Positions 1 to 64,000 of a stretch of DNA of 64,000 bases are shown piece by piece (the first letter of the stretch is position 1; every line of letters begins with the position of its first letter). The position numbers and the translations under genes were made by a program. Source of the DNA: Neobacillus sp. DY30 (GTDB taxonomy: Bacteria; Bacillota; Bacilli; Bacillales; Cytobacillaceae); assembly GCF_030123065.1 (NCBI RefSeq), contig NZ_CP126093.1, forward strand, positions 934,001-998,000, given 5' to 3'. Below the pieces are notes generated by a model that had not been told where the DNA came from, ran no database searches, and saw only the letters and a list, made by a program, of their open reading frames with translations.

Positions 1-2
1 CC

Positions 3-260
3 TATCTAGTGTTTGTACAAGCTGAAGAAAGGTTTTTAGATGTTCCTTACCATCGTTGCCGAGTCGGATTAAATCATCTTGCCTTTCATGCAAGATCTAG
101 GGAACATGTCAATCTAATAACCGAGACACTAGCAAAGAAAAAAATCCCTATCTTATACAGGGAGAAGCACCCATATGCAGGAGGTCAAGAATATTATGCA
201 GTTTTTTTTGAGGACCCAGACCGAATTAAAGTAGAGCTAGTCGCACCAAATTTGTCCTAA
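3..260 (+). CDS. VOC (glyoxalase/bleomycin-resistance) family protein, 5' end outside window
   Basis: The reading frame is open from the first bases of the window, so the gene starts upstream; a GTG at 9 is only an internal codon. About 85 C-terminal residues are visible. The stretch VGLNHLAFHARSREHV, with its His in a beta-alpha-beta-beta context, and the closing YAVFFEDPDRIKVELV are typical of the second half of a vicinal-oxygen-chelate fold, where the His and the late Glu (in KVELV) are metal ligands. Substrate cannot be told: the family includes glyoxalases, dioxygenases and antibiotic-binding proteins. It ends about 80 bases before a truncated-haemoglobin gene that has its own promoter. 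Confidence 0.8.
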   Translation, partial: YLVFVQAEERFLDVPYHRCRVGLNHLAFHARSREHVNLITETLAKKKIPILYREKHPYAGGQEYYAVFFEDPDRIKVELVAPNLS

Positions 261-273
261 GGAATTATGAAAA

Positions 274-316
274 TGTGATTTAAATCACGAAAAGACATCG
301 CTTTTATCTTTATAAT
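274..316 (+). promoter_or_regulatory. Fnr/Crp-type palindrome and -10 box upstream of the truncated globin
   Basis: TGTGA-N6-TCACG lies at 274-289, one base from the Fnr consensus TGTGA-N6-TCACA. A perfect TATAAT lies at 311-316 with no good -35. With transcription starting about seven bases after the -10 box, the palindrome centre falls near -41.5, the class II activator position. This predicts oxygen-dependent (Fnr) or other Crp-family activation of the globin gene; the regulator itself is not in the window. Confidence 0.6.
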
Positions 317-343
317 CGAAGGTAAATAAAAGGGGTGTATGAC

Positions 344-736
344 ATGGAATATAAATTTAAATCTCTTTATAGTGAAATTGGCGGGCAGGAAACAATTGAT
401 AAACTTGTTGCAGCTTTTTATCCGCGTGTATATGCAGATCCTGAATTAAGACCTTTGTTTGAAGGTGACATGGAGGAAATTATGAGGAAGCAGCGAATGT
501 TTCTTCCGCAATTCTTAGGTGGTCCTGCGCTTTACAGTCAGGAGTTTGGACCGCCGGCGATGAGAGAACGTCATCTTCCTTTTGAAGTAACACCAAGGAG
601 AGCACAATGCTGGCTTCGCTGTATGAAGGAAGCCTTTCAAGAAATTGGACTATATGATAAACCAGCGGGGCTTGCTTTTTATGATCGGTTAACGCAAGTT
701 GCTGGGATTATGGTAAATAGTCCAGATAGAGAATAA
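344..736 (+). CDS. Group II truncated haemoglobin (YjbI/GlbO type)
   Basis: A protein of about 130 residues, the usual length for 2-over-2 globins. It has the family pattern: IGGQETIDKLVAAFYPRV at the N-terminus, LRPLFEGDM, a Gly-Gly-Pro turn, the proximal haem His in RERHLPF, and a Trp in the G helix (QCWLRCM) that marks group II. ATG 344 is preferred over GTG 335 because AGGGGTG at 332-337 is then a well-spaced ribosome-binding site. Group II globins bind O2 and NO with high affinity and are usually linked to nitrosative or oxidative stress or low oxygen. In B. subtilis yjbI sits beside yjbH; here the neighbour is a VOC protein. The Fnr-like box upstream supports a low-oxygen role. Confidence 0.93.
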   Translation: MEYKFKSLYSEIGGQETIDKLVAAFYPRVYADPELRPLFEGDMEEIMRKQRMFLPQFLGGPALYSQEFGPPAMRERHLPFEVTPRRAQCWLRCMKEAFQEIGLYDKPAGLAFYDRLTQVAGIMVNSPDRE

Positions 737-745
737 AGGATCAAT

Positions 746-776
746 AGGGTGTCCACAAAACGAGACATCCTTTTTT
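746..776 (+). terminator. Intrinsic terminator after the globin gene
   Basis: AGGGTGTC (746-753) pairs with GACATCCT (764-771) around a 10-base loop and is followed directly by a T run. Confidence 0.8.
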
Positions 777-783
777 GTTTTAG

Positions 784-1410
784 TGTTGAGTTTATGTGCG
801 TTGAATTTGTTAGGCAGATAAACAAGGCAAAAATGCAGGTAAAAGGAGAATTATGCAGATAAGCGAATGAAATCCGCAGGTAAAGAAATCATTTTGGCAG
901 GTTAGATAAAACAGGGAATAAAAATCCTCACTTGAATCCAGAAATTGAGTCAAAATTCGTATGTATTTTCCATATATAGGTAATAAAAATACCTAAGCCA
1001 GGCAGCACCTGGCTTTTTCGATGTTGAGGTTGATGCGCTGATTTTGTTAGGCAGATAAACAAAGCAAAAATGCAGGTAAAAGGAGAATTATGCAGATAAG
1101 CAAATGAAATCCGCAGGAAAAGGAATCATTTTGGCAGGTAAGATAAAACAGGGAATAAAAATCCTCTCTTGAATCAGGAAATTGAGTCATAATTCGCATA
1201 TGTTTTCCATATATAGGTAATAAAAATACCTAAGCCAGGCAGCACCTGGCTTTTTCAATGTTGAGGTTGATGCGCTGATTTTGTTAGGCAGATAAACAAA
1301 GCAAAAATGCAGGTAAAAGGAGAAATATGCAGATAAGCAAATGAAATCCGCAGGAAAAGGCATCATTTTGGCAGGTAAGATAAAACAGGAATTAAAAATC
1401 CATACTTAAA
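784..1410. repeat. Three tandem copies of a 237-bp repeat, each with five GCAGRTAA-like boxes about 21 bp apart
   Basis: Units start near 784, 1021 and 1258; the third is cut short near 1410. The shared landmark GGCAGATAAAC recurs exactly 237 bases apart. Inside each unit a GCAG(A/G)TAA-like box is repeated with steps of 21, 20, 21 and 21 bases (box starts 814, 835, 855, 876, 897 in unit 1; 1051, 1072, 1092, 1113, 1134 in unit 2). Units 1 and 2 end with two hairpins: AGGTA-N7-TACCT, then GCCAGG-cagca-CCTGGC with five T (997-1018 and 1234-1255), which look like an intrinsic terminator. No reading frame is kept across the units because one spacing is 20 rather than 21. This fills the 730-base gap between the globin and SDR genes. 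Function and repeat family are not recognised. Confidence 0.9.
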
Positions 1411-1469
1411 TCCAGACTCAGAGCCTATAAACCAAAACTTGGGCACCCCTGTTTAGCAAATAAACCCCA

Positions 1470-2264
1470 CTAACCTCTAATAAAGCCACCTTCTGAATTC
1501 AATACCTGCCCTGTAATCCACTCTGCCTCTTCACTGGCAAGGAAGGCAACGAGCCTTGCTGCATCTTCAGGAATGCCAATGCGTCCTAACGGAAACTTTG
1601 GCAGAATCCAATCCCGTATCTCTTCGTTCATCCATCCTGTATCAGTAGGACCTGGGTTTACTGCATTAACGGTAATACCAAGAGGAGCAAGTTCTGCGGA
1701 CAAGGAAAGAGTAAAGGCAGAGATAGCCCCCTTCGTTGCTGCATAAGCCAATTCACCAGGCATCGGACCAAGTGCTTGACCGGATGTAAGGTTAATAATT
1801 CTGCCTCCCCGTATTGGGGATTGACTAAATCGACGAGCAAATTCAACCGATAATAGAAAAGTGGCTCGCATATTTACTGCATAATGGTCATCTAGTGTTT
1901 TTGCATCCAAATTCATATATCCATCACTTGAAGAATGGGCTGCATTATTAACTAGAATGGTTGGTAAACCTAATTCCTCAGTCACGACGTCAAGCAATTT
2001 AAATGGTGAGCTAGGAACAGCTAAATCAACTTCTAAGCTTCCACACTTAACACCATATTCTCGAATGATGCATTCGAAATTTTTTGCCCAATCTGTATCT
2101 GAACCCCAATGTGAAAAGAAAATATCCGCTCCTTTAGCTGCTAATTTATTGCATATCGCAGCTCCAATACCATTTTCATGACTTACACCCGTAACTAATG
2201 CAACGTTACAATCTAGTTTATAAATAAGATCACCCCCATAAATAGCATTATAATAAAAACACAT
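1470..2264 (-). CDS. Short-chain dehydrogenase/reductase (SDR, FabG-like)
   Basis: A classical SDR of about 250 residues: nucleotide-binding ALVTGVSHENGIG near the N-terminus (longer than the usual TGxxxGxG), NNAA in the middle, catalytic Ser (LTSG) followed by YAATK, then NAVNPGPTDT, and a FabG-like end ITGQVLNSEGG. It should reduce or oxidise a small carbonyl or alcohol with NAD(P); substrate unknown. The 5' end is uncertain. The only ATG (2264) lies inside the terminator hairpin of the upstream operon, while a strong GGGGGTG site around 2235 stands just before codon 14, an ATT (2225), exactly where SDRs normally begin (YKLDCNVALVTG). The real start may be downstream of the ATG. Confidence 0.85.
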   Translation of the reverse strand: MCFYYNAIYGGDLIYKLDCNVALVTGVSHENGIGAAICNKLAAKGADIFFSHWGSDTDWAKNFECIIREYGVKCGSLEVDLAVPSSPFKLLDVVTEELGLPTILVNNAAHSSSDGYMNLDAKTLDDHYAVNMRATFLLSVEFARRFSQSPIRGGRIINLTSGQALGPMPGELAYAATKGAISAFTLSLSAELAPLGITVNAVNPGPTDTGWMNEEIRDWILPKFPLGRIGIPEDAARLVAFLASEEAEWITGQVLNSEGGFIRG

Positions 2265-2290
2265 TAGAACTCACAGTGAGTTCTAATGTG
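2252..2290 (-). terminator. Perfect 15-bp hairpin terminator of the sugar ABC operon
   Basis: Bases 2260-2274 and 2276-2290 are perfect inverted repeats around one base. On the minus strand the hairpin is followed by TTTTTATTATAAT. It lies 12 bases after the stop of the binding-protein gene and overlaps the annotated ATG of the SDR gene. The TATAAT just after the T run could serve as a -10 for the SDR gene. Confidence 0.88.
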
Positions 2291-2302
2291 CTAATAGTTG
2301 TA

Positions 2303-3595
2303 TTATTTTTTTAATTTAGCCCATGTTTCATCGAGAGCCTTCATTGCTTCATCCTCAGATTTTTGTCCGCCTACATATGCTTGAAGTGCTGCTCCAAATT
2401 CCTGTCCTGCACCATCTGGATATTTCATGAACTGCCAAGAATATGTTTTTCCTTCTTGAGAGTATTTTTGAATTTCTGCTCCAAGTGGCCCGATATCTTC
2501 AGCTTTAGCTTCGATTGTCTTAAAGGCTGGGATATATTTGAACTCCTTCACTAATGCTTCTTTACCTTCTTCAGATGTTACCATCCAATTTAAGAAATCC
2601 AATGCAGCTTTTTTGTCTGCTTCTGGAGCACCATTGTGAACAACCCAGTTGGTTGGTACGTCGACCATTAATTTATCTGCTTTTGAAGCATCATCGTTTA
2701 GTGCCATTGGGATAAAACCAACTTCCATGTTAGGAGAAATTTTATCCAGCATTGGCTGAATCCAGTTACCCTGCTGGATCATTGCAGCTTCTCCGCTTGC
2801 AAATAGTGTAACCTGTGTATTATAGTCAGTTGTTAATGGGTTTTTGTTGCCATATTTCATGGTTAGGTCTACTAGCTTAAAGTAATTTTTGAAGTGTTCA
2901 TTGCCTTCAATTTTAGTGGTACCCTCGTTTAATCCCTTAATAAATGTATCTGCGTCATTCTGGTAGGCAAATGGAACATTTAGTCCATGGTTTGCTAATA
3001 CCCACCACTCGCCGTAACCAATTGAAAACGGAGTAATGCCAGCATCTTGTAATTTTTTCGCTGCTGCTTCTAATTCGGAGAAAGTAGTTGGAAGTTCTGT
3101 GATACCAGCTTGCTTAAATAACTTTTTATTATATGCAAAACCGTAGCCTTCCATATTTACAGGCTGACCATAAATTTTTCCATCTATCGTCATTGGTGAT
3201 AATGCAGATTCATAGGCATCCTTTACCCATGGCTGATCAGATAAATCTTCAAACTTATCCTGCCATGTTAGAGCCTCTTGATAACCGCCGTTGCCAAAGA
3301 TATCAGGTGCTTTGTTCGAAGCAAACTTTGCTTTTAGGGCAGCAGAACCATCTGCGCCTCCGCCAACTGATTCAATATTAAAGGTTACGTTTGGATGTTC
3401 TTTTGTATATTGGTCTGTTAACGCTTTTAATTGATCTGCAATCTCAACCTTCCCATTAAAGAGATCAACTACCACTTTATCGCCCTTGCCTTCGGTATTC
3501 TTTTTATCGCCAGATGCACTGTCACTGTTGCATGCTGATAAAAGAAGTGATGCGGATAATAAACCTGCTGTAATTGTATACTTTTTAGAAGCCAT
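2303..3595 (-). CDS. Extracellular sugar-binding lipoprotein of an ABC importer
   Basis: 430 residues with a lipoprotein signal: Lys-rich start, hydrophobic core and the lipobox LLSAC with Cys22 as lipid anchor. The mature part has family-1 solute-binding features (VVDLFNGKVEIADQLKAL; KLFKQAGITELPTTFSELE; ASGEAAMIQQGNW), typical of binding proteins for oligosaccharides such as raffinose, maltose or multi-sugar substrates. Encoded after no ATPase: the complex with the two permeases at 3674-5469 probably uses a shared MsmX-type ATPase encoded elsewhere. Gene order on the minus strand is permease, permease, binding protein, the reverse of the common order, with a terminator after it. Specific sugar not determinable; the YesMN-like pair next door suggests a plant-polymer oligosaccharide. 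Confidence 0.92.
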   Translation of the reverse strand: MASKKYTITAGLLSASLLLSACNSDSASGDKKNTEGKGDKVVVDLFNGKVEIADQLKALTDQYTKEHPNVTFNIESVGGGADGSAALKAKFASNKAPDIFGNGGYQEALTWQDKFEDLSDQPWVKDAYESALSPMTIDGKIYGQPVNMEGYGFAYNKKLFKQAGITELPTTFSELEAAAKKLQDAGITPFSIGYGEWWVLANHGLNVPFAYQNDADTFIKGLNEGTTKIEGNEHFKNYFKLVDLTMKYGNKNPLTTDYNTQVTLFASGEAAMIQQGNWIQPMLDKISPNMEVGFIPMALNDDASKADKLMVDVPTNWVVHNGAPEADKKAALDFLNWMVTSEEGKEALVKEFKYIPAFKTIEAKAEDIGPLGAEIQKYSQEGKTYSWQFMKYPDGAGQEFGAALQAYVGGQKSEDEAMKALDETWAKLKK

Positions 3596-3673
3596 TTTTT
3601 TTCCCCCTAGTACTATATATTTATTTTATAGATCTCTGCTGACTTATGCAGCCTACAGAGGGTGTGCCCTGTG

Positions 3674-4501
3674 TTACTTAATCGATCCACTGGTAATTCC
3701 TTGAATAATGTGTTTCTGCATGGTAAAGAAAAAGATTAATAATGGGATAATCCCGATTACTAATGCTGCCAGTGCTAAATCCCATTGCTTTGTGTACTGT
3801 CCAAAGAAGAAGAAGGTTGCTAATGGAATGGTCCTAAGTTCTGGATCCTGAAGAACAAGTGATGGTAATAAGAAATCATTCCAAATCCATAGGCTGTTTA
3901 AGATGACGATTGTCACCGTAATCGGTTTTAATAATGGAAAAACAATTCTCCAGAACACTCCAAAACGTGAACAGCCGTCAATAATGGCTGCTTCTTCAAG
4001 CTCTAACGGAATCCCTTTAATAAAACCGTGATACAAGAAAATGGTCATGCCTGATCCAAATCCTAAATACATAAAGACAAGACCCCAGATACTGTTCAAA
4101 ATACCCAAGTTACCCGCTGTTTTAATCAGTGGAATCATGATTGACTGAAACGGAATGATCATCGCGGCAACGAATGTCATGAAAATGATATTACTAATCT
4201 TCTTTTTGGTTCTAACGAGCATGTACGCTGCCATTGAACAAAAGATGACGAGAACGATATTACTAGCAATAGTAATGATTAACGAGTTTTTAAATACAAG
4301 TAAGAAGTCTAGTTTTTCGAATGCATTAACATAGTTATCGAATATTAGCACTTTCGGCAGGGCCGATGTATTGGTTAAAATCTCAGCAAATGATTTTAAG
4401 GAGTTTGAAAACACATAATAGAAGGGGACTAAAAAGACAAGACCGACCAGGATCGCAAGGATTTCAACAATGGATGTTTTCCATGTATACCTGTTGCCCA
4501 T
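3674..4501 (-). CDS. Sugar ABC transporter permease, MalG type
   Basis: 275 residues with six predicted membrane segments and the binding-protein-dependent EAA loop (ELEEAAIIDGCSRFGVFWRIVFPLLKP), the docking site for the ATPase. Length and C-terminal end match MalG/LacG/MsmG proteins. The ATG overlaps the stop of the upstream permease by one base (TAATG), so the two are translationally coupled. It forms the heterodimeric channel with the product of 4501-5469 and receives sugar from the lipoprotein encoded 78 bases downstream. Confidence 0.93.
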   Translation of the reverse strand: MGNRYTWKTSIVEILAILVGLVFLVPFYYVFSNSLKSFAEILTNTSALPKVLIFDNYVNAFEKLDFLLVFKNSLIITIASNIVLVIFCSMAAYMLVRTKKKISNIIFMTFVAAMIIPFQSIMIPLIKTAGNLGILNSIWGLVFMYLGFGSGMTIFLYHGFIKGIPLELEEAAIIDGCSRFGVFWRIVFPLLKPITVTIVILNSLWIWNDFLLPSLVLQDPELRTIPLATFFFFGQYTKQWDLALAALVIGIIPLLIFFFTMQKHIIQGITSGSIK

Positions 4502-5469
4502 TAGGATTCAACCTCCTTTTTCTTTGAAATCGTGACTTGAAGGACGGTGATCGCTGCTACGACAAGGAAGAAAATTAATGCTTTTGCCTCGCCAATACCG
4601 TAACGGTTATTAACAAAAGCTTCTGTATAAATGTTAAGCGCCAGCATTTCTGTAGATTTAAATGGACCGCCGTTTGTCAAAGACAGGTTGGCATCAAAGA
4701 CTTTAAAAGATGAAGCGGTTGTTAAAAATAAACATATCGTGACAGCTGGTGCAACAAGCGGCATGGTGATATGACGAAGAATCTGAAATCTATTGGCCCC
4801 GTCAATTCTTGCTGCTTCAATTAATTCCTGTGGGACGTTTTGCAATGCTGCAATATAGATGATCATAATGTAGCCTGCTCCCTGCCACAGACTAACAATA
4901 ACAATTCCCCAGAATGCAGTATTTGCATCTCCTAACCATGCTAACTCAAAAAGAGGAATCCCTGTTAACTCTCCTATTGATGCAAATCCTTTTACAAAAA
5001 TAAACTGCCAGATAAATCCTAAGATCAAACCGCCAATTAAGTTTGGCATGAAGAAGACGGTGCGTAAAAGGTTTCTCGTTTTTAGCCTCTGTGCCACAAG
5101 TAATGCTAATCCAAAACCAATTATATTGGTTAGGATAATGGAAACGAATGTATATTTAGTTGTTAACATAAATGATTGTTGAAATTGCTTGTCCTCTGTA
5201 AAAAGGTATTTAAAATTATCAAGTCCCACCCATTTGACGGTTCCTGTTATCCCGTTCCAATCTGTAAAAGCATAGTAAATACCTGTAAAGAAGGGGATTA
5301 ACACGATTAGTGTAAATGCTAACAAAACTGGACCGACGAATAGGGCAAATAATCCTGCATCTTTCCATTTCTTCTTATTCAGAAAAGAAACTGACGCAGA
5401 AACGTGCATGCTTTCCTGCTTAGTGATGGGTGACCCCTTTACAGTTTCCAGTTTACTTTCGTTATTCAT
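4501..5469 (-). CDS. Sugar ABC transporter permease, MalF type
   Basis: About 322 residues. A soluble N-terminal tail of about 35 residues is followed by six membrane helices and the EAA loop (QELIEAARIDGANRFQILRHITMPLVAP). The start at 5469 is preferred over the ATG at 5484 because GGAGGTG lies just upstream of the inner ATG and would otherwise be inside the coding region. First gene of the three-gene minus-strand importer operon. The upstream region holds a 43-base element repeated upstream of the ThuA-like gene (25745-25787) and shares its intergenic space with the divergent sensor kinase gene, which supports control by that two-component system. Confidence 0.92.
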   Translation of the reverse strand: MNNESKLETVKGSPITKQESMHVSASVSFLNKKKWKDAGLFALFVGPVLLAFTLIVLIPFFTGIYYAFTDWNGITGTVKWVGLDNFKYLFTEDKQFQQSFMLTTKYTFVSIILTNIIGFGLALLVAQRLKTRNLLRTVFFMPNLIGGLILGFIWQFIFVKGFASIGELTGIPLFELAWLGDANTAFWGIVIVSLWQGAGYIMIIYIAALQNVPQELIEAARIDGANRFQILRHITMPLVAPAVTICLFLTTASSFKVFDANLSLTNGGPFKSTEMLALNIYTEAFVNNRYGIGEAKALIFFLVVAAITVLQVTISKKKEVES

Positions 5470-5512
5470 TCCCTGCACCTCCATAACCTTATTCTAATTG
5501 TTACAGAGAATT

Positions 5513-5576
5513 ATGAAACGGCTTACATTGACCAGTTGGGTGGAAAATATTGAACTGTCAAAATATTGAACTATTA
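5513..5576 (-). promoter_or_regulatory. Operator region of the sugar ABC operon, shared with the ThuA-like gene
   Basis: Read on the minus strand, 5555-5513 contains GTTCAATATTTTCCACCC, five bases, then GTCAATGTAAGCCGTTTCAT. The same block occurs on the plus strand at 25745-25787 with four differences in 43. On the plus strand AAAATATTGAACT occurs twice, 14 bases apart, a direct-repeat layout common for AraC-type regulators such as YesN. TGTAAGCCGTTTCA resembles a CcpA cre site but lacks the central CG. Confidence 0.55.
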
Positions 5577-5660
5577 CAAATAAAACTGTGCTACAATGTT
5601 CTAAAAATCATGGCAAGGGGGAAGGTTAGTTTATTACTATAGTTAACTAGCCATAACGAT

Positions 5661-7481
5661 ATGGGATGGAGTATACGGAAAAAACTGATTATCTTCTTAC
5701 TTTTAGCTGCCGTTGTCCCTTTTGGAAGTTCCATTGCAATTACGTACTTTCACACGACAAAGTCACTTGATGAACGGTTTGTTTCTACCAATCACGAGTT
5801 GATTGAAAAAGGTGAAGAAGAACTGACTACTTATTTAAACGATGTAGCGCAAATGTCATCCGTCCTTTATAGGTATACACCATTTATGAATGTGATGAGA
5901 GAAGGAATCTCACAGAACTTTAGCAGTAATCAGGAAGAAATACGGAGAGCACTTGCTTATTTATTCAATTCTCGTCCTGAAATTGAACAGATGCATCTCT
6001 ATATTGATCGAGAAAAAGAGTCCTACACGAATTATCATTCAAGAATTAGCGGGAGGGGGAAGTATGAGGATGTTTTTACTCATCCCTACTATTCCCAATT
6101 AAGGCAGTATCCCGGTTTCTCAATCATTGAACCACCCCATGAAATCTATAGTTATAACGAAATATCGGTAATTCCAAATTCGGAGAAACAGGCGGTATTA
6201 AGTTTCCATAATATTATTAGGGATGTCCCGTTAGAAAGATTTTTAGGCTTTTTATCAATTGATATTAATCTCTCAAAAATTAGTGACATCTCTGAACGTT
6301 TGTATGTGAAAGATTCAGAGGATCTTTATATCATGAATGAAAATGACATCATTATTTATTCTTCCGATGAAAAAGAGCTTGGAAAAGTTAATAACGAAAA
6401 GTGGTTTAAGCAAGTGAAGAAGGAGCCGGAAGGCGGGAAAAGTCTTGAATGGAAGGATGCACAGTTTGCAGGTTTCATCGTCCATGAAAGGTTTTCGGAA
6501 TCGTTTAAAAACTGGTATATTGTGAAACGAATTCCATACGATGTTCTTTATAAAGATGCTAGAGAAACAGCCTTCATCAACATTTTGATAGGTCTGGCTA
6601 CACTTGTATTTGCTTTACTTGGAACTCTCTTTGTTTCATTTAAGCTCACTGCCCCTATAAAAGTGTTGATTCGAAATATGAAAAAAGTAGAAACTGGTGA
6701 ATTTAAGGCTGATTTTGATACACTCGGGACGGATGAAATTGGTATGCTGGGAAGACATTTTAAATTAATGATTGCCAAAATTGATGAATTAATTGAGAGA
6801 GAATATAAATTGGAGATTGAAAATAAAGCATCACAGCTGCGGGTACTGCAATCGCAAATTAATCCGCATTTCCTCTATAACGCTTTTCAGTCTATTGGAA
6901 CATTGGCCCTCAAGTCTAACGCGGTTCCGGTTTATACCCTGCTCACTTCCTTAGCGAATATTATGAGATACAGCATGAATATGAAGGATGATATTGTTCC
7001 ATTTACTGCAGAACTGAATCATGTTAACTCCTACCTATTACTGCAAAAACAGCGATTTGATGAACAGTTTGATTTTGAACTAGTGATCGAGGAAGAAATC
7101 AAAGATATTCTCGTTCCAAAAATGATATTACAGCCCATTGTGGAGAATTGTTTTAAACATGGCTTTGATCAAGAGGTAGAAAAAGTAAGGATTCAAATAG
7201 AGGCCTCCACCCTGAACGACAATCAGGTATGTATTCAAGTGCAGGATAATGGAACTGGCCCAAGCGATGAGCAGCTTGAAAAGATTCGACTTGAGCTGTT
7301 TTATGGCATTTCAAATGAAGACAAGCAACGAGAAGCGATTGGGTTGAAAAATATTCTTGATCGATTGCAGATTTATTATTCTAATCAGGCAAACATGTCT
7401 GTTAACCGAAATGAAGAAGGCGGTTTTACGGTTACAATCGTGATTCCAAAGGGAATGCCGAAAGAGGTGGACCATTCATGA
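5661..7481 (+). CDS. Sensor histidine kinase, YesM/LytS family
   Basis: 606 residues: membrane helix at 8-30, an extracellular region of about 270 residues, a second helix near 305-327, a HAMP segment (about 328-380), then the His_kinase/HATPase module. The phospho-acceptor is His403 in QSQINPHFLYN; the ATP lid is in VENCFKHGF and DNGTG. Such kinases sense extracellular carbohydrate, often together with a binding protein, and pass the phosphate to a YesN-type regulator, encoded next with a four-base ATGA overlap. The start ATG has only a weak ribosome-binding site; a stop at 5640 excludes a longer form. It lies divergent to the sugar importer at 2303-5469. Confidence 0.94.
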   Translation: MGWSIRKKLIIFLLLAAVVPFGSSIAITYFHTTKSLDERFVSTNHELIEKGEEELTTYLNDVAQMSSVLYRYTPFMNVMREGISQNFSSNQEEIRRALAYLFNSRPEIEQMHLYIDREKESYTNYHSRISGRGKYEDVFTHPYYSQLRQYPGFSIIEPPHEIYSYNEISVIPNSEKQAVLSFHNIIRDVPLERFLGFLSIDINLSKISDISERLYVKDSEDLYIMNENDIIIYSSDEKELGKVNNEKWFKQVKKEPEGGKSLEWKDAQFAGFIVHERFSESFKNWYIVKRIPYDVLYKDARETAFINILIGLATLVFALLGTLFVSFKLTAPIKVLIRNMKKVETGEFKADFDTLGTDEIGMLGRHFKLMIAKIDELIEREYKLEIENKASQLRVLQSQINPHFLYNAFQSIGTLALKSNAVPVYTLLTSLANIMRYSMNMKDDIVPFTAELNHVNSYLLLQKQRFDEQFDFELVIEEEIKDILVPKMILQPIVENCFKHGFDQEVEKVRIQIEASTLNDNQVCIQVQDNGTGPSDEQLEKIRLELFYGISNEDKQREAIGLKNILDRLQIYYSNQANMSVNRNEEGGFTVTIVIPKGMPKEVDHS

Positions 7482-9064
7482 AGGCGTTAATTGTTGATGA
7501 TGAAAAACATGTGCGAGAAGGTATTAAGATACTGGCTGATTGGGAACAAAATGGAATTCTAGAAATATATGAGGCGGGAAACGGTGAAGAAGCGATTCAG
7601 CTTATCAAAGCTGTTCGACCAGAGATTATCTTCTCAGATATGAAGATGCCAAAAGTGGACGGAACTCAGCTTTTAGAATGGATAAAGGAAAATCAGCCAG
7701 ACAGTAAGACCATTGTGGTGACTGGCTATGATGACTATCATTATATGAGAAAAGCGATTCATTTCGGCAGTTCAGATTATCTATTAAAGCCTATTGAGCC
7801 TGAAATTTTGAATCAAACATTGGAAAAAGCTGTTAATGAGTGGAAGAAGGAAGAAGAGGATAGGAAGAGAAAAGAAACGAGCTCCCTGCTCATTAATGAA
7901 ATGAAACCTGTTTATCTAGATCGTAAGTTGACACAGTTAATGAACAGCGACAGTATTCAGGATGAATTATATAAAGAATTTGAATGGTTACAACCATCTC
8001 GGTCATACATTCTTGCTCTTGTCCGAGTAGAAGGAAAGACGATAGAGGCATTTAAAGGAGATCGAGATTTAACCTATTTCTCAATCTTAAATGTTATTAA
8101 TGAAATTTTGATGGAGTATAAGTGTGGAATTGGGTTTCGGTACTTATCAAAAAAAGGTCAAATTATCATCATTTTTTGGGACAAGTTCGAGCAAATCGAA
8201 AGTCTATTAATTCGAATGTATCGAACACTAAAGAATGTAATGGATATTTCTTGTCCCATTGCACTTGGGAAACCAATAGATAGCAGCACCAAGTTGATTG
8301 ATTCCTATCATCATGCCAGAAAGGTTTTATCAAGAAGAAATATCTTGATAGAGAGTGAGAGTAGAGTTTTTCTATCCGGAATACAATCAACACCAATGGT
8401 TAAGGATTTGATGTCCTATGCAGCAAGTATTGAATTAGCAGTCAAAAGTGGTGAAATGGGTGCTTTTGAAGAAGTAATACATCAAATTGAACAGGATATT
8501 ACAGAGAAAAACTATTTATCAACCAGGCAGTTGTTACATTTAGAAAATGAGTATATGGTCATAAGCAATAAGTGGTTTAAGTATTATAAGATTCCGTTAA
8601 AGGTATCCGAAGAAATGGAAGAAAGAATAGATTTATTTTTTGATTCAAGCGGCACATTTAAATTAGAAGCATATAAAACAAGAATAAAACGTGAAATCGC
8701 TATCTTTTTGAAAAAAGTGAAGAAAAGTACGCTGCACAAAAACAAAAGTATCATTAAAGATATTGAAAAGTACGTTCAGGAGAATTTTGACCGGGATGTA
8801 AAACTGCAGGAGATTTCAGAACATTTCTATATCAGTAGAGAATATATCTCAAGGAAATTTAAACAGGAATTTAATGAGAACATCTCCGACTATATCGTAA
8901 GAATTAGAATGGACAAAGCAAAATCTCTATTGAAGAATAGTCAGTTAAAAATCTATGAGATTGCGAACATGATTGGCTATCAAGATGATAAATATTTTCG
9001 GAAGGTATTTAAAAAGGTTGAGGGAATTACTCCAAATGAGTACCGAGCAGAATATGAGAACTAG
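7478..9064 (+). CDS. Response regulator with AraC-type DNA-binding domain, YesN family
   Basis: 528 residues. The receiver domain at the N-terminus (MKALIVDDEKHVREG; phosphoryl-acceptor Asp54 in FSDMKMPK; the conserved Lys in DYLLKP) is followed by a coiled-coil linker and a poorly conserved middle region. The last 100 residues hold two helix-turn-helix motifs of the AraC family (ISEHFYISREYISRKFKQEF and YEIANMIGYQDDKYFRKVFKK). Starts inside the kinase gene (ATGA overlap). It probably activates the divergent sugar ABC operon and, judging from the shared 43-base element, may act at the ThuA-like gene at 25846. Confidence 0.94.
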   Translation: MKALIVDDEKHVREGIKILADWEQNGILEIYEAGNGEEAIQLIKAVRPEIIFSDMKMPKVDGTQLLEWIKENQPDSKTIVVTGYDDYHYMRKAIHFGSSDYLLKPIEPEILNQTLEKAVNEWKKEEEDRKRKETSSLLINEMKPVYLDRKLTQLMNSDSIQDELYKEFEWLQPSRSYILALVRVEGKTIEAFKGDRDLTYFSILNVINEILMEYKCGIGFRYLSKKGQIIIIFWDKFEQIESLLIRMYRTLKNVMDISCPIALGKPIDSSTKLIDSYHHARKVLSRRNILIESESRVFLSGIQSTPMVKDLMSYAASIELAVKSGEMGAFEEVIHQIEQDITEKNYLSTRQLLHLENEYMVISNKWFKYYKIPLKVSEEMEERIDLFFDSSGTFKLEAYKTRIKREIAIFLKKVKKSTLHKNKSIIKDIEKYVQENFDRDVKLQEISEHFYISREYISRKFKQEFNENISDYIVRIRMDKAKSLLKNSQLKIYEIANMIGYQDDKYFRKVFKKVEGITPNEYRAEYEN

Positions 9065-9068
9065 CGAT

Positions 9069-9104
9069 AAGCTGTGAATGCTCTTCATTCACTGCTTATT
9101 TTTT
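9069..9104 (+). terminator. Terminator after the two-component genes
   Basis: GTGAATG-ctctt-CATTCAC, extended by AAGC/GCTT across a T-T mismatch, followed by a T-rich run (ATTTTTT). Confidence 0.85.
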
Positions 9105-9163
9105 GCAATAGGAAAAAGAATGAATTTTTTGTAAATTAATTTATGAATAATTCACTATGTTTA

Positions 9164-9202
9164 TTTACATGACTTTAACCAAGTCTAAATGGTAACTACA
9201 TA
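9164..9202 (+). promoter_or_regulatory. Possible PhoP box array upstream of the glycerophosphodiesterase gene
   Basis: Hexamers TTTACA (9164), TTAACC (9175), TAAATG (9186) and TACATA (9197) follow one another in exact 11-base steps. Bacillus PhoP binds tandem TTAACA-like hexamers with five-base spacers. The first two fit well, the last two poorly. Confidence 0.35.
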
Positions 9203-9269
9203 TGTGCTAAACAATTCCCCCGTAGAATTTTATTTGTAATAGCAGACAAATAAAAGGGAGATGGAGAAA

Positions 9270-10097
9270 ATGAAAAAAGCATTTGTGATTGGAGCAGGCC
9301 TGACTTTTAGTTTATTATTTAGTCCTTTGCAACAGGCTTTTGCAGCAGAAACAACAGGGGAACTACGAAAAGTGGATAATGTTGCTCACCGTGGTGCAAC
9401 AGGGTATGCACCAGAAAATACAATTGCCGCTTTTGATAAAGGCGTCGAAATGAAAGCAGATTATATTGAAATTGATGTCCAAAGAAGCAAGGATGGGGAA
9501 TTGGTCATCATTCATGATACAACGGTTGACAGAACAACGGATGGGACGGGCAGTGTGAAGGATTTAACCTTTAAACAAATTAGAAGCCTTGATGCTGGCA
9601 GCTGGAAGGGGGAAGAATTCAAAGGTGAAAAAATCCCTGCTTTTGATGAAATTCTTGACCGTTATCACGGAAAAGTAGGTATTTTAATCGAATTAAAGGC
9701 ACCTGAGCTTTATCCTGGAATTGAAGCACAGGTTGCACAGGAATTAAAGGAGCGCAATCTCGATAAACCACAGAATGAAAAAATTATTATTCAATCGTTT
9801 AATTTTGAATCTATGAAAATAACTAACAGCCTGCTGCCAAAGGTTCCGATTGGTGTCCTTACATCCAATAGAGCCCACACAACAGAACAAGCTTTGAAAG
9901 AATTTGCAACGTATGCGGATTACTTTAACCCAAGCTACGGAATTGTATCTAAAGAATTGGTTGATCAAGTACACTCACTTGGAATGAAAATTCAATCCTG
10001 GACGGTTCGCAGCCAAGAAGCAGCTGATTTCCTTTTAGAAATGAACGTAGATGGAATCATTACGGATTATCCTGATTATGTAGACCCAAGGAAATAG
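9270..10097 (+). CDS. Secreted glycerophosphodiester phosphodiesterase, GlpQ type
   Basis: About 275 residues with a Sec signal peptide (KKAFVIGAGLTFSLLFS, cleavage probably after QAFA). The GDPD signature is complete: VAHRGATGYAPENTIAAF, the metal ligands in YIEIDVQ and IIHDTTVDRTT, ELKAP, and the closing WTV...GIITDYP. It hydrolyses glycerophosphodiesters to glycerol-3-phosphate and an alcohol outside the membrane, supplying phosphate or glycerol. ATG 9270 is chosen because GGGAGATGGAG then serves as ribosome-binding site; the ATG at 9261 lies inside it. The closest B. subtilis relative is GlpQ, a Pho- or glycerol-controlled enzyme. Confidence 0.93.
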   Translation: MKKAFVIGAGLTFSLLFSPLQQAFAAETTGELRKVDNVAHRGATGYAPENTIAAFDKGVEMKADYIEIDVQRSKDGELVIIHDTTVDRTTDGTGSVKDLTFKQIRSLDAGSWKGEEFKGEKIPAFDEILDRYHGKVGILIELKAPELYPGIEAQVAQELKERNLDKPQNEKIIIQSFNFESMKITNSLLPKVPIGVLTSNRAHTTEQALKEFATYADYFNPSYGIVSKELVDQVHSLGMKIQSWTVRSQEAADFLLEMNVDGIITDYPDYVDPRK

Positions 10098-10099
10098 GA

Positions 10100-10400
10100 C
10101 AAACTATCAGGTACTGTTTCCTTAATGGGCCGTTCTAAAGTAAGCAGAGAGCACGCAGCAAATAGCTTGTGAGCTCTTTGTTTTGGCTTGTGGCTAGACG
10201 GCGTTTTTCAATCATGATATAGCGCCATAGACCCAGTAGCTTATCTTCCAAATCGTTTCTGGAGACAGCCGGCATTTCGGAAGTGTTCCACCATTCCTCC
10301 ACCCATCACCTTCGATACTAAATGATAGTTGCCGCTGTTTTGGTCTGCCATTTACCAGTAGTTCATCAATCTCATTTTTTGAACTTACCACTCAAAACTT
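10100..10400 (-). pseudogene. Decayed fragment of an AraC-family regulator (paralogue of 36799-37575)
   Basis: No long frame remains, but minus-strand translation in shifting frames gives DKLLGLWRYIMIEKRR, matching DEKLLSLWRQIMMEKRR of the intact regulator. Further pieces are LLTLERPIKET (intact: LFLERTVRET), ELLVNG and SGNYHLV (intact: ELLVEDG, SGDYHLV). Order and strand are preserved, but several frameshifts separate the pieces. The N-terminal cupin start and the whole DNA-binding end are missing. It lies directly after the glycerophosphodiesterase stop codon. Confidence 0.8.
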
Positions 10401-10655
10401 TAGCCTTTTGGTGCTCTTTTATTACTAAAAATTTCACGAAGTGCTGAAAAACGGGGAAAACTCCACACACTTAATTCTTGCTTTTATATATATTGCTTGG
10501 GTTTATCTACTTTTCTTTCTTACCCATGTTATGAAGGAGAAAATAATAGACAGAGAAAAAAGGAATACGTAAAATGTCCAAGGATAATCAATGATTACTT
10601 CCGACTGCCACGGCCAAAGAAATTTTTCCATTTTCAATTTCAACTCCTATTCACA
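10401..10655. other. Non-coding gap with no recognised feature
   Basis: Together with the AraC remnant this fills the gap between the glycerophosphodiesterase and the germination permease. Short frames starting near 10530 and 10574 end after 6-13 codons. No convincing promoter or terminator was seen. Confidence 0.5.
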
Positions 10656-11762
10656 CTAGTAGCCGCTTTTTTCCATTTTAGCGTTCGATATTTTCTTACG
10701 AATAAGTACCAGAATCAATAGCAGACCAGGAAGGTACAGATACATTATTAGTCCAGGCTGCCCAAGATACGTTGTTGAAAACCAATGTTCTGATGTGCTC
10801 TTGGACATTGTCAATCCTAAAAATAAGACAACAGCTCCAATAGGAAAAACGAGTGACCTGCTGTCACGAAGGGACAACAATAGCTGTATTCCCCGAATGG
10901 CTCCATACATTTGGATTGTCACTTTAAAAAAGGCGGTTCCCATAAAGTACAAAATTCCCAATGCATCTAGGTTTTCGAGAAAGTCCGCAACAGAGATGAC
11001 TTTGACTAATCGGTATAAGGGGTACCTGCTCGTTGAAAAAGTGCCTTCGCCAAAGACAAGAATCGCCAGTGCATCGAAGCTGGAAAGGAGAATTCCATAT
11101 ACAATGGAGGCTAAAAGAGTCGCTTTAATTATCCTTTTTGAAGGTGCACATAATGTCCAGATCATTGCAAACTCTAGGGTCTCCCCAAATGATTGTTGGA
11201 TACCTGCCGGCCATACAGCTTTCCAAATACGCCCCCATCCTTCCCCCAAAACCGGCTGCAATCGCCCGATATCGGTTATATCAGAGGAATATATTAAGAT
11301 GATCTCAATCAAAAACAACACTAAAATGACAGGTAATATTATTTCTGCTAGCCGGGCTAGAACCTCAATTCCACTAAACAATGCATAGGTGATGGCAATC
11401 ATAAATATGCCAAGTATGACCCAATTAGGTGTACCCGGTAAAATGGTCGTTGGGATGAGATCCTTTATATCCCCCAGTGTACGACCCGCGTTATATAAAA
11501 AATGAAGGCAATAAAACCAAGAAATTGGGGTTCCCAGCCAAAATCCAAATTGGGTAGGAAACCATTCAACTAGGGTTAATCCCGGCTGCAGACGCATTAA
11601 GATCAGATACATTAAGATAAGACATGTCCCGATTCCGGTAGATAGCAAGGTAGACAGCCAAGCATCTCTTCCGGCTGCAGAGGCAAATCCAAATATCACC
11701 GAAGTGCCAATCTGAAACAATAGGGTAAGCATAAATAATTGACCGGAGGATATTCTCTCCAT
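10656..11762 (-). CDS. Spore germination permease, GerAB/GerKB family
   Basis: 368 residues with about ten membrane helices and the amino-acid-permease-like profile of the germinant receptor B subunit: ISSGQLFMLTLLFQIGTSVIF at the N-terminus, the FSGIEVLARLAEIILP block, and a basic tail RKKISNAK. The B subunit forms the germinant-binding membrane part of the GerA-type receptor in the inner spore membrane. A strong AGGAGGTGG site precedes the ATG. It is transcribed away from the A and C subunit genes that begin 120 bases away, whereas these genes are usually co-transcribed in the order A-B-C or A-C-B. Confidence 0.94.
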   Translation of the reverse strand: MERISSGQLFMLTLLFQIGTSVIFGFASAAGRDAWLSTLLSTGIGTCLILMYLILMRLQPGLTLVEWFPTQFGFWLGTPISWFYCLHFLYNAGRTLGDIKDLIPTTILPGTPNWVILGIFMIAITYALFSGIEVLARLAEIILPVILVLFLIEIILIYSSDITDIGRLQPVLGEGWGRIWKAVWPAGIQQSFGETLEFAMIWTLCAPSKRIIKATLLASIVYGILLSSFDALAILVFGEGTFSTSRYPLYRLVKVISVADFLENLDALGILYFMGTAFFKVTIQMYGAIRGIQLLLSLRDSRSLVFPIGAVVLFLGLTMSKSTSEHWFSTTYLGQPGLIMYLYLPGLLLILVLIRKKISNAKMEKSGY

Positions 11763-11882
11763 GGTTTCGCCACCTCCTATCCCAACTTTTGTTATTCAAC
11801 AGTTATTAACGTAAACAAAATTTAGTAATTTATTTAATAAATGGTTAAAATAAGAAAAATTTTTAGGGAAAGGGGGATAGAG

Positions 11883-13484
11883 ATGCGGCTATTGCGATGG
11901 TTAGAAAAGAAAATCTTAAAATCGAATCAAAATGGTGATCATCGTTTATTCAACAAGGCGGGGAATTTACATTCTAACCAACTTAAAGGTCAATTTCACG
12001 ATGAAATAAAGCAGTTGAAAATGATTTTTGAACGATCTTCCGATATTGTGTTCCGTGAATTTCAGCTAGGCGGGATACAAAAAGGAGGGCTTATTTTTTT
12101 AGATGGCATGGTGGATAGCCAGATTATTGATTCTGACGTGGTGAAACCCTTATTGGATTTTGGGAAGAGGGCGTCTCTTTCTGCAACAATACCTCTAAAA
12201 GAAATGGAAGCTTTTCTTCGGGATCAAGTTATCTATGTATCACAGGTGAGTATAGGACAGACAATGAAGGAAGTCGTGGATCATATTTTGAATGGGGGAA
12301 CGGTTTTATTATTGGAGGGAGTAAAACAATCCCTATTTATTAGCGCCCCAGCATGGCAGATGAGATCTGTTGAAGAACCTTCGACGGAAGCGGTGATCCG
12401 TGGTTCTAGAGAAGGATTTACAGAGAACCTTAGAACCAATACCAGTTTGATTCGCAGGAGATTAAAAACCCCTCAGCTTAAAATGGAAGAGATGACGGTC
12501 GGACGGTTATCTAATACGAAAATCGCTATAACATATCTCGAGGGAATTGCAGAGCAAGCTCTTGTTGCAGAGGTAAAGGAAAGGATAGGGCAAATTGACA
12601 TTGATGCAATTTTAGAAAGTAATTATATTGAAGAACTCATTCAGGACAACCCCTATTCAGTTTTCCCCCAAGTGAACAATACCGAACGACCGGATAAAGT
12701 AGCTGCTTATTTATTGGAAGGGAAAATTGGGATTCTGGTTGATAATACGCCCTTTGCTCTCCTTGTACCTGTTTCGTTTTATGAAATGCTCCAATCGAGT
12801 GAGGATTACTATCAGCATTTTATGGTTTCGACCGTCATCCGATGGCTTCGCTTTTTTATGTTGGCAGGCGCCTTGTTATTGCCCTCTCTTTATATTGCAA
12901 TAACTGCCTATCATCAAGAAATGCTTCCAACTACTCTTTTACTAAGTGTCTCTTCCGGGAGGGAAACCGTTCCCTTCCCAGCCTTTGTCGAAGCCTTAAT
13001 TATGGAAATATCCTTTGAGGGCTTGCGGGAAGCTGGTGTTCGTCTGCCGCGGCCCGTTGGACAGGCCGTGAGTATTGTTGGAGCTCTTGTGATTGGGCAG
13101 GCGGCCGTGCAAGCCGGAATTGTATCTGCATCGATGGTCATTATTGTTTCGATTACCGGTATATCTTCCTTTATTTTTCCTGCCTTCAGTCAAGGGATTG
13201 CCATTCGTTTACTTCGATTTCCCATGATGATCTGTGCAGCGACATTGGGTTTGTATGGCATCTTAGTGGCAACGTTGATTCTTTTGACCCATATGGCACG
13301 GCTTCGCTCTTTCGGTGTCCCTTATTTGTCACCAGTGGCACCTTTGAATTTAACTAGTCTGAAAGATATTTATGTTCGTACACCATGGTGGGGAATGATT
13401 AATCGTTCCGATCAAACTGGGAAAAAGAATCAAGAACGGATGAATCATTTCATGCGTCCACGGCCGCCCCGTCGAAGGAACTAG
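11883..13484 (+). CDS. Spore germination protein, GerAA/GerKA family
   Basis: About 533 residues. A soluble N-terminal half (LKMIFERSSDIVFREFQLGG; ILESNYIEELIQDNPYSVFPQ; ERPDKVAAYLLEGKIGILVDN) is followed by five or so membrane segments with the conserved FEGLREAGVRLPRPVGQAVSIVG loop and a Pro/Arg-rich tail. These match the A subunit of germinant receptors, a ligand-responsive channel in spores. ATG 11883 is chosen because AAAGGGGG stands before it; the first ATG at 11841 lacks a ribosome-binding site. Forms an operon with the C subunit gene 27 bases downstream. Expected to be made in the forespore under sigma-G, but no clear sigma-G promoter could be recognised. Confidence 0.94.
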   Translation: MRLLRWLEKKILKSNQNGDHRLFNKAGNLHSNQLKGQFHDEIKQLKMIFERSSDIVFREFQLGGIQKGGLIFLDGMVDSQIIDSDVVKPLLDFGKRASLSATIPLKEMEAFLRDQVIYVSQVSIGQTMKEVVDHILNGGTVLLLEGVKQSLFISAPAWQMRSVEEPSTEAVIRGSREGFTENLRTNTSLIRRRLKTPQLKMEEMTVGRLSNTKIAITYLEGIAEQALVAEVKERIGQIDIDAILESNYIEELIQDNPYSVFPQVNNTERPDKVAAYLLEGKIGILVDNTPFALLVPVSFYEMLQSSEDYYQHFMVSTVIRWLRFFMLAGALLLPSLYIAITAYHQEMLPTTLLLSVSSGRETVPFPAFVEALIMEISFEGLREAGVRLPRPVGQAVSIVGALVIGQAAVQAGIVSASMVIIVSITGISSFIFPAFSQGIAIRLLRFPMMICAATLGLYGILVATLILLTHMARLRSFGVPYLSPVAPLNLTSLKDIYVRTPWWGMINRSDQTGKKNQERMNHFMRPRPPRRRN

Positions 13485-13511
13485 AAGAGTCTTGGTTTGG
13501 AGGAGAACGCA

Positions 13512-14684
13512 ATGAGAAAACGAGGAGTCCTGATCATCAACTGCATCTTAATAGTCTTACTGACTGGCTGTTGGAGCAGAATAGAGGTCAATGATCTTTC
13601 AATCGTAATGGCTACAGCCATCGATAAGATGAATAATGGAAAATTCCGTGTCTCGGTTCAGGTAGCGATTCCAAAGCAGCTTGGACCTGTTGGTGCCGGA
13701 GGTACTGGATCCGGAGATGGAACTACCGTTCTTATTTCAGAGACAGGAGAATCAGTGATGGACGCTATTCAGAGACTTCAAGTAAAATTACCTCGTCGTA
13801 TTTTCTTTTCCCATTCCCGGAATCTAATCATTGGGGAAAGGGCAGCCAGGGATGGTATTTTTCAGACTCTAGATTTCATTTCGAGAGTAAGGGAAGCACG
13901 GTTGCGTAGTTTTATATTGTTTACAAAGGGAGAAGCAGCACCTCTTTTGAAACTGACTCCTTCCATGGAGAGATACACTTCAGAAACTATTAGGGAAGAG
14001 CAGAAAATGGGAGCGGGAGTTCGGATCAGAATTAAGGATTTTATCGATATGCTTACAACTGAAGGGATTTCCCCTCTTGGTGCTCAAGTTGCCATTATGC
14101 CTGAAGAAAAGGGCGGGGAAAATTCCAAGCAGACTCCCGCTATCGTTGGAACGGCAGTTTTTAATGAGGATAAATTGGCAGGATGGATGAATGATCAGGA
14201 TACATTGGGGGTGCTATGGATTCGTAATGAAATAGAAAAAGCTAACATCACGGTGACGGTACCAAAGGAAAAGGGAGGGGGAAAAATCGGTGTTCAGCTT
14301 ATGAAAGGACAGTCAAAGGTGAAACCGATTCTTGAGAAGCGTAAGGTAAAGATGAACGTGAGTATTAATGCGGAAGTTGAACTCTTTGAAAATGGCTCGA
14401 AATTAGATTTAGGCAACCCGAAAGAGTTGCACTATGTTCAAACACTGCTGGAAAAGGATGTAAAGGAAAAATGCCGATTAGCTCTCGATAAGGGGCAAAA
14501 CCAGCTACATTCCGATATATTTGGGTTTGGTAATGCTCTTTACCGCACCTATCCGAAAGCATGGAAAGAACAGTATAAAAAACAGTGGATGGAGGAATTC
14601 CCCGAGCTCGAGGTGAGTATACATCCCCATGTTTCCATCGTCCGTACAGGGCTTACCATTAAGTCTCCAGAAATGAAAGATTAA
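13512..14684 (+). CDS. Germinant receptor lipoprotein, Ger(x)C family
   Basis: 390 residues with a lipoprotein signal (LLTGCWS, lipid Cys20) and the family pattern WSRIEVNDLSIVMATAIDK, QRLQVKLPRRIFFSHSRNLIIGE, TAVFNEDKLAGWM, and the C-terminal DKGQNQLHSDIFGFGNALYRTYPKAW. GGAGGAGAACGC before ATG 13512 fixes the start; the ORF opens five codons earlier. The C subunit is lipid-anchored to the inner spore membrane and is needed for receptor function. It completes the receptor with the genes at 11883 and 10656. Confidence 0.94.
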   Translation: MRKRGVLIINCILIVLLTGCWSRIEVNDLSIVMATAIDKMNNGKFRVSVQVAIPKQLGPVGAGGTGSGDGTTVLISETGESVMDAIQRLQVKLPRRIFFSHSRNLIIGERAARDGIFQTLDFISRVREARLRSFILFTKGEAAPLLKLTPSMERYTSETIREEQKMGAGVRIRIKDFIDMLTTEGISPLGAQVAIMPEEKGGENSKQTPAIVGTAVFNEDKLAGWMNDQDTLGVLWIRNEIEKANITVTVPKEKGGGKIGVQLMKGQSKVKPILEKRKVKMNVSINAEVELFENGSKLDLGNPKELHYVQTLLEKDVKEKCRLALDKGQNQLHSDIFGFGNALYRTYPKAWKEQYKKQWMEEFPELEVSIHPHVSIVRTGLTIKSPEMKD

Positions 14685-14699
14685 AATGAAGAAGCAGCA

Positions 14700-14730
14700 A
14701 GACTCCGTTATTGAGACGGAGTCTATATTT
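14700..14730 (+). terminator. Terminator of the ger A-C operon
   Basis: AGACTCCG (14700-14707) pairs with CGGAGTCT (14717-14724), followed by ATATTTAT rather than a clean T run. Confidence 0.7.
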
Positions 14731-14818
14731 ATGATTTACGTGCAATGTAAATGTACCGGTGGCCATTAAGAAGTAAACTAATCCTGCAATCAAAAATTAA
14801 CCAATTCTAATTCTACCC

Positions 14819-14847
14819 TTGATAGATATAATCAAATGAACTAGAAT
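14819..14847 (+). promoter_or_regulatory. Sigma-A-type promoter of the LamG-GH32 gene
   Basis: TTGATA (14819-14824) and TAGAAT (14842-14847) with a 17-base spacer, ending 23 bases before the RNA antiterminator sequence. The rest of the gap from 14731 shows nothing recognised. Confidence 0.6.
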
Positions 14848-14870
14848 GATAGGTAAAATTCAAAATCGCA

Positions 14871-14962
14871 GGATTGTGACTGGTTAGCAGGCAAGACCTA
14901 AAATGAGTTAAGGACAGAATGTACCTTTGTGTATAAGTCCTTACCATTTTAGGTCTTTTTTA
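14871..14962 (+). promoter_or_regulatory. SacT/SacY/LicT-type RNA antiterminator (RAT) overlapping a terminator, copy 1
   Basis: GGATTGTGACTG at 14871, then GCAGGCAAGACC at 14888, match the RAT motif bound by BglG/SacY-family proteins. The right end of the RAT (from 14893) is also the left arm of a long terminator: AAGACCTAAAATG pairs with CATTTTAGGTCTT (14945-14957), an inner TTAAGGAC/GTCCTTA extends it, and a T run follows. The two structures exclude each other, so antiterminator binding would permit reading into the GH32 gene 55 bases downstream. The cognate protein is probably that of 23495-24355. Confidence 0.9.
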
Positions 14963-15017
14963 TTTGCTATTTAACACAGCCTAACGTTTAAATCATATTA
15001 AATAAGGAGTTTTTCAG

Positions 15018-17417
15018 ATGAAAAAGAATAAGAGTATATTGATGGGGTTACTTGTTTTAACATTATGCTTCATTACGATTATAGAAGTTTTAATAGAAAA
15101 GCAAGAGAAATCTAGATTAGAAATAACTAATAAAAATCAAAAGAATGACCAATCCCTAGACCTGGTGCTTAGCGGCAATGATTCTCTCCATCAATGGGGA
15201 TTTGACGAAGGGGCTGGAAAAGTCACACGTGATTGTGGTCAATCCAAGTTGTCTGCTATTCATTATGGATTAAAATCAGATCCTGAATGGAAAAACGGCA
15301 TTAGCGGGAAAGCATTATTATTTGATGGGTATTCAAATTGGCTAGAAATAGCTCCAGAAGAGGTAAATAAACCAGCTGAATCTTTTTCGATTGAAGCATG
15401 GGTTGCACCGAGAGCCTATGAATGGGGAGACAATGGACAAACCTCGGTTATTATCAATCAACACGATAAAGGAAATAAACAAGGATTTATTGTGGGGATG
15501 GGGCGGCATGGATATATAACGTTTCAGCTTGCCCTAAACGGTGAATGGCATGAAATTTGGTCGCCGGAAGGGAAAATTTTACCGAAAGATAAATGGTCTT
15601 ATGTTGTTGCCCAATTTGAAAAAGAAACAAATAAAATCTCACTATATTTAAACGGTGAACTAATAATGGAAAAAGAAGTGCCGAATCATAGTGAGTTTAC
15701 ACCAGCGGCTCATCTGCCGTTACTAGTTGGCAAACACAATCAGGCAGCCGCTGTGTCTGATGTATTCCAAGTTAATATGTTTAATGGGTTAATGGACAAT
15801 GTTTCATTGTACAGTAAAGCATTTAGCAATGAATCTATTAAACAGCACTATGAGGAGGTCATTAACAAATGGAACAATAAACTGCCGATACCAGATACTT
15901 CATTTGATCGAACCGTTTATAAAGGAGACCGCTATCGCCCTAATTATCATTTTACTGCTCCACAGCATTGGATGAATGAACCACATGCACCTATTTACTA
16001 TAACGGAAAATACCATTTATTTTATCAATTTAATCCAGCTGGTCCTTTTTGGCATCAGATTCACTGGGGACATGCTGTAAGTAACGACATGATTCATTGG
16101 GAAGATAGTCCCGTTGCACTAAGTCCAACAGAGGGAACAGCCGCCAGGGATGGCGTGTGGTCTGGAAGTGCAACATATGACGAAAATGGGGTACCAGTGT
16201 TATTTTACACAGCAGGACACGATGAAATGAAGCCGAATCAAATGACGGGTATGGCGCACGCAGCAGATTCAAAGGATGTCAACTTAAATCACTGGAACAT
16301 GAATCCAAACCCTGTAACCATTCAAGCGGAAAATATCGATACACCAAAAGGAAAGGTGATGTTTGGACAATTTCGCGATCCTTATGTATGGAAAGATGGA
16401 GACAACTGGTATCAGCTTGTTGGATCAGGAGTGGAAAAGGCTGGTGGAACAGCTTTACTCTATAGTTCCAAAGATCTAGAAAACTGGAAGTATGAAAAGC
16501 CGCTTATGATTGGTGATAAAGTAAAATACCCGCGTACAGGAGATGTATGGGAACTTCCATTTTTAGTACCGATTAAAAACAAGGAGACAGGTGAACAAAA
16601 ATATGTATTTATGATCAGTCCTTATTTTAAGTCCCCCAGTCCAGATGCTGCCCGCTTTACGTTTTATTGGATTGGGACATGGGACCCAGAACGGCTGGAG
16701 TTTATCCCTGATCATGAGGATCCTAAAATGTTTGATTATGGTGAACATTTTACAGGAGCACAAGGTTTTATAGACAAGAATGGCCGTACCATTGTAACAA
16801 GTATTTTACAAGACAGGCGTTCGGAAAAAGAAAAATATCACTCAGGGTGGGCACATGGAGCTGGCCTGCCGCTTGAAATCTATTTAAATAATAATCAAGA
16901 TCTTGGTATTCGTCCGATTGATGAGGTCCAATTACTTCGAAGAGAAGAACTAATATCCATTGAAAATGTTTCAATGGATGAAGCAAATAAACAGCTTGAA
17001 AAAATCCAAAGTGACCAAATAGAAATCGAGCTAGAATTAGATGTTTCACATTTGAAAGAGGCGGGTTTGAAACTATTAAAAGATCCAAATAATCAGGAAG
17101 AAACGATTATTTTTTATAATCATGATAGTAAAACCATTCAGATTGACCGCAGTCGATCTAGTAAAAATCCCGATATTGAAAAGGGAATCCAAGGCGGAGA
17201 GCTGAACGTTGAAAACAATACATTAAGGATAAAACTATTTATTGATAAATCCATTGTTGAAGCATATGTCAATAATGAAAAAAGCATTTCTTCCCGCGTA
17301 TTTCCAACGCTCGATCAATCAAAAGGACTCGAAGTTTATGGGATTGATGGGGATCCGTTTGTACGCTTGATGAGAGTATGGAATTTAGGTACAGCCATTA
17401 AAGGAGAGGAAGATTAA
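15018..17417 (+). CDS. Membrane-anchored or secreted GH32 fructan hydrolase with N-terminal LamG-like domain
   Basis: 799 residues. A short basic start and hydrophobic segment (8-25) with no clear cleavage site suggest a signal anchor. Residues about 55-275 form a LamG/concanavalin-like domain (LHQWGFDEGAG; SFSIEAWVAP; LNGELIMEKEV), probably for polysaccharide binding. The GH32 catalytic part starts near 305: YHFTAPQHWMNEPHAP, FRDP (452-455), and acid/base Glu512 in DVWELP; a C-terminal beta-sandwich with SIVEAYVN follows. The position of the usual nucleophile Asp (WMNDPNG) is Glu321. Expected substrates are levan, inulin or sucrose-type fructans. Expression should depend on the RAT switch upstream. 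The levansucrase-like genes follow, so it may recycle or remodel their product. Confidence 0.88.
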   Translation: MKKNKSILMGLLVLTLCFITIIEVLIEKQEKSRLEITNKNQKNDQSLDLVLSGNDSLHQWGFDEGAGKVTRDCGQSKLSAIHYGLKSDPEWKNGISGKALLFDGYSNWLEIAPEEVNKPAESFSIEAWVAPRAYEWGDNGQTSVIINQHDKGNKQGFIVGMGRHGYITFQLALNGEWHEIWSPEGKILPKDKWSYVVAQFEKETNKISLYLNGELIMEKEVPNHSEFTPAAHLPLLVGKHNQAAAVSDVFQVNMFNGLMDNVSLYSKAFSNESIKQHYEEVINKWNNKLPIPDTSFDRTVYKGDRYRPNYHFTAPQHWMNEPHAPIYYNGKYHLFYQFNPAGPFWHQIHWGHAVSNDMIHWEDSPVALSPTEGTAARDGVWSGSATYDENGVPVLFYTAGHDEMKPNQMTGMAHAADSKDVNLNHWNMNPNPVTIQAENIDTPKGKVMFGQFRDPYVWKDGDNWYQLVGSGVEKAGGTALLYSSKDLENWKYEKPLMIGDKVKYPRTGDVWELPFLVPIKNKETGEQKYVFMISPYFKSPSPDAARFTFYWIGTWDPERLEFIPDHEDPKMFDYGEHFTGAQGFIDKNGRTIVTSILQDRRSEKEKYHSGWAHGAGLPLEIYLNNNQDLGIRPIDEVQLLRREELISIENVSMDEANKQLEKIQSDQIEIELELDVSHLKEAGLKLLKDPNNQEETIIFYNHDSKTIQIDRSRSSKNPDIEKGIQGGELNVENNTLRIKLFIDKSIVEAYVNNEKSISSRVFPTLDQSKGLEVYGIDGDPFVRLMRVWNLGTAIKGEED

Positions 17418-17501
17418 CCTATTGGTTTAAACTCTCTTAAATTTGTTTTTTATGAAAATTTAACTATAAATTCCTTTTGGAATTAAGGGTATATTATCCT
17501 A

Positions 17502-17530
17502 TTGCTATAAACTGTCCAACAGCATATACT
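17502..17530 (+). promoter_or_regulatory. Sigma-A-type promoter of the levansucrase-like genes
   Basis: TTGCTA (17502-17507) and TATACT (17525-17530), 17-base spacer, 24 bases before the second RAT. No clear terminator separates it from the GH32 gene upstream. Confidence 0.55.
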
Positions 17531-17553
17531 CTTCCGTATAAACAAAATTATGT

Positions 17554-17650
17554 GGGATTGTGACTGGACAGCAGGCAAGACCTAAAGTGTAGTAAGGGCG
17601 AAGTGTACCTTTTGGTAGACACACCCTTATACATTTTAGGTCTTTTTTTG
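17554..17650 (+). promoter_or_regulatory. SacT/SacY/LicT-type RNA antiterminator overlapping a terminator, copy 2
   Basis: GGATTGTGACTG (17555) and GCAGGCAAGACC (17571) repeat the motif at 14871 almost exactly, differing mainly in the loop. The terminator uses AAGACCTAAA with TTTAGGTCTT plus an inner AAGGG/CCCTT, then seven T. Loop sequences have drifted while both arms are kept, which supports function. It controls the first levansucrase-like gene and by read-through probably the next two. Confidence 0.9.
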
Positions 17651-17739
17651 TTGCCTAGGAAAGGAATTTGACTAGTTTGAAAAGAAGGAAAATTCTAAAC
17701 AGACATCATGACCACGCGGAAAATGGAGGATTTAAGGAA

Positions 17740-19071
17740 ATGGAAATGAAAACTCGAAACAAATCAAAATTGAAAAAGCTAGTTTTGACAGCACTCGTGG
17801 CTGCCAATTGCCTAGCCGCAGCACCTGCGTTTGCAGAGGAAATTAGTTCAGATTACACGTCAATCTGGTCACGTCAGCAAGCAGAAAAAGTAACGCCGAC
17901 AGATAAAACAACAGCACCAAAAATTGATCTTGAATTTGATCTTGTAGCACCTGATCAATGGGTATGGGATACTTGGCCGCTTCAGAATAGAGATGGTTCA
18001 CTGGCTATTGTTAATGGCTACCGCGTGGCTTTTGCATTGGTAGCACCGCGCTCCCTAGGTTGGGGTGAACGCCATACGGAAGCAAGAATTGGTATGTTCT
18101 ACTCTAAAAACGGCAAAGATTGGACTTACGCAGGAATCCCTTATGACTATGATAAAGCCTTAGGTTATATGCAATGGGCTGGTACATCTATGATAGATGA
18201 GAATGGAAAAGTGCATTTATTCTATACGGCAACTGGTGATAGAGATAATTGGGATTACAATGGCTGGGATAAAAGAGCCGTACAGCGTCTTGCTAAAACT
18301 ACCTTTGACATCAGTGCCGATAAAAACGGTGTCCATCTGACGAATGAAGGGAAACATCAAATCATTCTTGAAGCAGACGGCAAACACTATGAAACAATCG
18401 AACAAGCAAATAGTCCTATCATTACGGCATTCCGAGATCCATTCTTCTTACAGGATCCGAACACTGGAAAAGAGTATATTATCTTCGAAGGACAAGCTGG
18501 AAGCAACAGAGATTTTATCAAACCCGAAAATATCGGTGATGAAGAATACCGCAAAACCCACTCAGTTCCTGCTGGAGCCGAATTGTATAACGGTAATATC
18601 GGAATCGCAGAAGTACTTGATAAGGATGTAACAAAATTAAAGCTTCTGCCTCCATTGCTTGAGTCAGTGGGAACAAACCACCAGATGGAACGTCCGCATG
18701 TTGTCGTAAATGGAGATGATTATTATCTATTTACCATCAGCCATACATTTACTTATGCTCCAGGCTTAACTGGTCCTGATGGTGTCTATGGTTTTGTTGG
18801 TAAAGGGCTGTTCGGTGACTATAAACCAATGAACGAAAGTGGTCTTGTAATTGCAAATCCTAAGGAAAACCCATATCAAGCCTATTCTTGGATGGTCCTT
18901 CCAGACCAACAGGTAATCAGCTTTATTAACGAGCCGAAGGATGAGAACGGTAATGTAAAATTTGGAGGTACCTTCGCACCAACTCTAAAAGTGAAACTGA
19001 ATGGAGATACATCTGAAATTACACATGAAGGTAAACACGGTGAAATTAAGCCATTTGGGGCAAATCGTTAA
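17740..19071 (+). CDS. GH68 levansucrase/inulosucrase-like enzyme, paralogue 1
   Basis: 443 residues with a Sec signal peptide (LVLTALVAANCLAAAPAFA, cut before EE). All three GH68 catalytic residues are visible: nucleophile Asp77 in WVWDTWPLQ, transition-state stabiliser Asp233 in FRDP, acid/base Glu317 in QMERP. It transfers fructose from sucrose to a growing fructan or to water outside the cell. The wording of several blocks (FTISHTFTYAPGLTGPD, GVYGFVGKGLFGDYKPMN) is closer to the Erwinia/Pseudomonas/Zymomonas Lsc type, as I remember those proteins, than to B. subtilis SacB. The start at 17740 follows GGAGGA; the frame opens earlier at a TTG without support. First of three tandem paralogues, behind RAT copy 2. 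Confidence 0.93.
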   Translation: MEMKTRNKSKLKKLVLTALVAANCLAAAPAFAEEISSDYTSIWSRQQAEKVTPTDKTTAPKIDLEFDLVAPDQWVWDTWPLQNRDGSLAIVNGYRVAFALVAPRSLGWGERHTEARIGMFYSKNGKDWTYAGIPYDYDKALGYMQWAGTSMIDENGKVHLFYTATGDRDNWDYNGWDKRAVQRLAKTTFDISADKNGVHLTNEGKHQIILEADGKHYETIEQANSPIITAFRDPFFLQDPNTGKEYIIFEGQAGSNRDFIKPENIGDEEYRKTHSVPAGAELYNGNIGIAEVLDKDVTKLKLLPPLLESVGTNHQMERPHVVVNGDDYYLFTISHTFTYAPGLTGPDGVYGFVGKGLFGDYKPMNESGLVIANPKENPYQAYSWMVLPDQQVISFINEPKDENGNVKFGGTFAPTLKVKLNGDTSEITHEGKHGEIKPFGANR

Positions 19072-19103
19072 TCGTTAAATTAAATAGGAAGAGGAGAAAA
19101 AGG

Positions 19104-20444
19104 ATGATCTTTAATTATAAGAAAGCTGTATCTGCAATCGTGTTAACAGCAAGTGTTGTTGCCTCGACTTTTTCTGGACTAACTGTAAAAGCAGAAAGCA
19201 CCGAGCAAACGGTAAATTGGACACGAGAACAGGTGTCAAAAATTGAACTTAATCAAGACAATACTTTACCTTATACAGATATAAGTGAGCTGGAGAAATT
19301 AGCACCAGGTTATCATATTTGGGACACATGGCCGCTGACTGATCGCGATGGAAATATCGCTAGCGTGAAAGGCTGGAAAGTGATGTTTGCACTATCCGCA
19401 CCAAATGATGTGCTGCCGGGTAAAGTACATGATATCGCAACGATCCGCTATTTTTACTCGAAAAACGGTAAAGATTGGACTCTTGGCGGGACACTTTTCC
19501 AAGAAGGAGCTTCATTAGGTTCTCGTGAGTGGGCTGGATCTGCCATGATGGATAATGGGAAAATTCATGCATTCTATACAGCAACTGGACACAGAGGTGA
19601 GGAGCGGTTGACATTTGAGCAGCGCCTTGCCATGGCAACAGGTGATATTATTGCAGATCATAATGGAGTTCATTTTGAAAACTGGGGCAAACACAAGATC
19701 ATTTTAGAGCCGGACGGCAAATATTATCAGACGAAAGAACAGGCTCATAAGGGTGAAGGCGGCGGTTATGCTTTCCGTGACCCGATGTGGTTTAAAGACC
19801 CAAAAACGAATAAGGAATATATTTTATTTGAAGGAAATTCAGGGGGGACTGTAGGCGAGCGCACATATAAACAAGAATTTGCTGGAAGTTCCGAGTATGC
19901 CAGCAAGAACCCTGTACCTGCAGGAGCCGTTCATGCGAATGCAAACATTGGTATTGCAGAGGTAGTTGATGGTGATCCTTCAAAACTTAAAATGATGCCT
20001 CCACTTTTGGAAGCAAATTATGTAAATGAAGAATTAGAACGCCCGCACATTGTTGTAAAGGATAAAAAATATTATCTATTTACTGACAGCCATATCAATA
20101 AGTATGCTGAAGGGCTGCAAGGACCTGAAGGGTTATATGGATTTGTTTCCGATACGTTGATTGGTGGTTATGAGCCGCTGAATGAAAGTGGTTTGGTTTT
20201 AGCCAATCCTCCGGAAAATCCATACCAAGCGTATTCATGGCTTGTACTTCCTAATTTAAATGTGGTCGGGTTTGCTCATTTTGGAGATTTAGGCGATATG
20301 TCAATTGGTGATGTTGGCAACCAATCACCAGAATTCCAATTTAGCCATTTTGGAGGCACATTGGCTCCAACAATCCAGCTGTCAATCAAAGGTGACACAA
20401 CAAAAATAGCAAAAGAGTTAAGCCCAGGCTGGATTAAACAATAA
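19104..20444 (+). CDS. GH68 levansucrase/inulosucrase-like enzyme, paralogue 2
   Basis: 446 residues with signal peptide (cleavage probably after TVKA). Catalytic Asp74 (HIWDTWPLTD), Asp226 (AFRDP) and Glu312 (ELERP) are intact. It follows paralogue 1 by 32 bases with a good GAGGAG site and no promoter or terminator between, so it is co-transcribed. It is closer to paralogue 3 than to paralogue 1: both share PNDVLPGK/PKDVLPGK, LGSREWAGS/LGSRQWAGS and a longer loop before the final strand (IGDVGNQSPEFQ/IHEIGEQSPEYQ). Differences in these loops may shift product size or linkage; that is inference. Confidence 0.93.
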   Translation: MIFNYKKAVSAIVLTASVVASTFSGLTVKAESTEQTVNWTREQVSKIELNQDNTLPYTDISELEKLAPGYHIWDTWPLTDRDGNIASVKGWKVMFALSAPNDVLPGKVHDIATIRYFYSKNGKDWTLGGTLFQEGASLGSREWAGSAMMDNGKIHAFYTATGHRGEERLTFEQRLAMATGDIIADHNGVHFENWGKHKIILEPDGKYYQTKEQAHKGEGGGYAFRDPMWFKDPKTNKEYILFEGNSGGTVGERTYKQEFAGSSEYASKNPVPAGAVHANANIGIAEVVDGDPSKLKMMPPLLEANYVNEELERPHIVVKDKKYYLFTDSHINKYAEGLQGPEGLYGFVSDTLIGGYEPLNESGLVLANPPENPYQAYSWLVLPNLNVVGFAHFGDLGDMSIGDVGNQSPEFQFSHFGGTLAPTIQLSIKGDTTKIAKELSPGWIKQ

Positions 20445-20465
20445 GGAAATGATTTAGAATAATGA

Positions 20466-20505
20466 GAAAGGTCAGTCAATCGTTTAAAATATTGGCTGAC
20501 CTTTC
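20466..20505 (+). other. Intercistronic hairpin between paralogues 2 and 3
   Basis: GAAAGGTCAG pairs with CTGACCTTTC (10 perfect base pairs) around a 20-base loop that can pair further (CAAT/ATTG). No T run follows, so it is more likely a processing or stabilising structure, or a weak terminator, than a strong stop. Confidence 0.6.
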
Positions 20506-20554
20506 TATGAAAAGAAGAGGACAACGTTATATAGACAAGGAAGGTATTTAGGGG

Positions 20555-21901
20555 ATGAAAAGGAACAAAATCAAAAAGAGCAAATCTATTATAGCTGCTA
20601 TTATAGGACTTTTTACTATTTTTACACCCATTGTCAGCTCAAGTGTTTTTGCTCAAGAAAATACAGATACATTCAACTGGACACGAGAAAATGTTAGTAA
20701 TCTTATGATAAATGACCATAATACAGCACCGGAAATTAATAAAGACGAGCTTGTTGAAATTTCTTCAGACTCTTATATTTGGGATACATGGCATTTGCAG
20801 GATTTAAATGGTCATCCAGCTGTTGTTAACGGCTATAAAATTATTTTCGCCTTATCCGTTCCAAAGGATGTACTTCCTGGAAAACGCCATGATACAGCTG
20901 AAATACATTATTTCTATTCAAAGGATGGAAAGAGCTGGGTGTCGGGTGGCCCAGTTTTTAAAGATGGTGAAGCATTGGGATCCAGACAATGGGCTGGCTC
21001 TTCCATTGTTACTCGAGATGGAAAGCTGCAAATCTTTTACACAGCTACAGGACAAAACAATGAAACTCAACTGAGCTATGATCAGCGGATCGCAACTGCA
21101 ACTGCAGATATTCGTACAACAAACACCAGTGTGGCATTTACGAATTGGTCGGAACATGAAATTATTCTTGAGCCAGATGGTGAATACTATCAAACAAAGG
21201 AACAAACAGGACACGAAGAATCCTCTTATGCATTCCGTGACCCGTATTTTTTCCAGGATCCGAAGACTGGGGAAGAATATCTTTTATTTGAAGCAAACTC
21301 TGCTGGAAAGCTTGAAGACCGCCCATTTAAACATGAATATATTGGGTCCGAAGAATTCCGCCGAAACCATGTCAGCCCTGAAGGTTCAAAAGCTTTTAAT
21401 GGCAGTATAGGTATCGCAAAAGCATCTGGTGAAGGGTTGGCTAAATTTAAACTGCTGCCGCCTTTATTAGAAGCAAATTATGTTAATGACGAACTTGAAC
21501 GGCCAAGTGTAATCGTAAAAGGAAACAACTATTATCTTTTTACAAAAACACATACTGAGAAATTCGCATCTGGCCTTGATGCGCCGGAAGGATTATATGG
21601 ATTTACTTCAGACTCACTCTTTGGAGGCTATAAACCGTTGAATAAAAGTGGACTAGTCATTGCAAATCCAATGGAAAATCCGTATCAGGCATATTCTTGG
21701 ATGGTTATGCCGAATGGCACTGTTATAAGTTTTGTGAATTATGTTAATGTTGACGATAAAGATATTCATGAAATTGGTGAACAATCACCAGAGTATCAAA
21801 AGGAACATTTTGGCGGAATGCTGGCACCTTCCATAAAAATATCTATCACACGTGATGAAACAAAGATTCTTCATGAGAAGAAGCAAGGTGTTTTTAAATA
21901 A
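20555..21901 (+). CDS. GH68 levansucrase/inulosucrase-like enzyme, paralogue 3
   Basis: 448 residues, signal peptide ending near SSSVFA. Catalytic Asp77 (YIWDTWHLQ), Asp229 (AFRDP) and Glu315 (ELERP) are kept, so it should be active. The Pro after the WDTW motif is His here, unlike the other two copies, close to the sucrose pocket. Separated by 110 bases from paralogue 2 and followed by a strong hairpin; it is probably the last gene of the levansucrase transcript. Three GH68 genes in a row imply either dosage or product diversity (levan, inulin, fructo-oligosaccharides). Confidence 0.92.
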   Translation: MKRNKIKKSKSIIAAIIGLFTIFTPIVSSSVFAQENTDTFNWTRENVSNLMINDHNTAPEINKDELVEISSDSYIWDTWHLQDLNGHPAVVNGYKIIFALSVPKDVLPGKRHDTAEIHYFYSKDGKSWVSGGPVFKDGEALGSRQWAGSSIVTRDGKLQIFYTATGQNNETQLSYDQRIATATADIRTTNTSVAFTNWSEHEIILEPDGEYYQTKEQTGHEESSYAFRDPYFFQDPKTGEEYLLFEANSAGKLEDRPFKHEYIGSEEFRRNHVSPEGSKAFNGSIGIAKASGEGLAKFKLLPPLLEANYVNDELERPSVIVKGNNYYLFTKTHTEKFASGLDAPEGLYGFTSDSLFGGYKPLNKSGLVIANPMENPYQAYSWMVMPNGTVISFVNYVNVDDKDIHEIGEQSPEYQKEHFGGMLAPSIKISITRDETKILHEKKQGVFK

Positions 21902-21917
21902 TCGATTAGGATACGAG

Positions 21918-21948
21918 AGTGGCGTTCAGTTAATAACTGAGCGCCACT
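21918..21948 (+). terminator. 14-bp hairpin after the third levansucrase-like gene
   Basis: AGTGGCGTTCAGTT pairs with AACTGAGCGCCACT around three bases, with one G-T pair. A T run is lacking (GTACATTGTT), so termination may be partial and the sucrose PTS gene downstream may receive read-through. Confidence 0.65.
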
Positions 21949-22039
21949 GTACATTGTTAAAGTATTTGTCATTATTTACCTGGAAATCAGGGCACAACAA
22001 TAAGCCAAAACGGACGAATTTATAAATTCAAGGTGGAGG

Positions 22040-23437
22040 ATGAATATACAAGACAAACGGAAAGAACCTCAGGATATTGCTCAAGACTTATTACCGTTAT
22101 TAGGCGGAAAAGACAATATTAAAAAGATGACCCATTGCACGACCCGATTACGTTTTGAGCTTCAAGATGAGTGCAAGGTTAATAAAGCGGCAATAGATGA
22201 AATGAATGGTGTACATGGGACCTTTTCTCGAATGGGACTTTTCCAAATTATTTTAGCTCCAGGTGTTGTCAATAAGATATACAGGGCAATTCATGAAACA
22301 AAGCCAGATCCTGTTTCTGGAACCTCCAATACTGAACCGCCAAAGGTGAGAATGAATCCTTTTATTCAATTTGCTAGGACTTTGTCTAATATTTTTGTTC
22401 CTATTATTCCTGCTATTGTTGCAAGTGGTTTATTAATGGGACTTATCGGAATGATCAAGGTGTTTCAGTGGGCACCGCAGGATAGTTCCTTAATGAAAAT
22501 GTTGGATATTTTTTCAAGTGCTGCCTTTATTATTTTGCCAATATTGATTGGTTTTAGCGCTGCTAAGGAATTTGGAGGCAATCAATTCCTGGGTGCAGTA
22601 ATAGGAGGAATTTTAACTCACCCTGCCCTCTTAAATCCTTCTGCGCTTGGATATAAAGTACCAGAATATATCGAGGTGATAGGGATTGATATACCTTTAA
22701 TCGGGTATCAGGGAACAGTAATACCGATATTAATTTCTGTTTTTATTATGAGCAGGCTTGAATTGCGCTTAAGGAAAATGGTCCCAAGTTCATTAGATTT
22801 GTTCCTTATCCCGTTTTTAATCATTATATTTATTGGTTTTATCTCCCTTTTAATTATCGGACCGATCTCATTATTTATCGGTGACATCATGACAAATACA
22901 TTTGAGTTTGTCTATAAAGCTGGAGTAATCGCCGGGTTTTTATTTGGCGGCTTATATTCTCTCATTGTGATCACGGGGTTACATCATACTTTACATGCAG
23001 TCGAAATGGAATTACTCGCAAATCCAGAGATAGGTGTGAACTTTTTATTACCGATTTGGTCAATGGCCAATATTGCTCAAGGTGGAGCGGGGCTAGCTGT
23101 ATTTTTTAAAACAAGGAACGAGAGAATAAAAAAAATTGCGATCCCTTCCGCTTTTTCAGCCTTTTTCGGTATTATTGAACCGGTTATTTTTGGGATTAAT
23201 ATAAAACTTGTTAAACCATTTATAGGTGCAGCTATAGGAGGTTCTTTTGGAGGAGCGTATGTGGTTCTTACACATGTCGTGGCAAATTCCTTTGGTTTAA
23301 CAGGAATTCCAATGATTGCTATTGTAGCGCCATTAGGGATTTCGAATTTAGCGCATTACCTTATTGGTCTCGGTATCTCTGTAATGACTGCATTCATAGC
23401 TACTTTTATTCTTTGGGGGAATGAAGAAGCCGAATAA
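22040..23437 (+). CDS. sacP: PTS sucrose-type EIIBC permease (SacP-like)
   Basis: 465 residues. The EIIB domain (1-90) has the phospho-Cys33 in MTHCTTRLRF, where most relatives have CATRLR. The EIIC domain of the glucose/sucrose class has about ten membrane segments, with GGILTHPALLNPSALG, GLHHTLHAVEMELL and FGIIEPVIFGINIKLVKPF. No EIIA domain, as in B. subtilis SacP, which borrows EIIA of the glucose system. It should import and phosphorylate sucrose. The matching sucrose-6-phosphate hydrolase (SacA) is not in this window. The GGTGGAGG ribosome-binding sequence abuts the ATG. Sits between the fructan enzymes and the antiterminator, so sucrose uptake and sensing are linked. Confidence 0.9.
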   Translation: MNIQDKRKEPQDIAQDLLPLLGGKDNIKKMTHCTTRLRFELQDECKVNKAAIDEMNGVHGTFSRMGLFQIILAPGVVNKIYRAIHETKPDPVSGTSNTEPPKVRMNPFIQFARTLSNIFVPIIPAIVASGLLMGLIGMIKVFQWAPQDSSLMKMLDIFSSAAFIILPILIGFSAAKEFGGNQFLGAVIGGILTHPALLNPSALGYKVPEYIEVIGIDIPLIGYQGTVIPILISVFIMSRLELRLRKMVPSSLDLFLIPFLIIIFIGFISLLIIGPISLFIGDIMTNTFEFVYKAGVIAGFLFGGLYSLIVITGLHHTLHAVEMELLANPEIGVNFLLPIWSMANIAQGGAGLAVFFKTRNERIKKIAIPSAFSAFFGIIEPVIFGINIKLVKPFIGAAIGGSFGGAYVVLTHVVANSFGLTGIPMIAIVAPLGISNLAHYLIGLGISVMTAFIATFILWGNEEAE

Positions 23438-23494
23438 AGTAGTCATGATTATAATCACAGCCAAATGCGAGAGCAAAGGAGGAAGGTGAAAGAT

Positions 23495-24355
23495 ATGAGA
23501 ATTAATAAAATCTTAAATAATTGTGTAGTTGTAGTGAAAGACGCAGACGGAGAAAAGATTGTGATGGGAGAAGGGATAGGATTCCAGAAAAGAAAGAATG
23601 ATCTGGTGAATCAAGATAAAATTGATAAAGTTTTTATCATGAAGGATCCAAATGAGCATAAAAAATTCGAAGAAATATTACAATTCTTACCGGAAGAGCA
23701 TATACAAGTAGCAGAAGAGATTATCACTTATGCAGAAAAGGACTTAGGTGTCATGGTAAACGAGCATATCCATGCTGCCTTTTGTGATCACTTATCATTT
23801 GCAATTGAACGATTAACAAATGGTATTTCCATTAAAAATGTACTGCTTGATCAAATTAAAATTCTTTATGTAAAAGAGTATCAAATAGGACTTTGGGCAA
23901 AGGAGTTAATAAAAGAAAAATTAGGAGTAGAAATTCCTGAAGATGAAGTAGGAAATATTGCGATGCATATGCATACTGCCAGAATGAATGCAGGCGATAT
24001 GCAGGAAACAATTGATATTACAACGACTATTCAAGAAATTACGAGAATCATTGAAAGTTGTTTAAATATAAATATTGTCGAAGATACGATGTCATATGAA
24101 CGATTAATTACCCATTTACGTTTTTCACTTAAAAGTCTATTATCAAATGAGACGAACCATGACTATGATCCAAAAATGGCTTCGATGATCAAGGAAAATT
24201 TTAAAGAAGCATTTTCCTGTGCACAAGAAGTTGGTCAATTTGTGGAAGGGAAATATCATATAAAATACCCAGATGCAGAGTTAATGTATATTTCCATGCA
24301 TATTCAAAGATTTTATAATCGAGCTAATATGCAGGAAAACAAACATGAAGGCTGA
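23495..24355 (+). CDS. SacT/SacY/LicT-family transcriptional antiterminator
   Basis: 286 residues. The N-terminal RNA-binding CAT domain (MRINKILNNCVVVVKDADGEK to about residue 55) is followed by two PTS regulation domains, with the expected regulatory His residues in NEHIHAAFCDHL and AMHMHTARMN (PRD1), LITHLRFSL and YISMHIQRF (PRD2). ATG 23495 with AAAGGAGG is preferred over the ORF start at 23465. The protein should bind the two RATs at 14871 and 17555 when sucrose is being imported and PRD phosphorylation by its EII drops, opening the GH32 and levansucrase genes. Just downstream of the sucrose EIIBC gene, like sacT near sacP in B. subtilis. Confidence 0.94.
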   Translation: MRINKILNNCVVVVKDADGEKIVMGEGIGFQKRKNDLVNQDKIDKVFIMKDPNEHKKFEEILQFLPEEHIQVAEEIITYAEKDLGVMVNEHIHAAFCDHLSFAIERLTNGISIKNVLLDQIKILYVKEYQIGLWAKELIKEKLGVEIPEDEVGNIAMHMHTARMNAGDMQETIDITTTIQEITRIIESCLNINIVEDTMSYERLITHLRFSLKSLLSNETNHDYDPKMASMIKENFKEAFSCAQEVGQFVEGKYHIKYPDAELMYISMHIQRFYNRANMQENKHEG

Positions 24356-24376
24356 TGTTCATAAGATAATATTCAA

Positions 24377-24405
24377 GGCTTTCCGACTTATTCGGAAGGC
24401 TTTTT
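24377..24405 (+). terminator. Terminator after the antiterminator gene
   Basis: GGCTTTCCGA-cttat-TCGGAAGGCT, ten pairs including G-T, followed by five T. It closes the fructan/sucrose island. Confidence 0.85.
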
Positions 24406-24516
24406 ATGTTTTGAGTTAATTTTAGGACCTTACACTCGTTTTTTACAAAAGGTCGACAAAAAATATTAAATCCAGTCTAAAACTACAGAATACCTGGTGA
24501 CTTAATTCATTTTTAA

Positions 24517-24849
24517 TTAATAAGCTTGAAGGAAGTGGTAGCACTTATTAATTAAACTTAAGCGATTGCCAGTTTGGAGATAATGTTCTAATATTTGAAG
24601 ATTTGGCTTAACATATTTTTTGCCGACTTTATTGTCATTTTGTATACAGAAGATTCTGTTTCGAAAATCGATTGTTTCTTCACTCATAAGTTGAAGTTTC
24701 TTAACCATGGAGTGAATATTGTCCAGAGGACTTGAAGTCACTACGCTGCTTTGCAAGCGGAATAGATAGGAGGGGTAGCCGGATTTGTGCTGAGAATGAT
24801 ATCCATGAGTGTGATACGAATAGCCGCAAAATAAAATATTAGTTGTCAT
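24517..24849 (-). pseudogene. Chimeric remnant: N-terminus of an AraC regulator joined to unrelated sequence
   Basis: A 110-codon frame. The first 34 residues (MTTNILFCGYSYHTHGYHSQ and on to LFRLQ) are almost identical to the start of the intact regulator at 36799-37575. After that the protein diverges into a sequence with no similarity to the regulator (KKLQLMSEETIDFRNRIFC to the end), which I do not recognise. The cupin core and both helix-turn-helix motifs are absent, so it cannot be a working AraC protein. It lies divergent to the broken isomerase gene in the same arrangement as the intact pair. The stretch 24406-24516 shows nothing recognised. Confidence 0.75.
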
Positions 24850-24865
24850 ATGCTCCCTCTTTTTT

Positions 24866-24923
24866 AATAAAATAGCAAAATAGTAGATGTTTTGATTATA
24901 TCATCTATGTTTAAATGTTGTAA
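24866..24923. promoter_or_regulatory. Divergent operator region, copy A (next to decayed genes)
   Basis: A 58-base block that differs at two positions from 37586-37643, which lies between the intact AraC gene and its operon. It contains TAGATG-N12-CATCTA and AATAGCAAAATAG. Near-perfect conservation between decayed flanks suggests recent duplication or continued binding by the regulator. Confidence 0.7.
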
Positions 24924-24976
24924 CACCCTATAAGATGTAATTAAATAATCAAGGTTTCTAGAAATGGGGAAGAAGG

Positions 24977-25735
24977 ATGACATATATTCCAGTTGCTGTC
25001 CAAATGTTCACATTGCGGGAAGAAAGTGCCCAAGATTTTGCCGGAACATAAAAAAAAGTAGCTGAGCTTAGCTTTGATGGTATTGAATTTGCCGGGTATG
25101 GCGGATTGACTGCAAAAGAAGTTAGAGCTTTATTAGATGGGTTTGGACTCCAAGCAGCGGCCAGTCACGTGCCTCTGGAAGAAATGGAAAATAATCTGTA
25201 TCAAGTTATTGAGGATCAGAAAGTATTAGGAAGCTATTATGTGGTCTGCCCTTATTTACTGCCAGATCGCCGCAGCATTGAGGATTACAAAGCTCTTATT
25301 TCCTTTTTGGATCAAACTGGTGAAACCTGCCGTCAGGAAGGCATTTACTCTTTGCTATCATAACCATGACTTTGAACTAGAGCGGAGTTCAAATGGCAAA
25401 ACAATCCTCGAAGCCATTTTTGATAAAACGCACTCTATTAATGTAAAAACAGAACTGGATGTATATTGGCTGACAAAAGCGGGCGAAAATCCGGTTGAGT
25501 GGATGGATCGATACAAAAATCGAACACCCCTTATTCATTTAAAGGACATGACGACAGACGGTGAACAATTTTTTGCCGAGCTAGGAACAGGCGGGTTGAT
25601 ATTGAAGCCGTGCTACATAAAGGAAAGGAAAACGGAGTTGAGTGGTGGGTGGTCGAGCAGGATGTTTGCCGCCGTTCACCATTTGAAAGCATTAAAATCA
25701 ACATGAATTACTTAAAAACAGTGAATAATAATTAA
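24977..25735 (+). pseudogene. Broken sugar-phosphate isomerase/epimerase (paralogue of 37696-38454)
   Basis: Aligns end to end with the intact gene at 37696, starting at MTYIPVAVQMFTLREESAQD. It has at least three lesions: a stop at the codon of Leu in GTLRKV (TTA to TAA, near 25049), a frameshift near 25340 between LDQTGETCRQEG and LCYHNHDFELE, and another near 25595 after FAELGTGG. The last frame ends in FESIKINMNYLK and stops at 25735. Each piece is still very similar to the intact copy, so inactivation looks recent. The metal-ligand blocks (YHNHDFE, ELDVYWL) survive but cannot be joined in one product. Confidence 0.9.
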
Positions 25736-25744
25736 GTTACCCGA

Positions 25745-25787
25745 GTTCAATATTTTCCACCCTACGTGTCAATGTAAGCAGTTTCAT
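25745..25787 (+). promoter_or_regulatory. 43-base control element upstream of the ThuA-like gene
   Basis: GTTCAATATTTTCCACCC at 25745-25762, then five bases, then GTCAATGTAAGCAGTTTCAT. 39 of 43 bases equal the element at 5555-5513 (minus strand) upstream of the sugar ABC operon, in the same orientation toward its gene. It ends 58 bases before the ThuA-like start codon. Confidence 0.65.
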
Positions 25788-25845
25788 TAATGGTTCAATC
25801 CATTAAAATAATAGAAAAGTAATCTCAAAAGGGAGTTTGGTTATC

Positions 25846-26568
25846 ATGGTAAAAGTAACTGTATGGAATGAAAATCGTCACGAACAAAAAAATCCGGTTG
25901 TAAGAGATATATACCCTGACGGCATTCATGGTACAATAGCAGAATTTTTAAAAGAAAACGGTCATGAAGTAAAGACCGCTACTCTAGACGAACCAGAGCA
26001 TGGCTTAACGGATGAAGTTCTAGACAATACCGAGGTGTTAGTTTGGTGGGGGCATTTAGCACATGGTGAAGTAAAGGATGAAATTGTTCAAAAGGTTCAG
26101 CAGCGCGTTCTCGACGGTATGGGTCTGATTGTTCTTCATTCCGGGCATTTCTCAAAAATATTTAAGACATTGATGGGAACCAGTTGTGATTTAAAATGGC
26201 GGGAAGCAGACGAAAAAGAGAGACTTTGGGTAGTAAGTCCAAGTCATCCGATTGTAGAAGGTATCTCAGAGTATATTGAATTAGAAAAGGAAGAAATGTA
26301 TGGGGAACATTTTGATATTCCGCAGCCAGATGAACTGATCCTTACAAGCTGGTTTGAAGGTGGAGAGGTGTTCCGCAGCGGCTGTACATTCAAACGTGGA
26401 AACGGGAAAGTATTTTACTTCCGTCCTGGACATGAAACCTATCCTACTTACCACAACAAAGACATCCAACGAGTCATTAGTAATGCGGTAAAATGGGCAA
26501 AGCCGGTAAAGCGTGAACGTCCAGTCTATGGAAATGCAAAACCACTAGAAGGTATTGCACGGAAATAA
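25846..26568 (+). CDS. ThuA-like domain protein (trehalose-utilisation family)
   Basis: 240 residues with the ThuA fold, a class-I glutamine-amidotransferase-like flavodoxin fold: [12 protein letters not shown] at the first strand, [48 protein letters not shown], and [26 protein letters not shown] blocks at the end. The catalytic Cys of true amidotransferases is replaced by His/Ser context. ThuA works with ThuB, a Gfo/Idh/MocA oxidoreductase, in 3-keto-disaccharide metabolism in rhizobia. Here the related dehydrogenase operon is at 38457-40507, and a decayed isomerase of that operon stands just upstream. ATG 25846 follows AAAAGGGAG; the frame opens at a TTG three codons before. Confidence 0.88.
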
Positions 26569-26691
26569 GAATGGAAAAATTAAAAGCAGGCTTGAAGTAG
26601 AATGATGAAGATAACTTCTCAGCTGCCTATTGGGGTGAGGAGTTTTTATATGTTATAGTATTTTTTATTATTTTGGCGGGAGGGTCATAGT

Positions 26692-28347
26692 GTGAAAATG
26701 AATGATCAATGGTGGAAGAAAAGTGTCGTGTATCAAATTTATCCGCGAAGTTTTATGGATTCTAATGGAGATGGAATTGGTGATCTCCAAGGGATTATCC
26801 AAAAACTCGATTACTTGAAGTTATTGGGTGTAGATGTTATTTGGCTCAGCCCTGTTTATGATTCACCAAATGATGATAATGGGTATGACATCCGAAACTA
26901 TCAAGCCATCATGAAAGAGTTCGGAACCATGGGTGAATTTGACCAGCTTCTCACGGAAATACATAAAAGAGGGCTGAAGGTCATTATGGATTTAGTGGTT
27001 AACCATACCTCGGATGAACACGAATGGTTTGTAGAATCCAAAAAATCGAAAGACAATCCATATAGAGATTATTATATTTGGCGGGAAGAACCAAATAACT
27101 GGGGCTCAGTATTCAGTGGGTCTGCCTGGGAGCATGACGAAACGACGAATGAGTATTATTTGCATTTATTTTCAAAAAAACAACCAGATCTAAATTGGGA
27201 AAATCCAAAGCTCCGTCAGGAAGTATATCAAATGATGAAATTCTGGCTGGATAAAGGAATTGACGGCTTCCGAATGGATGTTATTAATTTTATTTCTAAA
27301 CATCCAGATCTTCCGGATGGTGTGAAAGATGAGCAGCAGCAATATGGCGATGGCAGCCCTTACTTCATGAATGGACCAAGAATTCATGAGTTTTTGCATG
27401 AAATGAACCAAGAGGTTTTATCAAAGTCTCCGGTCATGACAGTTGGTGAAATGCCGGGTGCTTCACCTGAGGACGCCATCCAATATACAGATCCTAATCG
27501 GGAAGAAGTAAATATGATTTTTACTTTTGAACATATGGATTTAGACAGTGCACCAGGAGGTAAATGGAATTTAAAACCATTATATTTACCTGATTTGAAG
27601 GAAAACTTGGCGAAGTGGCAGACGGCACTGCATAATAAGGGCTGGAATAGCCTATATTGGAACAATCATGACCAGCCGCGGATTGTTTCACGGTTTGGTG
27701 ATGATCAAGACTACCGCGTAGAATCAGCAAAAATGCTTGCAACATGTCTTCACTTTATGCAAGGAACACCGTATATTTATCAAGGTGAAGAAATTGGAAT
27801 GACGAATGTGAAGTTTGATTGCCTTGAGGATTATCGTGATATCGAGACCATCAATATGTATCATGAGAGAAAATCTCTAGGAAATTCCCATGAGGATATC
27901 ATGAATTCTATTTACACAAAGGGAAGAGATAATGCGAGAACACCCATACAGTGGGATGATTCGGAAAATGGAGGATTTACATCCGGCAAACCATGGATTC
28001 AAGTGAATCCCCGCTATAAAGAAATTAATGTTAAAGCAGCACTGGAAGATCCAAATTCAATCTTTTATTTTTATCAAAAATTGATTGCTTTACGAAGAGA
28101 ACTGGATATCATTGTCGAAGGAAGTTTCCAATTGCTCTTAAAGGATCATCCAGAAATATTTGCTTACGAAAGAAAATGGCAGGATGACCATCTGATTGTA
28201 TTGTGTAATTTTAGTAGCTCCGAAATTGTCATTGATGAGGAAGATTTGCTGTCAAAAATGCAGGAATATCAAGTGGTTATTTCCAATTATGAACAGGGTA
28301 ATAAGGGGACTTTACGTCCTTACGAAGCTATTGTGTTAAGAAAGTAA
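26692..28347 (+). CDS. malL: GH13_31 oligo-1,6-glucosidase (isomaltase-like)
   Basis: 551 residues, cytoplasmic, beginning with a GTG after AGGG. The alpha-amylase family core is complete: WWKKSVVYQIYPRSF, DLVVNHTSDEH, nucleophile Asp196 in GFRMDVINF, acid/base Glu253 in VGEMPG, and Asp327 in NNHDQPR; QPDLNWENP is the usual subfamily block. Val197 next to the nucleophile is the marker of alpha-1,6-specific members (oligo-1,6-glucosidase, isomaltase), whereas the paralogue at 35079 has Ala. It should split isomaltose- and panose-type ends of limit dextrins. Convergent with the neopullulanase gene, sharing a terminator. Confidence 0.92.
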   Translation: MKMNDQWWKKSVVYQIYPRSFMDSNGDGIGDLQGIIQKLDYLKLLGVDVIWLSPVYDSPNDDNGYDIRNYQAIMKEFGTMGEFDQLLTEIHKRGLKVIMDLVVNHTSDEHEWFVESKKSKDNPYRDYYIWREEPNNWGSVFSGSAWEHDETTNEYYLHLFSKKQPDLNWENPKLRQEVYQMMKFWLDKGIDGFRMDVINFISKHPDLPDGVKDEQQQYGDGSPYFMNGPRIHEFLHEMNQEVLSKSPVMTVGEMPGASPEDAIQYTDPNREEVNMIFTFEHMDLDSAPGGKWNLKPLYLPDLKENLAKWQTALHNKGWNSLYWNNHDQPRIVSRFGDDQDYRVESAKMLATCLHFMQGTPYIYQGEEIGMTNVKFDCLEDYRDIETINMYHERKSLGNSHEDIMNSIYTKGRDNARTPIQWDDSENGGFTSGKPWIQVNPRYKEINVKAALEDPNSIFYFYQKLIALRRELDIIVEGSFQLLLKDHPEIFAYERKWQDDHLIVLCNFSSSEIVIDEEDLLSKMQEYQVVISNYEQGNKGTLRPYEAIVLRK

Positions 28348-28354
28348 ATCATGA

Positions 28355-28383
28355 AAAAGGGGCTCTCTTACGAGCCCCTTTTC
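28355..28383. terminator. Bidirectional terminator between malL and the neopullulanase gene
   Basis: AAAAGGGGCTC-tcttac-GAGCCCCTTTT: A-rich before and T-rich after the stem on either strand, placed between two convergent stop codons. Confidence 0.92.
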
Positions 28384-28385
28384 TC

Positions 28386-30173
<1,788 letters not shown>

Positions 30174-30279
30174 TCATTCAAGGGCTATTTTACCCTAAAA
30201 GCCTTGATAATACTAGGATATATTTAGATAATAATTTCCCAATAAATCTATAAAAAAATTTTTTTTGAAAAAAGTTGTT

Positions 30280-30350
30280 GTATTTTTAAAAAATGGGCAT
30301 ATAATTAGACTTAAGTTGTGCAACCGTTTTCGCAAATGTAAGCGCTATTT
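30280..30350 (+). promoter_or_regulatory. Promoter, MalR-like operator and cre-like site of the maltodextrin operon
   Basis: A perfect TATAAT at 30300-30305 has a weak -35 (TTGTAT, 16-base spacer). Just downstream, GCAACCGTTTTCGC (about 30320-30333) resembles LacI-family maltose operators of the CGCAAACGTTTGCG type. TGTAAGCGCTATTT at 30337-30350 matches the CcpA cre consensus at all but the last two fixed positions. Both lie in the initially transcribed region, suited to repression by the local LacI regulator (34033) and by CcpA. Confidence 0.6.
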
Positions 30351-30421
30351 GAAAGGGTTTGCTTTTTGAAAAGTGTTTGTACAATGCAAAACATCCTAAA
30401 CAATGCACAGGAGGAGAAAAA

Positions 30422-31690
30422 ATGAAAAAAGCAATATCCATTTTCATGCTTGTTGTTTTAATATTTGGTGTACTTTCAGCGTGTGGACCAAAAAGAGAAG
30501 AAACATCAGGTACAAAAGACACTAACAAAACAGAAGATGCAGCAAAACCAGAAAAATTAGTGGTTTGGGAAGATAAAGATAAATCAGGCTGGCTTGAAAA
30601 AGTAGCAGCTGACTTTGAAAAAGAATATGGAATTAAGATTGAGTATAAAGAAGTTGAAATGGCTACAAAGATGCGTGATCAGCTTCGTCTTGACGGTCCT
30701 GCTGGAACAGGTCCTGACATCGTTACATTACCACATGATCAAATTGGTCAAGTTGTAACGGAAGGCCTTCTTGCTGAACTGAAATTAGATAAAGAAGTTA
30801 CAGACAAATTCTCGAAATCATCTATTGATGCACAAACATATGACGGTAAAATTTACGGACTTCCAAAGTCCTCTGAGACACCTGTATTTGTTTACAATAA
30901 AGATTTACTAAAAGAAGCTCCAAAAACAATGGATGAGCTTTATTCTTTCTCAAAGAATTTCACAAAAGATGGCAAGTTTGGTTTCTTAGCACTTTGGGAT
31001 AACTTCTATTTCGCTCACGGTATTATTGGCGGTATGGGTGGTTATGTGTTCAATAATGACAATGGAACACTAGATCCTGAAGATATCGGCTTGAATAATA
31101 AAGGTGCAGTTGAAGGTACAGAGTATATTCAAAAATGGTACTCTGAAGGATTATTCCCTAACGGTATTATTGGTGAAAATGGCGGATCAGCAATGGACGG
31201 TCTATTCACAGAAGGTAAAGTTGCGGCAGTTATGAACGGACCATGGTCATTCCAGCCGTACAAAGATGCAGGAATTAACATTGGAATGGCAGCATTGCCA
31301 ACTCTTCCAAATGGTGAACATGTTAAAACTTTCATGGGTGTAAAAGGATGGCATGTATCTGCTTACTCTAAGAACCAAGAATGGGCTACTAAATTCTTAG
31401 AATTTATTACAAATGATGAAAATGCAAAATACCGCTTCGAACAAACAGCTGAAGTTCCAACAAATACAGCTTTAGTTGATGATCCTGCAATCAAGGATAA
31501 CGAAGGTGCAAGAGCAGTTGCTGAGCAATCTCAATATGCTGTTCCAATGCCAAACATCCCTGAAATGGGACAAGTTTGGGATCCAATGGCTAAGTCATTA
31601 CAAACAGTGGTAACAGGTAAAACTGAACCTAAAGCTGCACTTGATTCTGCAGTGGAACAAATTAAAGCAAATATCGCTTCAACAAAATAA
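30422..31690 (+). CDS. mdxE: Maltose/maltodextrin-binding lipoprotein
   Basis: 422 residues with lipobox VLSAC (lipid Cys21), start fixed by AGGAGG at 30411. The mature protein shows the maltose-binding pattern: KLVVWEDKDKSGWLEKVAADFE, DLLKEAPKTMDELYSFS, GYVFNNDNGTLDPEDIGLNN, FTEGKVAAVMNGPW. It captures maltodextrins at the membrane and hands them to the two permeases encoded next. A strong hairpin after the stop codon separates it from them, fitting the much higher need for binding protein. The ATPase is not encoded here; in Bacillus, MsmX serves. Confidence 0.94.
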   Translation: MKKAISIFMLVVLIFGVLSACGPKREETSGTKDTNKTEDAAKPEKLVVWEDKDKSGWLEKVAADFEKEYGIKIEYKEVEMATKMRDQLRLDGPAGTGPDIVTLPHDQIGQVVTEGLLAELKLDKEVTDKFSKSSIDAQTYDGKIYGLPKSSETPVFVYNKDLLKEAPKTMDELYSFSKNFTKDGKFGFLALWDNFYFAHGIIGGMGGYVFNNDNGTLDPEDIGLNNKGAVEGTEYIQKWYSEGLFPNGIIGENGGSAMDGLFTEGKVAAVMNGPWSFQPYKDAGINIGMAALPTLPNGEHVKTFMGVKGWHVSAYSKNQEWATKFLEFITNDENAKYRFEQTAEVPTNTALVDDPAIKDNEGARAVAEQSQYAVPMPNIPEMGQVWDPMAKSLQTVVTGKTEPKAALDSAVEQIKANIASTK

Positions 31691-31697
31691 TTTCAAA

Positions 31698-31732
31698 GTC
31701 AGCAGTACCTCTAAATTGGGGGTACTGCTGAC
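31698..31732 (+). other. Intercistronic hairpin between mdxE and mdxF
   Basis: GTCAGCAGTACC pairs with GGTACTGCTGAC over 12 perfect pairs, loop of 11, no T run. It probably stabilises the mdxE message or causes partial termination, as known for malE/malF-type operons. Confidence 0.75.
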
Positions 31733-31831
31733 AAATAATGAACAGTTTTGCTGCGTTATGAAGAAAAAAATATTTTTTTCTTGATAAAGCATTAAAGCTT
31801 ATAAATTTGACTTTAGAAAGGGGAGTTTAGG

Positions 31832-33118
31832 ATGTCTAAAGATTTATCCTATACAACCAGTCACCGTAAAAAAGCCATGATTCTTTCCATTATACCTGGG
31901 CTGGGTCAGCTATATAACAAACAGTTCTTAAAGGGAGCATCCTTTCTCATTATGAGTGCTGCTTTCATCTATGTTTTCTATGATTTATTAAACCTAGGTT
32001 TATGGGGTTTGGTTACGTTGGGGGAAATCCCATTTGAGGATCATTCTATCTTTTTATTAGTGTACGGTATCTTGGCACTTATCGTTTTAGTATTTGGAAT
32101 TGGCTTTTATTTATTTAACCTGCGTGACGCCTATAAGGTTGGCCAGAAACGCGATAATCAAGAACCAGTAAGTACAGTGAGAGAGCAATACAGGAATTTG
32201 ATTGACAATGGTTTTCCATATTTAATTATGTCTCCTGGCTTTTTATTATTAGTATTTGTAGTTATTTTTCCGATACTTTTCGTATTATTACTAGCATTTA
32301 CGAACTACGATTTATATCATTCTCCTCCTGCGAAACTTGTGGATTGGGTATTATTTAAAAACTTTATTGACATTTTTAAGGTGGATATGTGGCGTGACAC
32401 CTTCTTCTCGGTATTATCTTGGACTTTGGTTTGGACATTTGTTGCAACCACATTCCAGGTGGCTCTGGGTATTTTCTTAGCGATTATTGTCAATCAAAAG
32501 GATGTAAAAGGAAAAGCAATCATTCGTACCGTATTTATTCTTCCTTGGGCAGTACCAGCATTTGTATCCATACTTGTTTTTGCAGGTATGTTTAATGAAT
32601 CCTTTGGTGCGATTAACAGAGATATTCTAGGATTCTTCGGTATGGAAGGTCTTCCTTGGATGACAGAACCAATTTTCACAAGAATCGCCTTAATCTTTAT
32701 GCAAACATGGCTTGGCTTCCCGTTCATTTTTGCGATGACAACAGGTGTCCTGCAGTCAATTTCACAGGACTTATACGAAGCCGCTACGGTTGATGGTGCA
32801 TCCAACTTCCAAAAGTTTAAAAATATTACTTTGCCGCTTGTGCTTTATGCTATTGCACCGGTTTTAATAACTCAATATACATTCAATTTTAATAATTTTA
32901 ACATCATCTATTTATTTAATGGTGGCGGACCGGCTATCTCTGGTCAAAATGCTGGAGGAACAGATATCTTAATTTCTTGGATATACCGCCTGACAATGAC
33001 TTCAGCTCAATACTCCAAGGCGGCAACGTTAACGATGTTGTTATCCATCATTGTTATTACAGTTGCGATCTGGCAGTTTAAAAGAACAAAATCATTCCAA
33101 GAAGAGGATATGATGTAA
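31832..33118 (+). CDS. mdxF: Maltodextrin ABC permease, MalF type
   Basis: 428 residues, longer than most sugar permeases, with an extra N-terminal region typical of MdxF/MalF: a YidC-like or DUF-type opening (KKAMILSIIPGLGQLYNKQFLKG) with two or three extra helices before the transport core. The EAA loop is LYEAATVDGASNFQKFKNITLPLVLYAIAP. GGTACTTPAISGQ-like Gly-rich loop (NGGGPAISGQNAGGTDI) is also typical. Second gene of the operon, followed after one base by mdxG. Confidence 0.93.
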   Translation: MSKDLSYTTSHRKKAMILSIIPGLGQLYNKQFLKGASFLIMSAAFIYVFYDLLNLGLWGLVTLGEIPFEDHSIFLLVYGILALIVLVFGIGFYLFNLRDAYKVGQKRDNQEPVSTVREQYRNLIDNGFPYLIMSPGFLLLVFVVIFPILFVLLLAFTNYDLYHSPPAKLVDWVLFKNFIDIFKVDMWRDTFFSVLSWTLVWTFVATTFQVALGIFLAIIVNQKDVKGKAIIRTVFILPWAVPAFVSILVFAGMFNESFGAINRDILGFFGMEGLPWMTEPIFTRIALIFMQTWLGFPFIFAMTTGVLQSISQDLYEAATVDGASNFQKFKNITLPLVLYAIAPVLITQYTFNFNNFNIIYLFNGGGPAISGQNAGGTDILISWIYRLTMTSAQYSKAATLTMLLSIIVITVAIWQFKRTKSFQEEDMM

Positions 33119-33119
33119 T

Positions 33120-33956
33120 ATGAAAAAACAAAATTTTGGTAGACTCACCCTTACGTACTTAGTTATCCTGATCATGTTTGTAATCATTTTATATCCACTT
33201 GCATGGATCATTGGATCATCATTTAACCCCGGGCAAAGCTTATCAGGGTCAAGTATTATTCCTGAGAATGCAACACTAGCCCACTACAAAGAGCTATTTG
33301 ATACGAGTAAAAGTAACTATGTTTTTTGGTATATCAATTCGCTAAAAGTTAGTATCTTAACGATGATTTTTACTGTTATTTTAGTCAGCTTTACAGCTTA
33401 TTCGTTCTCACGGTATCGCTTTGTCGGCCGTAAAAATGGTTTGATGACCTTTTTAATCCTGCAAATGATTCCTAACTTTGCAGCATTAATTGCTATTTAT
33501 ATCTTAGCCACTCTTACCGGATTAATTGATACTCATTTAGGCTTAATCATGGTATATGTCGGCGGACAAATTCCGATGAACACTTGGTTAATGAAGGGTT
33601 ACTTAGATACGATTCCAAAAGAACTTGATGAATCTGCAAAAATTGATGGTGCGGGACATTTACGGATTTTTATCCAAATTGTTATGCCGCTTGCAACACC
33701 AATTATTGCGGTGGTTGCGTTATTCTCGTTTATCGCACCGTTTGCTGACTTCATCGTGGCAAGTATCTTACTAAGAACAGAAAAAAATTACACGCTGGCA
33801 GTTGGCCTTTACGATTTGGTGGCAAAACAATTTGGTGCCGAATTTACAACATTTGCTGCAGGTGCAGTATTGATTGCAGTTCCAATTGCAATTTTATTCT
33901 TGTCATTCCAACGCTTCTTCGTGTCTGGACTAACAGCAGGCGGAACCAAGGGATAA
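33120..33956 (+). CDS. mdxG: Maltodextrin ABC permease, MalG type
   Basis: 278 residues, six membrane helices, EAA loop ELDESAKIDGAGHLRIFIQIVMPLATP, and the MalG-type end RFFVSGLTAGGTKG, which in E. coli MalG reaches into the binding protein. The ATG starts two bases after the stop of mdxF, so the two proteins are made together and form the channel. Confidence 0.94.
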   Translation: MKKQNFGRLTLTYLVILIMFVIILYPLAWIIGSSFNPGQSLSGSSIIPENATLAHYKELFDTSKSNYVFWYINSLKVSILTMIFTVILVSFTAYSFSRYRFVGRKNGLMTFLILQMIPNFAALIAIYILATLTGLIDTHLGLIMVYVGGQIPMNTWLMKGYLDTIPKELDESAKIDGAGHLRIFIQIVMPLATPIIAVVALFSFIAPFADFIVASILLRTEKNYTLAVGLYDLVAKQFGAEFTTFAAGAVLIAVPIAILFLSFQRFFVSGLTAGGTKG

Positions 33957-34032
33957 AAATGATTTTGCAAGAAGGAAAATCCTTATTTCTGGATTATAAT
34001 AAAAACAAAAACCCTTTGAGGGGATGTAGAGT

Positions 34033-35082
34033 ATGGCAGTTACGATTAAGGATGTGGCAGCAGTTGCGAATGTTGCTCCTTCAACCGTTTCAAGGGTGAT
34101 AGCTGACAGCCCAAGAATTAGTGAAGAGACAAAAATAAAGGTAAAGAAAGCGATGGAGCAGCTTGGATACCATCCAAACTTAAATGCAAGAAACCTAGCA
34201 AGTCAGTCTACACAAGTGTTAGGACTTGTCATGCCAACGTCAAAAGATGTTGGCTTTCAAAACCCCTTTTTCCCGGCCGTTTTACAAGGTATTAGCGAGG
34301 GAGCACGAGAGAAAAATTATGCGTTACAAATGTCGACGGGAAAATCAGAAAAAGAAGTTCTTGATGCCGTTATACAGATGGTACAGGGAAAAAGAGTGGA
34401 TGGAGTTATACTTCTTTATTCTAATGTTGATGATCAGGTTATATCCTATCTAAGGGAGCAAAAATTTCCTTTTGTACTAATTGGGAAGCCTTATATAGAT
34501 ATGGAGGAAATTACTCACGTTGATAATGATAATGTTCGTGCTGCAAAAGAAGCGACTGAATATTTAATCGGATATGGACATGAGAAAATTGGTTTTATTG
34601 GCGGTAGTCCTGAGCTTATGGTTACCGTAGATCGTGTGACGGGTTATCAGCTGGCCTTAAAAAATGCTGGGCAGGAAATCAAAAAAGAATACATGATTCA
34701 TGAGGAGTTTTTAAGAGAAGGCGGTCAGGAAGCCGTTCGTGAATTAATGGCACTTGAGCAGCCTCCTACTGCACTTGTTGTAGCGGATGACTTTATGGCG
34801 CTTGGTGTTCTAAATACCTTGGATGAACTAGGAATTAATGTCCCGAACGACCTGTCTATTGTTAGCTTTAATAATGTACTGCTTGCAGAAATGGCAAGAC
34901 CGCCATTAACCTCCGTTGATATAAATATATTTGAACTTGGCTATCAGGCATCGAAAAACCTAATTGTTATGGTGGAAAATAAGAACGAACCTACGAAGCG
35001 GTTAATCATTTCTCATCAAATCATCGAACGTTTATCATGCACTAAGCCAAATCCAGATAGGATTGGAAAGGATTTAACATGA
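34033..35082 (+). CDS. LacI-family regulator of the maltodextrin genes (MalR-like)
   Basis: 349 residues. The N-terminal helix-turn-helix and hinge (TIKDVAAVANVAPSTVSRVI, then YHPNLNARNLAS) are those of the LacI/GalR family. A periplasmic-binding-like sugar domain with FPFVLIGKP, HVDNDNVRAAKEATEYLI and SIVSFNN follows. The position between mdxG and an alpha-glucosidase, with a four-base overlap to the latter, matches malR in other Firmicutes. It probably represses the operon by binding the GCAACCG-TTTTCGC site at about 30320 and is released by maltose or a maltodextrin. Confidence 0.92.
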   Translation: MAVTIKDVAAVANVAPSTVSRVIADSPRISEETKIKVKKAMEQLGYHPNLNARNLASQSTQVLGLVMPTSKDVGFQNPFFPAVLQGISEGAREKNYALQMSTGKSEKEVLDAVIQMVQGKRVDGVILLYSNVDDQVISYLREQKFPFVLIGKPYIDMEEITHVDNDNVRAAKEATEYLIGYGHEKIGFIGGSPELMVTVDRVTGYQLALKNAGQEIKKEYMIHEEFLREGGQEAVRELMALEQPPTALVVADDFMALGVLNTLDELGINVPNDLSIVSFNNVLLAEMARPPLTSVDINIFELGYQASKNLIVMVENKNEPTKRLIISHQIIERLSCTKPNPDRIGKDLT

Positions 35083-36740
35083 AAAAATTATGGTGGAAAG
35101 AAGCAGTAGCCTATCAAATTTATCCTCGAAGCTTTATGGATTCAAACGGGGATGGAATAGGTGATATTCAAGGGATTATATCTAAATTAGATTATTTAAA
35201 AGAATTAGGCATTGATGTAATTTGGATTTGCCCAATGTATCAATCACCTAATGATGATAATGGGTATGACATTAGTGATTATCAAGAAATAATGGATGAA
35301 TTTGGAACAATGGCTGATTTTGATCAGCTATTACATGAAACGCACCAACGAGGTATGAAGCTTATCCTTGATTTAGTAATCAATCATACAAGCGATGAGC
35401 ACCCATGGTTTATTGAATCCCGATCCTCAAAAGATAGTCCAAAACGAGACTGGTATATTTGGAAGGACGGAAAAGACGGGAAAGAGCCAAATAATTGGGA
35501 AAGTATTTTTAGCGGGTCTGCTTGGGAATATGATGGGCAAACAGATCAATACTTTTTGCATCTCTTTTCAAGAAAGCAGCCTGACCTCAATTGGGAGAAT
35601 AAAGAGGTTAGACAATCCTTATATAACATGGTGAATTGGTGGCTGGATAAAGGAATTGATGGATTTCGTGTTGATGCAATCAGCCATATTAAAAAAGAAG
35701 CTGGTTTAAAAGACATGCCGAATCCTAAGGGATTAAACTATGTTTCTTGCTTTGATAAAATGATGAATGTCGATGGAATTCATACATTTTTAAAAGAGCT
35801 TAAGGAAGAAACGTTTTCTAAGTATGACATCATGACCGTAGGAGAAGCAAATGGTGTAACGGTTGATGATGAAGCTGACTTAGAACAGTGGGTTGGAGAA
35901 GAACATGGTAAATTTAATATGGTTTTTCAGTTTGAGCACCTTAATCTATGGGATGCCGAAGTGAAAAAAGAACTTAATATTATTGAATTAAAAGATGTCT
36001 TAACCCGTTGGCAAAAAGGGCTTGAAGGTAAAGGTTGGAATGCCCTGTTTATTGAAAATCATGATAAAGCACGTGTTGTTTCAACGTGGGGTAACGACCA
36101 AGAGTTTTGGCGCGAAAGTGCAACCGCATTTGGAGTCATTTATTTCTTCATGCAGGGGACGCCTTTTATTTACCAAGGACAAGAAATTGGCATGACAAAT
36201 GTTCAATTTGATTCTATTGATGATTATAACGATGTCTCAGCTAAGAACATGTACAGATTGAAGAAGGCTGAAGGGGTCCCTCATCAAGAGATTATGGAAG
36301 TAATCTGGTCTTCAGGCCGTGATAATTCCCGTACCCCAATGCAGTGGTCAGAAGAAAAAAATGCTGGATTTTCAACAGGTAACCCATGGCTGAAACTGAA
36401 CCCAAATTATAAAACAATTAATGTTTCCTCTCAGGAAAGAGACGCTTCATCTGTACTGAATTTTTACAAAAAGATGATACAGTTAAAAAAGGAAAACGAA
36501 GTATTTACTTATGGTAAGTATGATTTGCTGATGGCGGACGACCCGCAAATCTATGCCTATACTAGAACGTTGAATGATGGAAAGATACTAGTAATGGCAA
36601 ACCTTTCTATTAGTCCAGCAGAAGTTAAGGATGTTAAGCTGGAAAACCACCAACTATTATTAAATAACTATAATCATGATGAGCAAGAAGGGACGCTTAT
36701 CCTACAGCCATATGAGGCAAGAGTTTATCGGATTAACTAG
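35079..36740 (+). CDS. GH13_31 alpha-1,4-glucosidase
   Basis: 553 residues, overlapping the regulator gene by four bases (ATGA). Catalytic residues Asp199 (GFRVDAISH), Glu256 (VGEANG) and Asp329 (ENHDKAR) are in place. Ala200 after the nucleophile marks alpha-1,4-specific members of the subfamily, unlike Val197 of the paralogue at 26692. It should release glucose from maltose and short maltodextrins delivered by the importer. Similarity to the paralogue runs over the whole length (PRSFMDSNGDGIGD, SPNDDNGYDI and NPW blocks), so they arose by duplication and then split substrate preference. Confidence 0.93.
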   Translation: MKKLWWKEAVAYQIYPRSFMDSNGDGIGDIQGIISKLDYLKELGIDVIWICPMYQSPNDDNGYDISDYQEIMDEFGTMADFDQLLHETHQRGMKLILDLVINHTSDEHPWFIESRSSKDSPKRDWYIWKDGKDGKEPNNWESIFSGSAWEYDGQTDQYFLHLFSRKQPDLNWENKEVRQSLYNMVNWWLDKGIDGFRVDAISHIKKEAGLKDMPNPKGLNYVSCFDKMMNVDGIHTFLKELKEETFSKYDIMTVGEANGVTVDDEADLEQWVGEEHGKFNMVFQFEHLNLWDAEVKKELNIIELKDVLTRWQKGLEGKGWNALFIENHDKARVVSTWGNDQEFWRESATAFGVIYFFMQGTPFIYQGQEIGMTNVQFDSIDDYNDVSAKNMYRLKKAEGVPHQEIMEVIWSSGRDNSRTPMQWSEEKNAGFSTGNPWLKLNPNYKTINVSSQERDASSVLNFYKKMIQLKKENEVFTYGKYDLLMADDPQIYAYTRTLNDGKILVMANLSISPAEVKDVKLENHQLLLNNYNHDEQEGTLILQPYEARVYRIN

Positions 36741-36750
36741 CATAAGAAAG

Positions 36751-36785
36751 AAAAAGACGATTTCAACTTTTGAAATCGTCTTTTT
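36751..36785. terminator. Bidirectional terminator between the alpha-glucosidase and AraC genes
   Basis: AAAAAGACGATTTCA-actt-TGAAATCGTCTTTTT forms a long perfect stem with A tract before and T tract after; it lies between two convergent genes. Confidence 0.95.
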
Positions 36786-36798
36786 CGTGTTATTTACT

Positions 36799-37575
36799 TT
36801 ATCCTAATTCCATGCGTCTATATACGCCGGGTGCGATACCGTACTTTTTATGAAAGACCCGATGAAAATAAGGATAGGTGCCAAAACCACATTCCTCAGC
36901 AATTTGTTCTAGTGTCAAGGAGGTGTATTTCATTTGATCAATGGCCGCGGCTAACCGAATTTCAAGAGCATATTCAATGATTGTTTTACCAATAGTGCTT
37001 TTGAAGAGATGAACAGTACGGGAAATGCTCAGTCCTGCATGCTGGGCAACATCCTCTATTTTCAATGCCTGGGTTGCGTGCTCTTCAATGTAACGCATCA
37101 TACGTGTCACTGAATAGGGCCGGTTGAAAGATGGTGCAGTCTCACGAACAGTCCGCTCTAGAAATAAACAAAGCGCTTTAAATAAATAGCTGGCAAGTTC
37201 TTCGTCTTGATTGGAAGCAGGACGGCGTTTTTCCATCATGATTTGGCGCCAAAGAGATAGTAATTTTTCGTCGATATGAATGCGAGAAACATTTTGTTTC
37301 TTATTTCGATCCCACCATTCTTTCACCCAGTTTCCTTCACAAACAAGGTGATAATCCCCGCTAATTTGCCCATCTTCAACGAGCAGTTCATAGTGATCCC
37401 CGGGTTGAATGAATAAAAGGTCTCCTTTTTCAAGATTCATTTTCTGTCCCTTTACCACCACTTCACAATGGCCTTCTGTCTGCAGGCGCAACAAATATGA
37501 GGGGTATCCTGATTTATGTTGTGAGTGATATCCATTTGTATGATAAGAATAACCGCAAAATAAAATATTCGTCAT
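36799..37575 (-). CDS. AraC-family regulator with cupin sensor domain
   Basis: 258 residues. The N-terminal cupin-like sensor (HSGYPSYLLRLQTEGHCEVVV-type start, LEKGDLLFIQPGDHYEL) is followed by a linker and two AraC helix-turn-helix motifs (IEDVAQHAGLSISRTVHLFKS and LEQIAEECGFGTYPYFHRVFHKKYG). It is divergent to the isomerase-dehydrogenase operon at 37696-41472, with the conserved 58-base block between, and is the likely activator of that operon. Two decayed relatives exist in the window: 10100-10400 and 24517-24849. The ligand is probably a sugar. Confidence 0.93.
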   Translation of the reverse strand: MTNILFCGYSYHTNGYHSQHKSGYPSYLLRLQTEGHCEVVVKGQKMNLEKGDLLFIQPGDHYELLVEDGQISGDYHLVCEGNWVKEWWDRNKKQNVSRIHIDEKLLSLWRQIMMEKRRPASNQDEELASYLFKALCLFLERTVRETAPSFNRPYSVTRMMRYIEEHATQALKIEDVAQHAGLSISRTVHLFKSTIGKTIIEYALEIRLAAAIDQMKYTSLTLEQIAEECGFGTYPYFHRVFHKKYGIAPGVYRRMELG

Positions 37576-37585
37576 AATGAATCCT

Positions 37586-37643
37586 CATAAAATAGCAAAA
37601 TAGTAGATGTTTTCATTATATCATCTATGTTTATATGTTGTAA
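37586..37643. promoter_or_regulatory. Divergent operator region, copy B (functional locus)
   Basis: Same 58-base block as 24866-24923 with two differences. TAGATG and CATCTA half-sites (37604-37609 and 37622-37627) form a dyad centred on an A/T-rich spacer. Likely binding site of the AraC-family protein and promoter region for both directions. Confidence 0.65.
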
Positions 37644-37695
37644 AAACCATTATTATGGTATCAAATCAGTAATGTCATTATAAGGAGGGCGTAAG

Positions 37696-38454
37696 TTGAC
37701 AAACATTCCAATTGCATTACAAATGTACACATTGCGAGATGGGAGCGAAAGGGATTTTTCTGGTACATTAAGAAAAGTCAAAGAACTTGGTTTTGATGGT
37801 GTTGAATTTGCAGGTTTTGGAGGAATGTCCGTTCTTGAGGTTAAGGCATTAATAGAAGAAATTGGACTCCAAGCAGTGGCTTGTCATATTCCCCTAAATG
37901 AACTGAAGAATAATTTGTATCAGGTTATTGAAGATCTAAAAACACTTGATTGTCGCTATGTTGTCTGCCCCTATTTAATGCCTGATTCTCGAACCGAGGC
38001 AGACTATAACGCCCTCATTCCATTTTTAGACCATGCAGGTGAGATTTGCTGTAATGAAGGGATTACACTTTGCTATCATAATCACGATTTTGAATTGGAT
38101 AAGTTGTCCGACGGAAAAATGGCACTTGAAACGATATTTGACAAAACACAATCTGAAAATGTAAAAGCTGAGTTGGATGTTTATTGGCTGACAAAAGCAG
38201 GAGAAAACCCAGTCAACTGGATGAAACGTTATCAAAACCGAACTCCGCTTATCCACTTAAAAGACATGACCTTAAATGAAGAAGGATTCTTTGCAGAACT
38301 TGGAACAGGCGGAGTCGATATTGAAGCAATTTTAGATCATGGTGAAAAAGCGGGAGTACAATGGTGGATTATTGAGCAAGATGTAAGCCGTTTAACACCC
38401 TTTGAAAGTATAGAGATTAGTATCAATTATTTAAAACAAAAATTGGAGGGATAA
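37696..38454 (+). CDS. Sugar phosphate isomerase/epimerase, TIM-barrel (AP-endonuclease 2 fold)
   Basis: 252 residues starting at a TTG after GGAGGG. The fold of xylose-isomerase-like TIM barrels is recognisable: DGVEFAGFGG, TLCYHNHDFEL, AELDVYWLTKAGENP, LIHLKDMT, WWIIEQD; the Glu, His and Asp residues of these blocks are the usual divalent-metal ligands. Such proteins epimerise, isomerise or dehydrate keto sugars and inosose-like compounds. First gene of a four-gene operon with only two bases to the next. A broken paralogue lies at 24977-25735. The second barrel protein of the operon (40504) is different, so the two probably act at separate steps. Confidence 0.9.
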   Translation: MTNIPIALQMYTLRDGSERDFSGTLRKVKELGFDGVEFAGFGGMSVLEVKALIEEIGLQAVACHIPLNELKNNLYQVIEDLKTLDCRYVVCPYLMPDSRTEADYNALIPFLDHAGEICCNEGITLCYHNHDFELDKLSDGKMALETIFDKTQSENVKAELDVYWLTKAGENPVNWMKRYQNRTPLIHLKDMTLNEEGFFAELGTGGVDIEAILDHGEKAGVQWWIIEQDVSRLTPFESIEISINYLKQKLEG

Positions 38455-38456
38455 GA

Positions 38457-39488
38457 ATGACTAAATTAAGAGTTGGAGTGATTGGTTGCGGCAGTATTGC
38501 GATTCATCGCCATTTACCTGAATATCTATCAAATAAAAACGTTGAACTAACTGCTGTGTGTGATATCAATGAAGAGCGCGCACAAAACACTGCTGATAAA
38601 TATGGAGCAAAAGCTTTTACAAGCTATGAAGAGTTAATCAGCAGCGGTTTGGTAGACGCAGTCAGCGTTTGTACACCAAATTATCTCCACGCTCCGATTA
38701 CAATCGCTGCTTTAAATGCTGGACTTCATGTTCTATGTGAAAAACCAATGGCCACGTCAAAACAAGAAGCAGAAGAGATGGTTGCAGCAGCAACAGCCAA
38801 TGGCAAGAAGCTTATGATTGCTCATAATCAGCGGTTTGTAGCTTCACACCAAAGAGCACGTCAGTTAATCCAAAGCGGAGAGGTCGGTAAGATTTACAGC
38901 TTCCGTACCGCATTCGGACATGGAGGACCAGAAGGCTGGAGTGTTGATGGCAAAGAAAGCTGGTTCTTTGAGAAAGAAAAAGCATTTGTTGGGGCAATGG
39001 GGGATCTCGGTGTACATAAGACCGATTTACTGCGCTATGTGTTAGGTGAAGAAATTACCGAAGTAGGATCTTTTGTTGAAACAAACGCAAAGGGTTTCGC
39101 AACGGTTGATGATAATGCGGTATGTGTATTAAAAACAGAGAGTGGAATCATCGGAACTCTTGCTGCTAGCTGGGCTTATACAAGCAAAGAAGATAACTCA
39201 ACTATTATCTATGGAGAAAAAGCGATTCTACGTTTGGAAGATGACCCTGTAAATTCTCTTGCCGTTCAATATACAAACGGAGAAATCGTGAACTATCAGC
39301 TCGGCAAAATTCAGTCCAATGAAGCCGGAGGGCAAAATAATTCTCGAGTAATTGATCTGTTTGTAGATGCTTTAATTCAAGATCATGAGGTGCCTGTTAC
39401 CGGTGAAGAAGGCATGAAATCATTGGGTGTTATTTTGGCCGCGTTAGAGTCTAATGAAACGAAGCAAATAGTAAGAGTGAGAAAATGA
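38457..39488 (+). CDS. Gfo/Idh/MocA-family NAD(P)-dependent sugar dehydrogenase 1
   Basis: 343 residues. The Rossmann nucleotide motif GVIGCGSIAIHRHLP stands at the N-terminus, followed by VCDINEERA, the catalytic-lysine motif CEKPMA (Glu95-Lys96-Pro97), and GDLGVHKTDLL with the His/Asp pair of the active site. Family members oxidise a ring hydroxyl of glycosides, myo-inositol or related sugars. It is encoded between a TIM-barrel isomerase and a second dehydrogenase with a four-base overlap, so they are probably used on the same substrate. ThuB and YcjS, which make 3-keto-glycosides, belong to this family. Confidence 0.93.
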   Translation: MTKLRVGVIGCGSIAIHRHLPEYLSNKNVELTAVCDINEERAQNTADKYGAKAFTSYEELISSGLVDAVSVCTPNYLHAPITIAALNAGLHVLCEKPMATSKQEAEEMVAAATANGKKLMIAHNQRFVASHQRARQLIQSGEVGKIYSFRTAFGHGGPEGWSVDGKESWFFEKEKAFVGAMGDLGVHKTDLLRYVLGEEITEVGSFVETNAKGFATVDDNAVCVLKTESGIIGTLAASWAYTSKEDNSTIIYGEKAILRLEDDPVNSLAVQYTNGEIVNYQLGKIQSNEAGGQNNSRVIDLFVDALIQDHEVPVTGEEGMKSLGVILAALESNETKQIVRVRK

Positions 39489-40507
39489 TGAAAAAGCTCC
39501 GTATTGGAATCATCGGAGTTGGCGGTATTGCGTTAGGCCGTCATATTCCTTCATTTTTACAGTTGAAAAATATTTGTGAGATTACTGCTTTAAGTGACAT
39601 AAATGTGGAACATGCTCAGGAAACGGCAGAAAAGTATAATATCTCTCATGTTTTTTCGGATTATCATGATCTTTTTTCAGTGGTTGATGCCGTTTGTATT
39701 TGCACGCCAAATAAATTCCACGCTGAAATTACCATTGCAGCACTTGAAGCGGGAGTACATGTATTGTGTGAAAAACCGATGGCATTACGTGCTGAGGAAT
39801 GTGAAGCGATGATTAAGGCTTCTATAAAGGCAGATAAAGTTCTTGCGATTGCTTATCATTACCGTTTCATGAAGGAAGCGCAAGCCGCTAAGAAAGCCAT
39901 GGAGGATGTAGGTACACCTCTTGTTATAAGGGTACAGGCATTGAGACGACGAAAGGTCCCTGGCTGGGGAGTATTTACCAACAAAGACCTGCAAGGCGGA
40001 GGCAGTTTAATTGATTATGGGTGCCATCTATTAGATTTAGCTTTATGGCTGATGGGGAATCCAAAACATACATTGGTGACAGGCACCACCTATAACACAT
40101 TAAGTAAATTGCCAAATCAAGTGAATCACTGGGGCTCGTTTAACCATGAGACCTTTAATGTCGATGATCATGTGACTGCCTATCTACAATTTGAAAGTGG
40201 TGCTTCCATGTTGTTTGAAACATCATGGGCAGCCAATATAAAGGATGACGCGGAGCACCTTAGCATTTCTGGTGTGGACGGGGGATTAAGTGTTTTCCCA
40301 TTTGAGCTCTATACTACCAAGAACGGAATGCTTTTAAATAGTGAAGCTACATGGCTTCCTGGTGAAGAAGACCCTGGTTTGCAGCAGGCTAGAAACTTTA
40401 TTGAAACATGTCTTGGATTAGATGAACTAGTAGTGAAACCGGAAGAGGCACTTCAAGTTTCGCAGATTATAGATCAACTTTATGAGAGTGGGGGAAATAC
40501 ATTATGA
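39485..40507 (+). CDS. Gfo/Idh/MocA-family NAD(P)-dependent sugar dehydrogenase 2
   Basis: 340 residues, ATGA overlap with the gene before. GIIGVGGIALGRHIP, LSDINVEHA, CEKPMA (Glu96-Lys97-Pro98), and LIDYGCHLLDLALWLMG with the active-site His. It is clearly a different subgroup from dehydrogenase 1, including a NHWGSFNHETFNVDDHV stretch in the C-terminal sheet. Two dehydrogenases in one operon allow an oxidation at one sugar position and a later reduction, so an epimerisation or a redox-neutral route is possible. The next gene overlaps again by four bases. Confidence 0.93.
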   Translation: MMKKLRIGIIGVGGIALGRHIPSFLQLKNICEITALSDINVEHAQETAEKYNISHVFSDYHDLFSVVDAVCICTPNKFHAEITIAALEAGVHVLCEKPMALRAEECEAMIKASIKADKVLAIAYHYRFMKEAQAAKKAMEDVGTPLVIRVQALRRRKVPGWGVFTNKDLQGGGSLIDYGCHLLDLALWLMGNPKHTLVTGTTYNTLSKLPNQVNHWGSFNHETFNVDDHVTAYLQFESGASMLFETSWAANIKDDAEHLSISGVDGGLSVFPFELYTTKNGMLLNSEATWLPGEEDPGLQQARNFIETCLGLDELVVKPEEALQVSQIIDQLYESGGNTL

Positions 40508-41472
40508 AACTAGGAGTTTTTACCGTACTATTTGGAGAAAAGTCATTTGAGGATATGCTTGATAGAGTCAAAGAAGCAGGACTTCATGCAGTTGAAATCG
40601 GTACAGGGTGTTATCCAGGAAACAGCCATTGTGATTTAGAGGGGTTATTAGAGAGTGAAGAAGCTCGTAATCTATATCTTCAACAAGTGGAGAGCCGTGG
40701 ATTAACCATCAGTGCATTTAGTTGCCATGGTAACCCCATTTCTCCTGAAGAGGGTTTCGCTAAAACCTCACATGAAACACTATTAAAAACCATTAAGCTT
40801 GCTTCCCTATTAGGTGTTCCTGTTGTTAACTGTTTTTCTGGTACTGCAGGAGACCATGAAGGTGCAAAATATCCAAATTGGCCAGTAACACCATGGCCAA
40901 ACGAATTTGGTAATGTGCTCAAGTGGCAATGGGAAGAAAAATTAATTCCTTATTGGAAAGAAGTTGGTCAGTACGCGAAGGAACATAATGTGAAAATTGG
41001 GCTGGAGCTTCATGGAGGGTTTTTAGTTCATACTCCATATACCCTATTAAAACTTCGTGAGCAAACATGTGACGCAATCGGTGCTAATTTAGATCCAAGT
41101 CACTTATGGTGGCAGGGAATTGATCCAGTTGCCGCAATCAAAATTTTAGCAAAAGAAAATGCCATCCACCATTTTCATGCGAAAGACACATACATTGACC
41201 AAGAAAATGTGAATATGTATGGACTGACAGATATGCAGCCCTATGGGGAAGTACGAACCCGGGCATGGACATTCCGTTCCGTTGGCTGTGGACATAGTTT
41301 AAAAGATTGGTCAGATATGCTGAGTGCGCTGCGTACGTATGGCTATGATTACGTAGTAAGCATTGAGCATGAAGACCCAATTATGTCTATAGATGAGGGC
41401 TTTCAACGTGCGGTGGCTAATTTGAAATCCGTTTTAATTGAAGAGCCTGTTTCACAAATGTGGTGGGCGTAA
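40504..41472 (+). CDS. Sugar phosphate isomerase/epimerase, TIM-barrel, longer type (IolE/YcjR-like)
   Basis: 322 residues. The xylose-isomerase-like barrel shows metal-ligand blocks VEIGTGCYPG, KIGLELHGGFLVHTP, IGANLDPSHLWWQGIDP, HHFHAKDTYID and YVVSIEHEDP. Proteins of this longer type often follow Gfo/Idh/MocA genes in glycoside 3-oxidation loci and may epimerise or cleave the keto intermediate. Last gene of the operon, followed by a strong terminator. Exact reaction unknown. Confidence 0.91.
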   Translation: MKLGVFTVLFGEKSFEDMLDRVKEAGLHAVEIGTGCYPGNSHCDLEGLLESEEARNLYLQQVESRGLTISAFSCHGNPISPEEGFAKTSHETLLKTIKLASLLGVPVVNCFSGTAGDHEGAKYPNWPVTPWPNEFGNVLKWQWEEKLIPYWKEVGQYAKEHNVKIGLELHGGFLVHTPYTLLKLREQTCDAIGANLDPSHLWWQGIDPVAAIKILAKENAIHHFHAKDTYIDQENVNMYGLTDMQPYGEVRTRAWTFRSVGCGHSLKDWSDMLSALRTYGYDYVVSIEHEDPIMSIDEGFQRAVANLKSVLIEEPVSQMWWA

Positions 41473-41490
41473 AAAAGGTAAAAAAAGGTA

Positions 41491-41526
41491 AAAAACTTAA
41501 GGGGCAGACGCCCCTTAAGTTTTTTA
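41491..41526 (+). terminator. Terminator of the isomerase-dehydrogenase operon
   Basis: AAAAACTTAAGGGG-cagacg-CCCCTTAAGTTTTTT, a long perfect stem with T run, probably bidirectional. Confidence 0.95.
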
Positions 41527-41537
41527 GTTTATGGTTT

Positions 41538-41881
41538 CTAATTTATTACTTTTCGCAAACCTCTCCCAAGGCTTTGTAAGCCAGCGTCTTGGACAAAAGT
41601 AAGTCCATAATTAAAAACCTCTCCATGGATATCATATAATCGGAGCAGCGGTTCACCTAAAATAAAAACAAAAATGGCAATACCTATTCCAAACCAGAAA
41701 TTCAATCCGAATACGGAGTAGGATAACTGCCTGGCCCGCTGTAGTTTTCCTGCACCAAGGTTTGACTTAACATTAACGTTGCCACAATCCCCATGCCCAA
41801 ATGAAGGGCTAACTCAATAAATAGCGGCCAGGTAATACTGAATAAAGTCTGTTCTTGATATTTATTTTGTTGTTCTTCCAC
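41538..41881 (-). pseudogene. MATE-family efflux transporter, internally deleted remnant
   Basis: Minus-strand translation begins at a GTG (41881) after GGAG with VEEQQNKYQEQTLFSITWPLFIELALHLGMG and on through TLMLSQ, the N-terminus of a MATE multidrug/cation exporter. After about 50 codons it jumps to a mid-protein piece (NFWFGIGIAIFVFILGEPLL, RLYDIHGEVFNYGLTFVQ) and then stops. The span is not a multiple of three and well over 300 codons are missing. A large internal deletion plus a frameshift is the simplest reading. Confidence 0.82.
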
Positions 41882-42035
41882 GAAATTCTCCTGATTCTTA
41901 TTATTTAAAAAGTATGATTAATTTTACTCTTATATGGATGAATTAGGAATAGGAAAATGGAAAAATAATAAGATTGTTATAAAGCCATGGATTTGCTATT
42001 TTAAAACTAACACATTACTAAAATGGGAGAAAACC

Positions 42036-44270
42036 ATGGTCATAAAAGGAAATCTATATCGGGTTTTGTTAATCCTAATTTTTTGCTTATTATTCTCTTT
42101 AGAGGCTGCTGATCTACTCCTGCCTAATTTTTTTCACTCTATAAAAATGACAAGTTATTTAACCATCGCCATATATATAGTAGCAATCTTTACGTTGTTT
42201 CTTCTTACAAAAGAGTTTGATTATAAGGCAGATGAACTCCATAAAAGTCAGCAAAAAATGAAAAATATCTTTGATACCCTTGATGTGGCCATATGGTCGC
42301 ACGATTTAAAAACCGACACGCTATTAATTACGCCAGGGATTGAAAAGTTATATGGCTTTAAGCTGGAAGCTTTTTATGAAAATACGGACCTTTGGAAGGA
42401 AGTTATTTACCCGGAAGATTTGTATGTTTTAGAAGAAAGGGCAAAGAAAATTGCGATGGGTGAAAATGTAACCAGCCAATACCGTATTGTACGTCCCGAT
42501 GGTGAAGTTCGCTGGATTCAGGATAGCGGAATACCAACCTTTGATTCAAAAGGAGAGTTTGTTGATTTTAGCAGTGTATTATTTGATATTACAGACCGGA
42601 AAGAAAGCGAAGGCCTCTATCAAAGTTTAGTAGAGATGTCACCTGATATTATTGCTGTCGTTTATGATGGAAAAATTGAATATATCAATGAAGCGGGCTG
42701 CAAATTAATAGGTGCTGAAAATCAGGAGCAATTGATCGGTCAATCAGCTAAAAATTTTGTTGCACCTCAAATCACGGATTTAATAAAAAACAAAGTATTC
42801 TCCCCTAATAAGGCCGAAAACGAGAGATATAATTTTGAATTTCAAGTTAGGCGAATTAATGGTGAAAGTATTGACGTAGAGATGGCGGCCAGGTCTATTC
42901 TTTACGTAGGACGATTTGCCATTCAAGTAGTGGGCAGGGATATAACTCAAAGGAAGAAATCGGAGCAAACGATTAAATTCATGGCTTATTTTGATAGCTT
43001 AACCGGTCTGCCAAATCGCAATCAGTTCAGAAATCATCTAAATGAAGTATTACACCAACAAAAGAATAACATGCATGCAGTTATCTTTTTAGACCTAGAC
43101 CGTTTTAAGATTATTAATGATACAAAAGGGCATTCAGTTGGAGATATCATTCTCCAAAGGGTTGCAGACCGTTTAGAAACAGCCGTTCAAAATGACGGTC
43201 TAGTTTCACGCCAGGGCGGGGATGAGTTTATTATCGTCCTTGAAGATGTAGACAAAGAAAATGCTTCACTAGTAGCGAAACGAATTCTTAATGAATTTTC
43301 AAACCCAATTGAAGTCAATAATGAAGAGTTTTATGTTACACCAAGTATCGGTATCAGTATTTATCCTACAGATGGAAGCGACGAAGAAACACTGATTAAA
43401 AATGCAGATACCGCTATGTACCAAGCAAAAGAACGCGGAAAAAATAACTATCAATTTTACTCAAATAATCTCTATGGAATTTCGACATGGAAAATGAAGC
43501 TAGAAAATTGGTTAAGAAGGGCTATGGAGCAAAATCAAATGACGCTCCACTATCAGCCGCAGATTGATTTAAACTCAGGCAAAATTGTCGGTGTTGAAGC
43601 ATTAATCCGGTGGTACCATCCGGAATATGGCTATATTGCTCCGTCTGAATTTATTCCTTTAGCGGAAGAAACAGGTCTAATTGTGCCGCTGGGGAAATGG
43701 ATTTTACGAGAGGCATGTGAACAGAGAAAAGCATGGAAGGATGCCGGTTTTAGTGATTTTCCTATAGCTGTTAACGTCTCTGTACGTCAATTTCAAGATG
43801 AGCAAATCATTCCATTTATTTCGGATCTGCTTGAGGAAGTTGGACTAGAGACAAATTATTTGGAACTTGAAATTACCGAAAGTCTTATGCAAAACCTTGA
43901 GAATTCAACCATCATTCTGAATCAATTGAAAAGCCTGGGCGTTCTGTTATCGGTCGATGATTTTGGTACTGGCTACTCCTCACTGAGTTATTTGAAACAC
44001 CTTCCGATTGATAAGATTAAGATTGATAAATCCTTTGTCGACGATATTATCTATCATTCTAATCAAGGTATGATGGTGAAAACGATTATTGATATGGGGG
44101 TAAATTTAAAGTTCACTGTCATCGCGGAAGGAATCGAAACAGAAGAACAGGTTAAGTTCTTAACGGAGAATGCTTGTCAAATTGGACAAGGCCATTACTA
44201 CAGCAAGCCCTTATCTGCTGATAAATTAGAAAAATTTCTTAATGAAGATAAGGATCATACTCCATCGTGA
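42036..44270 (+). CDS. PAS-PAS-GGDEF-EAL cyclic-di-GMP signalling protein
   Basis: 744 residues from ATG 42036, preferred for its GGGAG site; the ORF opens 34 codons earlier. Two membrane helices (about 7-27 and 40-58) precede two PAS sensor domains (about 75-190 and 195-310). The GGDEF domain has an intact active-site motif (394-398, RQGGDEF), and the EAL domain an intact EAL (521-523, VGVEALIRW) with DDFGTGYSS further on. Both halves keep their catalytic residues, so synthesis and hydrolysis of c-di-GMP are both possible, with PAS input setting the balance. It stands alone between the MATE remnant and a convergent small gene. Confidence 0.94.
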   Translation: MVIKGNLYRVLLILIFCLLFSLEAADLLLPNFFHSIKMTSYLTIAIYIVAIFTLFLLTKEFDYKADELHKSQQKMKNIFDTLDVAIWSHDLKTDTLLITPGIEKLYGFKLEAFYENTDLWKEVIYPEDLYVLEERAKKIAMGENVTSQYRIVRPDGEVRWIQDSGIPTFDSKGEFVDFSSVLFDITDRKESEGLYQSLVEMSPDIIAVVYDGKIEYINEAGCKLIGAENQEQLIGQSAKNFVAPQITDLIKNKVFSPNKAENERYNFEFQVRRINGESIDVEMAARSILYVGRFAIQVVGRDITQRKKSEQTIKFMAYFDSLTGLPNRNQFRNHLNEVLHQQKNNMHAVIFLDLDRFKIINDTKGHSVGDIILQRVADRLETAVQNDGLVSRQGGDEFIIVLEDVDKENASLVAKRILNEFSNPIEVNNEEFYVTPSIGISIYPTDGSDEETLIKNADTAMYQAKERGKNNYQFYSNNLYGISTWKMKLENWLRRAMEQNQMTLHYQPQIDLNSGKIVGVEALIRWYHPEYGYIAPSEFIPLAEETGLIVPLGKWILREACEQRKAWKDAGFSDFPIAVNVSVRQFQDEQIIPFISDLLEEVGLETNYLELEITESLMQNLENSTIILNQLKSLGVLLSVDDFGTGYSSLSYLKHLPIDKIKIDKSFVDDIIYHSNQGMMVKTIIDMGVNLKFTVIAEGIETEEQVKFLTENACQIGQGHYYSKPLSADKLEKFLNEDKDHTPS

Positions 44271-44298
44271 AGTAGTAAGAGCCAATATGTTTTAAAAA

Positions 44299-44322
44299 GA
44301 GACCTTCATCGAAGGTCTTTTA
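44299..44322. terminator. Bidirectional terminator between the GGDEF-EAL gene and the small coat-like gene
   Basis: AGACCTTC-atc-GAAGGTCT with A tract before and TTTT after; it overlaps the last codon of the minus-strand gene. Confidence 0.85.
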
Positions 44323-44712
44323 ATTTCCCCATTTTAAGTTTACGGTTAAGGTACAGCAGGTCATTTGACTGCTTGGATCTGGTTGTGTTTTCAGTTCAAA
44401 GTTCACACCGGTTGGAGTAAAGGTTGTCTTCACAGGTACTTTTAGACCTATCGTTTTCATTAACCGATCCACTTCGGCTTGGTTTCCTTGTTGAGCAGCC
44501 GTCATTAACTTAACGTCAAAATCCTTATCGTCTAACCGATTCAACAAGATACTGCCCTGGCTCAATAATAACCGATAGGACTTAATGGACTTTGTGAAAA
44601 CATTTACATCCACCGGTGGATATTGTCTGGTTATAGGGTAGTGGTAATGATAACCAGGGTAAGCGGGCTGCTGTGGGTACAGAGGGTAAGGATAGTGGTA
44701 ATAATACATCAT
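44320..44712 (-). CDS. Small Tyr/Pro-rich protein, possibly a spore coat protein (YuzC-like)
   Basis: 130 residues from the ATG at 44712, which follows AAGGAG; the ORF extends 53 codons further upstream without a ribosome-binding site. The N-terminus is rich in Tyr, Pro and His (MMYYYHYPYPLYPQQP and YHYHYPI). A compact C-terminal part follows: VFTKSIKSYRLLLSQGSILL, NRLDDKDF, AAQQGNQAEVDRL, and a CC pair in QMTCCTLTVNLKW. The layout recalls B. subtilis inner-coat protein YuzC as I remember it; no domain with known function is visible. Role in the coat is inference. Confidence 0.6.
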   Translation of the reverse strand: MMYYYHYPYPLYPQQPAYPGYHYHYPITRQYPPVDVNVFTKSIKSYRLLLSQGSILLNRLDDKDFDVKLMTAAQQGNQAEVDRLMKTIGLKVPVKTTFTPTGVNFELKTQPDPSSQMTCCTLTVNLKWGN

Positions 44713-44863
44713 AAATCTCCTTCCTTCCATATTCAGTGCACAAGGCATTATACGATATGAGATATGGACTATTTTGGTTACAAGGGAAAATCGTCTGGAT
44801 TTCGTATGTTGGAAGCTATATGGAAAATATTTTCGATGAGCAAAATATAAAAAACAATCACGG

Positions 44864-44888
44864 CACTTCACATAGAAGTGTCTTTTTT
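44864..44888 (+). terminator. Orphan terminator-like hairpin
   Basis: CACTTC-acata-GAAGTG followed by TCTTTTTTG on the plus strand. No plus-strand gene lies upstream; it may insulate the SRPBCC-ArsR promoter from upstream transcription. Confidence 0.6.
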
Positions 44889-44933
44889 GATGTTATTCTG
44901 TGATTTTGGGTAAAGTAAAGGGAGAAAAATTCA

Positions 44934-44992
44934 TTGACGTGAAACCAAAAGGTTTTATATAATTTAGAAAGTGAAACCAAAAGGTTTTATAT
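44934..44992 (+). promoter_or_regulatory. Promoter with ArsR-type operators for the SRPBCC-ArsR genes
   Basis: TTGACG (44934-44939) and TATAAT (44958-44963), 18-base spacer. The dyad AAACC-AAAA-GGTTT fills the spacer (44942-44955) and is repeated exactly 32 bases further (44974-44987) in an identical stretch GTGAAACCAAAAGGTTTTAT. The position suits direct repression by the ArsR protein encoded at 45437. Confidence 0.72.
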
Positions 44993-45016
44993 TAAAAATG
45001 AAAGTAGGAGAATTTC

Positions 45017-45436
45017 TTGCAAAATACGTTACAAGATATTAAACAAACCGTTGTTATTAACGCACCAATCCAAAAGGTATGGGAGCAAGTATCATCTGCA
45101 GAGGGTATGTCTGCATGGTTTATGCCGAATGATTTCAAACCGGAAGTGGGAGCAGAGTTTCATTTACAATCTCCATTCGGTCCATCTCCATGTAAAGTGA
45201 CTGAATTTAATCCTCCTCATTCTCTTTCGTTCAGTTGGGATACTGAAGGATGGTTTTTATCGTTTAGTTTAAAGGATTTGGGGGATAAAACAGAGTTTAC
45301 CGTTATTCATGGCGGCTGGCCACAATCTGATGCAATCATTGGCAAGGCCAACCAAAAAGCTTCTGATATTAGAAATCATATGTCTCAGGGCTGGGCTGGT
45401 ATCGTTCAAAAACTCCGTACCCTTTTGGAGAGCTAA
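45017..45436 (+). CDS. SRPBCC/AHSA1-domain protein
   Basis: 139 residues starting at a TTG after AGGAG. START/Bet v1-like fold: QTVVINAPIQKVWEQVSSAEGMSAWF, then VGAEFHLQSPFGPSPCKVTEFNPP, LSFSWDTEGWFLSFSL and a C-terminal amphipathic helix. AHSA1-like proteins bind small hydrophobic ligands. It is translationally coupled to an ArsR regulator, a very common pairing in Bacillaceae; the function of the pair is not established. Confidence 0.88.
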   Translation: MQNTLQDIKQTVVINAPIQKVWEQVSSAEGMSAWFMPNDFKPEVGAEFHLQSPFGPSPCKVTEFNPPHSLSFSWDTEGWFLSFSLKDLGDKTEFTVIHGGWPQSDAIIGKANQKASDIRNHMSQGWAGIVQKLRTLLES

Positions 45437-45805
45437 GTGTCATCCTCTGCACAAAAGCATGATGTATTTCAAGCGATTGCTGACCCCACTCGAAGAGAAG
45501 TATTAAGATTACTTGCGGAAAAAGAGCGCCCCATCTCAGAAATAACCGCCCATTTTCCAATGAGCAGGACAGCCATTGCTAAACACCTTCAAGTTCTTTC
45601 AGAAGCTGAATTAGTTCATGGTCAAAAGGTAGGGAGAGAGAAAATTTACCGGCTTCAACCTGAGCCGCTGACAGAACTCAAGCAATGGCTTTCGTTCTAC
45701 GAAAAATTCTGGGAAAATAAGCTTTCGATCCTTAAACATATTGTTGAAAACCCTGAAGACCAAAGACTTCAGGTAATAAAATCAGAAGAAACCGACAAAA
45801 ATTAA
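45437..45805 (+). CDS. ArsR-family winged-helix repressor
   Basis: 122 residues, GTG start directly after the stop of the SRPBCC gene, with GGAGAG in its end as ribosome-binding site. HTH_20/ArsR pattern: FQAIADPTRREVLRLL, PISEITAHFPMSRTAIAKHLQVL, LVHGQKVGREKIYRL. No Cys pair for metal sensing (the only metals-type motif ELCVCDL is absent), so this is the non-metal SdpR/PagR-like kind. It likely autoregulates through the two AAACC-N4-GGTTT dyads upstream. Confidence 0.9.
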   Translation: MSSSAQKHDVFQAIADPTRREVLRLLAEKERPISEITAHFPMSRTAIAKHLQVLSEAELVHGQKVGREKIYRLQPEPLTELKQWLSFYEKFWENKLSILKHIVENPEDQRLQVIKSEETDKN

Positions 45806-45818
45806 TGTCGGTTTTTTT
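45790..45818 (+). terminator. Terminator of the SRPBCC-ArsR operon
   Basis: AACCGACA (45790-45797) pairs with TGTCGGTT (45806-45813), then T run; the stop codon lies in the loop. Confidence 0.9.
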
Positions 45819-45938
45819 ATTTTATAGTGACCAAAGAGCATTCAACTCTAGGACATTCTTATTTATCATTTTTTTAAAAGCCAATTTCTAGAAAATCGTG
45901 ATAAGATATTTGTAAACACGTGTATAGGAGAGAGCGAT

Positions 45939-46553
45939 ATGTGGGCTTTTATTTTGGTAGTGCTGGTCCTGTTTCTAATCCCAGGCCCGGCGGTGTTATT
46001 GACCTTGACTCAAACTGTAAGAGGCGGATTAAGAGCTGGGATTATCACAGGTGTTGGTATTGCTGTAGGAGACTTAATTCATACGATTGCAGCGGTTCTT
46101 GGACTTTCAGCCATCCTTATGACATCGGCTTTAGCTTTTGAAATAGTTAAATATTTAGGTGCTGCCTATTTAATTTTTTTAGGAATAAAGGCGTTTCTCG
46201 AAAAAACAAAACAACAGGAACTGCAAAATACAAAAATAGAGAAATCGGCGGTATCCTTTCGACAAGCATTACTCATTGAGTTGCTTAACCCAAAAACGGC
46301 ATTATTCTTCCTTGCGTTTCTACCGCAATTTGTAAAAACTGATGGACCCCCAGTGGTCTATCAATTACTAACACTAGGTCTAGTTTTTGTAGTCATGAGT
46401 ATTCTGTACACATCGTCCTTAGCCTTTCTAGCAAGTTCATTAGGGAATAAGCTATTTGCTAAAGATAGCAAGATGTCCCGCTGGCAGGGAAAAGTAGTAG
46501 GAACTATATACATTGGATTAGGTTTACAACTGGTATTCCAAAGTCAAAAATAA
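45939..46553 (+). CDS. LysE/RhtB-family amino-acid exporter
   Basis: 204 residues, about six membrane segments, with the family signature FLIPGPAVLLTLTQTVRGGLRAGIITGVGIAVGD near the N-terminus and LIELLNPKTALFFLAFLPQFV in the middle. GGAGAGAG stands before the ATG. Members export amino acids or homoserine lactone-like compounds; the substrate cannot be predicted. A monocistronic gene between the ArsR terminator and a convergent PTS regulator. Confidence 0.92.
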   Translation: MWAFILVVLVLFLIPGPAVLLTLTQTVRGGLRAGIITGVGIAVGDLIHTIAAVLGLSAILMTSALAFEIVKYLGAAYLIFLGIKAFLEKTKQQELQNTKIEKSAVSFRQALLIELLNPKTALFFLAFLPQFVKTDGPPVVYQLLTLGLVFVVMSILYTSSLAFLASSLGNKLFAKDSKMSRWQGKVVGTIYIGLGLQLVFQSQK

Positions 46554-46597
46554 GAGATATAGAGAATCACTCCCAATCCTTACCTATTTGTAGAAAA

Positions 46598-46635
46598 AAG
46601 CCTAATTTTTTAGAGTGTTAGGTAAAATTAGGCTT
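46598..46635 (-). terminator. Terminator of the LicR-type regulator gene
   Basis: AAGCCTAATTTT pairs with AAAATTAGGCTT over 12 pairs; on the minus strand a run of six T follows. It lies about 115 bases after the regulator's stop codon and also faces the LysE gene. Confidence 0.75.
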
Positions 46636-46751
46636 CTACCATAATCTTATAAATTAAATTATAAATACTCGTCTAAATCCATAATCAACATATTTGTCAA
46701 TAATACTTAAATTAGTCTTACCTAAAATCTAGAGGAGGTTATTTGCTAAAC

Positions 46752-48677
46752 TTACTCTTCCATTAATAATAAAAGGTTATTAATAAACCCATCATAATTG
46801 TTGGATTTTAATAACAGGTAAACATTTTCGGGTTCTGATAATATTTTGATAAAACTATCATAGACATCCCGAAATATGCTTCGTTCTTCCTTATTTAGAG
46901 CAATTAGGGCAATAATCTGTACAGAATGGTTTCCCCATTTAACTGGTTTGTCATTTAATACAATCGATATAGCTGACTTTAATGCGTTCATTTGCATCGA
47001 GTGTGGCACAGCGACATTATTATTAAAGGATGTCGAGGACATCTTTTCCCTTTCAATGATGTCATCAATACCCCCTTCTTCCATATATCCTGACTGAACC
47101 AGTTTACCTCCAATAAACCTGATCATTTCAAATTCATCTTTTAAATAAATGTTATGCTGAAACAACTGGGGATCGAAGAGCCTAATTAAATGATTTTTCA
47201 GCTTCATACGACTTCGTTTTTTATTAATTTTTGTGATGATGTGCTGAATCTTCTGCATATCCTCTTCTAAAAAAAATGGATTTACATGGACAATTTCATG
47301 TTCTGTTATTTTGGGAAGCTGAACCGTTGTGATAATCAAGTCTGAGTCAATTTGTCCGAAATTACTATCAAGTTGGGTAATCACTCTGCTTATCTCAATT
47401 TGTTCTCCGAAAGACTGCTCAAGTCTTTTTAACATCGGGATGTGCATGTTGTAATACTCCGGACATACAACTGTGCAGGTGATTTTATATTCAAGCGCTT
47501 TTTGCCGCTCCAGGAAGGCACCAATATGGAAGGCAATATAGGCAATTTCATCTTCATTGATTTGAATATTTTCTTTTTTTTGTATCTCATTTGAAATAAA
47601 TACTGCCAGGTCATAAATGAGTGGGTAAGATGATTTAATCTGCTTGGTTAATGGGTTTTTTGACAAATAATTATGCCTTGCCCGGTTAATTAAATTTCGT
47701 ATGTGTAAGGTAAATTTTATTAGAAATTCATCACCATATATATCCACGAGATAGTAATCCTTCACTTTTTGTATAATTTCATTTACTAAGTAAATATAAC
47801 GCTGCTCAATATATTCCCCAAGGTTTTCGTTGTTGAGGTTGTCATAACGTAAAATAGTGGCCTTACTAATTAAAAGAATCGTTAAGTAAGAAAGCTCTGC
47901 CCCCTCAAACGTAGTCCCAAATTCGGATTTTATTAACTTGGCGATATCCAATGCCGCCTTATATTCTTTTGTTTTGGTCAATGCATCTATGTTTTCTTTC
48001 GAAATGGTTCGCTGCTGCCTGACCCGTTCCGTTGCGATCACGATATGGAGCAGGATGTTTCCGATGGTATACTCATTTATATAAAGATTATAGGATGACA
48101 AAATTTTAATAAGCTCTTCCTTGAAATCATTTAAATCATAACCAAATGCGGATTGAATACTTTCTACATGCAAAAATTGGTCCCGTGTGTCTTCGTAAAA
48201 AATATGGCTCATTAGCTTACGTTTATCTCGTTCAAGTCCATTTAAAATAATCAAGTCTCCATCACGTTTGAACGATAAATTAAATTTTTCCAAAAGGCTT
48301 TTGGCTTTTTTTAAATCTCCTTCAATCGTAGAAGTACTTACATAAATTTCTTCACTTAGGTCAAATATATCCATACCTTCAGAATGGGCAATCGATTGCT
48401 TTAATAGATAATAGAGCCGCTCAAGTGGCGTCAGTCCTATTGTTGTTTCTTTATCCTCTTTCTGCTGCAGTTCTTGGTAAACGATTTCATTTATTTTATA
48501 ACCAAGGTTGGAGGACATAATTAATACGTCTGGAGAGGTTGTTTCATTTATTGCATTTACATATTTGCGGATGCTCCGACTGGATACAGAGAATTGTTTA
48601 GCGAAAATGTCTGCTTTTACCCAATCGTTCTTATTTAACAAGAATTGAATAATCTCTCGCTCTTTCTCTTTTTTCAT
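46752..48677 (-). CDS. LicR/MtlR-type PTS-regulated transcriptional activator
   Basis: 641 residues: N-terminal winged helix (REIIQFLLNKNDWVKADIFAKQFSVSSRSIRKYV), a second HTH/Mga-like region (PLERLYYLLKQSIA; YVSTSTIEGDLKKAKSLLEKF), two PRDs with regulatory His (NILLHIVIATERV; YIAFHIGAFLERQ), an EIIB-like domain (VVCPEYYNMHIPMLKRL), and a C-terminal EIIA-like domain with His559 in VAVPHSMQ. Such DNA-binding activators are tuned by phosphorylation by HPr and EIIB. Divergent from the cellobiose-type PTS operon, so most likely its activator. It differs from the shorter RNA-binding antiterminator at 23495. Confidence 0.92.
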   Translation of the reverse strand: MKKEKEREIIQFLLNKNDWVKADIFAKQFSVSSRSIRKYVNAINETTSPDVLIMSSNLGYKINEIVYQELQQKEDKETTIGLTPLERLYYLLKQSIAHSEGMDIFDLSEEIYVSTSTIEGDLKKAKSLLEKFNLSFKRDGDLIILNGLERDKRKLMSHIFYEDTRDQFLHVESIQSAFGYDLNDFKEELIKILSSYNLYINEYTIGNILLHIVIATERVRQQRTISKENIDALTKTKEYKAALDIAKLIKSEFGTTFEGAELSYLTILLISKATILRYDNLNNENLGEYIEQRYIYLVNEIIQKVKDYYLVDIYGDEFLIKFTLHIRNLINRARHNYLSKNPLTKQIKSSYPLIYDLAVFISNEIQKKENIQINEDEIAYIAFHIGAFLERQKALEYKITCTVVCPEYYNMHIPMLKRLEQSFGEQIEISRVITQLDSNFGQIDSDLIITTVQLPKITEHEIVHVNPFFLEEDMQKIQHIITKINKKRSRMKLKNHLIRLFDPQLFQHNIYLKDEFEMIRFIGGKLVQSGYMEEGGIDDIIEREKMSSTSFNNNVAVPHSMQMNALKSAISIVLNDKPVKWGNHSVQIIALIALNKEERSIFRDVYDSFIKILSEPENVYLLLKSNNYDGFINNLLLLMEE

Positions 48678-48759
48678 GCTACAACACCCCCCAAAAAGGT
48701 CTATTTATCGTTAGTTTTCCACTTATATATTGTAAAAAAACACATAATAAAATGATAGG

Positions 48760-48793
48760 TTGAAAAAGTTCCTACCCCCCGGAACATTTTCAA
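48760..48793. promoter_or_regulatory. Dyad operator between the LicR-type regulator and the PTS operon
   Basis: TTGAAAAAGTTCC (48760-48772) and GGAACATTTTCAA (48781-48793) are inverted repeats with one A-A mismatch, around TACCCCCC. The only strong dyad in the divergent intergenic region; a likely binding site of the LicR-type protein. Confidence 0.65.
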
Positions 48794-48865
48794 CTTGAGA
48801 TAAGATCTAAAAAAATAAGACAATGACCTCAGAAAGTTAATTCAAATTTTTCTAGGGAGGAATTT

Positions 48866-49186
48866 ATGATGACAGAAAAGACCATTCTTTTAGTTTGCGG
48901 CGGCGGTGCATCCAGCGGATTCATGGCCCAAAATATTCGAAAGGCAGCTAAAAAAAGAGATATTGATTTAAATGTAATTGCCAGAAGCGAGTCTGAAGTA
49001 GACGATTATCTAAATGAAATTGATGTCCTGCTCATTGGCCCGCACCTGAAATACATGGAAGAGGATTTACAATCGAAGGTTAGACCGCATAACATTCCGG
49101 CTGCGGTGATCCCTCAAACCATTTATGGTCTGTTGGATGGAAACAAAGGTCTGGACCTCATTTTGGACCTTCTTGGCGAAAAATAA
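48866..49186 (+). CDS. PTS EIIB, lactose/cellobiose family
   Basis: 106 residues, complete for the family. The phospho-Cys11 lies in LLVCGGGASSGFMA at the end of the first strand; IDVLLIGPHLKYMEEDL and the Gly/Leu-rich end follow. It passes phosphate from EIIA (50449) to the sugar bound by EIIC (49208). Strong AGGGAGG site. First gene of a five-gene operon running to HPr at 52604. Confidence 0.94.
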   Translation: MMTEKTILLVCGGGASSGFMAQNIRKAAKKRDIDLNVIARSESEVDDYLNEIDVLLIGPHLKYMEEDLQSKVRPHNIPAAVIPQTIYGLLDGNKGLDLILDLLGEK

Positions 49187-49207
49187 AATAGAACGGAGGT
49201 TATCCGG

Positions 49208-50425
49208 GTGAATACGTTTATTAATTGGATGAACCAAAACTTTACGCCAAAAATGAATAAAATTACGAGAAATGTATGGGTTTCTTCGATCCAGGAAGCC
49301 ATTATGGCAACTTTGCCGCTGATTCTGGTAGGATCGTTGATTACATTGATTTCAATTTTGAATAATTATTTTTCAAAAATGCCTAATTTTTCACCTATTA
49401 CTACCTTTTCATTTGGTCTTATTAGTATATTTGTTGCACTATTAGTTCCTTATTTCATTATGGAAAAAAAGAAAAAGAATGATAGAAAAATAATCTCAGG
49501 ATTAACGGGTATTTCTTTATTTCTAATGCTGCTTGTTCCTAGGCTTACAGACGACGGCGGCATCACCTTCACGTTAGAACGTTTCGGAGGCAACGGCATG
49601 TTTGTTGCTTTGGTTGTTGGTCTTTTGGTTGGAGCATTCATGTATCTTTTTTCTAAGTTTTCTTTCTTTAAAGGATCAAGTTCGCTTCCGGATTTTATTA
49701 TTATCTGGTTTGACACGATTATTCCTATCACCATTCTCCTTCTGTTCGGATGGTTGTTTACCTTCCAATTGAATGTTGATTTGTATGATTTAATCTTAAA
49801 AGCTTTTGAACCTGTTACCATGATTGCCCAAAGTTTTGCCGGATTTGTATTCATTAGTTTTCTCGGTATTTTCTTTTATTCTTTTGGAATCAGTGCCTGG
49901 ATTCTGTATCCGATTATTTTTCCGATTTGGCTTGAGGCTATTCAAGAGAATATCAGTGGTACAGCCCAAAATATCCATACAATGGAGACGCTTACTGCTT
50001 GGGTGTGGATTGGAGGTATGGGTTCCACACTGCCATTGGTACTGATGATGTTATTCTTGGCAAAGTCCAGTCAATTAAAAGCAATCAGTAAAGTAACCAT
50101 TGTACCTTCTATTTTTAATATTAATGAACCTGTTATTTTCGGTGCCCCGGTTGCATTCAATCCCATATTAATGGTGCCAATGTGGCTAAATGGATTGATT
50201 TTACCAGCTATCACTTATATTGTCTTGAATCTAGGATTGGTCACAGTTCCTGAAAGACTCTTCCAACTCTGGTATATGCCAGTCGGAATTTCATCCATCC
50301 TCATTAATTCCGATTTCCGAGGGTTGATTTTAGTAGCTGTAGTTGTAGTTGTTTCATGGTTAATTTGGTTTCCGTTTTTCAAAGTTTATGACATGCAGCA
50401 GTTTAAAAAGGAACAGGAACAGTAG
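49208..50425 (+). CDS. PTS EIIC, lactose/cellobiose family
   Basis: 405 residues starting at GTG after GGAGG. About ten membrane segments; conserved blocks MNQNFTPKMNKITRNVWVSSIQEAIM at the N-terminus, IFNINEPVIFGAPVAFNPILMVP (substrate region) and LPAITYIVL. Somewhat shorter than CelB/LicC (about 430-450), mainly in the central periplasmic loops. It transports cellobiose, lichenan-derived disaccharides or a similar beta-glucoside. Confidence 0.93.
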   Translation: MNTFINWMNQNFTPKMNKITRNVWVSSIQEAIMATLPLILVGSLITLISILNNYFSKMPNFSPITTFSFGLISIFVALLVPYFIMEKKKKNDRKIISGLTGISLFLMLLVPRLTDDGGITFTLERFGGNGMFVALVVGLLVGAFMYLFSKFSFFKGSSSLPDFIIIWFDTIIPITILLLFGWLFTFQLNVDLYDLILKAFEPVTMIAQSFAGFVFISFLGIFFYSFGISAWILYPIIFPIWLEAIQENISGTAQNIHTMETLTAWVWIGGMGSTLPLVLMMLFLAKSSQLKAISKVTIVPSIFNINEPVIFGAPVAFNPILMVPMWLNGLILPAITYIVLNLGLVTVPERLFQLWYMPVGISSILINSDFRGLILVAVVVVVSWLIWFPFFKVYDMQQFKKEQEQ

Positions 50426-50448
50426 AAACAAATTTGGAGGCTTACACA

Positions 50449-50799
50449 ATGAACGAAAACAGCTTGAATGATATCAATGAAGTATCGATGAAAATCATCA
50501 TAAATGCTGGTGACGCGAGATTAATCATTAAAGAAGCACTGGACTGTGTTGCAACTTGTGAGTTTGACGCGGCAAAGCAAAAGCTTAGTGAAGCAAAAAA
50601 GAAAATTAACGCAGCACACTCTGCCCAGACTGAAACGATTCAAGGAGAAGCTCGCGGAGAGAAGATTGCATTCTCCCTCTTGTTTGCCCATGCACAGGAC
50701 ACATTAATGACCATTATGAGCGAGTGGAATACAGCCAATCATATTGTTCGTTTATTTGAAGTGTACGATGAACGATTAAGTAAGCTTGAAGGAAAATAA
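50449..50799 (+). CDS. PTS EIIA, lactose/cellobiose family
   Basis: 116 residues, three-helix bundle. VSMKIIINAGDARLIIKEAL opens it and the phospho-His81 stands in LLFAHAQDTLM. ATG 50449 is fixed by GGAGG at 50436; the frame opens at a TTG that is part of that site. It receives phosphate from HPr, possibly the one encoded at the end of the operon, and gives it to EIIB. Confidence 0.93.
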   Translation: MNENSLNDINEVSMKIIINAGDARLIIKEALDCVATCEFDAAKQKLSEAKKKINAAHSAQTETIQGEARGEKIAFSLLFAHAQDTLMTIMSEWNTANHIVRLFEVYDERLSKLEGK

Positions 50800-50809
50800 T
50801 CATGATTAA

Positions 50810-52330
<1,521 letters not shown>

Positions 52331-52337
52331 TTGAAAA

Positions 52338-52604
52338 ATGGTAGAAAAAATATATACAGTAACAGCGGAAACAGGAATTCATGCACGTCCAGCAACAGTA
52401 TTAGTTCAATCAGCAAGTAAATATAATGCAGATGTAAGCCTAGAGTATAGCGGTAAAATAGTTAATCTAAAGTCTATCATGGGTGTTATGTCTTTAGGTA
52501 TCCCTCAAGGGTCTCATATTAAAATTATTGCTTCTGGAGCAGATGAAGATCTAGCACTTGATGGGATTGAAGAAACATTAATAAGTGAGGGGTTAGGAGA
52601 ATAA
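52338..52604 (+). CDS. HPr phosphocarrier protein, operon-encoded paralogue
   Basis: 88 residues with all HPr landmarks: phospho-His15 in TGIHARPAT and regulatory Ser46 in [13 protein letters not shown], a site HPr kinase could use. The normal ptsH gene of Bacillus sits with ptsI; here HPr is the last gene of a cellobiose-type PTS operon and no EI gene follows. It may be a dedicated phosphocarrier, or adjust phosphorylation of the LicR-type regulator. Crh would lack His15, so this is not Crh. The ribosome-binding site AGGAG is 12 bases from the ATG, slightly long. Confidence 0.92.
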
Positions 52605-52620
52605 TCGTTACACATTCGTA

Positions 52621-52646
52621 AATGGTTGCTGCGGCAACCATTTTTA
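52621..52646 (+). terminator. Terminator of the cellobiose-type PTS operon
   Basis: AATGGTTGC (52621-52629) pairs with GCAACCATT (52634-52642), loop TGCG, then T run. Confidence 0.9.
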
Positions 52647-52654
52647 TTATGGTC

Positions 52655-52721
52655 TTGACACAAATATGAGTTTATGGTTTAAAATTAAATTACATTGGCA
52701 CTCCTATAAGTGGAGTGCTAA
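52655..52721 (+). promoter_or_regulatory. htpG promoter with CIRCE element (HrcA operator)
   Basis: TTGACA at 52655-52660; the -10 is TTTAAA after 17 bases or TAAAAT after 19. At 52695-52721, TTGGCACTC-N9-GAGTGCTAA matches CIRCE (TTAGCACTC-N9-GAGTGCTAA) with a single difference. It lies in the 5' untranslated region near the start of transcription, as CIRCE does upstream of groES and hrcA. Confidence 0.85.
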
Positions 52722-52745
52722 AAAGCATGGAAAGGAGATATCTTT

Positions 52746-54626
52746 ATGGCAAAAAAGCAGTTTAAAGCGGAATCTAAAAGGCTGTTAGAAATGATGATTA
52801 ACTCAATTTATACCCATCGTGAGGTATTTTTGAGAGAGTTAATTTCCAATGCAAGTGATGCGATTGATAAAATCTACTACAAAGCCTTAACTGATGATGC
52901 GTTAAGCTTTGATAAGGACAGTTACTTTATTAAAGTAATACCTGACAAGGAAACGAGAACCTTAAAAATTATCGATACCGGTATTGGTATGACAAAGGAA
53001 GAGCTTGAGAATAACCTTGGTACCATTGCTAAAAGTGGATCTTTAGCTTTTAAAAAGGAAACAGAACTAAAGGATGGCTATGACATTATCGGCCAATTCG
53101 GCGTCGGTTTCTATGCTGCATTTATGGTGGCAGACGTCGTTACTGTAACAAGTAAGGCATTAGGAAGCGAAGAAGCCTACAAGTGGGAATCAGATGGAGC
53201 AGAGGGTTATACGATCGAACCTGCTGAGAAAGATTCAGTTGGAACTGAGATTGTCTTAAAAATCAAGGAAAATACCGAAGATGAGACCTATGATGAGTTT
53301 TTAGAAGAGTACCGTTTAAAGTCGATTATTAAAAAATACTCAGACTTTATCCGTTATCCAATTAAAATGGATGTTACCGGCAGAAGGCCAAAAGAAGGCA
53401 GCGAAAACGAGTTCGAGGACTATGTAGAAGAACAAATTATTAATAGCATGGTTCCAATTTGGAGAAAAAATAAAAGTGAATTAACGGATGAGGATTACGA
53501 GAATTTCTATGCTGAAAAACGATATGGTTTTGATAAGCCGCTAAAACATATCCATATCAGTGTAGATGGAACGATCCGCTATAATGCTATTTTATATATT
53601 CCTGAAAAAATTCCATTTGACTTTTATTCAAAAGAATTTGAAAAGGGACTAGAACTATACTCCAATGGCGTTTTAATTATGGACAAGTGTGCCGACTTGC
53701 TTCCAGACCATTTCAGCTTTGTTAAAGGGATGGTTGATTCTGAGGATCTGTCTCTAAATATTTCAAGAGAAATGCTCCAGCATGACCGTCAACTAAAGCT
53801 TATCTCCAAAAACATCAACAAAAAAATTAAGAGTGAATTGCAAAGCTTGTTAAAAAATGAAAGAGAAAAGTACGAAGAGTTTTATAAATCATTTGGCCGT
53901 CAGTTAAAATATGGGGTTTATAGTGAATTTGGTGCCAATAAAGAAGTATTGCAGGACCTTATCATGTTCTATTCTTCAAAAGAGAAGAAGCTTGTCACCT
54001 TAGATGAATATGTATCAAGAATGCCGGAAGATCAAAAGTATATTTATTACGCTTCTGGTGATTCCATTGAAAGAATCGATAAACTGCCACAGGCAGAGTT
54101 TGTCTCTGAAAAAGGCTATGAGATTCTCTATTTCACTGAGGATATCGATGAATTTGCAATCAAGATGTTAATGACTTACAAGGAGAAAGAATTCAAATCT
54201 ATCTCCAGCGGTGACTTAGGAATAGAAGGAGAAGAAAACAAGAGTGATTCCGAATCAGAAGAGAAGGAATACAAAGAAATCTTTGACTATATGAAAAATA
54301 TTTTAGAGGGTAAAGTCAAGGATGTCCGCGTTTCTAAGCGCTTAAAGTCTCACCCTGTCTGCCTGGCAACCGAAGGTGATATTTCAATTGAAATGGAAAA
54401 AATCCTTGCTGCGATGCCTGATAATCAAAATATTAAAGCAGATAAAGTACTTGAGATTAATAAAAATCATGAAGTATTCCAATCCTTAAAGGCTGCTTTT
54501 GAAAATGATAAAGAAAAGCTCAATCTGTATACAAAGTTATTATACAATCAAGCATTGCTTATAGAAGGTTTGCCTATCCAAGATCCAGTGGAATTTACGA
54601 ATGATATTTGTAAGGTGATGGTATAA
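52746..54626 (+). CDS. htpG: HtpG, Hsp90-family chaperone
   Basis: 626 residues, full length. The ATP-binding GHKL domain shows [43 protein letters not shown] and [16 protein letters not shown]; the middle domain contains [10 protein letters not shown]; the C-terminal dimerisation domain ends in [28 protein letters not shown] precedes the ATG. Cytosolic ATP-dependent chaperone. The CIRCE element upstream places it under HrcA here, whereas in B. subtilis htpG is controlled separately from the HrcA regulon. Confidence 0.97.
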
Positions 54627-54660
54627 TTTATAGATAATTCTTCACCATTTCTTTTGACAA

Positions 54661-54692
54661 AAAGGAGCAGGCAACAACCTGCTCCTTTCAAA
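54661..54692. terminator. Terminator shared by htpG and the zinc-binding protein gene
   Basis: AAAGGAGCAGG and CCTGCTCCTTT form an 11-pair stem. The T run is better on the minus strand (CTTTTTGTC) than on the plus strand. Confidence 0.8.
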
Positions 54693-54755
54693 TTTGTATT
54701 ACAATGAGAGCCACCACGATTGTGACTGAATTATGGTCCCATTCGTCAAGATGTT

Positions 54756-55790
54756 TTAGTTATTTAAAGCAATCTTGATCGTTTCTAAATTTTTACGCAT
54801 GATAGTGAAGTAATCATCTTTTTGTTCAATGTTTTCTTGTGTTGCTGCTTCTAGATTATGGAGCGTTAGTGATTTTGCACCTATTTCGTTTTGAATTATT
54901 TTTGCCACCTTTGGTGATAAATTTTGTTCAAAAATAACATAATTAATGTTATGTTCCGATGATTCTTCAATAATAGCCTGTAACTCTTTCTGGGAGGGTT
55001 CTTGCGTTGGAGATAAGCCTGCAATCGAAATCAGTTCAATGCCATAACGCTTTTCCCAATAACCGTAGGCAGCATGTGCAACTAATAAATATTTCGTCTT
55101 TGAAGCATCAATGGATGTCTGAAATTCTTGATCAAGCTGTTCTAACTCGCTTTTTAGATTATTAAAATTGGTTTCAAACTCAGCTTTGTGTCCGGGCATG
55201 ATTTCGCTTAACGAGTTTTTTATATTTTCGGCAAGATCAATCGCAAGAACTGGATCTAACCATACGTGGGGATCTAAATCGCCATGATTATGTTCATCTT
55301 CTGCATGTTCATGAGATTCCGCCTCACCTTCAGAATGTCCCTCTTCACCTTCATGGTGTTCGCTTTCGGAATGCGTTTCTTCACCTTCATGTTGATGCTC
55401 ATCAGAACTAGGAATGAGTTCAATTCCTTCTCCAGCTTTTAAAATTTGAACATCTTCTTTTTGTAATGTTTCAGCTGCTTTATCTGCAAACCCTTCAATG
55501 CCAACTCCTGTATAGATGAATAAATCAGAATCTGCTAGATTAATCATGTCTTTTGTCGTAGGTTCATAGGAATGAGCATCCACATTTGGCGGGTAAATAC
55601 TTTGAACTTCGACAAACTCACCGCCGATTTTTTTTGTGAAATCCTCCAGTGGATAAATCGTTGTATAAACCGTTAATGTTTCTTTCTCATTCTTGTCTGT
55701 ATTCTCACTCACCGTTTCTGTTTTCCCACATCCAGATAGTATAAGACTGAACGTCAGAATCGAAGTGGAGACTAAATGCTTCATTTTCAT
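54756..55790 (-). CDS. Zinc-binding lipoprotein of a high-affinity zinc ABC importer (ZnuA/AdcA type)
   Basis: 344 residues with lipobox LILSGC (lipid Cys21). A cluster-9 binding protein: TVYTTIYPLEDFTKKIGG, SYEPTTKDM, the metal-binding His in DPHVWLDP, and LVAHAAYGYWEKRYG. Between the first lobes a His/Glu-rich loop of about 45 residues (EHQHEGEETHSESEHHEGEE and more) is the zinc-scavenging loop typical of ZnuA. No permease or ATPase gene is adjacent; znuBC-type genes must be elsewhere. Zur box at 55821-55841 just upstream supports zinc-starvation control. Confidence 0.94.
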   Translation of the reverse strand: MKMKHLVSTSILTFSLILSGCGKTETVSENTDKNEKETLTVYTTIYPLEDFTKKIGGEFVEVQSIYPPNVDAHSYEPTTKDMINLADSDLFIYTGVGIEGFADKAAETLQKEDVQILKAGEGIELIPSSDEHQHEGEETHSESEHHEGEEGHSEGEAESHEHAEDEHNHGDLDPHVWLDPVLAIDLAENIKNSLSEIMPGHKAEFETNFNNLKSELEQLDQEFQTSIDASKTKYLLVAHAAYGYWEKRYGIELISIAGLSPTQEPSQKELQAIIEESSEHNINYVIFEQNLSPKVAKIIQNEIGAKSLTLHNLEAATQENIEQKDDYFTIMRKNLETIKIALNN

Positions 55791-55820
55791 TTTTATTACT
55801 CCAATCTGTTATTTTTTTGA

Positions 55821-55841
55821 AAATCGTAATTATTTCGTTTT
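55821..55841 (-). promoter_or_regulatory. Zur box upstream of the zinc-binding protein gene
   Basis: AAATCGTAATTATTTCGTTTT matches the Bacillus Zur consensus AAATCGTAATnATTACGATTT at 18 of the 20 defined positions. A second dyad, ATACGATTCGTAT, lies at 55876-55888 in the same region and may be another site. The remainder of the gap to 56071 shows nothing else. Confidence 0.75.
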
Positions 55842-56071
55842 AAATTCCATATTATCTCATGTGCTTTAAATGAAAATACGATTCGTATATTTAGCTAATC
55901 GAAATCGTTACGTTTTACATTCTAGAACATCTCTATGATTTTGTAAATGAAATTATGAATCTTTTATTTTGGGAATTCAAATGATGGAAGAATTCCTTCC
56001 TATGGGAGAAAAAGGGGATGAGCCTGTTTTTTTTTAAAACTTGCATTTAAGAAAAAGATTTATTATGATGT

Positions 56072-56092
56072 TAACCGTAACTATTACGATTT
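56072..56092 (+). promoter_or_regulatory. Zur box 1 upstream of the ZinU/YciC gene
   Basis: TAACCGTAACTATTACGATTT differs from the Zur consensus at three positions; the right half ATTACGATTT is perfect. Confidence 0.75.
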
Positions 56093-56146
56093 AGTTCAAT
56101 CTATTTAATTACCATTATGCTACGCTTAAAGGGAGAGGTATAGAAG

Positions 56147-56185
56147 ATGAGAATAAATAGATTAAGTCTACTCTTTAAATCGTAA
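56147..56185 (+). CDS. Possible 12-codon leader ORF upstream of the ZinU/YciC gene
   Basis: ATG at 56147 follows GGGAGAGG; the frame encodes MRINRLSLLFKS and stops at 56185 within Zur box 2. It may be a leader peptide, or the stump of an older gene start. No other evidence for expression. Confidence 0.25.
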   Translation: MRINRLSLLFKS

Positions 56186-56197
56186 TGATTTTGATTT
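56177..56197 (+). promoter_or_regulatory. Zur box 2 upstream of the ZinU/YciC gene
   Basis: AAATCGTAATGATTTTGATTT matches the consensus except at two positions. It ends eight bases before the ribosome-binding site of the gene, so it lies downstream of the probable promoter. Confidence 0.72.
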
Positions 56198-56216
56198 ATA
56201 AAATGAGGTGAAGAAA

Positions 56217-57404
56217 TTGGCTAAAAAAATCCCAGTTACTGTGCTCAGTGGTTATTTAGGTTCAGGGAAAACAACGTTATTAAATCATGTTTTAACCAAT
56301 CGTGAGAATAAAAAGATTGCTGTTATTGTAAATGATATGAGTGAAGTCAATATTGATGCAGCCATGATTAAACAAGGTGGTTTCTCTCGGACGGATGAAA
56401 AAATGGTAGAACTTCAAAACGGATGTATATGCTGCACTTTAAGAGAAGACTTGATGATTGAAGTGGAAAGGCTGGTTCGGGCAGGGGATATTGACTATAT
56501 CTTAATTGAATCATCAGGGATTTCGGAGCCTGTTCCTGTTGCTCAAACCTTTACATATGTTGATGAAAGTTTGGGAATCAACTTATCTGATTATTGCAGG
56601 CTTGATACCATGGTGACAGTGGTTGATGCAAATCGATTTTGGCATGATTTTTCATCTGGAGAAAGTCTTCTTGACCGGAAGCAAGGTACAGACGAGTCGG
56701 ACACTCGTGAAGTGGTGGATTTATTAATAGATCAAATTGAATTTGCAAATGTGTTGGTCTTAAATAAAATCGATTTAGTTGATCAAGAGAGTGTAAGGGA
56801 ACTAAAGGCAGTCCTCCAAAAACTAAATCCAGATGCCAAAATAATTGAAAGTGCTCATTCACGAGTCCCATTAAATGAAATCTTAGATACCCATTTATTT
56901 GATTTTGAAGAGGCAAGTCAAGGGGCAGGATGGATCAAGGAATTAACGGAAGAACATACTCCAGAAACAGAAGAATATGGGATTTCATCCTTCGTCTATC
57001 GTAGGAAAAAACCATTTCATCCCGAAAGATGGATGCAATGGTTAGAGAATTGGCCAATAGATGTCGTTCGGGCCAAAGGATTCTTTTGGCTGCCAACCCG
57101 AAATGATATGACAGGGTTGTTGTCACAAGCTGGACCTTCCATCATGCTTCAGGGAGCTGGTGAATGGCTCGCGGCTTATCCTGAACAGGAAAGAAATCAA
57201 ATACTGAAGGAAGAACCAGACCTATTGGAAAATTGGGATGAAGAATTCGGCGACCGGATGACAGAGCTTGTTCTAATCGGTGTAGATATGGATCGCGAGG
57301 AAATTGAAATCTCATTAGATAAATGTTTATTAACAGATGATGAAATGAAAATGGAGTGGAAAGCATTTAGCGATCCGCTTCCAGCGTTTACAGTCACAGC
57401 ATAA
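56217..57404 (+). CDS. COG0523 zinc metallochaperone GTPase (YciC/ZinU)
   Basis: 395 residues from a TTG at 56217 that follows GAGGTG; the GTG at 56208 lies inside that site. G3E-family GTPase: Walker [14 protein letters not shown], the metal-binding CICC motif in [43 protein letters not shown], and a C-terminal CobW-C domain with [10 protein letters not shown]. Nearly every block matches B. subtilis YciC (ZinU), a Zur-repressed protein that delivers scarce zinc to client enzymes. L33 follows 27 bases later in the same operon. Confidence 0.94.
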
Positions 57405-57431
57405 AGAAAACGATACTAGGAGGAAATCAAT

Positions 57432-57581
57432 ATGAGAGTAAAAATTACGTTAGCATGTACAGAAACAGGAGACCGCAATTACATTACTACTAAGAACAAA
57501 CGAAACAATCCAGACCGTATAGAATTAATGAAATACTCGCCAAGGTTAAAAAGACGTACATTACACCGAGAAACAAAATAA
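57432..57581 (+). CDS. rpmG: 50S ribosomal protein L33, zinc-independent (C-minus) paralogue
   Basis: 49 residues after AGGAGG-like AGGAAATC. The sequence [20 protein letters not shown] and the basic tail RRTLHRETK are L33. The two CxxC zinc pairs of the C-plus form are missing: a single Cys9 remains and the second pair position reads [10 protein letters not shown]. Such copies replace the zinc protein in ribosomes under zinc shortage. Cotranscription with the ZinU gene behind two Zur boxes fits. Confidence 0.95.
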
Positions 57582-57604
57582 TTATTACTCGAAATATTAC
57601 GTAA

Positions 57605-57632
57605 GAGCTCCTTATATTTGAGGGGCTCTCAT
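57605..57632 (+). terminator. Terminator of the zinU-rpmG operon
   Basis: GAGCTCCT-tatatttg-AGGGGCTC, eight pairs with one G-T, followed by a T-rich stretch. Confidence 0.72.
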
Positions 57633-57696
57633 TTAATAAACCTATGAACTAATAGACATAAAATTTACTGTATTTTCACAAAAAAGGGGCTTCATT

Positions 57697-59295
57697 ATGA
57701 TAACAATAAATAAAAATACCGGGCGCTGTTACGTCAGTATTAAAAGTTTCCATAAATACATAAATAATCGCTTTCTTAAAATTAGTATCTTTTTGATATG
57801 TGTCAGCTTGTTAAGTGCTTGTGCACAATCCTCGCAAAGCAATGATAAGGAAAAAGCAGATGATAGGCACATTAGTTTTCTTTATAATTTTTCCACTAAT
57901 TCTTTAGATCCCCATGTTGATTCAAGTTATGTCCCATTAAGGGCCGGAATAACTGAAACGTTAGTCCGACTAGATGAAGAAAACTTAACCGTTGCACCAT
58001 GGCTGGCTGAAAGCTGGGAAGGTATGGATGGGCAACATTGGACGATTAAACTTCGTGGAGATGTTACGTTCCAAAATGGAAATAAAATGGATGCTAAAGC
58101 AGTGAAAGCTTCTCTTGAACGAGCACTGAAAGAGAGTGTTGCTGTTCAAAATGCACTCAAAATCGATAAAATTGAAGCAGATGGCTATACATTGCACATT
58201 TCGACGACACAACCTTTTCCAGAATTTGTTTCTGAATTAGTTAACCCAAATGTTTCAATCATTGACGTAACTGAACAGGATATTGTCAATAAGCCGGTCG
58301 GTACAGGACCTTTTGCATTGAAGTCATTCACACCGGGAAGCAAGCTTGAGCTTGAACGCTATGCTGATTACTGGGATGGTGCTTCAAATCTTGATTCAGT
58401 GACATTTGCGTTTAATGAGGATGCCAATGCTCGCACGCTTGCACTGAAGTCTGGGCAAGTTGATATTGTTTATCGTCCAGAGGTAGAAAGCCTGGAAGCA
58501 TTACGAGCACAAGATGGGATTAAAGTTGAGTCAACAGCGACCTTCCGTGTACATCAAATGACGATGAACATGGAGCGAAAAAGTTTGCAGGATGTCAATG
58601 TACGTCGTGCCGTTAACGCAATGATCGACCGTCAGAAGATTGTTGACAAGATTCTTTTGGGGTATGCTGAACCTGCCGTTGGTCCGTTTTTACCATCACT
58701 GCCGTTTGCCCCATCTTATGAAGAGACTGAAACAGGATTGGAAATAGCTGAAAAGCACTTGAAGGAAGCAGGTTATTCACTTGAAGATGGGAAAATGCAA
58801 AAGGATGGAGAACCTCTTAAATTTACCCTTTTAACCTATAGCGCAAGAGCTGACTTGCCATTAATTGCCCAAGTTTTCCAATCGGACGCTAAACGGATCG
58901 GAATTGATGTCGAAATTCGTCAAATAGATGGCCCTGAGGAATATATGGCTTCAAATCGTGAATGGGATTTGGCTACGTATAGTAATTTAACAGCCCCGCG
59001 TGGAGATGCAGGCTATTATTTAAACGCTACCTATCACCCGACTGGTGCTCTTAACTTTAGCGGTGCCCATGAGCCTGAACTAACTGCAATTATTGACAAG
59101 CTTAATCAAACTGTCAGTCAAGAAGAAAGGGCTGTCCTTGCAGAGCAGGCAGCGGATTTTGTCCATGACCATGTAATTAATTCATTTGTGTTACATCCAT
59201 CCACGATTGTTGCGTATAACGAAAATAAAGTTAAAAACTGGCTTACAACGCGAAGTGAATATTACATGATTACAAATGTCTTGGATGTGAAGTAA
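57697..59295 (+). CDS. Nickel/oligopeptide-type ABC substrate-binding lipoprotein
   Basis: 532 residues; an unusually long basic N-region precedes the lipobox LLSAC (lipid Cys42). Family-5 binding protein of the NikA branch: NSLDPHVDSSYVPLRAGITETLV, APWLAESWEG, GTGPFALKSFTPGSKLELERYADYWDG, NVRRAVNAMIDRQKIV. NikA-type proteins bind nickel-histidine, metallophore complexes or peptides. First gene of a five-gene operon, directly downstream of the zinc-starvation genes but after a terminator; no Zur box was found in the 64-base gap, so zinc control is not shown. Confidence 0.9.
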   Translation: MITINKNTGRCYVSIKSFHKYINNRFLKISIFLICVSLLSACAQSSQSNDKEKADDRHISFLYNFSTNSLDPHVDSSYVPLRAGITETLVRLDEENLTVAPWLAESWEGMDGQHWTIKLRGDVTFQNGNKMDAKAVKASLERALKESVAVQNALKIDKIEADGYTLHISTTQPFPEFVSELVNPNVSIIDVTEQDIVNKPVGTGPFALKSFTPGSKLELERYADYWDGASNLDSVTFAFNEDANARTLALKSGQVDIVYRPEVESLEALRAQDGIKVESTATFRVHQMTMNMERKSLQDVNVRRAVNAMIDRQKIVDKILLGYAEPAVGPFLPSLPFAPSYEETETGLEIAEKHLKEAGYSLEDGKMQKDGEPLKFTLLTYSARADLPLIAQVFQSDAKRIGIDVEIRQIDGPEEYMASNREWDLATYSNLTAPRGDAGYYLNATYHPTGALNFSGAHEPELTAIIDKLNQTVSQEERAVLAEQAADFVHDHVINSFVLHPSTIVAYNENKVKNWLTTRSEYYMITNVLDVK

Positions 59296-60240
59296 ATGGT
59301 TCAAATTCTTACTCGGAAGTTTTTTGAAGTTTTATTTTTTATGCTATTTATAACATTTGTTAGCTTCTTGTTTGTTCGGCTTGCACCCGGCGATCCTGTT
59401 TTGACCATATTGAATGTTGATGAGCTATCAGTAAGTCAGGAGCAAGTAGAGGAATTAAGAGAAGAGATGGGGTTCAATAAACCATTGCTCGTTCAATACG
59501 GGCTTTGGTTGTTTAAATTTATACAACTTGATTTTGGAGAGTCCTATGCCACAGGACAACCTGTAATGGATATGATTATAATCGGATTGCCTGCCACAAT
59601 TGAATTGACGATTGGTTCGTTAATTGTCATGCTGATCGTCTCTGTTCCATTAGGTTCGCTTGCAGCTCTTTATCGAAATAGCTGGATTGATCAAGTGAGT
59701 AGATTTCTTTCTATCCTTGGCGCAGCTGTTCCAAGTTTTTGGCTTGGCCTTATTTTTATTGACCTTTTTGGTGTGCGCCTTAACTGGCTTCCTACAATGG
59801 GGAGAGATGGATTCATCTCTTTAATTTTACCTTCATTGACACTAGGGTTGGCCATTTCAAGCGTTTACGTTCGGTTGCTTCGTTCCAGTTTATTGGATTC
59901 ACTTAGTCAGGAATTTATCCGTGCAGCCAGAACACGTGGGTTATCAGAACGGCGAATTTTTTTTGTCCATGCATTTAGACACAGCCTTCCTCCTGTTATT
60001 ACCGTATTTGGAGTCAGCTTAGGAAGCTTGATAGGCGGGGTCGTAGTGATTGAAGTTTTATTTGCGTACCCAGGAATAGGGAAGCTTGTCGTTGATGCAA
60101 TACGGCAACGTGATTATCCACTTATACAAGGATATATTTTAATCATGGCCATTATTGTTTTTATTGTAAATACTTGTGTGGATTTATCTTACCGTTATTT
60201 AAATCCTGAAATGAAACTAAAAGAAAGGAGGACCAATTGA
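59296..60240 (+). CDS. ABC permease, NikB/OppB type
   Basis: 314 residues, ATG immediately after the stop codon of the binding protein. Six membrane segments, VRLAPGDPVLTIL near the N-terminus, and the permease loop EFIRAARTRGLSERRIFFVHAFRHSLPPVITVFG. Forms the channel with the next gene product. Confidence 0.93.
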   Translation: MVQILTRKFFEVLFFMLFITFVSFLFVRLAPGDPVLTILNVDELSVSQEQVEELREEMGFNKPLLVQYGLWLFKFIQLDFGESYATGQPVMDMIIIGLPATIELTIGSLIVMLIVSVPLGSLAALYRNSWIDQVSRFLSILGAAVPSFWLGLIFIDLFGVRLNWLPTMGRDGFISLILPSLTLGLAISSVYVRLLRSSLLDSLSQEFIRAARTRGLSERRIFFVHAFRHSLPPVITVFGVSLGSLIGGVVVIEVLFAYPGIGKLVVDAIRQRDYPLIQGYILIMAIIVFIVNTCVDLSYRYLNPEMKLKERRTN

Positions 60241-61088
60241 TGAAAGGGTTGTCTATACGTTTGCTGAAGGTAAAAAAGTACAGTTGGCAAAGAATGATGG
60301 TTTTGATTTGTATGGTCTTTGTTTTGGTAGCTGCCATCTATGCTTTTTTTTATTTACGTCATGATCCAACTCTAACAAATTTGGATGGAAGACTTCAGGG
60401 GGCGAGCCTTCGGCATCCACTTGGAACAGATCAACTTGGTCGAGATGTACTAACCAGGCTTTTACTGGGCGGTCAGCAAACCATTGGATATAGTTTGCTA
60501 GCAATGATTGTTGCTCTTATCATTGGAATCCCCATTGGTCTAATTTCTGGATATAAACGCGGATTAGTTGATCGGGTATTTATGCGAATGGCGGATGGCT
60601 TTTTAGCATTCCCCGATACGATTGTGGCAATTGTTTTAAGTGGTTTACTTGGACCGGGCATTGGCAACCTTGTGCTTGCTATCGTCTTGGTCAAATGGGT
60701 TAGTTATGCTCGGCTTGTTAGGAGCACCGTTTTATCAGAATCTCAAAAAGATTATGTACTGATTGCCCGCACAAATGGACTCTCTCCTAGTAAAATCATG
60801 CGTAAACATCTATTTCCTCATATTATAGGGCATGTTCTTGTACTAGCTAGTCTTGATCTTGGCAAAATTATTTTGCTTATTTCTGCCTTTTCATACATTG
60901 GCCTTGGGGCGCAGCCCCCCATTCCTGAATGGGGAGCGATGCTAAACGACTCACGTCCATATTTTCAGTCAAGACCGGAATTAATGGTATATCCTGGTTT
61001 AGCCATTGTGGTCGTTGTACTACTAACCAATATGCTGGGTGACTATTTACGGGACTATTTTGATGTGAAGAAAGAGGTGCGGCAATGA
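60237..61088 (+). CDS. ABC permease, NikC/OppC type
   Basis: 283 residues, ATGA overlap with the preceding gene. N-terminal helix followed by HPLGTDQLGRDVLTRLLLGGQQT, the typical OppC/NikC entry, five further helices, and the EAA-type loop DYVLIARTNGLSPSKIMRKHLFPHI. Partner of the 59296 permease. Confidence 0.93.
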   Translation: MMKGLSIRLLKVKKYSWQRMMVLICMVFVLVAAIYAFFYLRHDPTLTNLDGRLQGASLRHPLGTDQLGRDVLTRLLLGGQQTIGYSLLAMIVALIIGIPIGLISGYKRGLVDRVFMRMADGFLAFPDTIVAIVLSGLLGPGIGNLVLAIVLVKWVSYARLVRSTVLSESQKDYVLIARTNGLSPSKIMRKHLFPHIIGHVLVLASLDLGKIILLISAFSYIGLGAQPPIPEWGAMLNDSRPYFQSRPELMVYPGLAIVVVVLLTNMLGDYLRDYFDVKKEVRQ

Positions 61089-61900
61089 TTTTATCGATTG
61101 AGCAAGTAACGATTAGCAGTCGAGAAAAGAAAATAGTTGATAACGTGTCACTCTCTATTGGTGAAGGAGAGTGGTATGCACTTGTTGGACAAAGTGGGAG
61201 TGGTAAAACTTTACTTTCACAGGCAATTGGACGATTGCTTTCACCAAACTTACAAGTTGAGGGAAAAATTTTTCTTAATGAAGAGGATTTGTTGTCGTTA
61301 TCACCAAAACAAATGAGGACAATTCGTGGCCGAAAATTGTCTTATATTTTTCAAGATTATCAGGGCTCATTTACACCCTTTAGAACAATAGGCCAGCACT
61401 TTGAAGAATACCAGAAAAGCCACGGTATCCTTGATTCCAAAACTCGGAAGGTAAAATCAATGGATGCACTTGACTCAGTAGGGTTAGATGAAGCTCTGTA
61501 TAATAGGTACCCATTTCAGCTAAGTGGGGGGCAACTTCAACGAGTTTCGATTGCGATGGCATTATTGATGTCACCGGATATATTAATTGCGGATGAGGTA
61601 ACTACAGCACTTGATAGTGTTTCTGGACATAAAGTCTTAGAATTACTTGCAAGGAGACAAAAGGAAACTGGCTGTGCGATTTTATTCATTACCCATGATT
61701 GGCGCCATGTCAGACGATATGCGACCCGCATAGCTGTTATGAAAGAAGGAGAAATCGTTGAATCAGGAGGGAAGCATCGTATACTTGACCATCCACAACA
61801 TAAATATACAAAGCAGTTAATCGAAGCTGCTCCAACACTCGGACAAGGTCTTCCATCGGGATTACAGGAGGTTGAAAAGTATGAACCTGCTTACCGTTAA
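61085..61900 (+). CDS. ABC ATPase, NikD/OppD type
   Basis: 271 residues, ATGA overlap. Walker A GQSGSGKT, the Q-loop FQDYQGSFTP, signature LSGGQLQRVSIAMAL, Walker B ILIADEVTTALD, and switch His in FITHDWRHV. Most relatives carry a C-terminal Cys-rich or proline-rich tail; here it is short. Works as heterodimer with the next ATPase. Confidence 0.94.
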   Translation: MILSIEQVTISSREKKIVDNVSLSIGEGEWYALVGQSGSGKTLLSQAIGRLLSPNLQVEGKIFLNEEDLLSLSPKQMRTIRGRKLSYIFQDYQGSFTPFRTIGQHFEEYQKSHGILDSKTRKVKSMDALDSVGLDEALYNRYPFQLSGGQLQRVSIAMALLMSPDILIADEVTTALDSVSGHKVLELLARRQKETGCAILFITHDWRHVRRYATRIAVMKEGEIVESGGKHRILDHPQHKYTKQLIEAAPTLGQGLPSGLQEVEKYEPAYR

Positions 61901-62642
61901 ACAACTGACAAAATCATATCTAGAAGGAAAAACGGCGATAAACAACCTATCATTTGAGTTGAATAAGGGTGAATGCCTGGGTCTCGTTGGTGAGAGTGGC
62001 TGTGGTAAAAGCTCATTGGCTCGTTGTTTATTACGAATTGAACCGATTAACAGTGGGTCAATCTACTTTAAGAATGAGGCAATCGAACAGCTTAATGACC
62101 GTCAGTTACAACCCTATCGAAAAAAAATTCAAATCGTCTTTCAAAATCCATCAGCTGCTTTAAATCCAAAGCTTAAAATAAAGGACTCACTGGTTGACCC
62201 TTATAACCAGTACAGTAAGGAGCTTAAGCTTAGCCATTTTTCCTATAGCTCTAAGGAATCCTTTGTAAAGCAGCTTCTTGAAGCTGTTGAATTGCCGCCG
62301 GAGTTAGCTAATCAATATCCTCATGAATTAAGTGGGGGGCAGAGGCAACGTATAACAATTGCCCGAGCTATTAGCATTGAACCAGAGCTCATTGTTCTAG
62401 ATGAGCCGACCGCAAGCCTTGATGTCATCTCACAAGGGGCCGTACTTAAGTTATTGACAAAGCTGCGGGAAACTTTAAATCTCTCTTACTTGTTTATTTC
62501 ACATGACCTTGCTGCTGTGAGTCAAATAAGCCAGCGGATCATGGTGATGAAAGATGGGAAGCTTATCGATCAATTCCACGGTGATCAGTTATTTGCTGAG
62601 GAGCGCCATCCTTATACAAAAGAGCTTATTTCAATTTTTTAG
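61881..62642 (+). CDS. ABC ATPase, NikE/OppF type
   Basis: 253 residues from ATG 61881; AGGAGG at 61866 fixes the start, and the gene overlaps the end of the previous one by 20 bases. Walker A GESGCGKS, Q-loop FQNPSAALNP, signature LSGGQRQRITIARAI, Walker B LIVLDEPTASLD, switch His in FISHDLAAV. Final gene of the importer operon. Confidence 0.94.
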   Translation: MNLLTVKQLTKSYLEGKTAINNLSFELNKGECLGLVGESGCGKSSLARCLLRIEPINSGSIYFKNEAIEQLNDRQLQPYRKKIQIVFQNPSAALNPKLKIKDSLVDPYNQYSKELKLSHFSYSSKESFVKQLLEAVELPPELANQYPHELSGGQRQRITIARAISIEPELIVLDEPTASLDVISQGAVLKLLTKLRETLNLSYLFISHDLAAVSQISQRIMVMKDGKLIDQFHGDQLFAEERHPYTKELISIF

Positions 62643-62664
62643 ATAGAAACGATAGTGAATGATG

Positions 62665-62695
62665 ACCGCTCTCATTCTAAAGTGAGGCGGTTTTA
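62665..62695 (+). terminator. Terminator of the peptide/nickel-type importer operon
   Basis: ACCGC-t-CTCA pairs with TGAG-GCGGT around an eight-base loop, then TTTTA. Confidence 0.8.
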
Positions 62696-62783
62696 CCATT
62701 ATTGTTAACATACGAAAAAGGTAAAAAAATCATTATAGGTAGTCGATATAGTTGTATAAATATCAAAACAGATTATGAAATAA

Positions 62784-62797
62784 TGAAAACGCTAACA
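62784..62797 (+). promoter_or_regulatory. cre site (CcpA operator) upstream of the GH59-like gene
   Basis: TGAAAACGCTAACA fits the cre consensus TGWAANCGNTNWCA at every position, about 190 bases before the start codon. The rest of the 290-base leader shows no other clear element; TATAAA-like sequence near 62955 is too close to the gene to judge. Confidence 0.75.
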
Positions 62798-62985
62798 ATA
62801 TGTTACCGAAAAACTCAGATAATTATTGAGATAAAAAAGGAGGATAGTAATTAACATTAGTGTTTTACCTTTACGCAGCTCCTTAGACAAACCTCAGAAA
62901 ACATATCTACTAGGAAATCCACCAGATTAGCCACTAAAAACTAGCATTACCATATATAAAAGCGAAGGAGAAGGGATGAAAGTAC

Positions 62986-64000
62986 ATGGGAAGACAAACA
63001 AAAAAAATTAAAAAAATGATAGGCAATCTCTGTGTTGCTTCCATGCTGGTTGGATCTTTTGGCTTAATAGGTTCAAACGAAACAAAAGCTGAAGTCATCA
63101 CAAAAACCATTACCATTGACGGAAACAATGTTGATCAATACAACCGCTTTAAAGGGTTTGGAACCGTAACAGCTAATAATACATCTCGATTGATGTTAGA
63201 TTACAAAGAAGAGCACCCAGAAGAATACTGGAAAATAATGAACAAGCTATTTAATAAGGATACCGGCGCAGGACTCGCGCACGTCAAGATAGAATTAGGA
63301 GGCGATGTTAACTCATCTTCCGGAACAGAACCTGCAACGATGCGTTATGCGGATGAAGCAGCAAATGTTCTCAGAGGGGCAGGATTCCAGTTTGCAGCAG
63401 ATGCCAAATCTATTAATCCGGATATTACCACCGAAATTCTGCGTTGGGGTGAACCTCGGTTTACATGGAATGGCTCTTCAAAAAATGAATATGAGAATCG
63501 ATATCAATGGTACAAGCAGACAATAGATGCTGTTTATAATGAATATGGCTTTAAATTGGATTATGTTGGTATCTCTCAAAATGAAAGAGCACAAAACAAT
63601 AATCGTATTGAAACAGAGTGGTTAAAATACTTCACAACAAAAATTAAACAAGAGCCTAATTATGAATCAGACTATAAGCATATTAAACTTGTTGCAGCAG
63701 ACGGCTATCGTGATACCAAATCAATCAGCCGTGTCCTGCTCGATCATCCAGATTTGATTGATGAAATAGATGTCATCAGCTCCCATTATGGTCTGACCGG
63801 TTCCACGGAATTAAATCAATTACAAGCAAAACTAATAGCCGATGGCAAGAAGCCAAAAGAAAGCTGGGTGTCAGAAGGAATTGCTCCGATGATTAATGCC
63901 CGTTATCGTGAAAATATGGAGCCAAATTATAAGGGGCTTGGAGGAAAAGCAGGGATTATCGACGTCACTTCGCGTATTATTTCTGTTTATTCATGGACAG
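62986..64000 (+). CDS. Secreted GH59-like glycosidase (galactocerebrosidase family), 3' end outside window
   Basis: 338 N-terminal residues are visible and the frame is open at the window end. A signal peptide (KKMIGNLCVASMLVGSFGLI, cleavage near TKAE) precedes a barrel that looks like GH59: RFKGFGTVTANNTSRLMLDY, HVKIELGGDVNSSSGTEP, the probable acid/base Glu200 in ISQNER, and the probable nucleophile Glu297 in WVSEG. GH59 enzymes cut beta-galactosides; bacterial members are large, with extra beta and lectin-like domains. GH30 is the main alternative. The start is debatable: AAGGAG is best placed for an ATG at 62976, which opens a different frame of only 11 codons. Confidence 0.78.
   Translation, partial: MGRQTKKIKKMIGNLCVASMLVGSFGLIGSNETKAEVITKTITIDGNNVDQYNRFKGFGTVTANNTSRLMLDYKEEHPEEYWKIMNKLFNKDTGAGLAHVKIELGGDVNSSSGTEPATMRYADEAANVLRGAGFQFAADAKSINPDITTEILRWGEPRFTWNGSSKNEYENRYQWYKQTIDAVYNEYGFKLDYVGISQNERAQNNNRIETEWLKYFTTKIKQEPNYESDYKHIKLVAADGYRDTKSISRVLLDHPDLIDEIDVISSHYGLTGSTELNQLQAKLIADGKKPKESWVSEGIAPMINARYRENMEPNYKGLGGKAGIIDVTSRIISVYSWT

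What the first reader, a model, noticed from the sequence alone, without database searches (positions are those of the whole stretch)
14871..24355. Self-contained fructan/sucrose island with two RNA antitermination switches and its own antiterminator
Two near-identical RAT/terminator switches (14871-14962 and 17554-17650) precede a GH32 gene and a run of three GH68 genes, and the only SacT/LicT-type antiterminator in the window closes the island behind a sucrose EIIBC. Arms of both switches are kept while loops have drifted, which speaks for function. One sensor would thus couple sucrose uptake to both synthesis (GH68) and breakdown or remodelling (GH32) of extracellular fructan. This differs from B. 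subtilis, where sacB and sacPA are separate loci with separate antiterminators. No sucrose-6-phosphate hydrolase is present, so the island depends on a distant gene.
Basis: partly seen in the sequence, partly recalled or inferred. Interest (0 to 1): 0.7.

Follow-up and report, generated by a model that had tools for sequence, protein, structure and literature searches.

The report
Sugar-polymer operon carrying its own switch
In this bacterium three genes for predicted fructan-making enzymes and one gene for a predicted fructan-cutting enzyme sit behind two near-identical predicted RNA on/off switches, and the same cluster encodes a predicted sucrose sensor and an RNA-binding protein that likely flips both switches; the sensor pair and the switch resemble those of Bacillus subtilis so closely that the well-known levan system there may be built from dispersed parts of such a cluster.

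Summary
Two leaders (14871-14961, 17555-17650) each hold a Sac-type RAT overlapping an intrinsic terminator. They precede a GH32 gene and three GH68 genes; an EIIBC and a CAT-PRD-PRD antiterminator follow. Terminator arms covary over 29 leaders.

The reading is partly right. EIIBC and antiterminator group with SacX/SacY, not SacP/SacT. B. subtilis SacY already controls sacB and levB (PMC6148471), so one sensor for both is not new; the sensor inside the enzyme operon is. Sucrose catabolism is a separate LacI-linked set 0.6 Mb away, so the EIIBC is more likely sensor than main importer.

New: leader and antiterminator come and go together (19 of 19 named loci with the antiterminator have the leader; order sample 4 of 4 against 0 of 28). 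B. subtilis-type SacX and SacY nest inside the island clade (AU p about 0.04). The sacB leader of that genus shares terminator core and promoter with Bacillaceae and Brevibacillus island leaders (not Paenibacillus ones), though SacB is another GH68 lineage. Regulation is inferred; nothing was measured.

The parts
14819..14847 (+). promoter-like site 1 (TTGATA-17-TAGAAT) before leader 1
   Evidence: consensus scan, 10 of 12 matches; the number of such sites in the region (36) is not above shuffles (mean 31.5, sd 5.9), so only its place speaks for it
14871..14898 (+). RAT 1 (ribonucleic antiterminator), predicted binding site of the antiterminator
   Evidence: pattern 0 mismatches; core nearly invariant over 29 leaders
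14893..14961 (+). terminator 1, overlapping RAT 1 by AAGACC
   Evidence: fold -27.2 kcal/mol, z -7.0, T run; covariation over 29 leaders
15018..17417 (+). GH32 fructanase (predicted), 799 aa, LamG + GH32N + GH32C; Glu at the nucleophile position (WMNEPHAP)
   Evidence: Pfam; motif in 8 of 8 relatives of 64% identity or more
17502..17530 (+). promoter-like site 2 (TTGCTA-17-TATACT) before leader 2
   Evidence: consensus scan 9 of 12; like-placed AT-rich -10 elements in related islands (printed)
17555..17582 (+). RAT 2
   Evidence: pattern 0 mismatches
17577..17650 (+). terminator 2, overlapping RAT 2 by AAGACC
   Evidence: fold -36.1 kcal/mol, z -6.2
17668..19071 (+). GH68a, predicted fructansucrase; a start at 17740 is more likely than the listed TTG
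   Evidence: PF02435 1.6e-108; D/D/E aligned with SacB-type proteins
19104..20444 (+). GH68b
   Evidence: PF02435 7.8e-101
20467..20504 (+). intercistronic hairpin without a strong T run
   Evidence: fold -22.8 kcal/mol; 13 of 14 GH68b-GH68c gaps folded (window included) reach -20 or lower, L036 does not; the sequence itself is not the same in L031 and L035
20555..21901 (+). GH68c
   Evidence: PF02435 4.3e-101
21919..21947 (+). intercistronic hairpin GTGGCGTTCAG/CTGAGCGCCAC without a T run
   Evidence: fold -24.6 kcal/mol; GGCGTTCAG present in 5 of 5 close islands aligned, window included
22040..23437 (+). SacX-type EIIBC, predicted sucrose sensor
   Evidence: TIGR01996; tree; motif GIIEP where SacP/ScrA have GITEP or GVTEP
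23495..24355 (+). SacY-type CAT-PRD-PRD antiterminator
   Evidence: Pfam; tree; 58-59% identity to B. subtilis-type SacY, 46-48% to SacT of the same group
24375..24403 (+). terminator-like site at the end of the island
   Evidence: consensus scan, 12 pairs; the count of such sites is not above shuffles

Best explanation
This is a GH68 operon headed by a RAT/terminator leader and closed by a SacX-type EIIBC gene and a SacY-type antiterminator gene, and the antiterminator is predicted to bind its own leader and a near-copy before the neighbouring GH32 gene, so that sucrose would switch on the likely fructan-making enzymes, the likely fructan-cutting enzyme and the sensor pair together. Shown: the two leaders, their overlap with terminators, covariation, gene order, family membership, the trees and the co-occurrence of leader and antiterminator. 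Inferred: that the genes from GH68a to the antiterminator form one transcript; that without sucrose the EIIBC passes phosphate to PRD1 histidines and keeps the antiterminator off, so transcripts stop at the leaders; that with sucrose the EIIBC drains its phosphate, the antiterminator dimerises, holds each RAT in its hairpin, and RNA polymerase reads on. Because EIIBC and antiterminator lie behind leader 2, leak transcription would be amplified (positive autoregulation). Main sucrose catabolism is likely run by the separate scr set.
For: Two exact RATs, 0 expected, with strong overlapping terminators. Terminator pairing over 29 leaders (28 distinct): 88.2% of cells paired against 83.9% shuffled, 41 cells with change on both sides against 16.4, 0 of 500 shuffles for each. 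The three other CAT proteins of the genome lie beside other PTS genes with RAT-like leaders that differ in sequence. Leader before the GH68 genes in 19 of 19 named loci that hold the antiterminator; of the 4 named loci without it, 3 lack an intact leader and 1 (L043) has it on a contig that ends early. Order sample: 4 of 4 clusters with antiterminator have the leader, 0 of 28 without. In L046 and L047 the leader is decayed, and the best antiterminator match in their genomes is 47% and 37%. SacX/SacY grouping by tree. Histidines at the four PRD places and the EIIB cysteine are present (that these are the phosphorylation sites is recalled).
Against: Nothing was measured. RAT hairpins alone fold no better than shuffles (75 and 19 of 200 shuffles as good). 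The number of covarying pairs (9) is not above shuffles (98 of 500 reach it), and the RAT itself shows no covariation. Strong hairpins lie between GH68b and GH68c and between GH68c and EIIBC, so one transcript to the antiterminator is not certain. Loci in the co-occurrence count are related, so the Fisher p of 2.8e-5 overstates. L162 has leaders and antiterminator but no EIIBC in the 18 kb read. Six of 20 island EIIBCs, all Paenibacillus, keep GITEP. L044 keeps a RAT before its GH32 gene although its nearest antiterminator match is a 53% protein elsewhere.
Confidence: 0.82

Rival explanations
1. The leaders are real, but EIIBC and antiterminator have their own promoter behind GH68c, so there is no positive loop and expression of the sensor is independent of sucrose.
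For: Hairpin of -24.6 kcal/mol between GH68c and EIIBC and 138 nt of spacer.
Against: By eye, no promoter conserved after the hairpin in the 5 aligned islands; the hairpin has no T run; the gap EIIBC to antiterminator is short (57 nt) and without a strong hairpin.
Confidence: 0.25
2. EIIBC is the main sucrose importer and the antiterminator a SacT-type regulator of uptake.
For: The sucrose EIIBC model is passed; EIIBC identity to SacP (54-58%) is about that to SacX (56%).
Against: Trees put both proteins with SacX and SacY; antiterminator identity 58-59% to SacY against 46-48% to B. subtilis-type SacT; a separate set with a better-scoring EIIBC exists; GIIEP replaces GITEP.
Confidence: 0.12
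3. Another antiterminator of the cell (LicT, GlcT or the N-acetylglucosamine-linked one) drives the two leaders.
For: RAT cores are alike within the family; conflicting reports on SacT and SacY acting on each other's targets are summarised in PMC6148471 (passages); two genomes keep a sacB RAT with SacT and no antiterminator over 50% identical to the window's.
Against: Leader and island antiterminator co-occur; the other three proteins have RAT-like leaders of their own.
Confidence: 0.06
4. The shared sacB and island leader core reflects selection on the terminator loop, not common descent of the leader.
For: Short stretch; the loop could be functional; Paenibacillus island leaders (mean z 0.0-3.5 before the first GH68 gene) do not share the core, so descent from one ancestral leader is not visible across all islands.
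Against: 46 PTS leaders with a RAT do not share it (mean z at most 3.8 against 6.1-6.2 for sacB); similarity runs into the promoter of several islands and ends at the T run.
Confidence: 0.35

Closest known systems
sacXY with sacB-levB-yveA of Bacillus subtilis
   Same: Sac-type RAT overlapping a terminator before a GH68 gene; EIIBC then CAT-PRD-PRD antiterminator in that order; one regulator over GH68 and GH32 (PMC6148471, passages); sacB leader core and promoter alike to Bacillaceae and Brevibacillus islands.
   Different: There the sensor pair is a separate locus; here it is behind the enzymes. Three GH68 paralogs of another lineage than SacB. GH32 has its own leader and stands upstream. The sacXY leaders read here (L203, L204) have no T run right after the RAT hairpin.
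sacT-sacP-sacA catabolic operon
   Same: EIIBC, antiterminator and RAT of the same core.
   Different: Order antiterminator-RAT-EIIBC-sucrose-6-phosphate hydrolase; SacP and SacT fall outside the island clade; no hydrolase here.
NagY-RAT regulon of Enterococcus (nagY-nagE, hylA)
   Same: One antiterminator gene with an EII partner also controls a polysaccharide-degrading enzyme gene through a second RAT (PMC9981650, passages).
   Different: Other sugar, other enzyme, partner EIICBA, RAT of low likeness to the consensus.
sacC1-levB-sacC2-ls operon of Cellulosimicrobium cellulans and sacB-levB of Priestia koreensis
   Same: GH68 with GH32 in one cluster (PMC8325422 and PMC11540611, passages).
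   Different: No antiterminator is mentioned in either cluster in the passages seen; the Cellulosimicrobium paper states that no apparent SacY homolog was found.

Membership tests
BglG/SacY-type RAT-terminator leader | RAT consensus with two internal loops | tested here: met
BglG/SacY-type RAT-terminator leader | intrinsic terminator overlapping the RAT 3' side so that the folds exclude each other | tested here: met
BglG/SacY-type RAT-terminator leader | binding by a CAT protein and read-through on sugar | not testable with these tools
   needs gel shift and transcript mapping
SacXY sensor pair | EIIBC gene directly before a CAT-PRD-PRD gene | tested here: met
   same order in L203 and L204
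SacXY sensor pair | groups with SacX and SacY, apart from SacP and SacT | tested here: met
SacXY sensor pair | sensor, not needed for growth on sucrose | not testable with these tools
   hint only: separate scr set, GIIEP motif
SacXY sensor pair | expression under a RAT (autoregulation) | tested here: inconclusive
   lies behind leader 2 with no RAT of its own, but hairpins intervene
SacB (B. subtilis-type levansucrase) | GH68 of the SacB lineage | tested here: not met
   6 SacB rows split off by a long branch, 100/100; for GH68a the best PDB match is 7bj4, 288 bits, while 1oyg (recalled as B. subtilis SacB) has 94 bits
SacTPA catabolic operon | sucrose-6-phosphate hydrolase in the operon | tested here: not met
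   the hydrolase gene is elsewhere
endo-acting GH32 (endo-inulinase type) | Glu in the WMNEPNG motif | tested here: inconclusive
   WMNEPHAP and WELP here; WMNEPNG given for endo-inulinases in PMC5984348 (passage); no activity data

The most novel reading that the evidence does not exclude
The textbook sacB/sacXY system of B. subtilis is a dismantled descendant of this operon. The operon with its own SacX-SacY pair is the older arrangement; in the B. subtilis lineage the original GH68 genes were lost, sacXY was left as an orphan locus, and the promoter-RAT-terminator cassette was put in front of sacB, a levansucrase of a different lineage. The leader is thus a portable RNA switch that has headed GH68a, GH68c, GH32 and sacB genes.
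Probability: 0.42. Interest if true: 0.7.

Novelty: new variant of a known kind. Interest (0 to 1): 0.5.

Why it matters
It gives a compact operon in which an RNA switch, its likely protein and its likely sugar sensor travel with the enzymes they control, found here in Bacillaceae, Brevibacillus, Ammoniphilus and Paenibacillus. It offers a testable origin for the odd layout of the much used sucrose switch of Bacillus (sacB), and a set of natural leader and antiterminator pairs, including decayed ones, for studying how RNA-protein specificity evolves. I saw no description of an antiterminator inside a GH68 operon in the listings of seven library searches and the passages read; each listing shows at most 20 papers and the library lacks most subscription journals, so this is not proof.

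Tried and rejected
Rfam at gathering threshold gave nothing. A first genome-wide RAT pattern with a 5-nt gap missed the island RATs, whose gap is 4 nt; a gapped pattern found both plus one bgl RAT, reversed-pattern control 0. Plasmid collection: no match, megablast only. I considered a SacT/SacP reading and dropped it after the trees. The 56% antiterminator of G333 looked like a further orphan SacY, but it sits in an EIIA-antiterminator-EIIBC-kinase-hydrolase set that looks catabolic. An extension of the sacB likeness beyond the T run was tested and not found. The window's own promoter stretch is not clearly similar to sacB's (z -0.2 to 1.1). Leaders before the first GH68 gene in Paenibacillus islands do not share the core (mean z 0.0 to 3.5; the GH68c leader in L048 does, 6.3), so the sacB likeness is with Bacillaceae and Brevibacillus islands only. 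The GITEP to GI(I/V)EP change is not universal: 14 of 20 island EIIBCs have it, 6 Paenibacillus ones keep GITEP, so it is a hint only.

Rows dropped before counts: L054 and L055 (haloarchaeal) were left out of the leader and co-occurrence counts; L049 could not be searched as a whole genome; the protein trees left out EIIBC under 380 aa, antiterminators under 250 aa and, from the island loci, GH68 outside 400-520 aa; the GH68 tree used 29 rows from 11 of the 24 island loci plus 22 other rows; SacB-type loci held and scanned were 30, fewer than all SacB-type hits. The GH68 leader of L162 entered neither alignment A1 nor the core comparison, because its T run is interrupted and the script's pattern missed it; its core, printed, is unlike the others, but its stem carries a two-sided change (CCCAAAATG with CATTTTGGG). 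In one search two of four sacB leaders were identical and counted once; three of its six GH68 rows are the window or relatives; gene labels there come from short motifs, and 7 leaders stayed unlabelled (maximum mean z 1.6). The 50 background leaders were not sorted by gene.
Full report
What is in the window. RAT 1 (14871-14898) and RAT 2 (17555-17582) differ at two apical-loop positions. A 32-nt pattern finds only these two, none expected by chance. Each RAT shares AAGACC with the 5' arm of a strong terminator ending in a T run. Promoter-like sites lie just upstream, though such sites are no commoner in the region than in shuffles.

The leaders are under selection. I aligned 29 leaders from the window and related loci. 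The RAT part is nearly invariant: 6 of 9 pairs never vary, which is what a protein site would do, but it gives no covariation. The terminator varies and keeps pairing: 88.2% of cells pair against 83.9% in shuffles, and 41 cells are changed on both sides against 16.4 (0 of 500 shuffles each). The number of pairs with such changes, 9, is not above shuffles (98 of 500). All 29 fold into a RAT hairpin of the same kind, one of them (the GH32 leader of L035) with its apical stem broken by a substitution.

Which protein reads them. The genome (6.14 Mb, one contig) has four CAT proteins. One is LicT-like beside bgl-type genes, one GlcT-like before a PTS gene, one beside an N-acetylglucosamine EIICB gene and an EIIA gene. 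A RAT or RAT-like leader of another sequence lies near each; the one for the third protein I saw in the printed upstream sequence, not by the scan. The two Sac-type RATs are left for the window's antiterminator. That is elimination, not proof.

Co-occurrence. One scan of named genomes gave 25 loci, 23 from Bacillales and 2 haloarchaeal. Of the 23, 19 hold the antiterminator within 9 kb of the first GH68 gene, and 19 of 19 have a RAT with a T run before that gene. Of the other 4, L043 has the leader on a contig that ends early; L044, L046 and L047 have none. L046 and L047 carry a decayed version without the T run, and the best antiterminator match anywhere in their genomes is 47% and 37%. L044 keeps a RAT before its GH32 gene, and its genome has a 53% antiterminator beside a fructokinase-like gene, with RATs before an EIIA-like gene and that kinase gene. 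In an even draw of 397 genomes of the order, 77 have GH68. Of 32 GH68 clusters outside the SacB lineage, 4 have the antiterminator and all 4 have the leader; 28 lack it and none has the leader. Three of those 4 are the window itself and two genomes also among the named ones (L033, L034); all loci are related, so the Fisher value of 2.8e-5 is only indicative.

SacXY, not SacTP. In trees of 28 EIIBCs and 35 antiterminators the island proteins and SacX/SacY form one clade (100/99 and 98/95), with SacP and SacT outside. SacX and SacY are each sister to the main Bacillaceae island group (7 and 8 rows; 98/95 and 99/95), that is, inside the island clade; the island of Litchfieldia (L034) falls with Brevibacillus and Ammoniphilus instead. 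Holding the islands apart from SacXY costs 9.5 and 10.8 log units, AU p 0.042 and 0.040. Only two SacXY pairs were available and several antiterminator branches are long, so this is moderate support. Identity agrees for the antiterminator (58-59% to SacY, 46-48% to the B. subtilis-type SacT, though 53% to the B. taeanensis protein) and is neutral for the EIIBC (54-58% to SacX and SacP alike, 43% to the genome's own scr EIIBC).

Sensor or importer. The genome has a LacI-family regulator gene, a sucrose EIIBC (653 bits), a sucrose-6-phosphate hydrolase (609 bits, cut-off 356) and a PfkB-family kinase, best match fructokinase, in a row at about 0.32 Mb. No Sac-type RAT was found near it by the gapped pattern. 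That the LacI-type protein controls the set is inferred. The island EIIBC keeps the EIIB cysteine and the GLHH motif but reads GIIEP where SacP and ScrA read GITEP or GVTEP; 14 of 20 island EIIBCs and 2 of 2 SacX share GI(I/V)EP, and 6 Paenibacillus ones keep GITEP. In B. subtilis SacX is mainly a sensor (PMC6148471, passages). I take the same role here as likely. Nine relatives (8 Paenibacillus and L036) have a gap of about 500 nt before the antiterminator; ORFs there were read in four, three were scanned, and three of three are EIIA.

Enzymes. GH68a, b and c are old paralogs. In the tree GH68a and GH68b each form a clade across Bacillaceae, Brevibacillus and Paenibacillus, and GH68c one across Bacillaceae and one Brevibacillus; the second gene of L044 falls outside the b clade. 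SacB is apart by a long branch. All three window genes keep the D, D and E aligned with SacB (that these are the catalytic residues is recalled). For GH68a the nearest solved structure is 7bj4, which I recall as a haloarchaeal inulosucrase. Which linkages the three make cannot be told. The GH32 has Glu in the nucleophile motif (WMNEPHAP), as in 8 of 8 relatives of 64% identity or more; PMC5984348 (passage) gives WMNEPNG for endo-inulinases, so an endo mode is possible but untested.

One transcript? Gaps are 32, 110, 138 and 57 nt. Hairpins of -22.8 and -24.6 kcal/mol lie in the second and third gap and lack a strong T run; 13 of 14 second gaps folded reach -20 or lower, while the third-gap hairpin is strong in the close relatives and weaker or absent further out. 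They could tune stoichiometry or stability. By eye no conserved promoter was seen after them in the five islands aligned. Positive autoregulation is therefore likely but open.

The leader as a portable part. Of 30 SacB-type loci held, 4 have a RAT, all in the B. subtilis-type genus. Outside the part that the RAT dictates, the terminator core of those sacB leaders matches five island GH68 leaders from Bacillaceae and Brevibacillus (mean z 6.1-6.2 for three distinct leaders), more than any of 46 PTS leaders with a RAT (maximum 3.8). Paenibacillus leaders before the first GH68 gene do not share this core (mean z 0.0-3.5), although the GH68c leader of L048 does (6.3). The 45 nt upstream also match (mean z 3.2-3.6 over seven islands for four sacB loci; 50 other RAT leaders reach at most 2.4), although the window's own promoter does not (z -0.2 to 1.1); after the T run the similarity ends. 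So the promoter-RAT-terminator block is alike in front of two distant GH68 lineages, and it is alike to the same island group that the trees put next to SacXY, plus Brevibacillus. The window's GH32 leader also resembles its GH68 leader (z 4.9 and 6.1). Against a strict pairing: two of these genomes (G134, G162) keep the sacB RAT with SacT and no SacY-like match over 48%, and G305 shows no such antiterminator at E 1e-70.

Known or new. The mechanism and its parts are known. The arrangement, its spread and the implied relation to B. subtilis sacXY and sacB I did not find in print (search listings; outline and passages of PMC11540611, passages of PMC6148471, PMC9981650, PMC13287328 and PMC8325422). 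I rate it a new variant of a known kind.

Noticed in passing
G028:C1:684623-686962 (L133), G209:C4:162774-165194 (L139); also L050:9884-12655, L051:10010-12658, L135, L138: GH68 genes fused into one frame: two GH68 matches in a single open frame in G028 and G209; the others are inferred from length (852-923 aa).
   Followed up: partly
L046:9832, L047:9852: Decayed RAT/terminator before GH68a in Halalkalibacter and Alkalihalobacillus, whose genomes have no antiterminator match over 47% and 37%.
   Followed up: yes
L036:15586-16128, L045:14249-14773, L048:16979-17500, L051:14153-14698: EIIA-type gene between EIIBC and antiterminator in some islands (three of these four scanned, PF00358); the window lacks it.
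   Followed up: partly
L162:6425-13074: Island with RAT-GH32 and RAT-GH68a-GH68b-antiterminator but no EIIBC beside them; the sensor must be elsewhere or of another kind. Its GH68 leader has a compensatory stem change and an interrupted T run.
   Followed up: partly
L080 / G305: sacB-type gene keeps a RAT leader though no Sac-type antiterminator was found at E 1e-70 in that genome.
   Followed up: no
L203 / G386: B. subtilis-type genome with a sacX-sacY pair but no GH68 gene in the GH68 search.
   Followed up: no
L048:20089-20184 (minus strand): Leader before a GH68c gene in Paenibacillus phytorum whose core looks like Bacillaceae leaders (mean z 6.3) while the same locus has a Paenibacillus-type leader before GH68a (2.4): possible transfer of a leader with its gene.
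   Followed up: partly
L062:3431-8836, L031:1639-7071, L035:1709-7141: Double-GH32 protein of about 1800 aa (one WMNDPNG and one WMNEPHAP motif); in two close relatives it lies directly upstream of the island, in the window's genome at 4.41 Mb.
   Followed up: partly
window 10656-14684: Spore germination genes (GerA, GerAC) with a divergent spore permease directly upstream of the island.
   Followed up: no
window 46752-48677: PRD regulator with HTH and EIIA_2 domains, no CAT domain, so not a second antiterminator.
   Followed up: partly
G000:C1:464578-465484 and 3024798-3025046 (L065, L016): GH32 gene lying over two frames and a GH32 fragment with a stop elsewhere in the same genome; the genome is rich in GH32 genes.
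   Followed up: no
L039:12781-14106, L048:18650-19997: GH68c broken into two open frames in two relatives, in L048 on the other strand with its own RAT leader.
   Followed up: no
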